Virus record (IMG/VR): IMGVR_UViG_3300047510_002124
Location: 1 to 34,989 of that record
Strand: one strand, 5' to 3'
DNA length: 34,989 nt
DNA from: a virus
Shown here: piece by piece, positions 1-34,989 of the stretch
How positions within the stretch are numbered: the first letter of the stretch is position 1
Layout of the letters: each line of letters begins with the position of its first letter
Position numbers and translations under genes: made by a program
Notes under the pieces: generated by a model
What the model was told of the DNA's origin: nothing
The model's input: the letters and a program-made list of their open reading frames with translations, nothing else
The model's database searches: none

Positions 1-31
1 TCCGATTTAACGAGCGCCATGCGTTCACAAA
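1..31 (-). other. 5' end of a probable group I intron in psbA
   Basis: D1 homology stops exactly after a CGT codon (R334), so the putative upstream exon ends in U, as group I splicing needs. The last eight exon bases (ACGAGCGU, 39-32) pair completely with GCGCUCGU at 17-10, closing with the standard U.G wobble. This forms a P1 helix with a 14-nt loop. Group I introns in marine cyanophage psbA are known (reported for phage S-PM2). The catalytic core, the 3' splice site and any linked homing endonuclease would lie to the left of the window. The alternative is a psbA with a divergent C-terminus, but that would lose the Mn ligands D342 and A344. Confidence 0.75.
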
Positions 32-1033
32 ACGCTCGTGCATAACTTCCATGCCGAGTCCAGCACGGTTAAGAACATCAGCCCAAGTGTTCACAACTTT
101 ACCCTGACTATCAACGATAGACTGGTTGAAGTTGAATCCATTAAGGTTGAATGCCATCGTGGAAACACCAAGAGCGGTGAACCAGATGCCAACTACAGGC
201 CAAGCAGCAAGGAAGAAGTGAAGCGAACGGGAGTTGTTGAACGAAGCATATTGAAAGATAAGGCGACCAAAATACCCGTGGGCAGCAACAATGTTGTAGG
301 TCTCTTCTTCTTGACCGAACTTGTATCCATAGTTCTGTGACTCGTTCTCAGTCGTTTCACGAACCAGTGAAGAAGTCACTAGCGAACCGTGCATAGCACT
401 GAAGAGCGAACCACCGAACACACCAGCAACTCCAAGCATATGGAATGGGTGCATCAGGATATTGTGTTCTGCTTGGAAGACAAGCATATAGTTAAACGTA
501 CCAGAGATACCAAGAGGCATCGCATCAGAGAAAGAACCTTGACCGAAAGGATAGACCAGGAATACGGCAGATGCAGCAGCAACAGGAGCACTATAAGCAA
601 CGCAGATCCAAGGACGCATACCTAGACGGTAAGAAAGTTCCCATTCACGTCCCATATAAGCATAGATGCCGATGAGGAAGTGGAAGACTACAAGTTGGAA
701 AGGACCACCGTTGTAGAGCCATTCATCAAGACTCGCTGCTTCCCAAATAGGATAGAAGTGAAGTCCAATGGCGTTTGAAGAGGGAACAACGGCACCAGAG
801 ATGATGTTGTTTCCGTACATTAGAGAACCAGCAACGGGTTCACGAATGCCGTCAATGTCCACAGGGGGGGCACCAACGAAAGCGATAATGAAGCAAGTCG
901 TAGCAGCAAGAAGGCAAGGAATCATAAGAACTCCGAACCAACCAACATACAGACGGTTGTTAGTGGAAGTAACCCACTCACAGAATTGGTTCCAGGTATT
1001 TGTGGAACGTTGTTGAGCAATTGTAGCAGTCAT
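32..1033 (-). CDS. psbA: Photosystem II D1 protein, upstream exon (334 codons)
   Basis: D1 is the reaction-centre core subunit that binds P680, QB and the Mn4Ca cluster; phage copies replace the photodamaged host D1 during infection. Translating the minus strand from ATG at 1033 gives an unbroken, unmistakable D1 sequence. Visible residues are TyrZ Y161, Mn ligands D170 and E189, H190, and the Mn ligands H332 and E333 in MHER. Residue 130 (GREWELSYR) is Glu, the type linked to high-light D1 in cyanobacteria. After R334 the reading leaves the D1 consensus (expected NAHNFPLDLA) and runs into [10 protein letters not shown], which I read as intron. The last 10-26 residues must therefore lie beyond the window. 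It has its own promoter and long leader and lies downstream of a tail-fibre gene. Identification is certain; the exon end is inferred. Confidence 0.96.
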
Positions 1034-1198
1034 TTGTTTTGTTTAGGGTAAGTAATGTTCGGAGGGACGAACTTTACGGTATTATGCTCCACACCACCCT
1101 CAGGCGTGGATATGAGAGACGTGATTTACCCTCCCATAGGTCTCGGTTAAACGGGAGCACAAAGGTTAAGAAGTTGTAACAGTTCTTAACTTGTTGAT
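1034..1198 (-). promoter_or_regulatory. Long structured 5' leader of psbA
   Basis: About 165 nt separate the predicted psbA transcription start (about 1198) from its ATG, and no ORF fits here. Three inverted repeats could fold in the transcript: an 8-bp stem between 1165-1172 and 1183-1190, a 5-bp CUCCC/GGGAG pairing between 1131-1135 and 1153-1157, and a 5-bp hairpin at 1057-1072 near the start codon. The loop of that last hairpin reads UCCCUC in the RNA and is complementary to the GGGAGGG stretch near 1131-1137. No clear Shine-Dalgarno lies just before the ATG. The structures suggest control of translation or stability, but no known riboswitch is recognised. Confidence 0.5.
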
Positions 1199-1204
1199 GT
1201 ATTT

Positions 1205-1233
1205 ATCATAACACTGTTAGGAAATCCTGTCAA
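1205..1233 (-). promoter_or_regulatory. Strong sigma-70 promoter for psbA
   Basis: On the minus strand a perfect -35 TTGACA (1233-1228) is followed after exactly 17 nt by -10 TATGAT (1210-1205). The site lies in the 228-nt gap between the 944-aa fibre gene and psbA and points at psbA. It is a host-RNA-polymerase promoter, unlike the CTAAATA motifs of the neighbouring structural genes. An octamer TTAGGACA sits upstream (1259-1252) and recurs upstream of the hli/petF/petE promoter. Confidence 0.85.
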
Positions 1234-1261
1234 TAGGTCCAATTACCTAAGTGTCCTAAAG

Positions 1262-4096
1262 TTATGCCTGTGCCTCCGACCAGGAAAGTCTTGCATTAAT
1301 TGTGGTTGCTGCTGTACCAACATTTCTTGCAGTAACAATTACCAAATCTGGACCATCTGGATATATATTATTTACTGTAGTTGGCGCAGTTAGAGCAGTA
1401 CCTCCACCAAGAATAGAATTGCCCAAATCACGAACAAGACCCAATTCTTTCGTAACAACACCATTAGTAGTAAAGAATGAATAGATGCTTTCGCCTCCAG
1501 TAACAGTAGTTCCTGCTGTATGAAGACACACTTGAGCAAGTGAAGAACCACCAGCGTTTGTGTAAGTTCCAGCACTTACTCTTCCATTCAATACCAAGTT
1601 AATTAAGAAGGTTCCTCCAGATAGAAGACCAACTTCACGAAGAGTTAATTGCATTCGGTTAATTAATTCTCTTTGTCCAATTGTTCCTGTAAGTCCGGAA
1701 TCAACACTAGGAGAAAGACGAACTGAAAGAAGAGCATTGGTTGCACCAGCATTTACAGATAGTGCAGTAACCATACCTGCAGTAAAGATGAAAGATTTAT
1801 CATCATCATATCTACCGTCCATAATCACCGATGAACCCCAGTGACCAACACTTGCGGCGTGTTGTGGAGAATGCATCTCAACTGAAATTGGAGCAGTAGC
1901 AGAGAATGTAAATGTTCCACCTCCAGCGGTTGAAGTTCCGCCGCCACCGGTTAGACCACCAGGACCTGTGAGGTTTGTAACTGCTCTTGTAAGTCCGGTA
2001 AATGATGTTGCAGTTTTTCCAGTGTAATTAACATACTCAACTGTTGCACCAGTATTTCCAGCAGCACGAACAACAAGAGTTCCTGCAGAAGGAAAATCTG
2101 ATGTATCTGCAACTGACATAGAAGTTGCGGCATTTGCCAATGATGAGGTCAGATAAGTAATCGGTGGAATTGTATTACACTCATAACGTGCTGGTAAGTT
2201 ACCAGACCTCATATATGCTTCTGTTCTTAGGTTCGCATTTGGAATACGGTGAGCATAAATGATTTCACCTCTTTGATTCTTAAATCCAAAACGAATTGCT
2301 CCTGCACCATACCAAGAATAATCAATATAAAGCATTTGCATCTTGGTAAGGTCAAGATTAAATCCTGAAGGACCCGTACCATCACACTTATCAATATTCC
2401 AAGAACTTTGTGCAACTCTTTGTTGAGTTCTCTTTGTAACAACAACCGCACCACTACTAATTGTTGTTCCTCTATATTCTGGAGAAACAATCATCTGAGT
2501 ATTACTTGTAATGGAAAGAATCAGGTAACTCATTCCACGAATTGCCACATAATCACCGGGTTTGAGTTCGGTTGAGAACTTAGTATTAGTACCAGTAACT
2601 ACAGGAGAACCATTAGTAACTGAAACTCCACCTGCAAGTTGGTCTGTACTTGTTCTTCTTACTGCATATAATGTCTGTCCATCGTATTCAAAGAAAAATC
2701 CATTCTGTTCATCAAACATTCCAATACGAACCTTGGAACCATACCAATTTGCTGGTGAGACTGTAAGTGGAAATCCTGTTGCTGGTGATGATGATGGAGT
2801 AGATAGTGCAGTATATGTAAATGTTAAATCTGTTGGTACTGTTGCGACTGTAAATGTACCATTGTATGCTGCTTGGTCTGCACCAGAAACAATTACGGTT
2901 CCCCCTGGTCCTAGGTTATGAGGAAACTTACAAGTTACAGTAACTGTTGTGCCTGATGATGTAATGTTATCAATTGAAAATGTTGGTTTTAAGTTTGTGC
3001 CAGTACTGAATTGAATACCCTTACCAGACTGATAACGGAAATATCTTCTGGTTTGACGAATCAGTTGGTTGCCGTGATAAGGAGTACCAGCAGAGAAACT
3101 TACACCACCATCAAAAGGTCTATGAATTGATGAAGTATAAGGTCTTACATAAAGATTTTGTGTTCCACCAGTTGCTGTAATTGTTCCTGTAGGTGCTAAG
3201 TCAACATCAAAAGTAAATGTATTTGAGGTTGGAATAGTCTTTACAAAAAATGCTCCGTTTGGTGGGTTGGTTGATGCTGTTGTGTTTCTTACAAAAATAC
3301 CATCACCAATAGATAATCCGTGATTATTTGTTGTTGTGCAAGTAACTGCAGTTCCTGTGTTAATAAATGCAGCTCCTGCGGTTGAACTTACGGTAATTGG
3401 AGCACCAGTAAAGAAACTTCCACTATACACATAAGTTTTTGATGCATCATACATCGTACCATTTGTTACGTTTGCTCTTGCAACATAAGTAAAGTTGCCT
3501 GCAGCACTAGTTTCTGTCAGTTGCCATCCATTTGCAAGTGGATTTGTTGCGTCCTGAACAAAAATAGGAACACCAACACCAGGGTTTGCCGTTGATGTTA
3601 CTGTAACCGTTCTAGTTCCTGTGCCTGCAATATTAGTAATGGTGAGTGGTGTTGTTGCATCATAAAATGCAGAAGGTTTATTATTCAGAAGAGTTGTAGT
3701 TTCCCATTTAGTAGGCTGAGTTCCATATTCAAAGTCAGTATCAATCAGTGCCTGTGGAGTAGAGACTCGCATTTTACCCACAGGGTCCATCAAAGTTTCT
3801 GATGGAGTAATTTTTTCATCATATTCATCAACAATAATCTGAAGTTTATCACCAGCACTCATTCCTGTAGTGCTGTAGTTCAAAACTACAGTAGAAGTAT
3901 CTGCGGATCCACTTACTGTATATGAAGTTGCTCTTAAATTAGAATCTGAAAAATTATAAATTACAGTATTTGAAGTTACATTTGTAATTAATATTAATCG
4001 TTCTCTTGGAATTGCTTTTGGTATAACAACACTACCTACACCACTTGCACCAGGAGTAAAAGTATATCCTGTTTCAACTATTGCCTTTCTTGCCAT
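1262..4096 (-). CDS. Large tail-fibre/adhesin-like structural protein (944 aa)
   Basis: Probable virion surface protein with a role in host binding; the exact function is unknown. It is rich in Thr, Ser, Gly, Asn and Val with very little Lys or Cys, typical of beta-structured phage fibres. The N-terminal 60 residues (MARKAIVETGYTF, then IPRERLILITNV) look like an attachment head. Residues 150-450 hold several beta modules with recurring NHGL..GD and PHNLGPGG motifs, followed near 495-550 by a GGVSVTNGSPVVTGT..F segment like phage baseplate or fibre modules. There is no signal peptide or membrane helix. It follows three LamG-type genes, and an ATAAATA motif lies 31 nt before its ATG. Related proteins are, as far as I know, common in cyanomyovirus tail clusters. 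Family fairly sure, role inferred. Confidence 0.75.
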   Translation of the reverse strand: MARKAIVETGYTFTPGASGVGSVVIPKAIPRERLILITNVTSNTVIYNFSDSNLRATSYTVSGSADTSTVVLNYSTTGMSAGDKLQIIVDEYDEKITPSETLMDPVGKMRVSTPQALIDTDFEYGTQPTKWETTTLLNNKPSAFYDATTPLTITNIAGTGTRTVTVTSTANPGVGVPIFVQDATNPLANGWQLTETSAAGNFTYVARANVTNGTMYDASKTYVYSGSFFTGAPITVSSTAGAAFINTGTAVTCTTTNNHGLSIGDGIFVRNTTASTNPPNGAFFVKTIPTSNTFTFDVDLAPTGTITATGGTQNLYVRPYTSSIHRPFDGGVSFSAGTPYHGNQLIRQTRRYFRYQSGKGIQFSTGTNLKPTFSIDNITSSGTTVTVTCKFPHNLGPGGTVIVSGADQAAYNGTFTVATVPTDLTFTYTALSTPSSSPATGFPLTVSPANWYGSKVRIGMFDEQNGFFFEYDGQTLYAVRRTSTDQLAGGVSVTNGSPVVTGTNTKFSTELKPGDYVAIRGMSYLILSITSNTQMIVSPEYRGTTISSGAVVVTKRTQQRVAQSSWNIDKCDGTGPSGFNLDLTKMQMLYIDYSWYGAGAIRFGFKNQRGEIIYAHRIPNANLRTEAYMRSGNLPARYECNTIPPITYLTSSLANAATSMSVADTSDFPSAGTLVVRAAGNTGATVEYVNYTGKTATSFTGLTRAVTNLTGPGGLTGGGGTSTAGGGTFTFSATAPISVEMHSPQHAASVGHWGSSVIMDGRYDDDKSFIFTAGMVTALSVNAGATNALLSVRLSPSVDSGLTGTIGQRELINRMQLTLREVGLLSGGTFLINLVLNGRVSAGTYTNAGGSSLAQVCLHTAGTTVTGGESIYSFFTTNGVVTKELGLVRDLGNSILGGGTALTAPTTVNNIYPDGPDLVIVTARNVGTAATTINARLSWSEAQA

Positions 4097-4126
4097 CTTT
4101 TAGTAATCCAAGTTGCTAAGTATGAT

Positions 4127-4133
4127 TATTTAT
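4127..4133 (-). promoter_or_regulatory. Candidate T4-type late promoter (ATAAATA)
   Basis: The minus strand reads GAATAAATAATC in the 43-nt gap before the 944-aa gene. This fits the T4-like late consensus core (TATAAATA, or CTAAATA in cyanophages) except for the first base. The AT-rich context makes a chance match possible. Confidence 0.45.
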
Positions 4134-4139
4134 TCTTTA

Positions 4140-4952
4140 CTATATACCAAACCTTTTACGAATTACATCAAACTGCTTGGTTATTTGATCCTGAGATAAT
4201 GATGTATTATAAACTCTAACAAGAGCAAAGTTCATTGGCATTTCATAACCAGGAATTGACTGCCAAGAAGAGATTCTTCCAGAACCATTATTAAAGTTCC
4301 TATATGTAGAAAGTTCTGTTCCCTGTTGCTGCGATAAAGTTTGATTTTGTCCGTTTATATAAATCTTATTGTTTGTATAAGAGACATCACTTCTCATTTC
4401 AAAAATATAATGTTTCCAATTACCTACCAGACCCAAGGTTGAAACATTTGCAGAAGATAAACCATAAAGATCATTATTAGAAGTATTATATCCTAATCCC
4501 CCAGATCCACACCAAACAGTATAATTTCCAAAACTTAAAAAAGTATTATTTGTATAATTCGCCCCAAGTTTTGCCCATATTTCTACACTAGTTGTAGAAC
4601 CCAGACTAGAGGCAGAAAAATTTAAATAATTTTGAGTGCCATCAAAATTTATTGTTCCATAATCAGAAGAACTAAAAATTGATAAACTACTCGGAGGAGA
4701 ATTGGGAATAATATAATCGGCAACTTCAAAATCATAAGTTTTATAAAAACTATCCTTTATAGAAAGTTCCCCACTATTATTGTTACTGCTCAGATCTGTC
4801 CAAGAAGTTCCGATGCCAGAATAAGAACTTGAAACACCAGCATCAAGGTTTAATACAAGTCCTGTCTGATCTACACCTTTTGTGGCAATATGGGTTCTTC
4901 CAGAATTGGTTTGTGCTGCCCAAGTTGGTTCTACACCACTATAAACACCCAC
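4140..4952 (-). CDS. LamG/concanavalin-like tail-fibre protein (270 aa)
   Basis: Predicted receptor-binding or fibre protein. Residues 30-50 (GLVLNLDAG...GIGTSWTDLS) and 90-270 (INFDGTQNYL..., VEIWAKLG..., ALVRVYNTSLSQDQI) match the LamG-like jelly-roll pattern shared with the 226-aa and 573-aa neighbours, including the closing I.K.FDVIRKRFGI. Between the first strand and the INFDG strand it has an extra block of about 30 residues (FYKTYDFEVADYI) that the 226-aa paralogue lacks. The start is GTG, preceded by GGAGGAAG at a proper distance and one base after the stop of the 84-aa gene, so the two are probably co-translated. Carbohydrate binding is inferred from the fold family. Confidence 0.75.
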   Translation of the reverse strand: MGVYSGVEPTWAAQTNSGRTHIATKGVDQTGLVLNLDAGVSSSYSGIGTSWTDLSSNNNSGELSIKDSFYKTYDFEVADYIIPNSPPSSLSIFSSSDYGTINFDGTQNYLNFSASSLGSTTSVEIWAKLGANYTNNTFLSFGNYTVWCGSGGLGYNTSNNDLYGLSSANVSTLGLVGNWKHYIFEMRSDVSYTNNKIYINGQNQTLSQQQGTELSTYRNFNNGSGRISSWQSIPGYEMPMNFALVRVYNTSLSQDQITKQFDVIRKRFGI

Positions 4953-4953
4953 C

Positions 4954-5208
4954 TTATACTTCCTCCATCGGTGCGGACCATTCAGGAGTACTCAATATTC
5001 CCAAAATCTCTGTATAAGTATAAGGACCCTCAACTGTTGTGAGTGTTTGTACTGATGGTGGTACAGTTTCTCCGTCCCACTTCACAAATGTCTTAGTCTC
5101 ATCTACAGATTTTCTTACAGTATCTGCAGAAGTTTCCAAGACCTCATCAAAGTTGATTTGATTGAGTTCTGATGTTGAGAAGATTGCAAACTGTCGTGCT
5201 TCGTACAT
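4954..5208 (-). CDS. Small unknown protein of the tail-fibre cluster (84 aa)
   Basis: Not recognised beyond its context. It is acidic (many Glu and Asp, ending PEWSAPMEEV) with no membrane helix, no Cys and no signal peptide. Residues 1-45 are probably helical (FAIFSTSELNQINFDEVL.TSADTVRKSV), followed by a beta-like stretch with a WDGETVPPS turn. It lies between two LamG fibre genes, has its own CTAAATA motif 11 nt ahead of the ATG, and is coupled to the following GTG-started gene. A structural or fibre-assembly helper is possible, but nothing in the sequence proves it. Confidence 0.7.
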   Translation of the reverse strand: MYEARQFAIFSTSELNQINFDEVLETSADTVRKSVDETKTFVKWDGETVPPSVQTLTTVEGPYTYTEILGILSTPEWSAPMEEV

Positions 5209-5219
5209 AGTTTTTGAAG

Positions 5220-5226
5220 TATTTAG
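5220..5226 (-). promoter_or_regulatory. Late promoter CTAAATA before the 84-aa gene
   Basis: An exact CTAAATA lies on the minus strand between the 573-aa stop (5230) and the 84-aa start (5208). It is the same motif found before the other fibre genes and is preceded by GAAT, as at 6981. Confidence 0.6.
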
Positions 5227-5229
5227 ATT

Positions 5230-6951
5230 CTAACCCCAAGTAATCCAGTGAGACCAAGTACCACTTCGATTGTCATATGTTGCACTACTACCGTTTCCAG
5301 TTCCCCATAACAAACCATTGGGAAATGAACCACAACTACTACCATCCCAACCAGCACCGATAGCACCAGCAGCAGTTGCCCAACTACACGATACTTGTCC
5401 AGTATTGTATAATCCGTGACCTCCAGCATTGCCCAGTATAACTCTACGAGCATTAGACCCTGCATATCCAGTTCCACTATCTGCAGTATTATTTCCAGAA
5501 CCTCCAACTGTAGTATAAGTAATTGGAGATGACCAATATACTGCTCCTCTTAAATCTAAAGTATCTCTTTGTACCAATAATCCTGCCATAGGAATACTCA
5601 AGTCTATCTTGTTTGTAGTTGCAGTAGAAGCATATGAAGACCTAAAAACACAACAAAATGGTTTGCTTTCATAATAATTTGGTTGATACTCCAATAGTTG
5701 TGCCGAAGACGTTTCCCCAGATTTGAAGTAATAAGTTCCCGCAGAAAATCCCAAACTTTGTGCTTGTACTGGACTTTCAAACGGATTAGATAAAGAACCA
5801 TCTAGGATAAATTTATTTTTGAGAGCAATATAGTTTTGTCGAATTTCTGCTGCTGTGAGTGCTCTGTTATAAAAACTAATATTTGAGATATTTCCTCCAG
5901 CATTAAAATTTCCAATAAATGGATAAGATGCTGATGTTAGAGGTGTGTTAGTCGTAGAATCAAATAAACTGCCGTTCTGGTATAATGATGTCGTAGTAGA
6001 ATCTCTTGTGATTACAAAATTAGTCCAATTTGTTGTGAGTGTAACAGAAGATGATAAGGCATTAAATAGAGAACCACCAAAAAGTACCCCCAATAAATTA
6101 CTAGGAGTTCCACTAGATCCTATATACAATCCAAATCCATTACTATTAGAATTACCCAGATAGATAATAGCACTTGATTGATTAGTACCATTCCATTTAA
6201 ACCAAACAGATTGTGTAATATTATTAAGAGTATTGGTTGATAATAAAGTTGGAAGGGTATCATCAATACCATCAAAAACTAAAGAACCACCATTAGAATT
6301 ACTAAAAGTCGGTCCATTCGTAAGAGTTCCATTATTACCACGAGCACTTAAGTCAGTTAGTGTGGTTCCTCTATTTTTCGCAGTAGTTGTTGTTGGGTAG
6401 TAATCAGTTGCGGTACTTCCTTTTTCAACCTGAATATTTTTTATATCAAATCCAGTTCCAGTATCTAATTCTATTATTAAACTATTACCTGTGTTTGATG
6501 TTGAAGGCATAAAAAATGTAAATTTGCGCCATCCTCCAGAATCCGAAACACCTCCAGTTTGAAGACTTTGATAAATTCCAGTAGAAACAGTACCATTTAC
6601 ATTACTATAAAGTCTAGGTCTTATGTTTGCAACAGTATTTGATTTTGCATAAAAAGAAACGGTATATACGGTAGATGCACTTGTATCGCACATACCATAA
6701 GCACTCCAAACTAATGAATATGTTGTAGTAAAATAAGTTCCATATCCATCATTTAATTTTGTAATATCTCCTGGATTCTGCTGCCATCCTTGATTATACC
6801 CTCCACCATAACCAGATGGGGTTGCAGAAACATCAAGACTATTTGAATATAAATGAATATTCTCATACTTATCATATGATTTTATATTGCCAGCATCAAG
6901 TGCTAATACTAATCCATCAGTCACAATGCGTGGATTATAAGTTACTCCCAT
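5230..6951 (-). CDS. Chimeric LamG tail-fibre protein with inserted module and unusual C-terminal tip (573 aa)
   Basis: Predicted adhesin. The LamG framework opens with GLVLALDAGNIKSYD (13-27), is interrupted by about 165 residues, and resumes at TTLTDLSARGNNGTL (196-210) through FYNRALTAAEIRQNY to about 385. The insert (28-192) ends KNIQVEKGSTATDYYPT and looks like a carbohydrate-binding-module jelly roll of the CBM4/9 sort. The C-terminal 185 residues form a separate domain rich in Gly, Ser and Trp with several Cys (FCCVFRSSY near 427, CSW, SSCGSF), ending HWITWG. They may be the receptor-binding tip. A CTAAATA motif lies 24 nt before the ATG. Domain reading is by eye; role inferred. Confidence 0.75.
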   Translation of the reverse strand: MGVTYNPRIVTDGLVLALDAGNIKSYDKYENIHLYSNSLDVSATPSGYGGGYNQGWQQNPGDITKLNDGYGTYFTTTYSLVWSAYGMCDTSASTVYTVSFYAKSNTVANIRPRLYSNVNGTVSTGIYQSLQTGGVSDSGGWRKFTFFMPSTSNTGNSLIIELDTGTGFDIKNIQVEKGSTATDYYPTTTTAKNRGTTLTDLSARGNNGTLTNGPTFSNSNGGSLVFDGIDDTLPTLLSTNTLNNITQSVWFKWNGTNQSSAIIYLGNSNSNGFGLYIGSSGTPSNLLGVLFGGSLFNALSSSVTLTTNWTNFVITRDSTTTSLYQNGSLFDSTTNTPLTSASYPFIGNFNAGGNISNISFYNRALTAAEIRQNYIALKNKFILDGSLSNPFESPVQAQSLGFSAGTYYFKSGETSSAQLLEYQPNYYESKPFCCVFRSSYASTATTNKIDLSIPMAGLLVQRDTLDLRGAVYWSSPITYTTVGGSGNNTADSGTGYAGSNARRVILGNAGGHGLYNTGQVSCSWATAAGAIGAGWDGSSCGSFPNGLLWGTGNGSSATYDNRSGTWSHWITWG

Positions 6952-6974
6952 ATTCTCACAATACCTCTTTGTCT

Positions 6975-6981
6975 TATTTAG
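6975..6981 (-). promoter_or_regulatory. Late promoter CTAAATA overlapping the previous stop codon
   Basis: The motif includes the TAA stop of the 226-aa LamG gene (ATC TAA ATA). It lies 24 nt before the start of the 573-aa gene. Confidence 0.65.
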
Positions 6982-7658
6982 ATTCCAAATCTGCTTCTAA
7001 GAGCATTATAGTTTTGTTGAATTTCTGATGCCGTGAGTGCTCTGTTGTATATTTTTGCTCCTGATACTCTGCCACCATAATATTCACCATATCCTGGTTG
7101 ACTACCAATAGTTAAAGAATTAGTATTCGTACTAATTGTTCCAGATTGACTTTTTGAATTTGATAAAACACCATCAATATAAATTTTCATAGTTGCACCA
7201 TCATAAGTTGCTACAGTATGATGCCAGGCATCTCTACTGGGCCAAGATGCTATTAGTGTAGTAAAAATAGGTACACCAAGATAAAATGTTGCAGTAGTCC
7301 ATCCATCATCAGTTCTAGGATAAATATATGAATTGTTTTGACTTGCACTTGATTTAGAAATTACATTTTGAATACCAGTACTTTTTGTTGCGTATATCCA
7401 AGATTCTAAAGATATGGAAGTAGTAATATCTAATATGTTACTATCTGAGATGCTAACGATATCATCACCTCCATCAAAAACTATACTTCCTCCATTAGAA
7501 CTACTATAAGTCGGTCCATTCACCAAAGTTCCATTATTCCCCTGCCCACTTAAATCAGTCCAAACAGTTCCAATACCAGCATAACTCTTCGGATTACCAG
7601 CATCCAAACATAAAACCAAACCATTCGTCACTATAGATGGTGAGTGAGAAAGTGCCAT
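6978..7658 (-). CDS. Minimal LamG-type tail-fibre protein (226 aa)
   Basis: The simplest of three paralogous LamG proteins here. It has N-terminal GLVLCLDAGNPKSY (13-26), then WTDLSGQGNNGTLVNGPTY, SIVFDGGDD, a central SISLESWIYA strand, MKIYIDGVL, and the closing KIYNRALTASEIQQNYNALR. That is a complete concanavalin-like jelly roll with nothing added, so it serves as the template for spotting insertions in the 270-aa and 573-aa copies. Such domains bind sugars or surface proteins; in a phage tail cluster a host-recognition role is the natural inference. Its own CTAAATA promoter sits 20 nt upstream. Confidence 0.78.
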   Translation of the reverse strand: MALSHSPSIVTNGLVLCLDAGNPKSYAGIGTVWTDLSGQGNNGTLVNGPTYSSSNGGSIVFDGGDDIVSISDSNILDITTSISLESWIYATKSTGIQNVISKSSASQNNSYIYPRTDDGWTTATFYLGVPIFTTLIASWPSRDAWHHTVATYDGATMKIYIDGVLSNSKSQSGTISTNTNSLTIGSQPGYGEYYGGRVSGAKIYNRALTASEIQQNYNALRSRFGI

Positions 7659-7677
7659 CGTATCAAATCTTTAAAAA

Positions 7678-7684
7678 TATTTAG
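7678..7684 (-). promoter_or_regulatory. Late promoter CTAAATA overlapping the previous stop codon
   Basis: Minus-strand CTAAATA overlaps the TAA stop of the 53-aa gene (CAC TAA ATA) and lies 20 nt before the 226-aa LamG start. This is the same stop-plus-promoter arrangement as at 6975-6981. Confidence 0.65.
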
Positions 7685-7842
7685 TGTGCGTACTCAGCAA
7701 TCTTATCCAATACTTTATTCAGATACTTGTCTGCTAATGCCTTTGGATCTGATGTCCAAGTAATATTTTCATTATTCAGTTCATTCTTTATCTTTAGAAC
7801 TTCGGTCTTGATTATATCTTTCGTAAGGTGCCCTCTCGGCAT
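7681..7842 (-). CDS. Small helical protein of unknown function (53 aa)
   Basis: The protein begins MPRGHLTKDIIKTEVLKIKN and ends LDKIAEYAH. It is charged, probably two alpha-helices, with one Trp (ITWTSDPK), no Cys and no membrane segment. The strong helix periodicity, clean stop and own late promoter (CTAAATA in the loop of the upstream terminator, 7872-7866) argue for a real gene. It is first in the late fibre cluster. Function unknown. Confidence 0.7.
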   Translation of the reverse strand: MPRGHLTKDIIKTEVLKIKNELNNENITWTSDPKALADKYLNKVLDKIAEYAH

Positions 7843-7847
7843 AACAT

Positions 7848-7881
7848 AAAAAAACTCTGCTTCCTTATTTAGAGGCAGAGT
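7848..7881 (-). terminator. Rho-independent terminator with a late promoter in its loop
   Basis: In the minus-strand transcript ACTCTGC (7881-7875) pairs perfectly with GCAGAGT (7860-7854), followed by a run of seven T (7854-7848). This ends the hli-petF-petE-prx operon. The 14-nt loop contains CTAAATA (7872-7866), 24 nt upstream of the 53-aa gene. One element would therefore stop host-type transcription and start late transcription. Confidence 0.85.
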
Positions 7882-7903
7882 ATAAGTATTATGTCTTATT
7901 ATA

Positions 7904-8431
7904 TCAAACTGGTGCGGTTTCCCTCACAGTTGATTTCACATACTCCAGGACTGCCTCTGGAGTAGTTGCTTCATAAGGGTCGGTAGCAGCATTATCGGTT
8001 CTACCTGATTCTTCAAAGAGTTTTTCAATAACTCCATTATCTACCACAGCAGCATATCGCCAAGAACGCTCACCAAAACCAAGATTGGTCTTGGCAACGA
8101 GTTGACCCATAGAGCGAGTGAAGTAAGCATTGCCATCGGGAATGAGTTTTACGTTTTGAATGTTTTGATCTTGTGCCCAAGCATTCATTACGAAACCATC
8201 ATTCACAGAGATACAATAGATCTCATCAATACCCAGTGCTTTGAATTCCTCATACTTCTCTTCAAATCCAGGAAGTTGGTATGCAGAACAAGTAGGAGTA
8301 AATGCGCCAGGAAGTGAGAAAATTACTACACGCTTGTTGTTAAAGAGTTCGGCAGAGGTGCGAGTTACAAACTCTCCCGACTCTCGGAAAATAAATTCTA
8401 CTTTTGGAATTTCGTATCCTTCTCTACGCAT
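7904..8431 (-). CDS. Peroxiredoxin, Prx5-like thiol peroxidase (175 aa)
   Basis: Reduces peroxides using a reactive cysteine; it would protect the cell or photosystem II during infection. The motif PGAFTPTCSAYQLPGF, with the peroxidatic Cys in the TPTC turn near residue 46, is typical of the Prx5/AhpC-TSA family; Tyr stands where many members have His (CS.THLP). Also present are CISVNDGFVMNAW, with a second Cys, and the conserved SWRYAAVV strand. I place the start at ATG 8431 (MRREGYEIP) because GGAGGG lies six bases before it. A second ATG at 8443 overlaps the hli stop (TGATG) and would add four residues. Last gene of the photosynthesis operon, followed by a terminator. Family certain. Confidence 0.9.
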   Translation of the reverse strand: MRREGYEIPKVEFIFRESGEFVTRTSAELFNNKRVVIFSLPGAFTPTCSAYQLPGFEEKYEEFKALGIDEIYCISVNDGFVMNAWAQDQNIQNVKLIPDGNAYFTRSMGQLVAKTNLGFGERSWRYAAVVDNGVIEKLFEESGRTDNAATDPYEATTPEAVLEYVKSTVRETAPV

Positions 8432-8442
8432 AGTTCCCTCCA

Positions 8443-8562
8443 TCAGAATACGCCAGGAATAATTTGACCAGTAAGAGCATAAGATCCCATAGCAGCGATA
8501 ATTCCAATCATCGCAAACCAACCGTTGATACGCTCAGCCTTTTCAGTAAAAATTTTGTTCAT
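8443..8562 (-). CDS. hli: High-light-inducible protein, minimal form (39 aa)
   Basis: A very short Hli/Lhc-like one-helix protein. It reads MNKIFTEKAERINGWFAMIG and ends GQIIPGVF. The chlorophyll-binding motif of the family (E..NGR.AM.G) appears as EKAERINGWFAMIG, with Trp where Arg is usual. One membrane helix covers roughly residues 14-32. Hli proteins bind chlorophyll and carotenoid and dissipate excess excitation near photosystem II. The start overlaps the 91-aa gene (ATGA). This is the second hli in the operon and lacks the extended N-terminus of the 69-aa copy. Confidence 0.9.
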   Translation of the reverse strand: MNKIFTEKAERINGWFAMIGIIAAMGSYALTGQIIPGVF

Positions 8563-8834
8563 TTGTTTTCTCCATTATAGGGGTGATGTTGTTTAAGTTC
8601 AGGATTGGGTTGGGAAAAAACCATAGGACTTCTGGTTTTGTTTTTGATCACAATGAAAGCATCATTCTGATAAGTTACTGTCCCAAAAGGTTTTGCCCAT
8701 TTAACATTAGCATCTGGATGAGTTGCGGTTCCTGTTGCCGCTACACCACCGATATCTACAGAGATTTCATCGTTGGCGTCCCATCCAAGTTTTTCAAGAG
8801 CAAGAGCGAGTTGCCCTAACATTCCAGCACTCAT
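8559..8834 (-). CDS. Unknown protein inside the photosynthesis operon (91 aa)
   Basis: Not recognised. It begins MSAGMLGQLALALEKLGWDA, probably one helix, followed by a beta-rich stretch (ISVDIGGVAATGTAT, FGTVTYQNDAFIVIKN) and a polar tail (PNPELKQHHPYNGENK). There is no signal peptide, no Cys and no clear membrane span. It is translationally coupled on both sides by ATGA overlaps, so it is made together with plastocyanin, Hli and peroxiredoxin. A small soluble partner of electron transport or photoprotection is conceivable but not shown. Confidence 0.75.
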   Translation of the reverse strand: MSAGMLGQLALALEKLGWDANDEISVDIGGVAATGTATHPDANVKWAKPFGTVTYQNDAFIVIKNKTRSPMVFSQPNPELKQHHPYNGENK

Positions 8835-8986
8835 GAGTTGTGATCCTTATTTTTTCTAGATTGATTCACGGCATATACGATTGCCGCAACTCCTCCAGCG
8901 ATAGCAAGACAACATACAAACATATGAATAATATCGTGATTAATAATAGTTTGAGGGGGTTGATGAGCATTGCAAAGAAAGATCAT
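8831..8986 (-). CDS. Small single-helix membrane protein, unknown (51 aa)
   Basis: The protein begins MIFLCNAHQPPQTIINHDII, has one clear hydrophobic helix (residues 22-40, MFVCCLAIAGGVAAIVYAV) with two adjacent Cys, and ends in a basic tail (NQSRKNKDHNS). The positive C-terminus predicts that end on the cytoplasmic side. Its ATG begins one base after the petE stop (TGATATG) and its stop overlaps the next start (ATGA), so it is tightly coupled. The size and topology resemble small thylakoid subunits, but I cannot match it to any named one. Confidence 0.7.
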   Translation of the reverse strand: MIFLCNAHQPPQTIINHDIIHMFVCCLAIAGGVAAIVYAVNQSRKNKDHNS

Positions 8987-8987
8987 A

Positions 8988-9311
8988 TCACCCCACATGA
9001 GCGTGTCCAATCATACCAGCACCTTTGTGAGGAGCACACCAGAAAGTGTAATCTCCCGCTTCAGTGAAGGTAACATCAAAACTCTCACCAGGAGCAAACA
9101 GAAGTCCGTCATGAGAAAGTTCTGGATGATCCTCAACAATTACATTGTGAGGGGGAAGCATACCATTCACGAAATGAACGGTGTCTCCAGCAGAGATTGA
9201 GATGTCTGCAGGTTCAAAAACAAGATTGCCATTAGAACCCATCGTAACATCTACTGCCCATGCTGGGAGGGCAAGGAAGAATACGGCAAGAAAAGTAATG
9301 ACTGCTTTCAT
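8988..9311 (-). CDS. petE: Plastocyanin (107 aa precursor)
   Basis: A lumenal type I copper protein that carries electrons from cytochrome b6f to photosystem I. Residues 1-19 form a Sec signal peptide ending AWA before VDVTMG. The copper ligands are all visible: H55 (PPHNV), C92, H95 (FWCAPHKGAGM) and M100. The start at 9311 is preferred over an upstream in-frame start because it places the signal peptide exactly and overlaps the petF stop (TGATG), with GAGG ahead. Phage plastocyanin with ferredoxin would support cyclic or redirected electron flow during infection. A compact protein within the usual family length. Confidence 0.95.
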   Translation of the reverse strand: MKAVITFLAVFFLALPAWAVDVTMGSNGNLVFEPADISISAGDTVHFVNGMLPPHNVIVEDHPELSHDGLLFAPGESFDVTFTEAGDYTFWCAPHKGAGMIGHAHVG

Positions 9312-9604
9312 CACAGATTTTCCTCCTGTTCGGTAAGGATAACACAATCGCTAACAGGATAAGCAACACAAGTGAGAATGAATCCCTCTTCCATTTGCTC
9401 ATCATCTAGGAATGATTGCTCGCCATTATCTACAGTACCACTAATCAGTTTGCCAGCACAAGCAGAGCAAGCACCAGCGCGGCAGGATGAAGGAAGATCT
9501 ACGCCTGCTTCTTCCGCCGCTTCGAGAATATATTGATCGTCAGGACACTGAATTACGGTTTCAGTACCGTCAGGGGATTGAAGAGTAACTTGATAAGTTG
9601 CCAT
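9311..9604 (-). CDS. petF: Plant-type [2Fe-2S] ferredoxin (97 aa)
   Basis: A soluble electron carrier that accepts electrons from photosystem I. The four cluster cysteines are C41, C46, C49 (CRAGACSAC) and C79 (ILTCVAYP), with the standard spacing. The length matches photosynthetic ferredoxins (about 97 residues). The protein is strongly acidic ([17 protein letters not shown]), as needed for docking partners such as FNR. It starts five bases after the 28-aa peptide stop and overlaps petE by one base. Besides photosynthesis it could feed phycobilin reductases, ribonucleotide reductase or other ferredoxin-dependent enzymes; this is not resolved here. Confidence 0.96.
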
Positions 9605-9609
9605 AAATT

Positions 9610-9696
9610 TCAGTAAGTTTCAGCAAGTTGTTCTACAGAATAGCACAGAAGCACAAAGAATGCAACTGAGGTGATTGTCCAAATTGCTTCAGTCAT
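9610..9696 (-). CDS. 28-aa single-helix membrane peptide, unknown
   Basis: The peptide reads [20 protein letters not shown] followed by VEQLAETY. It is one hydrophobic helix (residues 5-20) with an acidic tail. Its ATG overlaps the stop of the first hli (TGATG) and petF follows five bases later, so it is embedded in a coupled photosynthesis operon. The size fits the small photosystem and cytochrome b6f subunits (PetN, PetL, PsbM class), but the sequence does not match any I can name. It could also be an Hli-associated peptide. Its tight spacing on both sides is the main support for a real gene. Confidence 0.65.
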
Positions 9697-9905
9697 CAGA
9701 AGACGCCGAAGAAGAAGTTGCCAGTGATAGCATAAGAAATAATACCAGCAACAAATCCCATCATTGCCCATCTTCCATTCATTTTTTCTGCTTTTTCTGC
9801 ATAGGGTTCAAAACCATAACGTTCGATATCTTCTTTAGACATCCACATCGTAGGTTCTTTTGCGAACATATTCATTTGTCCGCGCTCATTAGTCGTTACA
9901 GTCAT
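9696..9905 (-). CDS. hli: High-light-inducible protein, longer form (69 aa)
   Basis: First gene of the photosynthesis operon. An N-terminal soluble extension (1-35, including MWMSKEDIERYGFEPYAEKA) is followed by the Lhc-type chlorophyll-binding helix KMNGRWAMMGFVAGIISYAI, with the full NGRWAM.GF signature, and ends FFFGVF. Hli proteins protect photosystem II by binding chlorophyll and quenching. The ATG lies about 20 nt after the predicted transcription start of a perfect sigma-70 promoter and lacks an obvious Shine-Dalgarno. The stop overlaps the next start by one base. Confidence 0.95.
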   Translation of the reverse strand: MTVTTNERGQMNMFAKEPTMWMSKEDIERYGFEPYAEKAEKMNGRWAMMGFVAGIISYAITGNFFFGVF

Positions 9906-9932
9906 AATAGGGTTGTAAAGAACTGTTACAGA

Positions 9933-9961
9933 ATTATATAGGGAATGTAAAGATTTGTCAA
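9933..9961 (-). promoter_or_regulatory. Consensus-perfect sigma-70 promoter of the hli-petF-petE operon
   Basis: TTGACA (9961-9956), exactly 17 nt, then TATAAT (9938-9933) on the minus strand. Both hexamers match the consensus. It is placed about 28 nt before the hli start, in the 98-nt gap after the glycan cluster. The octamer TTAGGACA lies upstream (9984-9977), as at psbA. This should drive eight coupled genes down to the terminator at 7848. Confidence 0.93.
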
Positions 9962-10003
9962 GGACTTATGTTGGGATGTCCTAACATATATGAGTATAAA
10001 TGC

Positions 10004-10795
10004 TTATTGATTGACAGGCGTTGGGTCAGTTATTCTACCCAAATATGGATCATAATTCATAAGATCATCAATTTTTAATTCAAATCCCTGCTGTTGCCAA
10101 AAATTACGCAATCCATCATGACTTGCACGATGAAAAATATCAATGTGTTCTGGGTGAATAGAAGATCCCAATTCAATCTTGTATAAAAATAAAGGAATCG
10201 CATAAGTATTCCCAGAATTATAAATTAAATCATCAGCAACTGCTCTAGGCTTAACTCCGTTATCAATCTTATATTTGTCACCTCTTATGTGATGTCTCAA
10301 TAATTTTTCCGCGTGGTGGCGAGTAATCATATAGCAAGCAGTAGAAAAGTCATTGATAAAACGGCGATGCAATTTAACGTGCAAATTACCTGTACAAATA
10401 ATGGCTAATTGAATTACATCCCAATCATAAGGAAGTCTAGAAGCAAATTCAGTCCAAGTAAAATCCCAAAAACGAACGATGTCTAAATCAACATCATCTT
10501 CCATAAAAATGGCATAAGGACTATCAGAAGTCTCCATCCAATACTTGATTGCTTTCAAATGTGAAGTAGTACAACCAATTTCACCAGAAGTCATATTTTC
10601 GGGATAACGACCTCTAATAATATCACTTAAATCATCTTGTCTTCCATCATAGGCAGAGATTCTAGTATAGTTTTCAATTCCCCAATACTTCAACTGCCCC
10701 TCCATATATTCTTTTCTTTCTGGTTGATCATCCAGATTTAAATAATAAATTGGAGCAATATTTTTGAGTTTATATACTGACTTATTTTTATCCAT
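10004..10795 (-). CDS. Glycosyltransferase family 25-like (LPS/O-antigen type, 263 aa)
   Basis: Transfers a sugar, probably a hexose, to a surface glycan. GT25 signatures are visible: an N-terminal IYYLNLDDQPERKEYM, EIGCTTSHLKAI near residue 73, and the metal-binding FMEDDVDL near 98-105. I start at ATG 10795, which overlaps the previous stop (TAATG), rather than an in-frame TTG at 10810. There is no signal peptide. It is the last gene of the 24-gene glycan cluster; the next gene downstream (hli) has its own promoter. Confidence 0.85.
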   Translation of the reverse strand: MDKNKSVYKLKNIAPIYYLNLDDQPERKEYMEGQLKYWGIENYTRISAYDGRQDDLSDIIRGRYPENMTSGEIGCTTSHLKAIKYWMETSDSPYAIFMEDDVDLDIVRFWDFTWTEFASRLPYDWDVIQLAIICTGNLHVKLHRRFINDFSTACYMITRHHAEKLLRHHIRGDKYKIDNGVKPRAVADDLIYNSGNTYAIPLFLYKIELGSSIHPEHIDIFHRASHDGLRNFWQQQGFELKIDDLMNYDPYLGRITDPTPVNQ

Positions 10796-11649
10796 TAGAT
10801 TACAGTCCAATCGTCACAATAAAGGTCTTGAGTGTTGTGAAAACTATACGAAGGTCCAAACCACATCTGAGGTGCTATTACTTTTTTATTTGTGTTTGAA
10901 ATTAGCCAGGCACCCCACCAACTCATAGAACTATTTGCAATTATAGCATGGGAACACAGAGACATCAAACACAAATCAACATAGGGAACTAGTGCTCCAT
11001 CATCGTGTTTATCTTCTGGTTCAGAAAACATAAAGCGATCTGGTTTGAATAATTCTTGTTCCTTACACCAGCCAATTGAATCCGAGAAAACTAAAACTGG
11101 CATATCTTCTGGGAAGTATGAAAGTGCTTTCTGATAATACTCAAGAGGTTGAACAGGATGCTGATCTTGAATATTTACATAAGCCCACTTAAATCCTCGC
11201 CTATCGGTTAAGTTAGGATCTCCCCTACGGACGTGAAGAAAAACAACTTCCTGATCCTTAAACTGCCCCATAAACTCCAAACAAGGATTTAACCATTCTT
11301 GTTTGAATGTATAGTCTTCTCTAATTTCTCTTTCAACGTGTTTAAAGTATTTTTCAGTCTGAAAAAATCCGGCAATATTAGAATTATCGGGACATTCATT
11401 AAACAATGTCTCATCAAAATGAAAATAAGATTCTTGAACTGGAAGCATACTGTATGAAAATTTAATATGATCCACATTCTTCATTTCAAATGCTTCTAAT
11501 AAACCATAATTATCAATCTGAATATCGGGATTTTGTGGGGGAATACAATACCCAAATCCATGATGGCGAGCAATACCCTTCAGAGCAGCGTGTTGAAACA
11601 TCTGATTTCCCAGACGACCCATCGTTCCTATAGCATCAAATCCAATCAT
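10795..11649 (-). CDS. GT11 alpha-1,2-fucosyltransferase-like glycosyltransferase (284 aa)
   Basis: The GT11 hallmarks are intact: GRLGNQMFQHAAL at 11-23, the nucleotide-sugar motif HVRRGD at 139-144, and IIANSSMSWWGAWL near 237-250. Family members move L-fucose from GDP-fucose to the 2-OH of galactose. No GDP-fucose synthase pair is recognisable here, but the cluster encodes a GDP-mannose 3,5-epimerase, whose product GDP-L-galactose is a close analogue. The start overlaps the epimerase gene before it by 14 bases. One of two clear GT11 genes plus one remote member in the cluster. Confidence 0.88.
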   Translation of the reverse strand: MIGFDAIGTMGRLGNQMFQHAALKGIARHHGFGYCIPPQNPDIQIDNYGLLEAFEMKNVDHIKFSYSMLPVQESYFHFDETLFNECPDNSNIAGFFQTEKYFKHVEREIREDYTFKQEWLNPCLEFMGQFKDQEVVFLHVRRGDPNLTDRRGFKWAYVNIQDQHPVQPLEYYQKALSYFPEDMPVLVFSDSIGWCKEQELFKPDRFMFSEPEDKHDDGALVPYVDLCLMSLCSHAIIANSSMSWWGAWLISNTNKKVIAPQMWFGPSYSFHNTQDLYCDDWTVI

Positions 11650-12487
11650 TTTTCATTACCTCAAATACTTTTGCAATTCCTTCCTGAATTGTCGTTTTTG
11701 GCATCCACCACTTAGTTATAAACGTATCAGGTCTGTTTCTTTTATCCAATTGGACAGTATCCTTTTCTTCTGATGGAATCACTTTAACATCATATTTACC
11801 AATTAAGTTAAATTGCCCCACAATAAATGATGCGATATCAATAATTTTTGTTGAATTAAAACTTGTAATATGAAGTTTATCTTCAGGTCTAAATTCATTA
11901 TAATTTAGCATAATTGTTTCTAATGCCTCACAACAATCCTCAGCATACAAAAATTCCCTTTGTTCCTGACCATCAGTGAGCATATCAATTATACCAGTCT
12001 CAAAACCCTTTCGGATAAAGTCAGTAATAACGTGAGATTTTTCCAAATCATGTTCAATTCCATAAACGTTCCAGAAATGGACAGTAAGACCTTGAAGAGT
12101 TTGTGTATAAAGTTCTCCCACTCTCTTCATTACTCCATAAGGGGAATAACTCATATTACTCATCTGCGATGATGCAAATACAAACCTTTTCTTATATTGC
12201 TCAAGAAGTCCAAAGACATTTACCATTAGTCTTGCATTATTATTGATGAAGTCGAAGGTATGCTGATACTTTTTCAAATAACGCGATCCACCAACATCAA
12301 ATGCTAAGAAGAATACAAAGTCTGCTTCTTCAATAATCTTATTGAGTTCTGGATTTGGAATTGTAGTTAGATCTTGTTGCGGTCCATTTACCACATCAAA
12401 CTCATAAACTTCATGTTCTTTGTTTCTTAAATATTCGGTTAGATACGCACCAATTTGACCTGATGATCCTAGAATTGCAATTTTCAT
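11636..12487 (-). CDS. NAD-dependent epimerase/dehydratase, extended SDR (283 aa)
   Basis: A Rossmann-fold sugar-nucleotide enzyme. Its glycine motif is GSSGQIG (8-14), the catalytic SSQ and YGVMK (Tyr and Lys near 117-121) follow, and a WNVYG strand and a REFLYAED segment complete the pattern. The cofactor NAD(P) and a nucleotide sugar are certain in class, but the substrate cannot be read. It lies directly after the other epimerase and the heptose genes, so a 4-reductase or epimerase acting on the same sugar nucleotide is plausible. It overlaps both neighbours. Confidence 0.85.
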   Translation of the reverse strand: MKIAILGSSGQIGAYLTEYLRNKEHEVYEFDVVNGPQQDLTTIPNPELNKIIEEADFVFFLAFDVGGSRYLKKYQHTFDFINNNARLMVNVFGLLEQYKKRFVFASSQMSNMSYSPYGVMKRVGELYTQTLQGLTVHFWNVYGIEHDLEKSHVITDFIRKGFETGIIDMLTDGQEQREFLYAEDCCEALETIMLNYNEFRPEDKLHITSFNSTKIIDIASFIVGQFNLIGKYDVKVIPSEEKDTVQLDKRNRPDTFITKWWMPKTTIQEGIAKVFEVMKNDWI

Positions 12488-13383
12488 ACTTCCTTTCCTT
12501 TAATCCATTCAATTAAATTGATTTTGGGAGTCCATCCAAAAACAGTTTGAATTTTATCAATACTAGCAAGAGATACTTTTACCTCCCCAACTCTAGCTGG
12601 CAAATAAACTTGATCCGAAGAAATTAGATCTGCAATTTCCTGTACAGTAATATTTTTGCCAGATCCTACATTAAAAACTTCCCCAAAATATTTCGAATCA
12701 ACTTCTTTAGATGCCGCCAAAATATTTGCATTTACAACATCGGAAACATGAATAAAATCTCTACGTTGCTCACCATCACCAACAATTGTCAGAGGTTCTC
12801 CAGCAGCACGTTGGCGATTGAAAATTGCAATTACTGGGGCATATTGTCCTACTTTAGGTGCTCTTTCCCCATAAACATTGAAGTATCTCAAACAAATTGT
12901 CTCTAATCCATAAAGATCAGAATACATTTTACAGAATTTTTCTGCAGCAACTTTAGAAGCAGAATACGGATTCAAACAGTCATCTCGTTGAATCTCCATA
13001 TTCGGATGGGGATTATTTCCATATCCAGAAGACGTTGAAGAATAAACAACTCTCTTCACCCCCGCCTCACGAGCACATTGTAAGACAACACAAGATCCTA
13101 CACAATTCCGATCAACAGCATCAATGGGATTTTCAATCGCAGGTTGAAGTCTAGATTCTGCAGCTAAGTGAAATACATAATCAACCCCATCATAAATTTG
13201 ACGGGTATTTTTGTAATCACGAATATCTTCTTTAAAATATTTTGCAGAATCATGATGATAGAATTTTTCATTATTGGCACACTCATTATCAATAACAATA
13301 ACTTCGTGTCCGAGTTCAACTAACTTATCTACAATGTGGGAACCAATAAATCCTGCTCCACCCGTCACCAAACTCTTAGTCAT
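12484..13383 (-). CDS. UDP-glucose/UDP-GlcNAc 4-epimerase-like SDR (299 aa)
   Basis: An extended SDR with GGAGFIGSHIVDKL at the N-terminus, HLAAESRLQPAI, YSSTSSGYG, and the catalytic YSASK near 141-145. CLRYFNVYGERAPKVGQYAPVI and the DGEQRRDFIHVSDVV segment resemble WbpP/GalE-type 4-epimerases. I use ATG 13383 (MTKSLVTGG) rather than GTG 13392, because GGTG is suitably spaced and the start then overlaps the previous stop by only a few bases. It probably interconverts C4 epimers of a nucleotide sugar; which one is not known. Confidence 0.85.
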   Translation of the reverse strand: MTKSLVTGGAGFIGSHIVDKLVELGHEVIVIDNECANNEKFYHHDSAKYFKEDIRDYKNTRQIYDGVDYVFHLAAESRLQPAIENPIDAVDRNCVGSCVVLQCAREAGVKRVVYSSTSSGYGNNPHPNMEIQRDDCLNPYSASKVAAEKFCKMYSDLYGLETICLRYFNVYGERAPKVGQYAPVIAIFNRQRAAGEPLTIVGDGEQRRDFIHVSDVVNANILAASKEVDSKYFGEVFNVGSGKNITVQEIADLISSDQVYLPARVGEVKVSLASIDKIQTVFGWTPKINLIEWIKGKEV

Positions 13384-14125
13384 ACGTTTCACCGATTTTT
13401 AATTTAATAGATTCATAAATTCTCGTTTTTAATCTGGTTGTAGAATAGTTATGATTTTCCCTATCCAACCAAATAATCTTAATATCTATATCTTTTCCAG
13501 TATAAGACCCATTCATATAATCTGAACCAATAAAACGAATATCATATTTTCCACTACGAAGATAGTTCAAGAATTCTTCTTCGGTTGAGTAATAAACTAC
13601 ACTATCCACATCTTTCATTGCTAAAAGTATTTCAGTTCTTTCTTCTAAAGAATGAACTGGTTTGAGTTTATGTTTCCTTTCAGTTGAAGGATCTTTATGG
13701 AGTGCTACTGTCAAATGATTGCAATATTGTTTTGATTCTCTAAACATTCTAACATATCCTGGATGGATTACATCAAATGCTCCTGCGACAATACCAACCT
13801 TAGGTGGTTGTTTATTTTTCCAATCTTCCACATTAACTGCTTTATCATCTACAAAGATATCTGCAGTTGGTTTGCAGAACATAGGGAACAACTCATGATA
13901 CTTATATCCCCACTCATTCAGTTGTTTCTTAGTAAGTTCTGTATGATCTATTCCAGAACCTTTACCTCTGGCAGTCTGCATAATAATATAGTGCCCCCCA
14001 TCATATAAACGATTGACCTGCTCCACCATAAATGGGACAGGTTTTGCATTTGTATAATCAGGTTTGCCTAACTCATTATTTGGGGTATCACAAAGAGTTC
14101 CATCAATATCAAAACAATATCTCAT
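13376..14125 (-). CDS. Bifunctional HAD phosphatase-nucleotidyltransferase (249 aa)
   Basis: Two domains in one chain. Residues 1-100 are a HAD phosphohydrolase of the capsule-biosynthesis type: nucleophile motif CFDIDGTLCDT (4-14) and FVDDKAVN (91-98). Residues 105-249 are a cytidylyltransferase-like nucleotidyltransferase: GAFDVIHPGYVRMF at 115-128 and STTRLKTRI near 228-236. The HxGH motif reads HPGY, lacking the second His; the sister gene at 28767 keeps HAGH. Set beside a GmhA-like isomerase and a GHMP kinase, the protein could dephosphorylate a heptose bisphosphate and then activate the 1-phosphate. The start at 14125 overlaps the previous stop (ATGA); the longer frame would use GTG. 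Confidence 0.82.
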   Translation of the reverse strand: MRYCFDIDGTLCDTPNNELGKPDYTNAKPVPFMVEQVNRLYDGGHYIIMQTARGKGSGIDHTELTKKQLNEWGYKYHELFPMFCKPTADIFVDDKAVNVEDWKNKQPPKVGIVAGAFDVIHPGYVRMFRESKQYCNHLTVALHKDPSTERKHKLKPVHSLEERTEILLAMKDVDSVVYYSTEEEFLNYLRSGKYDIRFIGSDYMNGSYTGKDIDIKIIWLDRENHNYSTTRLKTRIYESIKLKIGETYD

Positions 14126-14628
14126 ACTACACCATGAAGAAAAATTTGATGGACACACTCAACAATTCCATAATCTCTACTATCTATATGGTAATCCCAT
14201 AATGCATTATGGGCAATACTTCTTGCCATATTACCTGGATTAAATCCAGTAAGTATGCCATAAGGAATAGAATTGCCCTCACAGTACTTAATACAATTAA
14301 TAATATTCTTAGATTCTCCCCCAGAACTAATTAAAATACAAAGTGTATCGACTTTGGCATAATACTGAAGAAAACGACAATAAGCATTTTCCATTCCAAA
14401 GTCATTAATAAAGCAAGTCAACATAGATGGGTCAGAAAAAACCATAGAGTTCTTATTATGAAACTTCACATAATCTTGGGAGATATGTGAAGCGACAGCA
14501 TTACTACCACCATTGCCCAAGATAATAATATTATTATATTTTTCAAAAGCAGATTTAAACTTTTGGAACTGTTCCTCAATATGAGCACCCTGTAGTGCTT
14601 CAATATAACTTATAAAAGGATTACTCAT
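14122..14628 (-). CDS. SIS-domain sugar isomerase, GmhA-like (168 aa)
   Basis: Phosphosugar isomerase fold. The phosphate-binding loops are ILGNGGSNAVASHISQDY near 35-53 and LISSGGESKNI near 97-107, and the C-terminal VECVHQIFLHGV fits the GmhA helix with the conserved His. GmhA converts sedoheptulose 7-phosphate to D-glycero-D-manno-heptose 7-phosphate. At 168 residues it is slightly shorter than bacterial GmhA (about 190). It follows the GHMP kinase with a four-base overlap and precedes the HAD/nucleotidyltransferase, the order expected for nucleotide-heptose synthesis. Confidence 0.85.
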   Translation of the reverse strand: MSNPFISYIEALQGAHIEEQFQKFKSAFEKYNNIIILGNGGSNAVASHISQDYVKFHNKNSMVFSDPSMLTCFINDFGMENAYCRFLQYYAKVDTLCILISSGGESKNIINCIKYCEGNSIPYGILTGFNPGNMARSIAHNALWDYHIDSRDYGIVECVHQIFLHGVV

Positions 14629-15572
14629 ATTTTAATTCCAGAAACTCCAGTAGGTGTTACATCTATTCTAACAGATTGATGAGAAATATTCAAGTTGTCT
14701 TTTTCAGAAAACACTAGAAAAAATCCTCCATTTCCAGCACCACATAATTTATGAGCAATTACGGTATCATTCTCATTCAAGTATGTATCAATTTCTTGAA
14801 TGGAAAGATTTTCAGTAATTGTGGAACTTGTTTTCTTCTTTTGAATCCAACTCTTATTTAAATAATTTAGGAACTTACCATAATCATTTTGAATAATTGC
14901 ATTATAAGATCTATCAAGCGTTCCTAGAAGAGGTTTTGCCTTATCAATATTATCCGTTACATCCTTCAACACACTCTTAGAATTTCTAGTAACTCCAGTA
15001 AAAACAAGGTGCATATCATAAAGTTGAAATAACTTGGTCGATAAGAAATCATACTTTACAATTCCACCTTTGATAAATTCTATTTTTTTAAATCCTCCGA
15101 TACCACATCCGTAAGGATCTTGATATCCACAATAAGGATTAAACTTTAGTTCCAGTTCATAAGCAATCTTGCAAATCTCAATATCAGTCATATGAATATT
15201 GAGAAAGAGAATACACGCTTTGATTAAACTAATAATGTAAGAAGACGATGATGCCAATCCACTCCCTTGAGAATAAGCATCACTAGTCAGAGTAACTTGA
15301 ACTGGTGGCATATCAAAATATTCAAGAACAACTCTTATCACATCATTTTTAATTTCTTGAATTGTGGATACTTCTTCTCTTACAGAATAGTTAATAATGT
15401 ATTTGTGTTGATCTTTATTAAATCCAAATTTATCCTGACTAATAGTTACATAAGTCTTTAAATCGCAAGTAAAACTAATGACCGAACCATACCCAAACTT
15501 TTCGACAAAATATGGATTGTCAGTTGATCCACCAAACAAAGAAACCCTAAGAGGACAAGACGCGATTATCAT
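14625..15572 (-). CDS. GHMP-family sugar kinase, heptose 7-phosphate kinase-like (HddA type, 315 aa)
   Basis: ATP-dependent sugar kinase. It has the N-terminal PLRVSLFGGSTDNPYF, the ATP-binding motif QGSGLASSSSYIISLI near 102-117, and the C-terminal motif LCGAGNGGFFLVF near 279-291. The FGGSTDNP motif is characteristic of HddA-type D-glycero-D-manno-heptose 7-phosphate kinases and of fucose kinases. Placed next to a GmhA-like isomerase, the heptose reading is favoured. It would make the heptose 1,7-bisphosphate for the HAD/nucleotidyltransferase. Overlaps both neighbours. Confidence 0.85.
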   Translation of the reverse strand: MIIASCPLRVSLFGGSTDNPYFVEKFGYGSVISFTCDLKTYVTISQDKFGFNKDQHKYIINYSVREEVSTIQEIKNDVIRVVLEYFDMPPVQVTLTSDAYSQGSGLASSSSYIISLIKACILFLNIHMTDIEICKIAYELELKFNPYCGYQDPYGCGIGGFKKIEFIKGGIVKYDFLSTKLFQLYDMHLVFTGVTRNSKSVLKDVTDNIDKAKPLLGTLDRSYNAIIQNDYGKFLNYLNKSWIQKKKTSSTITENLSIQEIDTYLNENDTVIAHKLCGAGNGGFFLVFSEKDNLNISHQSVRIDVTPTGVSGIKI

Positions 15573-16389
15573 ACTTTTTTAAATATTCTTGTTTTGAATA
15601 ATAATTCAATAGTTCTTCTTTATTCATAGTTTGAATTCTATTCCACAACTCAAAGTTTTGTTGCATATATGGATTACCCTGAATAGAAGTCGGCCAAGAG
15701 TTTCTCCCCCTACTATGCTCTAGATGGTAAATAAAACTATCAAGTCTATTTACATTATAACCCAATGTCGTAAATCTGTAAAATCTTTCCTTGTCTTCTG
15801 GAGATGATCCTCTAAAGTTTTCATTCTCCATTCCACCTTCAATATAAACTTTCCGATTAAAAAACTGAATCCAACCAAAATCAGAAGTAGAAATATTTGA
15901 TTTACTTTCTAAAATAGAGAAGTCACACTCATTACTTAAAAATTCAGAGACAAGTTCATCATTAGCAAAAACTTGCTTCTGATAATTTCCATTTCCGTAA
16001 GGATAAACTACATCCGCTTCCCCAGAAAGAATTAAATTGTATGCATCAAGATAAGATTGTATTGGCAAAACAATATCACAATCACAATTAACTACAATAT
16101 CATTTTTGGTCATATTCAACATCTCATTCAATATCCTCATTCGATAAAAAACAGGATCATCAGATTGCTCAAAGATATGAATTAAATTTTCAACACTAGT
16201 ACTACATTCTTTAATTTGAGGAAGAACATCTTGTTCAAATACAGAAGTAGTATCTACTTCCTTCACAATCACAGTGGTATCAAAATTTTCAAGAAGAAAT
16301 AAAATAGATGTAATAACATTACGCATCCTATCTTCAGATTCTATCCGAATTGGAACGATAAACGTGGCTTTAGATAAATCGTGTTTCAT
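15547..16389 (-). CDS. GT-A-fold glycosyltransferase (280 aa)
   Basis: A nucleotide-sugar transferase with KATFIVPIRIESEDRMRNV at the N-terminus (the first Rossmann-like strand) and a DCDIVLP motif near 100 serving as DxD. A second signature, GGMENENFRGSSPEDKERFYRF near 203-224, resembles the galactosyltransferase C-terminal motif (GGMNEDFxGWGxEDxE). A retaining or inverting assignment is not possible by eye. The C-terminus is charged, without a membrane anchor. It overlaps the GHMP kinase and the next gene. Confidence 0.8.
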   Translation of the reverse strand: MKHDLSKATFIVPIRIESEDRMRNVITSILFLLENFDTTVIVKEVDTTSVFEQDVLPQIKECSTSVENLIHIFEQSDDPVFYRMRILNEMLNMTKNDIVVNCDCDIVLPIQSYLDAYNLILSGEADVVYPYGNGNYQKQVFANDELVSEFLSNECDFSILESKSNISTSDFGWIQFFNRKVYIEGGMENENFRGSSPEDKERFYRFTTLGYNVNRLDSFIYHLEHSRGRNSWPTSIQGNPYMQQNFELWNRIQTMNKEELLNYYSKQEYLKKYDNRVLSS

Positions 16390-17147
16390 TTTTTAATAAA
16401 CTGCGAGTCGTGATATTGTTGATCAAAATTTTTGGGTTGTGGGATAATAACCTTCGATTTACAACCACTAAACCACCAAGCAACTTCATCAAAGGTACTA
16501 TCATAAGTTCCAACAATTGTACTACATCTTGACAAAATTAATAGTTCAATAAAAGCATCCGTAGTTAATTGGATATTATCATGGTGTCCAGATTCTGCTA
16601 AATGGGGTTGATTGAAAACTTGCCGATCATAAGTTATAACTTTATCTCCATATTTTTCAATAAAGTAGTCCTGAACATCAGAATTATCAGAACAAAAGAA
16701 AAACTTTTCTGGATTTAATTTATCAATTTGTTCCTCAAAGATATCATTACTATGAAATCTTCTTTTTTGACAATACCAAGAACGAATATGAACTCCTACC
16801 ATATTATTCCAATCTTTAGTAAAGTCATTCACATACTCAATAATATCTGGATTAATTTTAAGTTTATCAAGTATATTCAAATATTTTTCAACAAAGTAAC
16901 TCGGAGTCTTTTCGTATAAAAGATCTATAGTTTTATAATCATTAATATATTTCTGTTCATCTGCAGTTACATATAATCGCCAATCTTCTTCATAAGAATT
17001 AATCATTTCCTCAACTTTAGTGAGAGATGGAAAAATATAATGCATAGTATCGTATAAAGTTCCCACTTCATAATTCTGAGATAAGGCACTCATTGTATTT
17101 TTAATTCTATTCGCAATTCCAGCGTGACTTGTTACTGTTACTAGCAT
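16386..17147 (-). CDS. Fucosyltransferase-like GT-B glycosyltransferase (253 aa)
   Basis: The N-terminal VTVTSHAGIANRIKNTMSAL and central VGVHIRSWYCQKRRFHSND (near 118-136) recall the O-fucosyltransferase/NodZ group, where an H.R motif binds GDP-fucose. A late SRCSTIVGTYDSTFDEVAWW motif occupies the place of the S-FS-A motif of that group. The protein is short for the family. It lies between a GT11 gene and a GT-A gene, overlapping both. GDP-L-fucose or GDP-L-galactose as donor is an inference. Confidence 0.7.
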   Translation of the reverse strand: MLVTVTSHAGIANRIKNTMSALSQNYEVGTLYDTMHYIFPSLTKVEEMINSYEEDWRLYVTADEQKYINDYKTIDLLYEKTPSYFVEKYLNILDKLKINPDIIEYVNDFTKDWNNMVGVHIRSWYCQKRRFHSNDIFEEQIDKLNPEKFFFCSDNSDVQDYFIEKYGDKVITYDRQVFNQPHLAESGHHDNIQLTTDAFIELLILSRCSTIVGTYDSTFDEVAWWFSGCKSKVIIPQPKNFDQQYHDSQFIKK

Positions 17148-17935
17148 TTAATTTTCCTCCAATGTTCTGGATATAAATCAATAGTGTTAATATGAGAAAG
17201 TCCCGGACCATACCAAGGACTTGGAGCGATAACTGTTCCACGATTTGCTAACCAAGCACCCCACCAACTAAAAGTGCTATTGCAAATAATAAAATCTTGG
17301 CATTTAGATATTAAACAAAGATCCAAAAATTGCTTTTCTACTCTAGACTCTACAGCACTAAAGATAAAATTATCACCTTTAAAATAATCCCTATAAATGT
17401 CAATATTATTAGAACAGACAATATAAATTCTGTCTTTACCCATCTTTTCTATTGCCTCATTAAAATAAGAGATTGGAAGATTTCTATGGTTATTTTCACA
17501 TCCAGGATAATCAAATGTCTTATTATAATCTCTTAGGCAAATCGATACTGGATTTTCTTTTAAGACATCACCATAATATTTTTCAACTTCCTCTATTATT
17601 TCTTTCTTAAATTTAAAGTCCAAACGAATTAATTTTTCAGCATTTTTAAAATATTTTTCAGTTTGAAAATATCCATTGAGTGTTATATGATTAGGACACT
17701 CATTAAATAAATCTTCACAGAACTCGTGAGAATCATGAAGTTCAACTTCATCACCATCAACCAAACCGTAACGATCTCCACAATGAAGCATTTCAAATCC
17801 ACGAGTTAAATCGCAATCATTTGGAATTCTAAAATCATAACCTTTATTTTTAGCAATACCAACAAGAGCAGCATATTGGAACATTTGATTTCCAATCCTA
17901 CCATTCTTACCAAGATTATTCATCCCAATAGTCAT
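17141..17935 (-). CDS. GT11-like glycosyltransferase with altered HxRRGD motif (264 aa)
   Basis: Homologous to the GT11 protein at 10795 over its whole length: NGRIGNQMFQYAAL (11-24), LFNECPNHITLNGYFQTEKYF near 77-96, and ICNSTFSWWGAWLANRGTVI near the C-terminus. The donor-binding motif, normally H.RRGD.Y, reads ICLRDYNKTFDYPG at 132-145, so the His and one Arg are replaced. This suggests another donor or weaker activity. The gene sits between a GT92-like and a GT-B gene and overlaps both by a few bases. Confidence 0.85.
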   Translation of the reverse strand: MTIGMNNLGKNGRIGNQMFQYAALVGIAKNKGYDFRIPNDCDLTRGFEMLHCGDRYGLVDGDEVELHDSHEFCEDLFNECPNHITLNGYFQTEKYFKNAEKLIRLDFKFKKEIIEEVEKYYGDVLKENPVSICLRDYNKTFDYPGCENNHRNLPISYFNEAIEKMGKDRIYIVCSNNIDIYRDYFKGDNFIFSAVESRVEKQFLDLCLISKCQDFIICNSTFSWWGAWLANRGTVIAPSPWYGPGLSHINTIDLYPEHWRKIKC

Positions 17936-18765
17936 AGTTCAATTCCCATATTTTGTTCTTTCAATCTATTATCTATTATATCACCAATATCTAAAGAATA
18001 AAAGGCATGCCATCCCCTAGTATTCCCAGTATACCAATGATTGCAATCACCTCGATGCATTTTTACAGTCTCCCAATATTCTCTAGATTGTAATTGATAA
18101 TGATTTAATAGTAATTCAGGATCATCCGAATTTGTTTTATAAGACAAATTTATACTTGGACCATCGTTAATTACATCATGAACGGTAAAAGCTTTGATAC
18201 CAAAATCCGTATTCACAATACACTTTGGTGCATCTAAAATTTGCCATTCTGGTTCATTTTGTCCATTTGGAGCAGCATGACTATACAAAGTACATAATAC
18301 TTTTGCATTATATTCTGCTCGTTTATTAAAGTTTTTAACTATACCACCTTTAGGGTGTTTAATAAAATCATTCGAATTAAACCATACCCAATTTGTTATT
18401 ACTTTTCCATAATTTTCATATTTAACGAAAATATCTTTTAAATCAATTGCCTTAGGACTGTAGAGAAATTCATCTAAATCAACTTGAGCAATCCACTTTG
18501 ATTCATTTGCAATTGGAAGAAGATACTTATTTGTTATATCAAGTTGCCTACCAATATATCTTTTAGATATATCACTTTTGAAAAGTGTTACATATTCGGC
18601 ATCAATATATGGTTGAAGAATTGGAAGATAATCATCATCACTAAAATCATCAACTAAGTAAATGTGATCTACTCCATGTAATTTATAGTGCTCTATCCAT
18701 TCTTTTAGGCTCCAACTTTCATTTTTAAACATTGAAGCTACTGAAAAATAATACTTATGATTCAT
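17932..18765 (-). CDS. GT92-like (DUF23) glycosyltransferase (277 aa)
   Basis: KNESWSLKEWIEHYKLHGVD at 14-33 followed by HIYLVDDFSDDD is the classic opening of the GT92/GT2-related family. WIAQVDLDEFLYSP carries the DxD-type motif near 92-98. LLLNHYQLQSREYWETVKMHRGD near the C-terminus is the HY.. RS...K segment of the same family. GT92 enzymes add beta-galactose in eukaryotes; bacterial and phage members are mostly untested. It is soluble and lies within the coupled glycan operon. Confidence 0.85.
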   Translation of the reverse strand: MNHKYYFSVASMFKNESWSLKEWIEHYKLHGVDHIYLVDDFSDDDYLPILQPYIDAEYVTLFKSDISKRYIGRQLDITNKYLLPIANESKWIAQVDLDEFLYSPKAIDLKDIFVKYENYGKVITNWVWFNSNDFIKHPKGGIVKNFNKRAEYNAKVLCTLYSHAAPNGQNEPEWQILDAPKCIVNTDFGIKAFTVHDVINDGPSINLSYKTNSDDPELLLNHYQLQSREYWETVKMHRGDCNHWYTGNTRGWHAFYSLDIGDIIDNRLKEQNMGIEL

Positions 18766-19469
18766 AATTTTATTTGGTACTTCTCATAAACATATTTAAA
18801 TTCATTGTCAATTTCTTCATCACTAATTCTTTCTTTCCAAGTTTGCGTATCTCTAACACGATTTCCTATTAAAATATCATCCATGTAAATTGGATGATCG
18901 TATTTAAGTTTCATATTATAGTAAAAATCTACATCCATAAGCATTGCAGTTTTTGAATCAAACCTAATATCAACTTCCTTTTTAAATGATAGAACTGATG
19001 GAGATCCAATAAAATTGTTTCCGTTATGGAGTATCATATTGTCGGACCATCTTGGATACATTGAATTAAAAAATGTATGTCCATCATCCCGAGTATGAAT
19101 ACATCCACACACCAACCAGTTTAATGTTGAATTTTTTAATTCATAATAAATTTTTTCAAGTGCTTCAGTATCATACAAAAAATCATCTTGTAATAAAACT
19201 TTTACTACCTCACCAGAAGAATTATCGATTGCAACATTTGTATTGCTACAAGGATTTCCTCTATCCAAATCATTTCGAATATACTTTATTGTTAAGTCAT
19301 ATTCATTCAATTTACAATAATCTTCTATGATACTATCGATACTATGATCAGAAACAACAACTTCAACATCCTTTAAGGTTTGGTGTGAAATTGTTCTGAA
19401 CATATCATCTAAAAATTCAACACCCCTACCATAATATTCATAAACTGGAACTGTAACAGATACCTTCAT
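18762..19469 (-). CDS. GT2-family glycosyltransferase (235 aa)
   Basis: A short GT-A enzyme. It opens KVSVTVPVYEYYGRGVEFLD, followed by ISHQTLKDVEVVVSDHSIDS, and uses KVLLQDDFLY as the metal motif (QDD near 93-95). An NNFIGSPSVLSFKKE strand and an AMLMDVDFYYNMKLKY segment stand in place of the usual catalytic ED. Such enzymes transfer sugars from UDP- or GDP-sugar donors to growing glycans. No membrane helix. It overlaps both neighbours by four bases. Confidence 0.85.
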   Translation of the reverse strand: MKVSVTVPVYEYYGRGVEFLDDMFRTISHQTLKDVEVVVSDHSIDSIIEDYCKLNEYDLTIKYIRNDLDRGNPCSNTNVAIDNSSGEVVKVLLQDDFLYDTEALEKIYYELKNSTLNWLVCGCIHTRDDGHTFFNSMYPRWSDNMILHNGNNFIGSPSVLSFKKEVDIRFDSKTAMLMDVDFYYNMKLKYDHPIYMDDILIGNRVRDTQTWKERISDEEIDNEFKYVYEKYQIKL

Positions 19470-20155
19470 TTTTTCCAGACTTTAGCTCCAGCAGTCAGAC
19501 CATCCTCATAAATTTCGTATCTGTACTTATGATTTTCTAACCATTCTCTAAATGCCTTCCTTTCGTGAAAGTCATAGTCTGGTTCATAACCATGCCAATC
19601 ATCAAAGCGAAAATAAAGTTCATCCCACTCACACTTATCAATGAACTTAAAAGCAGATACGGTTGGTTCATAGATATCTAAATCAATATGAACTGCACCA
19701 ATTTTACTAATACCATAATCACTTGGATCTTTCATTTCATGTACGTCTTCCACAAATATTTTGATATTAGGAGACTCAGAACACCTATTAATTACATCCT
19801 GCACAGTGCTAGGAATCCATGCATTATTTGGATCACCGACTCTAAATGCACCCTCAGACCATCCAGCATAATCTGGAGTTGGTTGTGAAGATTTTTCTAG
19901 TCCTTTAAAATGATCGAATCCAAATACTTTTCTTTCTGGATTTGCTTTCCCAATAGGAACAATAGTTCCCCCAGAACAGACACCAAACTCAATAATGTCT
20001 CCATCACCAGCAAGATCTTTAATTTTTTCAGCAAATTCTAAATGTGTCAAGGCATACTTAGAAGTATCACTATTAGTTTTCCTAGGTAGTTCTGGAAAAA
20101 TATTATCTACTTCTGAGAATGATTTTGGACTGTATACAAAGTCTAGGTAGGGCAT
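19466..20155 (-). CDS. TylF-like SAM-dependent O-methyltransferase (229 aa)
   Basis: Methylates a sugar hydroxyl. The SAM-binding motif is DIIEFGVCSGGTIVPIG near 53-69. VFGFDHFKGLEK, the GAVHIDLDIYEPTVSAFKFI stretch (metal-binding Asp near 158-160) and the FRFDDWHGY motif match the macrocin O-methyltransferase (TylF/MycF) family, which is Mg-dependent. The gene begins 20 bases after the stop of the DUF5672 gene, one of the few real gaps in this cluster. One of three methyltransferases here. Confidence 0.85.
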   Translation of the reverse strand: MPYLDFVYSPKSFSEVDNIFPELPRKTNSDTSKYALTHLEFAEKIKDLAGDGDIIEFGVCSGGTIVPIGKANPERKVFGFDHFKGLEKSSQPTPDYAGWSEGAFRVGDPNNAWIPSTVQDVINRCSESPNIKIFVEDVHEMKDPSDYGISKIGAVHIDLDIYEPTVSAFKFIDKCEWDELYFRFDDWHGYEPDYDFHERKAFREWLENHKYRYEIYEDGLTAGAKVWKK

Positions 20156-20175
20156 AATTAAATCTTCCTATAATA

Positions 20176-20904
20176 CTAAATTAATTCTATATTTGGAGGT
20201 AAATTTCCATGAAATCCAAATGGAACAATACCTTTGTTTATATCTAGGGGACTTTCATGGGAGAAGTATTTTGCAACTTCAACTGGTGCAAATTTACATC
20301 CTTGTTCCTCAAAAATATGGCGATTATGAACGCAAATATTTCCATCCTCATTCCAATTAATTGCACCAAACATTTTGTAAAAATCATTCATTGCAACTAC
20401 ATCAAAAGGGACTTCAACTTTTGACGGAACCTCTAGAAGTTTTTTGCTACGGAGAGAAAAACCGCCATTCCCCACAGAAATATGTTCTTCAAAGGGGGTC
20501 ACAAATCCATCAGTTTTCCATGGCCAAGGAGCACCAATATAATCATAGTCTAAAAATTCATCTCTCCAAGCATCTGGGTTAATAATAAATCCATCATATT
20601 GAATAGTTAAAACATAATCCGTATCAATATAATCATTCAAATGGTAGATCATAAATTGGGAATAATCTTTCATATTCTCAATGGGAATACTTGGTTCTTC
20701 ACAAATAATTCCATCGGAAAAAAGTTCTTTACCATAATTATCAATTACTTCCTTTGAAGTTATAAATTTAACTTCAGAAAATTTGACAGACTCTATACAA
20801 GTGTAAAGAGCCTTTATAGTATCTTTTACTCCACTACAATCGCTATTATCTTGTCCCCAAGGAACAAACAAAGTAAATAAAGTAATATTCTTCAAATCCA
20901 ACAT
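20176..20904 (-). CDS. DUF5672-type putative glycosyltransferase (242 aa)
   Basis: It matches the pattern I know from DUF5672 proteins found in glycan loci: VLTIQYDGFIINPDAW near 97-112, DYDYIGAPWPW, the SVGNGGFSLRSKKLL segment, the EDGNICVHNRHIFEEQGCKFAP region, and the final PFGFHGN. The GNGGFSLR and FGFHG motifs are shared with several GT-A transferases, so a sugar transferase role is likely, though members are largely uncharacterised. Five bases separate it from the upstream GT11-like gene. Confidence 0.8.
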   Translation of the reverse strand: MLDLKNITLFTLFVPWGQDNSDCSGVKDTIKALYTCIESVKFSEVKFITSKEVIDNYGKELFSDGIICEEPSIPIENMKDYSQFMIYHLNDYIDTDYVLTIQYDGFIINPDAWRDEFLDYDYIGAPWPWKTDGFVTPFEEHISVGNGGFSLRSKKLLEVPSKVEVPFDVVAMNDFYKMFGAINWNEDGNICVHNRHIFEEQGCKFAPVEVAKYFSHESPLDINKGIVPFGFHGNLPPNIELI

Positions 20905-20908
20905 TTTA

Positions 20909-21952
20909 TCAAATTACATCAGGTTTATCATCATAAAAGGAATGTTTCTTACGATACTCCTTGTATTCTTCCTTACAATCAACTCCATTCATTATTTTAC
21001 CATCCTTATCAATATAAGTCCAATCATCGACAATATTATCATCACCCCTCCAATATCCAGTAGAACGTTTATAATCATTCCAATATTTTGGAGCAATAAT
21101 CATCTTGGATTTTGTATTCGTCCAAGCGGGCCAAAAAGCAAAGGTAGATGAAGTAATAATAGAATAAACAGCGTTATTTAATATTGAATAATCAATGCCA
21201 ATCGGTCCTCCTTTATATTCATAAAATCCAGTTCCTTGTAGATGTGCTAAAGGGTCTTTATCATCAGAAACAGACGATCCAATAATAGGAGCCCAAGGAA
21301 TAAACTTCCTAGCATTTTCTGGATCATCAGTAACAACACCAAACTTCATATTGGGATTTATTTCAAGCATCCTATCTGCTGCCATTCTGTAATATTCTGG
21401 AGGACACCAAGCAGAAGTAATTAGATACTCACCACCCCTAAACTGAATTACACAAAAATTATCTCTCGAATATTCGGTGACAGTAATACTGGGTTTTAAC
21501 CACTCTATAATATCATTACGTCGGTCATTAATATATCTCAGCCTCTGAAAAGTTCCATCAACTTTTGTATTATCTGGAATTGTATTATACAGTAAATCAT
21601 CGTAAATTATAGCATCCTCATTCGGCAAAGGATGCATAGAAGATGGGTATGGATCCCATCGTTCTCTAGCATAATATTTAATACCATCAGGAAGTTCTAC
21701 AGGTTCTTGCCCTTCATTATGAGTAATTCCCCCAGTAACTTCATCACCAAAATCAATATTAAGTAAAAATTGACATCCTTTAAATGTCTTCAATCCAAAA
21801 GATGGAGAATTTGCACTACCCTGAGCACTATTTGTAATATCTCTTCTTACACCCCAACGAAATCCTCTATGTTCAGCGATACATCTTGGGGCAACAATAT
21901 TCCAAAGTTGATTACCTAATCCAGATCCATTATAAATTTCTGATACGATCAT
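20909..21952 (-). CDS. Remote GT11/fucosyltransferase-like protein (347 aa)
   Basis: SGLGNQLWNIVAPRCIAEHRGF at 10-31 is the GT11-type opening (G.GNQ). NFCVIQFRGGEYL near 165-177 sits at the H.RRGD position but reads QFRGGEY, and SSTFAFWPAWTN.. with MIIAPKYW replaces SSTFSWWGAWL..VIAP. It is longer than the other two GT11 genes, with a charged tail (CKEEYKEYRKKH). It is probably a GDP-sugar-dependent transferase with altered specificity. It overlaps the GT17 gene by four bases. Confidence 0.75.
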   Translation of the reverse strand: MIVSEIYNGSGLGNQLWNIVAPRCIAEHRGFRWGVRRDITNSAQGSANSPSFGLKTFKGCQFLLNIDFGDEVTGGITHNEGQEPVELPDGIKYYARERWDPYPSSMHPLPNEDAIIYDDLLYNTIPDNTKVDGTFQRLRYINDRRNDIIEWLKPSITVTEYSRDNFCVIQFRGGEYLITSAWCPPEYYRMAADRMLEINPNMKFGVVTDDPENARKFIPWAPIIGSSVSDDKDPLAHLQGTGFYEYKGGPIGIDYSILNNAVYSIITSSTFAFWPAWTNTKSKMIIAPKYWNDYKRSTGYWRGDDNIVDDWTYIDKDGKIMNGVDCKEEYKEYRKKHSFYDDKPDVI

Positions 21953-22725
21953 CTTATTAAGTGAGAATACTTTTCTTGATTATCAATTATATACTGAGGG
22001 AAAGAGTCATCGATATCAACTCTATGATAATTAATTTGATTTCTGTTTAAAACGTCTCTCCCATTTTTTAAATTATCCTCAACACTTTCTACTACTTCTG
22101 GAACATCAAAATGCGTATCACAGAAGGAGTATATTTTTTGTTTAATATGGTTTGCATCACCACAATAAGTAAAATGCCAACCAGCATTTGTTATAATAGA
22201 TCCAGTAATTTTGTTCTCATCCTCAGTGCTCTCACGAATATCATCAACCGTCGTATTTTTCATATACTTATAAGTTGCAGCTCGAGTTCCAAACCAAGAC
22301 TCACTATACAAGTTATTAATGTATCCATGATACGCTTTTTGTTGAAATGTAAAATGAGTCTCAGAATTAATCCATTCATTACTATATTCCAAGACTTCTG
22401 GATTTGGGATTTCATCCCCATCACTAGTTAAGATTAAATCATTATCTTCAAAGATATCCAAATTCATTATCGAATTTCTTGAGTAAATTTCCCTATCCCA
22501 GGGACTGTTAAATTCTGGTATTGTAATTTGATTAAGAATAATCTTATCTTCCCATTTGGAAAATTTTTTCCTATTATTTAAAAAATGACTTTCTTTTGAT
22601 TTTCCAGAAAAAGTAATATCACCTTCAGTAATAATAAACTTATCTACATAATCATTTAAAATATTCAATCGAATATCTAATAATTCAATTTCATGGTTAA
22701 AGATAAAACAATCAAAAATCTTCAT
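21949..22725 (-). CDS. GT17-like glycosyltransferase (258 aa)
   Basis: Resembles the beta-1,4-mannosyl-glycoprotein N-acetylglucosaminyltransferase family (GT17). KIFDCFIFNHEIELLDIRLN at 2-21, FIITEGDITFSGKSKES near 30-46, RNSIM followed by LILTSDGDEIPNPEVL near 96-111 (metal-binding DGDE), and NAGWHFTYCGD near 181 are the recognised family signature. It presumably adds a GlcNAc-like sugar to a phage-directed glycan. Soluble, and coupled on both sides. Confidence 0.88.
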   Translation of the reverse strand: MKIFDCFIFNHEIELLDIRLNILNDYVDKFIITEGDITFSGKSKESHFLNNRKKFSKWEDKIILNQITIPEFNSPWDREIYSRNSIMNLDIFEDNDLILTSDGDEIPNPEVLEYSNEWINSETHFTFQQKAYHGYINNLYSESWFGTRAATYKYMKNTTVDDIRESTEDENKITGSIITNAGWHFTYCGDANHIKQKIYSFCDTHFDVPEVVESVEDNLKNGRDVLNRNQINYHRVDIDDSFPQYIIDNQEKYSHLIR

Positions 22726-23543
22726 AGAATTTCTCTTTTGATAAAAACAACCATATTATCCATATCTTGTTCTATGATTTCACTATCATCAACTAAAAAG
22801 TTATCTCCCAAAAGAGCAACACATTCTTTATGAGTTTTAATTTTAAAAGTTGTTGCTATAGATCTGACAATATACGAATACTTTGATTTAGAAATTACAT
22901 TCTTATAATAATCTTGCTGAACACTAACTTTGTCTTCAGTAAATGAATTGACTCCAATAAAAAGATCTATATCATCAAAATTTTCATCTTGATAATTATC
23001 CGAATCTAAGAAAGAACATTTTTGTGCAAAATCAGAAAATTCCTTTACATATCTTTGATTAAAAAGATTTGCTTCTTCAAGATCTATAAAGGTAATTTTT
23101 TTGAAGTTAATAAGTTTATCTAAAACAATACTTAATCCACCATATCCAGGTCCAACTTCAACTACATTATTAATTTTATCGTCTCCAATCAATTGAAGTA
23201 TATTTAAAATATTATAAGCATACTTTAGTGAAGTTATTGATCCAATAATTTTGTTGCCAAAATCATGAATATCTGGATTTCCTACTTTATCGTTAATGAA
23301 GAATAAATCTAGATTGGATATAAAAGTTTCATATAATTCGTGTTCTTTAATCAATCCCAAAAAATAGTCCCCAGTTAATCTTGGACCTCCTTCCAACATT
23401 ATCCTATAATCTGGATTTTGTTTGAAATTATAAAACTCATCCGTTTTAGACATTTCTAAACAGACTCTTTTATAATTTTTTATGGACTCTTGATGCTCGG
23501 ATGGAAAATCCCATTCACGATCATAATCAATATCTAAAATCAT
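22722..23543 (-). CDS. Putative sugar O-methyltransferase (273 aa)
   Basis: The SAM-binding motif is NNVVEVGPGYGGLSIVLDKL near 125-144, after an N-terminal helical region with the conserved MLEGGPRLTGDYFLGLI segment near 49-65. This pairing is typical of the uncharacterised sugar O-methyltransferase family found in surface polysaccharide loci. ITFIDLEEANL carries the acidic residue that holds the ribose of SAM. It lies between a GT17 gene and another methyltransferase. The substrate is unknown. Confidence 0.82.
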   Translation of the reverse strand: MILDIDYDREWDFPSEHQESIKNYKRVCLEMSKTDEFYNFKQNPDYRIMLEGGPRLTGDYFLGLIKEHELYETFISNLDLFFINDKVGNPDIHDFGNKIIGSITSLKYAYNILNILQLIGDDKINNVVEVGPGYGGLSIVLDKLINFKKITFIDLEEANLFNQRYVKEFSDFAQKCSFLDSDNYQDENFDDIDLFIGVNSFTEDKVSVQQDYYKNVISKSKYSYIVRSIATTFKIKTHKECVALLGDNFLVDDSEIIEQDMDNMVVFIKREIL

Positions 23544-23554
23544 TTTGTTTCCTA

Positions 23555-24166
23555 CTAAACAACTTTTAAATCAAAGTATCTATTAAAATTTAATAACCCT
23601 GTTCCAGAAGGGAAATGTCCTATATCCGTTAAATCAAATTTTCCGTGCTTAGATTCATCAATCTCACCCCAAAATCTTTCCATATCCTGATTTTTGTGGA
23701 TATCATCTAACATTAAAAGTCCGCCTTTCCAATGTTCTTCTAAAAATGCAATCATAACTCTTTCTTGAGATCCATTATGAGGATCAACATCAATAGTAAT
23801 TAAATCAATATTATCATAATCAATCTTATCATTCATAAAATTTCCAATTCTAAATTCTACGTTTTCTCTTGTATTTTGTTTTATATGACTATCTAAAATA
23901 TCGATAATGTCGTAGCTAATAACTTTATTAGTAGTATTGTGAGAAAGCATACAAGCAGATCCTCCCATATGAGTACCCACTTCCAAAATTGTGGTATTAT
24001 TAACTAAAGTAGATAGATATCCATAAAGAGGATAATCACTTCCCTGTTGAGGTCCGTAATAATGAACTGCAGTGCTTCCCATATACTCTAGAAGATATTT
24101 ACATTCATCATGAGAAGATGACAAGACATAAGACTTATCAATTTTAATTTTTTTACTCTTTTTCAT
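23555..24166 (-). CDS. Class I SAM-dependent methyltransferase (203 aa)
   Basis: ILEVGTHMGGSACML near 82-96 (present numbering) is the SAM glycine loop. ISYDIIDI and LITIDVDPHNGSQE supply the acidic strand residues, with LLMLDDIHKNQ later, as in the Methyltransferase_24 and cephalosporin-hydroxylase-like group. The start at ATG 24166 is favoured because GGAG lies eight bases upstream and two bases before the ATG is the end of the previous gene; the longer frame would need TTG at 24211. It has a basic N-terminus (MKKSKKIKIDKSY). Likely modifies a sugar in this pathway. Confidence 0.8.
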   Translation of the reverse strand: MKKSKKIKIDKSYVLSSSHDECKYLLEYMGSTAVHYYGPQQGSDYPLYGYLSTLVNNTTILEVGTHMGGSACMLSHNTTNKVISYDIIDILDSHIKQNTRENVEFRIGNFMNDKIDYDNIDLITIDVDPHNGSQERVMIAFLEEHWKGGLLMLDDIHKNQDMERFWGEIDESKHGKFDLTDIGHFPSGTGLLNFNRYFDLKVV

Positions 24167-24167
24167 T

Positions 24168-25214
24168 TTATTCTCCAATTTGTTCCTTAATCCAATTATA
24201 AGTCTTGGCAATTCCCTTTTCTAAACTTTGCGAATAATCCCATCCTAGTTTTTCGCGGATAAGATCATTGTTGGAGTTACGACCACGAACTCCAAGAGGA
24301 GCATCAAGTCTATGAAGTTTCTCTACTTTTTTATTAGCAACTTTAGCAGCAGTATCAACAAGTTGATTGATTGTAACCATTTCTTCGGAACCAATATTAA
24401 CTGGTCCAATGAAATCAGATTCCATCATACGACGAGTTGCCTCAATACATTCATCAATATAGAGGAACGACCGAGTTTGTTTTCCATCACCCCAGACTTC
24501 AATTGCACCACCTTCTTCAGGAAGGTATGCTACTTTACGACAGATTGCTGCAGGTGCCTTTTCTCTTCCACCTTCCCAAGTTCCTTCGGGTCCAAAGATA
24601 TTATGATAGCGAGCAACCCGAACAGGGATCCCATAATTACGATGATATGCGAAAAATAGTCGTTCAGAGAAGAGTTTTTCCCACCCATACTCTGAGTCTG
24701 GTGCTGCTGGGTATGCGGATTCTTCACGACAATCTGGGTTCTCAGGATCTAATTGATTATGCTCTGGATACATACATGCCGATCCAGAGTAGAAAATTTT
24801 GGTTTTATTCGTATCTTTTAATTGATTAAACTGTCGAACTGCTTCTAGAACATTCAAGTTAATAGTAGCAGAATTATGCATAATATCAGCATCATTCTCA
24901 CCAGTAAAAACAAATCCTGCGCCACCCATATCAGCAGCAAACTGGTAGATTTCATCGAATGGTTCAGCAAACTTATCAACAATTTGATGATAAAAATTGC
25001 CAAGATATCCAGTAAAGCGAATACATCTTTCAACGAACTTTACATCACGAAGATCACCACGAATGAACTCGTTTGCTTCTGAGATTGAATATTCAGGATA
25101 CTTAAGATCTACACCACGAACCCAGTATCCTTCAGAGAGAAGTCTTTTAACCATGTGACTTCCAATAAATCCACCAGCACCAAGGACAAGTGCTGTCTTC
25201 CTATATTCACTCAT
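24168..25214 (-). CDS. GDP-mannose 3,5-epimerase-like SDR (348 aa)
   Basis: Converts GDP-D-mannose to GDP-L-galactose, or to GDP-L-gulose as a by-product. The NAD motif is GAGGFIGSH at 12-20. QFAADMGGAGFVF near 91-103 and SGSACMYPEHNQ near 143-154, with the catalytic Cys at about 147, plus EYGWEK with Tyr 176 and Lys 180, match plant and bacterial GDP-mannose 3,5-epimerase closely. GPEGTWEGGREKAPAAICRK is also family-typical. The length (348) is a little below the plant enzyme. GDP-L-galactose could serve the GT11-type transferases downstream. Confidence 0.88.
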   Translation of the reverse strand: MSEYRKTALVLGAGGFIGSHMVKRLLSEGYWVRGVDLKYPEYSISEANEFIRGDLRDVKFVERCIRFTGYLGNFYHQIVDKFAEPFDEIYQFAADMGGAGFVFTGENDADIMHNSATINLNVLEAVRQFNQLKDTNKTKIFYSGSACMYPEHNQLDPENPDCREESAYPAAPDSEYGWEKLFSERLFFAYHRNYGIPVRVARYHNIFGPEGTWEGGREKAPAAICRKVAYLPEEGGAIEVWGDGKQTRSFLYIDECIEATRRMMESDFIGPVNIGSEEMVTINQLVDTAAKVANKKVEKLHRLDAPLGVRGRNSNNDLIREKLGWDYSQSLEKGIAKTYNWIKEQIGE

Positions 25215-26508
25215 TGTTTTTTAATATGTAAGAGTTAATAACTTCTTCTATATATTCTACCATAGAATCAGTAATTGTGGGAGAACATCCTACAAAAAAT
25301 ACATTATCCAGAACCTTCATCGCATTTGGGTAATTGAATGCGGATTCTAGATGTCTATAAGCGGGGTGAATCAAAAGATTTCCGGCAAAATAATTTCGGG
25401 TTTGAATTTTATTGTCTTCTAAGAATTTTACAAGTTTAGTTTTATCTTGACTGCAGACGATAGGAACACCGAACCAACTGGTTTCAGCATTTTCTTTTTC
25501 ATCAACTACCCTAACTCCAGGAATTTTATTAAAAATTTCTTGAAGTCTCATTTTATTAGATCTACGAAGAGAATGTATTTCCTCAAACTTTTCTAGTTGA
25601 ACTGAACCAATCGCACCAAGCATATCAATCGGTTTGAGATTATATCCAATATTACCAAACACATACTTGTGATCCACAACTTTGTCGTATCCAAGCAACC
25701 AATTATCAAATCTCTTTCCGCAGGTTCCACAAGAAAGAAGATTTTGAGACCCTACACAATAACAATCACGACCCCACCAGGCAAAACTTCTTGCCAAATC
25801 TACAACTTCTTTAATGTTGGAGGAGACCATACCACCTTCAATCGTAGTGATATGATGAGCAGGATAGAAAGAGCAAGACGCTGCCACGGCAAAATCGGTT
25901 AGATAATTACCATTCCACTTGCTTCCAAGACTGTCACAATTGTCAGCAATAATAGCAATATTATTTCTCCTACAGAGGTCAGCAAACTTACTCATATCAT
26001 AAGGATTTCCCAGAACTGGAGATGAAATTGCTGCCACAGTTCTTGGAGTAATCTTTTGTCTGATTTGTTCTAAGTCCCAATTCAAATCAGAGTAATCAAT
26101 ATCAACAAATACTGGTTTTAGATTATTCTGAATAATGGGATTTAAGGTAGTCGGAAATCCACAGACAGAAACAATGATTTCGTCACCGTCTTTCCACCCA
26201 AAGTGTTTCTTGAGTGCCGCAATCATTACAAGATTTGCAGAACTACCAGAATTTACCATTAGAGAATATCCAAAATTAAACTTTTTGGAAAACTCCCGCT
26301 CAAACTTATTGACACTTTCTCCAGAAGAAAGCCACTTACCAGTTAGAAAACATTTGAGTGCTGCTTCAATTTCCCGATTGTCCCAATAAGGTCCAGAATA
26401 AAAGATATTACTTTCACCCTTCACATAATCATTGTTATAGAGATAGGGAAAGAAATTATCTTCAGTATTAAATAGATTCTCAATAAACTGTTGTACTTGT
26501 TCTTTCAT
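25207..26508 (-). CDS. RfbH-like PLP/iron-sulphur sugar 3-dehydrase (433 aa)
   Basis: A DegT/DnrJ/EryC1-fold enzyme. Instead of the PLP-lysine it has His in SFYPAHHITTIEGG (His 218 at the Lys position), the mark of the 3-dehydrase group (RfbH/E1, ColD). A Cys-rich stretch DCYCVGSQNLLSCGTCGKRF (Cys 249, 251, 260, 263) resembles the [2Fe-2S] region of E1. E1 removes the C3 hydroxyl of a 4-keto-6-deoxyhexose nucleotide on the way to 3,6-dideoxyhexoses. It needs an electron-donating reductase, which I do not see nearby. An RmlB-like 4,6-dehydratase lies two genes upstream of the 275-aa epimerase. Length is family-normal. Confidence 0.88.
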   Translation of the reverse strand: MKEQVQQFIENLFNTEDNFFPYLYNNDYVKGESNIFYSGPYWDNREIEAALKCFLTGKWLSSGESVNKFEREFSKKFNFGYSLMVNSGSSANLVMIAALKKHFGWKDGDEIIVSVCGFPTTLNPIIQNNLKPVFVDIDYSDLNWDLEQIRQKITPRTVAAISSPVLGNPYDMSKFADLCRRNNIAIIADNCDSLGSKWNGNYLTDFAVAASCSFYPAHHITTIEGGMVSSNIKEVVDLARSFAWWGRDCYCVGSQNLLSCGTCGKRFDNWLLGYDKVVDHKYVFGNIGYNLKPIDMLGAIGSVQLEKFEEIHSLRRSNKMRLQEIFNKIPGVRVVDEKENAETSWFGVPIVCSQDKTKLVKFLEDNKIQTRNYFAGNLLIHPAYRHLESAFNYPNAMKVLDNVFFVGCSPTITDSMVEYIEEVINSYILKNNE

Positions 26509-26512
26509 TTTA

Positions 26513-27340
26513 CTAATTAATAATTTTACAAAGATTTTCTAATCCCCTATTCAAATTCATAGAACAAGAGAATTCAAAAGAATTTAATTTATGAGTATTT
26601 AATGTCATATTCTTGACTTGAATAAACTTTTGATTGTTTGGAAATGGGACATCAATAATTTTACTTTGACTTCTGGTTAGGTCTTTTGCTACTTCTATAA
26701 TACCACGAAAAGTGAAAGAAGTGCCAGAGGCAATATTGTAAATCTCATTTACATTACCTTTATCCAAAACTACCTTAATTGCCCCACAAATATCCTCAAC
26801 ATACATATAATCTTTTAAGAAGTTTCCGCCATCATAAAGTTTAATGTCTTGGTTTTGCTTGAGAAGACTAATCATATATCCAAGAACATTCTTACCAAGA
26901 GAGACTGTCTTATCTAATCCATATACATTCCCAATTCTCAAAATTCTATACTTAACTCCAAAAGTTTCACAAAAAGATATAAGTAGTTGTTCAGCACATC
27001 GTTTGGTAATGGAGTAAAACCCAGTAGGATTACAACAGTCTGTTTCTTTGGCGTCTATGACATCACTACCATAAACAAATCCAGAACTGATAAAATTGAA
27101 AACTATATCTCTGTCCTTACAATTCTTAAGCACATCAACAAATAAACTCAAGTTTGTGTCAATATCAATATGTAAGTCTTTAAAAACACTTTGATTTGTT
27201 GTTGTACTGATGAAATAAAGAACTTGTTGAGTTTCAAAGTTTCTACTTTCTTTTGGAACTAACACCACATCTTCTGGATAAAGATTACAGAAAGTTCCAC
27301 CAATAAATCCTGTTCCACCAAAGACTGATATATTAGTCAT
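26513..27340 (-). CDS. NAD-dependent sugar epimerase/reductase, SDR (275 aa)
   Basis: The N-terminal NISVFGGTGFIGGTF gives the dinucleotide-binding loop. SSGFVYGSDVI and FYSITKRCAEQLL (Tyr and Lys of YSITK near 136-140) form the catalytic pair, with RIGNVYGL after them. DFLKDYMYVEDICGA is the late SDR strand. A reductase or epimerase acting on the RmlB/RmlC/RfbH product is likely. I start at ATG 27340 (MTNISVFGG), which overlaps the previous stop; the longer frame would use GTG 27349. Substrate uncertain. Confidence 0.82.
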   Translation of the reverse strand: MTNISVFGGTGFIGGTFCNLYPEDVVLVPKESRNFETQQVLYFISTTTNQSVFKDLHIDIDTNLSLFVDVLKNCKDRDIVFNFISSGFVYGSDVIDAKETDCCNPTGFYSITKRCAEQLLISFCETFGVKYRILRIGNVYGLDKTVSLGKNVLGYMISLLKQNQDIKLYDGGNFLKDYMYVEDICGAIKVVLDKGNVNEIYNIASGTSFTFRGIIEVAKDLTRSQSKIIDVPFPNNQKFIQVKNMTLNTHKLNSFEFSCSMNLNRGLENLCKIIN

Positions 27341-27863
27341 ACTTATCACACTCAGAAAAAAGAGTTCCTTTCAAATCTTTTTCGGACATAATTGGATTAT
27401 CGGTGCCCCAATCAATATCCAGATCGCTCCACAATAGACTTCTTTCGTGTTCCGTGTATTGATAGTCTGTGACCTTATAAAGCACTTCTGCCCGCTCTGA
27501 GAGGACCCTGAACCCGTGAGCGAATCCTGGAGGAACCCACAATTGAAGTTCTCCTGGAGAAAGTTTATAAGCAGTCCATTGACCGAATGTAGGAGAACTT
27601 TTACGGAGATCAACAATCACATCATAAATTTCTCCAACCAAGCAACGAACAAGTTTTCCTTGTGGGTGTTGAATTTGATAATGAAGACCTCTCACTACAT
27701 TCTTTACAGATACTGAATGACAATCCTGAACGAACTTATACGTTCCAATGATTTTTTCAATCTCACGAAGATTGAAAGACTCTGTAAAAGAACCTCTGTT
27801 GTCGCAAAAAATATCTGTAGTGATTAAATATGCGTCCTTTAATTTAGTTCCTATCGCGTTCAT
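27333..27863 (-). CDS. rfbC: dTDP-4-dehydrorhamnose 3,5-epimerase-like (176 aa)
   Basis: A cupin-fold epimerase of the rhamnose pathway. Family motifs present are DNRGSFTESFN near 21-31, RGLHYQIQHPQGKLVRC near 58-74 (catalytic His 61), WVPPGFAHGFRVLSERAEVLYKVTDYQY near 109-136 (Tyr 134 as the acid/base candidate), and GTDNPIMSEKD near the end. The length fits RmlC (about 180). Only the RmlB and RmlC steps are seen here; no RmlA- or RmlD-like gene is clear, so host dTDP-glucose or another NDP-sugar would be used. Confidence 0.92.
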   Translation of the reverse strand: MNAIGTKLKDAYLITTDIFCDNRGSFTESFNLREIEKIIGTYKFVQDCHSVSVKNVVRGLHYQIQHPQGKLVRCLVGEIYDVIVDLRKSSPTFGQWTAYKLSPGELQLWVPPGFAHGFRVLSERAEVLYKVTDYQYTEHERSLLWSDLDIDWGTDNPIMSEKDLKGTLFSECDKYD

Positions 27864-28770
27864 ACCAGTTAATCGTGTGTTCTAATCCTTGTTCTATAGT
27901 AAATCGTGGAGACCATCCCAATTCTTGACGAATCTTAGTAATATCTGTAGAGTACCTACGGTCGTGCCCTGGTCTATCCTTTACATATTCTATCATACTT
28001 TCATCCATATTCATATGACCCAAAATCATATGGACTAGGTTAATATTCTCAATTTCACACTCTCCACCAATATTATACTTCTCCCCCACTCTACCGTTCA
28101 TCCAGACCTGATACAATGCCTCACAGTGGTCTTGAACGTATAACCAATCACGAACTTGTTTTCCATCACCATAAACAGGAACTTTCTTACCTTGCTTGAG
28201 ATTTGTGATTGCTTTAGGAATCATCTTCTCCACAAACTGCCTAGGTCCGTAGTTGTTAGAGCAGTTTGTAATGATTGCTGGAAATCCATACGTGTTGTGA
28301 TATGCCATTACAAAGTGGTCTGATGCTGCTTTAGAAGCGGAGTATGGATTACGTGGAGCATAGTTAGAGTTCTCTGTAAATTGTCCCTCTTCTATGGAAC
28401 CATAGATTTCATCAGTAGAGATATGAATAAACTTTTCTACTGCATACTTCAAAGATAGATTTAATAGATTAACAGTTCCCGAAATATTTGTATGAATAAA
28501 AGGTGTACAATCTTTAATCGAATTATCTACGTGACTTTCTGCAGCTAGGTGGAAGATTGTGCTTGGTCTGTGTTTCTTAAAAACAAAATCACAATTATTC
28601 TTATCGGCAATATCAGTTGTATAAAACTTTACATCGTCAGGAATATTATGCCAGTCTGCGGCATATGTTAATTTATCGATACAAATAACTTCTTCATCTA
28701 CAGTTTTAACTAAATGATGAAGCAAATTACTTCCTATAAATCCTGCACCACCTGTTACTAAAATAGTCAT
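27844..28770 (-). CDS. rfbB: dTDP-glucose 4,6-dehydratase-like (308 aa)
   Basis: Makes NDP-4-keto-6-deoxyglucose, the shared intermediate for 6-deoxy sugars. GGAGFIGSNLLHHL opens the NAD-binding fold (7-20); the active site is STDEIYGS (118-125, Asp and Glu as catalytic acid/base) with YSASK at 143-147. NNYGPRQFVEKMIPKAITN and VPVYGDGKQVRDWLYVQDHC are strong RmlB signatures. Somewhat shorter than typical RmlB (about 340-360). It heads a block with RmlC, an SDR and the RfbH-like 3-dehydrase. dTDP is assumed; CDP is equally possible given the RfbH-like partner. Confidence 0.93.
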   Translation of the reverse strand: MTILVTGGAGFIGSNLLHHLVKTVDEEVICIDKLTYAADWHNIPDDVKFYTTDIADKNNCDFVFKKHRPSTIFHLAAESHVDNSIKDCTPFIHTNISGTVNLLNLSLKYAVEKFIHISTDEIYGSIEEGQFTENSNYAPRNPYSASKAASDHFVMAYHNTYGFPAIITNCSNNYGPRQFVEKMIPKAITNLKQGKKVPVYGDGKQVRDWLYVQDHCEALYQVWMNGRVGEKYNIGGECEIENINLVHMILGHMNMDESMIEYVKDRPGHDRRYSTDITKIRQELGWSPRFTIEQGLEHTINWYERDRN

Positions 28771-29270
28771 TCTTCGTTCTTAATTGAGTATTTTTCTAAA
28801 AGTTCTGGTGAATATTGGCGGGGTGTTTCAATTAGTTCTTTTCGTTCCCTCTTTTCTTTTTCCAAAAGATAAACACGATTACGAATTTCTGATGAGGAAT
28901 ATTGATGTCTTCTTAGATGATAATGAATTTCAATACCATTATCTAGACAATATTGTTTTCCAGTGACTTCAATGTGCCTATATTCTTCACTCAAAAAACG
29001 AATATGGAAGGTTTGAGTTTGAATGAGATTTAATAGGTCTGCCTCAGTCTCATATACCAAAATCTCATCCACGTATTTACATCCCTGCAGTTGAACGTAT
29101 CTCTCATAGACTGATTGAACTGGTTTATTTTTAAGTCCAGGTCGGTCTATTGTAGGATCTACTTGAAGTGCGACTTTTAAGTAATCGCACAGTTCCTTTT
29201 CCATCCTAAGCATCGTTACGTGCCCTGCGTGGAAAAGATCGAATGAACTACAATTAAATCCTATTTTCAT
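28767..29270 (-). CDS. Cytidylyltransferase-like nucleotidyltransferase (167 aa)
   Basis: First gene of the glycan cluster. The nucleotidyltransferase signature is FDLFHAGHVTMLR near 10-22 with an intact HxGH motif, followed by SVYERYVQL and the C-terminal YSSSEIRNRVYLLEKEK (the S/T-x-x-I-R type triphosphate motif of TagD/RfaE-like enzymes). These couple CTP or ATP to a sugar or polyol phosphate. It has a C-terminal helical tail (about 130-167). It is related to the second domain of the gene at 13376 but not fused to a phosphatase. The promoter at 29320-29292 probably starts the cluster here. Confidence 0.85.
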   Translation of the reverse strand: MKIGFNCSSFDLFHAGHVTMLRMEKELCDYLKVALQVDPTIDRPGLKNKPVQSVYERYVQLQGCKYVDEILVYETEADLLNLIQTQTFHIRFLSEEYRHIEVTGKQYCLDNGIEIHYHLRRHQYSSSEIRNRVYLLEKEKRERKELIETPRQYSPELLEKYSIKNEE

Positions 29271-29291
29271 TGCAATAAAGTGCTTTATGTT

Positions 29292-29327
29292 ATTATACTA
29301 AAAAAGGAGAGTTTATGCAACTCTCCT
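29292..29327 (-). terminator. Terminator carrying the promoter of the glycan cluster
   Basis: AGGAGAGTT (29327-29319 in the transcript) pairs perfectly with AACTCTCCT (29313-29305), followed by a T-run, ending the transcript of the 71-aa/89-aa genes. TTGCAT (29320-29315) lies across the loop, and a perfect -10 TATAAT (29297-29292) follows 17 nt later, pointing at the first glycan gene 22 nt downstream. The -35 is weak (3 of 6), so promoter strength is uncertain. Confidence 0.75.
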
Positions 29328-29330
29328 CAG

Positions 29331-29508
29331 GGTCTTTTAGGCTCGCCACCAATTCTTTGGCTGGAAATTGGAAACCAGGCGGGAGTAAGATCCCATCCGC
29401 ACCACCAGTTCTTTGGAGAAACTGGAAACTCATAATAGGGTCATATTGACTCCACCAGTACTTTTAGAGTCTCTCCGTGACTAAAGGGGGGGTTCCCGAC
29501 CAGTGCTG
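29331..29508 (-). repeat. Degenerate tandem repeat with hairpins and a WW-coding core
   Basis: 178 nt between the 89-aa gene and the terminator hold no convincing gene. Three near-copies of the block AA(G/A)(A/T)A(C/T)TGGTGG occur with the TGGTGG core at 29457-29452, 29407-29402 and 29351-29346, spaced 50 and 56 nt. The two later copies sit at the 3' arm of 6-bp hairpins CCAGTT/AACTGG (29425-29405) and CCAATT/AATTGG (29371-29349), which differ by a compensatory base pair. Each copy would encode K(N/Y)WW, but in a different reading frame. A 46-aa frame (ATG about 29432) also exists but reads through the terminator. Confidence 0.6.
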
Positions 29509-29778
29509 TTATAGACCATCCGTGTCTTCATCCTCACCATCATCTTTGATGTAACAAGGAACTCTATCAGGATCCAACCAACGGGCATATTGGTGGTCTT
29601 CCATAGCAGTCAAACACTGCATCTGATTATCAAAAAGATAGATGTCATTCCATCGTTTCGTATATTCATTTTTCTTTTGAAGACGGTAATCAGGTTTGCC
29701 GTTTAATTCAATAACACCAACTTCAACAAATCGGTATTCTTCTTTTTCTAAGAGAACTTTGGGAAGTTTAGTAATCAT
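29509..29778 (-). CDS. Small acidic unknown protein (89 aa)
   Basis: Not recognised. It begins MITKLPKVLLEKEEYRFVEV, has a WNDIYLFDNQMQCLTAMEDH region, and ends in a very acidic tail (DDGEDEDTDGL). It has one or two Cys, no membrane helix and no signal peptide, and is likely a small beta/alpha protein. Its ATG overlaps the stop of the 71-aa gene by one base (TAATG), so the two are co-translated from the promoter at 30045. Host-takeover or regulatory roles are common for such small phage genes, but nothing specific is visible. Confidence 0.75.
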   Translation of the reverse strand: MITKLPKVLLEKEEYRFVEVGVIELNGKPDYRLQKKNEYTKRWNDIYLFDNQMQCLTAMEDHQYARWLDPDRVPCYIKDDGEDEDTDGL

Positions 29779-29993
29779 TATGCAACTTCTACAGATTCAA
29801 GATCAGCAGCGACGTATTCCATAAGAATTTCATAGTCATCGAGTGGATCACCAGAAAATACTATACCTTCATTTTGATAATAACGACGGACTTTCTTGTA
29901 AAGTTTCGGATTCTTTACATCAAGATAAAAATCACCATTAGCAGCGGAACGAAGAGTGCTAATATCTTTCTTGAATTTAATAGTCAGAGACAT
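29778..29993 (-). CDS. Small unknown protein (71 aa)
   Basis: Not recognised. It begins MSLTIKFKKDISTLRSAANG, then DFYLDVKNPKLYKKVRRYYQ, with an acidic C-terminus (EYVAADLESVEVA). No membrane segment or Cys. A strong sigma-70 promoter ends 24 nt before its start codon, which suggests early, host-polymerase transcription. It forms a two-gene unit with the 89-aa gene. Confidence 0.75.
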   Translation of the reverse strand: MSLTIKFKKDISTLRSAANGDFYLDVKNPKLYKKVRRYYQNEGIVFSGDPLDDYEILMEYVAADLESVEVA

Positions 29994-30016
29994 TGCTTTG
30001 ATTTGTTTGCCTTGTT

Positions 30017-30045
30017 ATTATAGTGTGATTTGAGTTTTAAGTCAA
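30017..30045 (-). promoter_or_regulatory. Strong sigma-70 promoter for the 71-aa/89-aa genes
   Basis: TTGACT (30045-30040), 17 nt, TATAAT (30022-30017) on the minus strand. Just upstream, CCAGTT/AACTGG (30051-30066) is a perfect 6-bp inverted repeat with a 4-nt loop, between this promoter and the tRNA-Pro 3' end. Its arms match those of one hairpin in the repeat at 29405-29425. Confidence 0.85.
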
Positions 30046-30070
30046 GTGTACCAGTTAGAGAACTGGTTAG

Positions 30071-30142
30071 TCGGGGCTACAAGGATCGAACTTGTGACCT
30101 TCTGTTCCCAAAACAGACGCGCTTCCTCTGCGCTAAGCCCCG
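30071..30142 (-). tRNA. tRNA-Pro (UGG)
   Basis: Full cloverleaf of 72 nt. Acceptor CGGGGCT pairs with AGCCCCG (7 bp, discriminator A), the D-arm is GCGC/GCGC, anticodon stem TCTGT/ACAGA encloses loop TTTGGGA with anticodon TGG, and T-arm ACAAG/CTTGT encloses loop TTCGATC. CCA is not encoded. The first ten bases also carry the last codons and stop of the HNH gene, so the tRNA must be cut from a shared transcript. No tRNA promoter of its own is seen. Confidence 0.95.
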
Positions 30143-30459
30143 TAGTAATGAAGTTTTCTGTGACAATTAGAGCAGAGACAAATACATTTTTTCATCTCCC
30201 CTAAAATTGCTTCTTTACTCCTATTACAAAGTAAAAAAGCAATATCGTGTTCTTTTTCTTTTGGATTGAGATGATGCCAGTCTAGACAGGCATTATCGTT
30301 TTCTCCACATCTCTCACAGGACTTTTCATCCATAATATTATTATACCACATTCTCTTCCTTTGTCTAGCCTCTTTTGATCTTTGAGCAGTAATAGACTTA
30401 TTTTTCTCATACCACTGCTTCTGTGCGGATTTTTGTTGTTCTGGATTTGAATACGGCAT
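30133..30459 (-). CDS. HNH endonuclease, possible homing enzyme (108 aa)
   Basis: Zinc-bound HNH nuclease. It has CERCGENDNACLDWHHLNP (zinc Cys pair near 48-51 and the catalytic DWHH near 60-63), then CICLCSNCHRKLHYYG with the second Cys pair and the final His. The N-terminal half (SNPEQQKSAQKQWYEKNKSI) is basic and helical, suited to DNA binding. The stop codon TAG is inside the tRNA-Pro gene. Homing endonucleases often sit beside tRNA or other conserved targets; free-standing mobility is inferred. A late promoter within a hairpin lies just upstream. Confidence 0.9.
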   Translation of the reverse strand: MPYSNPEQQKSAQKQWYEKNKSITAQRSKEARQRKRMWYNNIMDEKSCERCGENDNACLDWHHLNPKEKEHDIAFLLCNRSKEAILGEMKKCICLCSNCHRKLHYYGA

Positions 30460-30462
30460 AAA

Positions 30463-30503
30463 AACTTATCAAATAAGTTCAAAACTATTTATATGTTTTG
30501 AAC
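30463..30503 (-). promoter_or_regulatory. Late promoter inside a hairpin, overlapping a second hairpin, before the HNH gene
   Basis: Minus-strand GTTCAAAAC (30503-30495) and GTTTTGAAC (30485-30477) form a perfect 9-bp inverted repeat whose 9-nt loop is ATATAAATA, containing the T4 late motif TATAAATA (30493-30486). A second perfect repeat, AACTTAT/ATAAGTT (30479-30463), overlaps the first by three bases, is followed by a T-run and abuts the HNH start. The two hairpins are sterically exclusive. In T4, late promoters placed in hairpins delay expression of some homing endonucleases. Confidence 0.7.
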
Positions 30504-30505
30504 CT

Positions 30506-30658
30506 TTACTTCTTATGTCTCTTGTCAAATGGTTCCCAGTGTTGCCACCCATACTCATGAACTGCCCATATGCCAAGAACTGGAGGTGCTGTCAGGAGAA
30601 GACCTATTATAAAAAGTGACACCTGATTGTCAAATAAGTTTTCTATAAGATGAAGCAT
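30506..30658 (-). CDS. Small membrane protein, unknown (50 aa)
   Basis: The protein begins MLHLIENLFDNQVSLFIIGL, so one membrane helix covers about residues 13-33 (VSLFIIGLLLTAPPVLGIWAV), and ends in a charged, Trp-containing tail (EYGWQHWEPFDKRHKK). The positive C-terminus suggests it stays in the cytoplasm. The start overlaps the 27-aa gene stop (TAATG). A small helper such as a holin or a host-envelope modifier is possible; no family is recognised. Confidence 0.7.
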   Translation of the reverse strand: MLHLIENLFDNQVSLFIIGLLLTAPPVLGIWAVHEYGWQHWEPFDKRHKK

Positions 30659-30741
30659 TATCGGTGCTCTCCACTTCCGACATATAAAATAAGCATCACG
30701 ATCATCATTACAAAAACTGATTGAATAACTTGATAGGTCAT
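30658..30741 (-). CDS. 27-aa single-helix membrane peptide, unknown
   Basis: The peptide reads MTYQVIQSVFVMMIVMLILY followed by VGSGEHR. It is almost one helix with a short polar tail and several Met residues. TAATG overlaps on both sides place it firmly in a co-translated string of small genes. Too short for family recognition. The overlapping starts and the coding-like hydrophobic pattern are the support for a real gene. Confidence 0.55.
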   Translation of the reverse strand: MTYQVIQSVFVMMIVMLILYVGSGEHR

Positions 30742-30905
30742 TATCCTCTGTTTAAATGATTAACAACGGTTAAAAGTCCGTGAGCATAAAAACCCAATAA
30801 TACAGCACCAATAGAGGCACTGATTAGTGATGCGGTTTTATTATGTTTATCCATTGCCTTTGCAATAGACTGATCGATCATTTGCTGAACCTCATCCTTA
30901 TCCAT
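30741..30905 (-). CDS. Small membrane protein, unknown (54 aa)
   Basis: The N-terminal half is charged and helical (MDKDEVQQMIDQSIAKAMDK). A hydrophobic helix follows (about 26-48, SLISASIGAVLLGFYAHGLLTVV), ending HLNRG. The layout of a soluble helix then a membrane helix is typical of tail-anchored or small accessory membrane proteins. Its ATG lies inside the last codons of the 66-aa gene (overlap of eight bases). Function unknown. Confidence 0.7.
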   Translation of the reverse strand: MDKDEVQQMIDQSIAKAMDKHNKTASLISASIGAVLLGFYAHGLLTVVNHLNRG

Positions 30906-31098
30906 TTTGTAAGAAGTCATAATACTTGTCTTTAATTTCTCGGTCTACCACATCAAGACTTGTTAATGGTGGTTTCCATTTTTCATTTATAAGTTTATCA
31001 GCAAACTTATAAGCATTTGTATCAATAATTATTTTTAGTCTAGTAAAAGAACTTAAAATAAACGCTCTCTTCTGAAAGTGTTCGTCTTTGATTCTCAT
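30898..31098 (-). CDS. Small basic protein, unknown (66 aa)
   Basis: The protein begins MRIKDEHFQKRAFILSSFTR and continues LKIIIDTNAYKFADKLINEK; it is rich in Lys and Phe with a KWKPPLTSLD turn. The IIIDTNAY segment resembles the first strand of PIN-domain ribonucleases (an Asp after hydrophobics), but the protein is far too short for a PIN fold and other acidic residues are not placed as expected. Start overlaps the 49-aa stop (ATGA). Confidence 0.65.
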   Translation of the reverse strand: MRIKDEHFQKRAFILSSFTRLKIIIDTNAYKFADKLINEKWKPPLTSLDVVDREIKDKYYDFLQNG

Positions 31099-31244
31099 TT
31101 TTTAGCATTAAGAAACTTTTCTAGTGGATCTCTTTTTGTTTTAACTATTTCACATGCTCTGGTGTAGAACATATTATTAGTATTGCCAGACTTCTCAAAA
31201 GTCTGTTTGATCTTCACCCAATTATCATAGGTGTGCTGATCCAT
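31095..31244 (-). CDS. Small unknown protein (49 aa)
   Basis: The protein begins MDQHTYDNWVKIKQTFEKSG, then NTNNMFYTRACEIVKTKRDP, ending LEKFLNAKK. It is probably two short helices, one Cys, no membrane segment. It follows a TTGACA/CATAAT promoter and opens the string of five overlapping genes. The pattern MDQHTYDNWVK is one I associate with T4-like cyanophages, but no function is known to me. Confidence 0.75.
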   Translation of the reverse strand: MDQHTYDNWVKIKQTFEKSGNTNNMFYTRACEIVKTKRDPLEKFLNAKK

Positions 31245-31268
31245 AGAGTTTTAAGTTGAATACTACTA

Positions 31269-31299
31269 ATTATGTTAGTAAGCATTTTGAGTCTGTCAA
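31269..31299 (-). promoter_or_regulatory. Probable sigma-70 promoter for the five-gene small-protein string
   Basis: A perfect TTGACA (31299-31294) is followed by CATAAT (31274-31269) with a 19-nt spacer, longer than ideal. It lies between tRNA-Ser and the 49-aa gene. The perfect -35 makes it credible; the spacing lowers confidence. Confidence 0.5.
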
Positions 31300-31324
31300 C
31301 TTTGTGTTGATTTATTGACAAAAA

Positions 31325-31410
31325 AGGAAGATCAGGGATTCGAACCCTGGAACGCTACTAACGTTAATAGTTTTCAAGACTATCGCCATCAACCACTCGG
31401 CCAATCTTCC
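31325..31410 (-). tRNA. tRNA-Ser (UGA)
   Basis: Type II tRNA with the long variable arm expected for serine. Acceptor GGAAGAT pairs with ATCTTCC, the D-region is GGCCGAGTGGTTGATGGC, anticodon stem ATAGT/ACTAT surrounds CTTGAAA (anticodon TGA), and T-arm CAGGG/CCCTG surrounds TTCGAAT. The base after the acceptor stem (position 73) is T, whereas bacterial tRNA-Ser normally has G, an unusual discriminator. CCA is not encoded. A T-run right after the gene could end the transcript. Confidence 0.95.
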
Positions 31411-31421
31411 AATAAAAGTCC

Positions 31422-31679
31422 TCAGCGGACTTCAAAATCTAAACGACGAACTTTACGTTGTCGTCTTGCCTCCTGCCAGGCAATATCTTCGTTAGTAAGA
31501 ACTCCTGATTTTTGTTTTGTTCCCAATGAGTTTAACATAACTACTAAGGATAAGTCAACAGCACTGATACGGTCTCCACGAATAGATGCCATATTAGAAC
31601 ATCCACAAGTTACAGTTTTCGTAGGATGCCCCTCCAATTCCCTATTACAGGAACGGCACCTAATTCTTAGATTTTCCAT
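31422..31679 (-). CDS. Zinc-ribbon-like small protein (85 aa)
   Basis: The N-terminus has CRSC (8-11) and CGC (25-27), enough for one zinc site (MENLRIRCRSCNRELEGHPT). The middle is helical (ISAVDLSLVVMLNSLG), and the C-terminus is strongly basic (QEARRQRKVRRLDFEVR). It may bind nucleic acid; no catalytic motif is visible. It follows Dps by 17 bases, and its stop codon is inside a 6-bp hairpin (AAGTCC/GGACTT, 31432-31416) just before tRNA-Ser. Confidence 0.75.
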   Translation of the reverse strand: MENLRIRCRSCNRELEGHPTKTVTCGCSNMASIRGDRISAVDLSLVVMLNSLGTKQKSGVLTNEDIAWQEARRQRKVRRLDFEVR

Positions 31680-31696
31680 TTGATATTATTAGATAA

Positions 31697-32143
31697 TTAT
31701 TTTTCAGTAAAGGAACGCAGCATCCAAACAAACTTACCGTGAGATTCCATCAGGTCTTGCACTAGACTAGCAGTGGCATATGACTTTTGTTGCTCCGCTT
31801 CCTCGGAAACTTCTACCAAAAGTTCAATCAAACTTCGGTTGTCATCGTGAAGTTGTTTTACCATACCATCAGCATCAATATCTTGAGCACTATTTGATGC
31901 TTGTTCAACTCTCGAAACTTCTGTGGTCCTGGAGAGGGTGCTGATTGGTTTGATATTCAAGTATCTCATATGCTCTGAGACACGATCAACCTCTTCAAAC
32001 ATCGCTTCATACTGATCCCCAAAGAGAGTATGGAGTTGTTGAAAATCGGGACCTACAACGTGCCAGTGATAGACCCAAGTTTTGTGAAATAAGACGAACA
32101 GAGATGCCTGAGCGTCACTAATAAGTTTGTATAACTTTTCCAT
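31697..32143 (-). CDS. dps: Dps-like ferritin (DNA protection during starvation, 148 aa)
   Basis: Ferritin-fold protein that oxidises Fe(II) with peroxide and stores iron, so limiting hydroxyl radicals. The ferroxidase residues are all present with Dps spacing: His 26 (VYHWHVVGP), His 38 (LHTLF), Asp 53 and Glu 57 (FEEVDRVSEHMR). The start at 32143 (MEKLYKLISD) is preferred because the upstream part of the longer frame runs through the tRNA-Val gene, and because a late promoter (TATAAATA) is placed 20 nt ahead. The basic N-terminal tail of DNA-binding Dps types is missing, so iron handling is favoured over DNA binding. Confidence 0.9.
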   Translation of the reverse strand: MEKLYKLISDAQASLFVLFHKTWVYHWHVVGPDFQQLHTLFGDQYEAMFEEVDRVSEHMRYLNIKPISTLSRTTEVSRVEQASNSAQDIDADGMVKQLHDDNRSLIELLVEVSEEAEQQKSYATASLVQDLMESHGKFVWMLRSFTEK

Positions 32144-32162
32144 TATACCACAGATTTTTAGG

Positions 32163-32170
32163 TATTTATA
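32163..32170 (-). promoter_or_regulatory. T4-type late promoter TATAAATA before dps
   Basis: Exact TATAAATA on the minus strand between the tRNA-Val 3' end and dps, 20 nt before the start codon. A later GGTATAATGG touching the ATG looks like a -10 but lies too close to serve this start. Confidence 0.7.
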
Positions 32171-32174
32171 AAAG

Positions 32175-32247
32175 TGCCCGATACAGGTTTCGCTCCTGTC
32201 AATGCCTGCTTGTAAGGCAGGTCCCGTCACTAGCTGGGTCATCGGGC
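32175..32247 (-). tRNA. tRNA-Val (UAC) with non-standard D and T loops
   Basis: 73 nt. Acceptor GCCCGAT/ATCGGGC with discriminator A, anticodon stem CCTGC/GCAGG with loop CTTACAA (anticodon TAC), and T-stem ACAGG/CCTGT are all perfect. However, base 8 is G, the D-stem is a bare CCC/GGG, the D-loop lacks the conserved GG, and the T-loop reads AGCGAAA instead of TTC-type. The three perfect stems argue for a real tRNA; the missing tertiary-contact bases make function uncertain. Encoded between the small genes and dps. Confidence 0.8.
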
Positions 32248-32253
32248 AGTTAC

Positions 32254-32415
32254 CTATGATTCTAGCATATACTCTACGGTATTGGCAATATCATTCATAG
32301 CATCACGGAGGTTTTCTCTTTGCCCCGACTCTTGTTTAACTATTGGGCGATGATCGTCTATTAGAGTCCAACGCCACTGATTCATACCATCACAATACCA
32401 CAAATTAATCTTCAT
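32254..32415 (-). CDS. Small unknown protein (53 aa)
   Basis: The protein begins MKINLWYCDGMNQWRWTLID with three Trp in the first 16 residues, then DDHRPIVKQESGQRENLRDA and a helical end (MNDIANTVEYMLES). It reads as one small beta hairpin plus helix. It starts 11 bases before the end of the 51-aa gene, in another frame, and stops seven bases before tRNA-Val. No function recognised. Confidence 0.75.
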   Translation of the reverse strand: MKINLWYCDGMNQWRWTLIDDHRPIVKQESGQRENLRDAMNDIANTVEYMLES

Positions 32416-32560
32416 TTTTATAATACTCTAACTTAATCCAATTTATAAGAGCATTAACTTCCATCCATTTTGTCTGATCCATTAAGGGTCCAAATTGACC
32501 TTTATAGAAATCAAGTGCTTTAATCACAAGTTCTCTATCACGTTGGGAAATGAGAGACAT
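32405..32560 (-). CDS. Small unknown protein (51 aa)
   Basis: The protein begins MSLISQRDRELVIKALDFYK, then GQFGPLMDQTKWMEVNALIN, ending WIKLEYYKNED. Two amphipathic helices are likely, with no Cys or membrane span. It is the first gene after the pstS terminator, 22 nt downstream of a candidate promoter that overlaps the terminator. Unknown function. Confidence 0.72.
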   Translation of the reverse strand: MSLISQRDRELVIKALDFYKGQFGPLMDQTKWMEVNALINWIKLEYYKNED

Positions 32561-32581
32561 AAAACTCCTAACTCATTAATT

Positions 32582-32615
32582 AGAATACACTAAAAAGGGG
32601 GTTGTGTCAACCCCC
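32582..32615 (-). terminator. pstS terminator with an embedded promoter
   Basis: GGGGGTT (32615-32609) pairs with AACCCCC (32603-32597), followed by five T: a clear rho-independent terminator 13 nt after the pstS stop. The loop and arm also spell TTGACA (32610-32605), and TATTCT (32587-32582) lies 17 nt further on. A promoter for the 51-aa/53-aa/tRNA-Val genes could therefore share this DNA. The -10 is weak (4 of 6). Confidence 0.8.
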
Positions 32616-32627
32616 AGTCTAGTTATA

Positions 32628-33590
32628 TCAGTTTCCGATACGCTTTACAGCGATTCGTGATTTGTTGAGAATACTACCTGCAAGAGGAACATATCCCAGA
32701 TCATCCGCAATCATTTGTGCCTTAGAACTCAGAGCATAGTTCAGAGCAGCACGAATATCATTTGCCTTTGCACCATTACCAGTCTTATAAGCAAGAACCC
32801 AAGTCAAAGTAGAGATAGGGTAGGCAGCGGCACCAGAAGGATTGGGATTTTCTCCAGCAAGGTTAGAATCAAGTTTGATGCCATTCAGAGCAGCGGCACC
32901 AGAAGCAGCAGTAGGAAGAACGAACTTACCTGCTTTGTTTTGGAGAGCAGCAACTTGGAGTTTGTTTGATTTCACAAATCCAGTATTCACATAACCAATT
33001 GAACCAGAGGTTTGGCGAATTGTTCCAGAGACACCCTCGTTTCCTTTGCCACCAAGACCAACGGGCCAATTGACGGACTTACCTACACCAGGTTTCCATC
33101 CACCAAAGGCATCCAGAGAGTTGGTGAAAGCATAAGTGGTTCCAGAACCATCAGAACGATGAACAACAGTCATAGGACCTGCAGCACATCCAACTGCCTT
33201 CCAGTCCTTAATACGTCCAGAGAAAATATTCACAGTCTGCTTCTGAGTGAGTTTCAGAGAGCATCCTGGTTTGTTATAGGCAATCGCAATCGTTCCTCCC
33301 ACCATAGGAATTTGAACGACACCACGCTTTACTTTACTCGCATCTTTTGACGAGATAGACTCATCAGAAGCACCGAAATCGACAGTTCCTGCGATAAATT
33401 GACGGACACCAGCACCAGAACCAACGGACTGATAATTCACACGATTACCTGTAGATGAAGCATAATCTGCAAACCAACGTTGGTAAATGGGGGCGGGGAA
33501 GGTAGCACCAGCACCATTCAAAGGAGATCCAGCAAGTGCCGCAACAGGCGCAGCGACCAGACCCATAGCAATAAGATTTTTAAGTTTCAT
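32628..33590 (-). CDS. pstS: Phosphate-binding protein of the ABC phosphate transporter (320 aa)
   Basis: Periplasmic receptor that delivers phosphate to the host PstCAB importer. A signal peptide (MKLKNLIAMGLVAAPVAALA) precedes SPLNGAGATFPAPIYQRWF, the usual mature PstS start. Phosphate-contact motifs are SVGSGAGVRQFIAGTVDFGASDES (near 50-73) and HRSDGSGTTYAFTNSL (near 141-156). The start at 33590 is set by the signal peptide; the longer frame would add 36 residues reaching into the promoter. A Pho-box-like array lies upstream and a terminator downstream. Phage pstS is known in marine cyanophages. No transporter subunits are encoded here. Confidence 0.96.
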   Translation of the reverse strand: MKLKNLIAMGLVAAPVAALAGSPLNGAGATFPAPIYQRWFADYASSTGNRVNYQSVGSGAGVRQFIAGTVDFGASDESISSKDASKVKRGVVQIPMVGGTIAIAYNKPGCSLKLTQKQTVNIFSGRIKDWKAVGCAAGPMTVVHRSDGSGTTYAFTNSLDAFGGWKPGVGKSVNWPVGLGGKGNEGVSGTIRQTSGSIGYVNTGFVKSNKLQVAALQNKAGKFVLPTAASGAAALNGIKLDSNLAGENPNPSGAAAYPISTLTWVLAYKTGNGAKANDIRAALNYALSSKAQMIADDLGYVPLAGSILNKSRIAVKRIGN

Positions 33591-33626
33591 AAAAATTTGT
33601 TTAGAAGTAAAATAGACTTCTCCGAA

Positions 33627-33682
33627 ATCATAAGAGAAAATAAAGAAAAAGTCCACTAAGATTTGGTTAAGAGGTTCATAAC
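33627..33682 (-). promoter_or_regulatory. Pho-box-like repeat array and -10 of pstS
   Basis: Upstream of pstS the minus strand carries GTTATGA (33682-33676), CTTAACC (33671-33665) and CTTAGTG (33660-33654), each starting 11 nt after the previous one, the period of PhoB sites. CTTAACC matches the core of the cyanobacterial Pho box. A -10-like TATGAT follows at 33632-33627, about 37 nt before the ATG, and no good -35 is present, as in PhoB-activated promoters. The host PhoBR system under phosphate stress is the likely regulator. Confidence 0.7.
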
Positions 33683-33684
33683 AT

Positions 33685-33711
33685 AAAAAAGCACCCAAAA
33701 AATGGGTGCTT
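33685..33711 (-). terminator. Rho-independent terminator of the porin gene
   Basis: In the transcript AAGCACCC (33711-33704) pairs perfectly with GGGTGCTT (33696-33689) around a 7-nt loop and is followed by a T-run to 33685. It is placed 23 nt after the porin stop and directly ahead of the Pho-box array, so pstS is transcribed separately. Confidence 0.9.
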
Positions 33712-33734
33712 CCACTCAGATTATGAGTGATTTA

Positions 33735-34989
33735 TCAGAACTTGAAGGTAGTTTGAATAACTCCACCCCAAGCAGACTCGCCATCATAACGTGCGTTATT
33801 GGTAACGTAGAAGATAGCAGGAGTAACAGTGATGTTATCGGACACACGATACTTGTAGAAGATTTCAAGCATCGAGGCATCACTACTGATGTTCTCGGAG
33901 TTTCCAGGTTGCCCATAAGCAATTCCAGCAGAATTACCTTTAGCAAACACATCGCTCCACTGGAGACCAACCATCCAAGAATCGGAATCGGTAGCACCAG
34001 ATGTCTTACCTTTACCATCCACATCATTGTATCCATATCCAACAGAAACTGAAGGAATGTATCCAGATTCGGCAGGTTGCCAGTAAGCATTCAGAGCGAC
34101 GCTATTAGAGGTTTGACCTGCTACAAGCGCAGCAGAACCGCCTCCAAGGGCGTTGAAGGTACGAACGCGACTACCTTCAGTACCATAGCGGTAAGCAACA
34201 GCAGCGCCCCACTGAGGAGCACGATATCCAACCTGAGCAAGGAAATTGACTCCAGAATCAGAGTTGAATACACCAGTTTCGGTGTTATCGCCATCTTGAG
34301 AGACGTAGTTCAGACCAGCAACAAATCCACCCTGTCCTTTTTTGGTGGGCTGTTTCCACTGGGCACCAACACCAGCACCTGTTGCTTTGTTATAAACACC
34401 AGAAGCACCACCAAGTTGGAAGAAGTCCAGAATATCTGACTTGTAAGCAGAAGGAATCCAAACCATCTCGGTATTACGAACCAGAGGTCCAGCAGTCAGA
34501 GTTACACTCTTACCAACAGGGAACTGGTAGTAAAGGCGATCAATGGTTGCCTGTTCAGCAAGAGTTTCTGCTTTGTCCAGTTTGAACAGAGAAGAACTAG
34601 AACCGAAAGGATCAGAACTAAAGTTACCAGAACGAATACGAGTGCGAAGCAAATCCTTACCCGTGAATGAAGTATCAAAATTCAGACGGAGATCATAGTT
34701 GAATGCGGTGTTGCCAACGTTTCCACCAGCATTCGTTTCTAGACCAGGAACTCCACCAAGAATAAAGGATGCTTCACCCTTGAGTTTGGTAGTGGTAGAG
34801 AATTGAGTTGCCTCAAGTTTGCCTACCTTTGCCTCAAGACCATCTACACGACCTTTGAGAATACCAAGTTCAGTTTTGAATTCAGCGATCAGACGCTCAA
34901 GTTCATCAGTAACTTCGGTTACACGATCCAGACAAGCATTGAGAAGAGCAGCAGCTTCGTAACGAGTCATTGCCTGACCGCCACCATAA
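33735..34989 (-). CDS. Cyanobacterial-type outer-membrane porin, partial (at least 417 aa)
   Basis: Beta-barrel porin of the cyanobacterial Som/OprB class. The visible N-terminal part is the end of an SLH domain (YGGGQAMTRYEAAALLNACL) leading into a coiled coil (ERLIAEFKTELGILKGRVDG and a following heptad stretch to about ATQFSTTTKL). The rest is a barrel with alternating polar/hydrophobic strands ending in Phe (IQTTFKF), the standard outer-membrane signature. In the same frame the sequence continues past ATG 34970 to the window edge, so that ATG is internal and the signal peptide and most of the SLH domain are missing. It presumably inserts in the host outer membrane. Pairing with pstS mirrors host phosphate-acquisition loci. 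Confidence 0.9.
   Translation of the reverse strand, partial: YGGGQAMTRYEAAALLNACLDRVTEVTDELERLIAEFKTELGILKGRVDGLEAKVGKLEATQFSTTTKLKGEASFILGGVPGLETNAGGNVGNTAFNYDLRLNFDTSFTGKDLLRTRIRSGNFSSDPFGSSSSLFKLDKAETLAEQATIDRLYYQFPVGKSVTLTAGPLVRNTEMVWIPSAYKSDILDFFQLGGASGVYNKATGAGVGAQWKQPTKKGQGGFVAGLNYVSQDGDNTETGVFNSDSGVNFLAQVGYRAPQWGAAVAYRYGTEGSRVRTFNALGGGSAALVAGQTSNSVALNAYWQPAESGYIPSVSVGYGYNDVDGKGKTSGATDSDSWMVGLQWSDVFAKGNSAGIAYGQPGNSENISSDASMLEIFYKYRVSDNITVTPAIFYVTNNARYDGESAWGGVIQTTFKF

Follow-up and report, generated by a model that had tools for sequence, protein, structure and literature searches.

A porin–pstS gene pair in freshwater T4-like cyanophages and its possible role in phosphate uptake

An outer-membrane porin gene followed by pstS is a real, conserved module of cyanophage genomes, and this pair extends the known set of phosphate-acquisition genes carried by phages. 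The pair is interpreted here as a module of two genes with which freshwater T4-like cyanophages would promote phosphate uptake, a reading to which a probability a little better than even (about 0.55) is assigned, and within which the porin would conduct phosphate (Pi), host PhoB would bind to a box ahead of pstS, and the two products would act jointly. The locus was found in the window, that is, the whole stretch of DNA analysed here (34,989 nucleotides, IMG/VR record IMGVR_UViG_3300047510_002124), which is matched with the highest coverage by Synechococcus phage S-SRM01, a freshwater isolate of the Kyanoviridae. Synteny and similarity with S-SRM01, together with the presence of the T4-type capsid protein Gp23 in nine porin-bearing relatives, suggest that the window phage is itself a T4-like cyanophage (Kyanoviridae). 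The label “freshwater” is taken from S-SRM01 and the host relatives, rather than from sample metadata, and the IMG/VR sample comprises the best 80 matches per query, which makes the lineage counts lower bounds.

The two genes and their pairing

The porin gene occupies the right end of the window (33735–34989, minus strand), and the identification of a Som-type porin in a preliminary description of this DNA is upheld by the OprB barrel domain (PF04966, 9e-19) found in the 417 visible amino acids. The 5' end of the gene is missing because the IMG/VR record stops inside it at the window edge, beyond which the signal peptide and the greater part of the SLH domain would lie; the full-length phage relatives possess a signal peptide and both SLH and OprB domains (SLH 5e-9 in relative L016). 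The porin of S-SRM01 is 69% identical to that of the window, and S-SRM01 (two accessions) is the only one of 50,697 phage records in which the porin was found, while 395 stretches matching it were recovered from IMG/VR. In the structure model of L016, a 16-stranded barrel is predicted with a pLDDT near 90, and a Foldseek search with this model returned OprB as the top match, with OprO, OprP, and general porins (OmpF, OmpM) matched too. OprO and OprP are matched, but so is OmpF, and the fold therefore gives no substrate identity; the computed net charge of the barrel is likewise uninformative on anion selectivity, and a PDB sequence search with the porin recovered no relatives, only weak coiled-coil matches.

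The pstS gene (32628–33590, minus strand), placed downstream of the porin and the repeat array by the preliminary description, is intact and encodes a periplasmic phosphate-binding protein of 320 amino acids (phrog_5385, 2e-126; PBP_like_2, 8.7e-40), whose closest solved structures, 7xg8 (1.6e-109) and 7xg7, are annotated as phosphate transporter substrate-binding proteins. The residues T30, F31, S58, D76, R145, S149, G150, and T151 are invariant across nine phage PstS proteins, and presumably correspond to the phosphate ligands of the Escherichia coli protein; the window protein thus combines the sequence family and the phosphate-binding residues expected of a cyanophage PstS. Both genes are under purifying selection, with a median dN/dS of 0.14 for pstS and 0.22 for the porin.

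That the two genes form a pair is confirmed by the viral relatives: 72 of the 74 testable window-type viral pstS genes of IMG/VR, and 44 of the 46 non-redundant ones, are immediately preceded by a porin gene of the same strand, both counts being made among the matches listed, with a distance between the genes of mostly 120–170 bp. Among the matches listed for the porin, pstS adjoins the gene in 18 of 42 non-redundant loci and is lacking in the other 24, and the complete genome of S-SRM01 carries the porin and no pstS. The pairing is near-obligate from the pstS side, then, and looser from the porin side, which indicates that the porin is the more widespread gene and pstS the addition. A Dps-like ferritin gene (31697–32152, minus strand; PF00210, 8.6e-22) is, by synteny, a frequent next neighbour of the locus among the relatives, and the porin, hairpin, box, pstS, and Dps-like gene all lie on the minus strand of the window.

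Terminator, Pho-type box, and promoters

The spacer between the porin and pstS contains an intrinsic-terminator-like hairpin, AAGCACCC-loop-GGGTGCTT, followed by a run of T (33690–33711, minus strand), as previously proposed, and the folding of this segment, which was repeated on relatives, gives −23.4 kcal/mol. Downstream of the hairpin is a Pho-type box of 8-mers placed every 11 bp, GTTATGAA-cct-CTTAACCA-aat-CTTAGTGG (33653–33682, minus strand), with a −10-like TATGAT 20 bp from it (33627–33632, minus strand). The box was identified with a matrix derived from 75 host pstS promoters only (consensus CTTGAcCcgctCTTAACCaanCCATAACGA, median position −82), and outscores every other site upstream of pstS (p = 0.005, the lowest value that 200 shuffles allow), ranking second among approximately 70,000 window positions on both strands, where the sole higher-scoring site is intragenic. 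A scan for the textbook YTTAAYYW repeat gave no significance to the three window repeats (p = 0.19), and the host-derived matrix was used instead. The array with an 11-bp period and CTTAACC-type units that had been described is therefore real when judged against the host matrix, although it is not long, and consists of two clear repeats and one weak repeat.

In a comparison of 18 non-redundant upstream regions of phage pstS, the TTAAC core of the box stands out as the longest stretch of the spacer in which no column varies; in the phages, the box takes the form CTTAACC(A/T)-NNN-CTTAGTKG. Some of the matrix matches found approximately 135 to 160 bp upstream of pstS in the relatives fall within the region of the porin stop codon, and these were discounted. 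In the marine phage P-SSM2, CTTAACCTTCTCTTAGTTTACA precedes the opening gene of the pstS cluster, and a −10 element follows 19 bp further on, so that both the box and its spacing are nearly those of the window. The pstS of P-SSM2 is reported to be under host PhoBR control (PMC10976474). The tandem 8-bp repeats with an 11-bp period, resembling the host Pho boxes, are those expected of a PhoB/SphR promoter, and phage promoters of the sigma70-like and late-like types are each found in only one of 17 pstS upstream regions. The box probably serves pstS only, as a putative PhoB site, since the porin lies upstream of it and behind the terminator. The proposal that the pair as a whole is placed under host PhoB can thus be retained for pstS, whose box resembles those of the hosts and of P-SSM2, but not for the porin, which lies upstream of the box.

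The porin promoter lies beyond the window, and the search for further Pho boxes that had been recommended was made on the relatives. A Pho-like box overlapping the −35 element was found in 10 of 101 porin upstream regions (0.03 expected), but most regions have none, and a sigma70-like promoter is present in 77 (2.6 expected) and a late-like TAAATA motif in 80 (7.9 expected). These two motif types suggest that porin expression is independent of phosphate in most of the phages, and the promoter sequences point to a likely design in which the porin is produced whatever the phosphate level, and PstS on demand. No convincing Pho box was found in a search of the host porins linked to pstS. In two relatives (L371 and L374), the porin promoter includes a Pho-like box, and in four others (L003, L018, L026, and L053), a tRNA-like sequence lies directly upstream of the porin, with the late-type motif right after it.

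Origin of the two genes

The best host matches of the phage porin (58–66% identity) belong to a single porin family, and in freshwater Cyanobium and Synechococcus, many members of this family immediately precede a pstS gene of the same strand; identity to the other host porin clades does not exceed 57%. The main phage porin clade falls inside the clade in which most of the host porins linked to pstS are found, alongside some copies without this link, with an SH-aLRT of 99 in quick searches and 100/100 in a careful tree. The porin is accordingly placed among the pstS-linked Pi-stress porins of the picocyanobacteria, within a clade that also holds some unlinked host copies. A search of the viral contigs with one host pstS-linked porin as the query returned no match.

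The preliminary description had named Prochlorococcus as the matching neighbourhood, which was not supported: in the Prochlorococcus loci fetched, the porin, where present, lies approximately 2.8 kb from pstS, on the other strand, and the match is with freshwater or brackish Cyanobium and Synechococcus. With these hosts, the idea of a host neighbourhood is largely right. The host loci (L097, L106, L109, and L116) share the gene order, the orientation, and the porin clade with the phage locus, and have a Pho box between the porin and pstS at approximately −82, as in the phage, differing in the third repeat, which is CTTAGTGG in the phage and CATAACGA in the host, and in the position of the window-type phage pstS, which falls outside the host pstS of these freshwater loci. 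In a careful tree of pstS, the window-type gene forms a deep, separate clade with no resolved donor, so that the comparison of both genes with the hosts by phylogeny ties the porin to its source, but not this pstS.

The viral porins were captured from the hosts at least twice. A second viral lineage (L368–L375), found in T4-like cyanophage contigs, is approximately 49% identical to the window porin and nests with host porins that are not linked to pstS, and the AU test rejects a common origin of all the viral porins (p = 5.7e-4). A single origin for the freshwater-phage pstS is also rejected (AU, p = 1.2e-5), and this gene has at least two origins, given that a different type (L007, L019, and L056) nests among host pstS that come after a porin. 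In one contig of the second lineage (L370), the porin is combined with a small, secreted-looking protein and precedes a pstS of the window type, which has a similar box. The claim that the phage carries a copy of a host neighbourhood therefore agrees with the porin clade and the gene order, but acquisition as a single block is unsupported, as each gene was acquired more than once. In the loci L007, L018, L019, and L056, when compared with the other phage loci, two pstS lineages stand behind near-identical porins, as if pstS had been exchanged there. In some hosts (L097, L251–L253, and L258), the porin is followed by two pstS-like genes in tandem, of which the second copies form a separate, fast-evolving clade, and a picocyanobacterial pstS also occurs in a contig titled Bifidobacterium breve (L129, CALPNT020000009.1), a record that looks mislabelled or contaminated.

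Proposed function and alternative explanations

In the marine phosphate cluster DUF680/Phage_OMP-pstS(-phoA) of phages such as P-SSM2, S-SM1, and Syn19, a barrel gene also precedes pstS in a T4-like cyanophage, and the Pho-type box of P-SSM2 shares its core and its −10 spacing with the window. That barrel is small, outer-membrane-like, and specific to phages (approximately 120 amino acids, PF24653), and its gene lies between the box and pstS, 3–40 bp from the latter, whereas the window has a full-size, host-type porin upstream of the terminator and the box. Phage_OMP lies immediately upstream of pstS in 13 of the 15 marine cyanophage isolates inspected (L445–L454 and L460–L462), the exceptions being P-SSM4 and P-RSM4, which lack it at that position, and a Pho-like box precedes it in P-SSM2, P-SSM7, and S-SM2. 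Earlier papers have already suggested that DUF680 is preceded by Pho boxes and has a role related to phosphate (PMC9146016, PMC6224464); DUF680/Phage_OMP is common in the cyanomyoviruses, in one of which it mutates during adaptation to a Synechococcus host (PMC6224464). Phage_OMP is present in 166 phage records and pstS in 100, so that this barrel also occurs without pstS. A search for PF24653 in 25 freshwater-type records (24 from IMG/VR, including the window and several fragments, plus S-SRM01) found none above the cut-off, and the Som porin therefore takes the position of the marine barrel. An outer-membrane barrel combined with PstS is thus a recurrent design, and the presence of two unrelated barrels next to pstS argues for a functional link.

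Phosphate uptake in marine bacteria is thought to be constrained by porin-limited diffusion, and Pi-stress porins are upregulated under Pi limitation (PMC7250820, PMC3349580), while cyanophages without pstS lyse their hosts late at low phosphate (PMC10976474). In the proposed mechanism, the phage would use early and late promoters of its own to add a Som-type pore to the outer membrane of the host, and host PhoB would turn on the periplasmic, Pi-binding PstS of the phage in a phosphate-starved cell. As the host transcripts vanish during infection, the porin would maintain or increase the permeability of the outer membrane to Pi, and PstS would catch the incoming Pi and hand it to the PstCAB pump of the host, so that a phage with both products would address both barriers of the envelope. 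This phosphate-uptake reading is supported by the pairing, the pstS-linked host porin clade, the box, the dN/dS values, and the marine barrel before pstS, and is weakened by the frequency with which the porin occurs on its own, by porin promoters that mostly have no Pho-like box, by host pstS-linked porins that show no convincing box either, and by the uninformative charge of the barrel.

Two alternatives stay alive because of the porins without pstS and the lack of Pho boxes at most phage porins, or convincingly at the pstS-linked porins of the hosts. The porin may serve the general maintenance of the outer membrane, replacing host porins whose mRNA has been lost and passing all small solutes, in which case its link to pstS would be inherited from the host locus and without special meaning. 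Promoters of the early and late motif types, and a fold that matches OprB, OmpF, and OmpM as much as OprO and OprP, would be expected from such a role, but the window-type pstS and the porin are no simple inherited block, yet are still paired, and an unrelated barrel takes the same position in the marine phages, which leaves this explanation rather improbable. The porin may otherwise remodel the cell surface and exclude superinfection, by changing or hiding receptors, with pstS as a frequent but separate neighbour. The model here is the Lc porin of the lambdoid phage PA-2, which replaces the outer-membrane proteins of the host and is, like the cyanophage protein, a complete porin encoded by a phage; PA-2 differs in being a temperate enterobacterial phage, whose porin is linked to receptor replacement and has no nutrient gene beside it. 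The many phages with a porin and no pstS, the sigma70-like promoters, which suggest expression independent of phosphate, and the two or more captures, one of them from a clade that lacks the pstS link, are consistent with exclusion, while the main capture from the pstS-linked clade, the near-obligate pairing on the pstS side, and the Pho-like boxes gained by some porin promoters make it unlikely. The insertion of a host porin–pstS locus into a phage contig through contamination or misassembly, suggested by the same gene order in host genomes, is scarcely credible, and is excluded by the recurrence of the arrangement across many independent IMG/VR records, the presence of Gp23 in nine of the 20 records with a porin that were tested (and in every one of the eight above 115 kb), the porin of the isolate S-SRM01, and the grouping of the phage genes in clades of their own.

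The searches of the literature, made mostly among openly available papers, found no paper linking a cyanophage porin with pstS, and the porin is unmentioned in the S-SRM01 paper. The one precedent found for a viral porin beside a nutrient-uptake gene is OmpL, which adjoins amtB/glnK in a virus of the Bacteroidetes (PMC8115048), and which differs in the nutrient (ammonium), the host phylum, and the porin family. The pstS gene of phages is a standard example of an auxiliary metabolic gene, and the supply of an outer-membrane pore by a phage is not described in the literature searched. With the pore and PstS encoded side by side, freshwater cyanophages may rebuild the whole path of phosphate into the infected cell. 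More tentatively, at somewhat less than even odds, cyanophages may have repeatedly built a two-barrier phosphate import from a barrel and PstS, using Phage_OMP in the marine lineages and captured host Som porins in the freshwater ones; diffusion across the outer membrane, beyond the supply of PstS, would in that case be a limiting step relieved by phages during infection. This pattern points to a role for DUF680/Phage_OMP in the marine phages, and the freshwater pair and the unrelated marine barrel together make a permeability limit on phage production at low phosphate testable.

The other genes of the window include psbA, plastocyanin, ferredoxin, peroxiredoxin, and a weak hli-like match. A redox and photosynthesis cluster (7904–9905) encodes the peroxiredoxin, which is unusual for a phage, a 91-aa protein, plastocyanin, ferredoxin, and the hli-like protein, and in L370, the peroxiredoxin, 91-aa, and hli-like genes lie directly behind pstS. 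Approximately 19 kb of the minus strand (10004–28770) is occupied by sugar-nucleotide, glycosyltransferase, and methyltransferase-like open reading frames, which form a large glycan-synthesis block.
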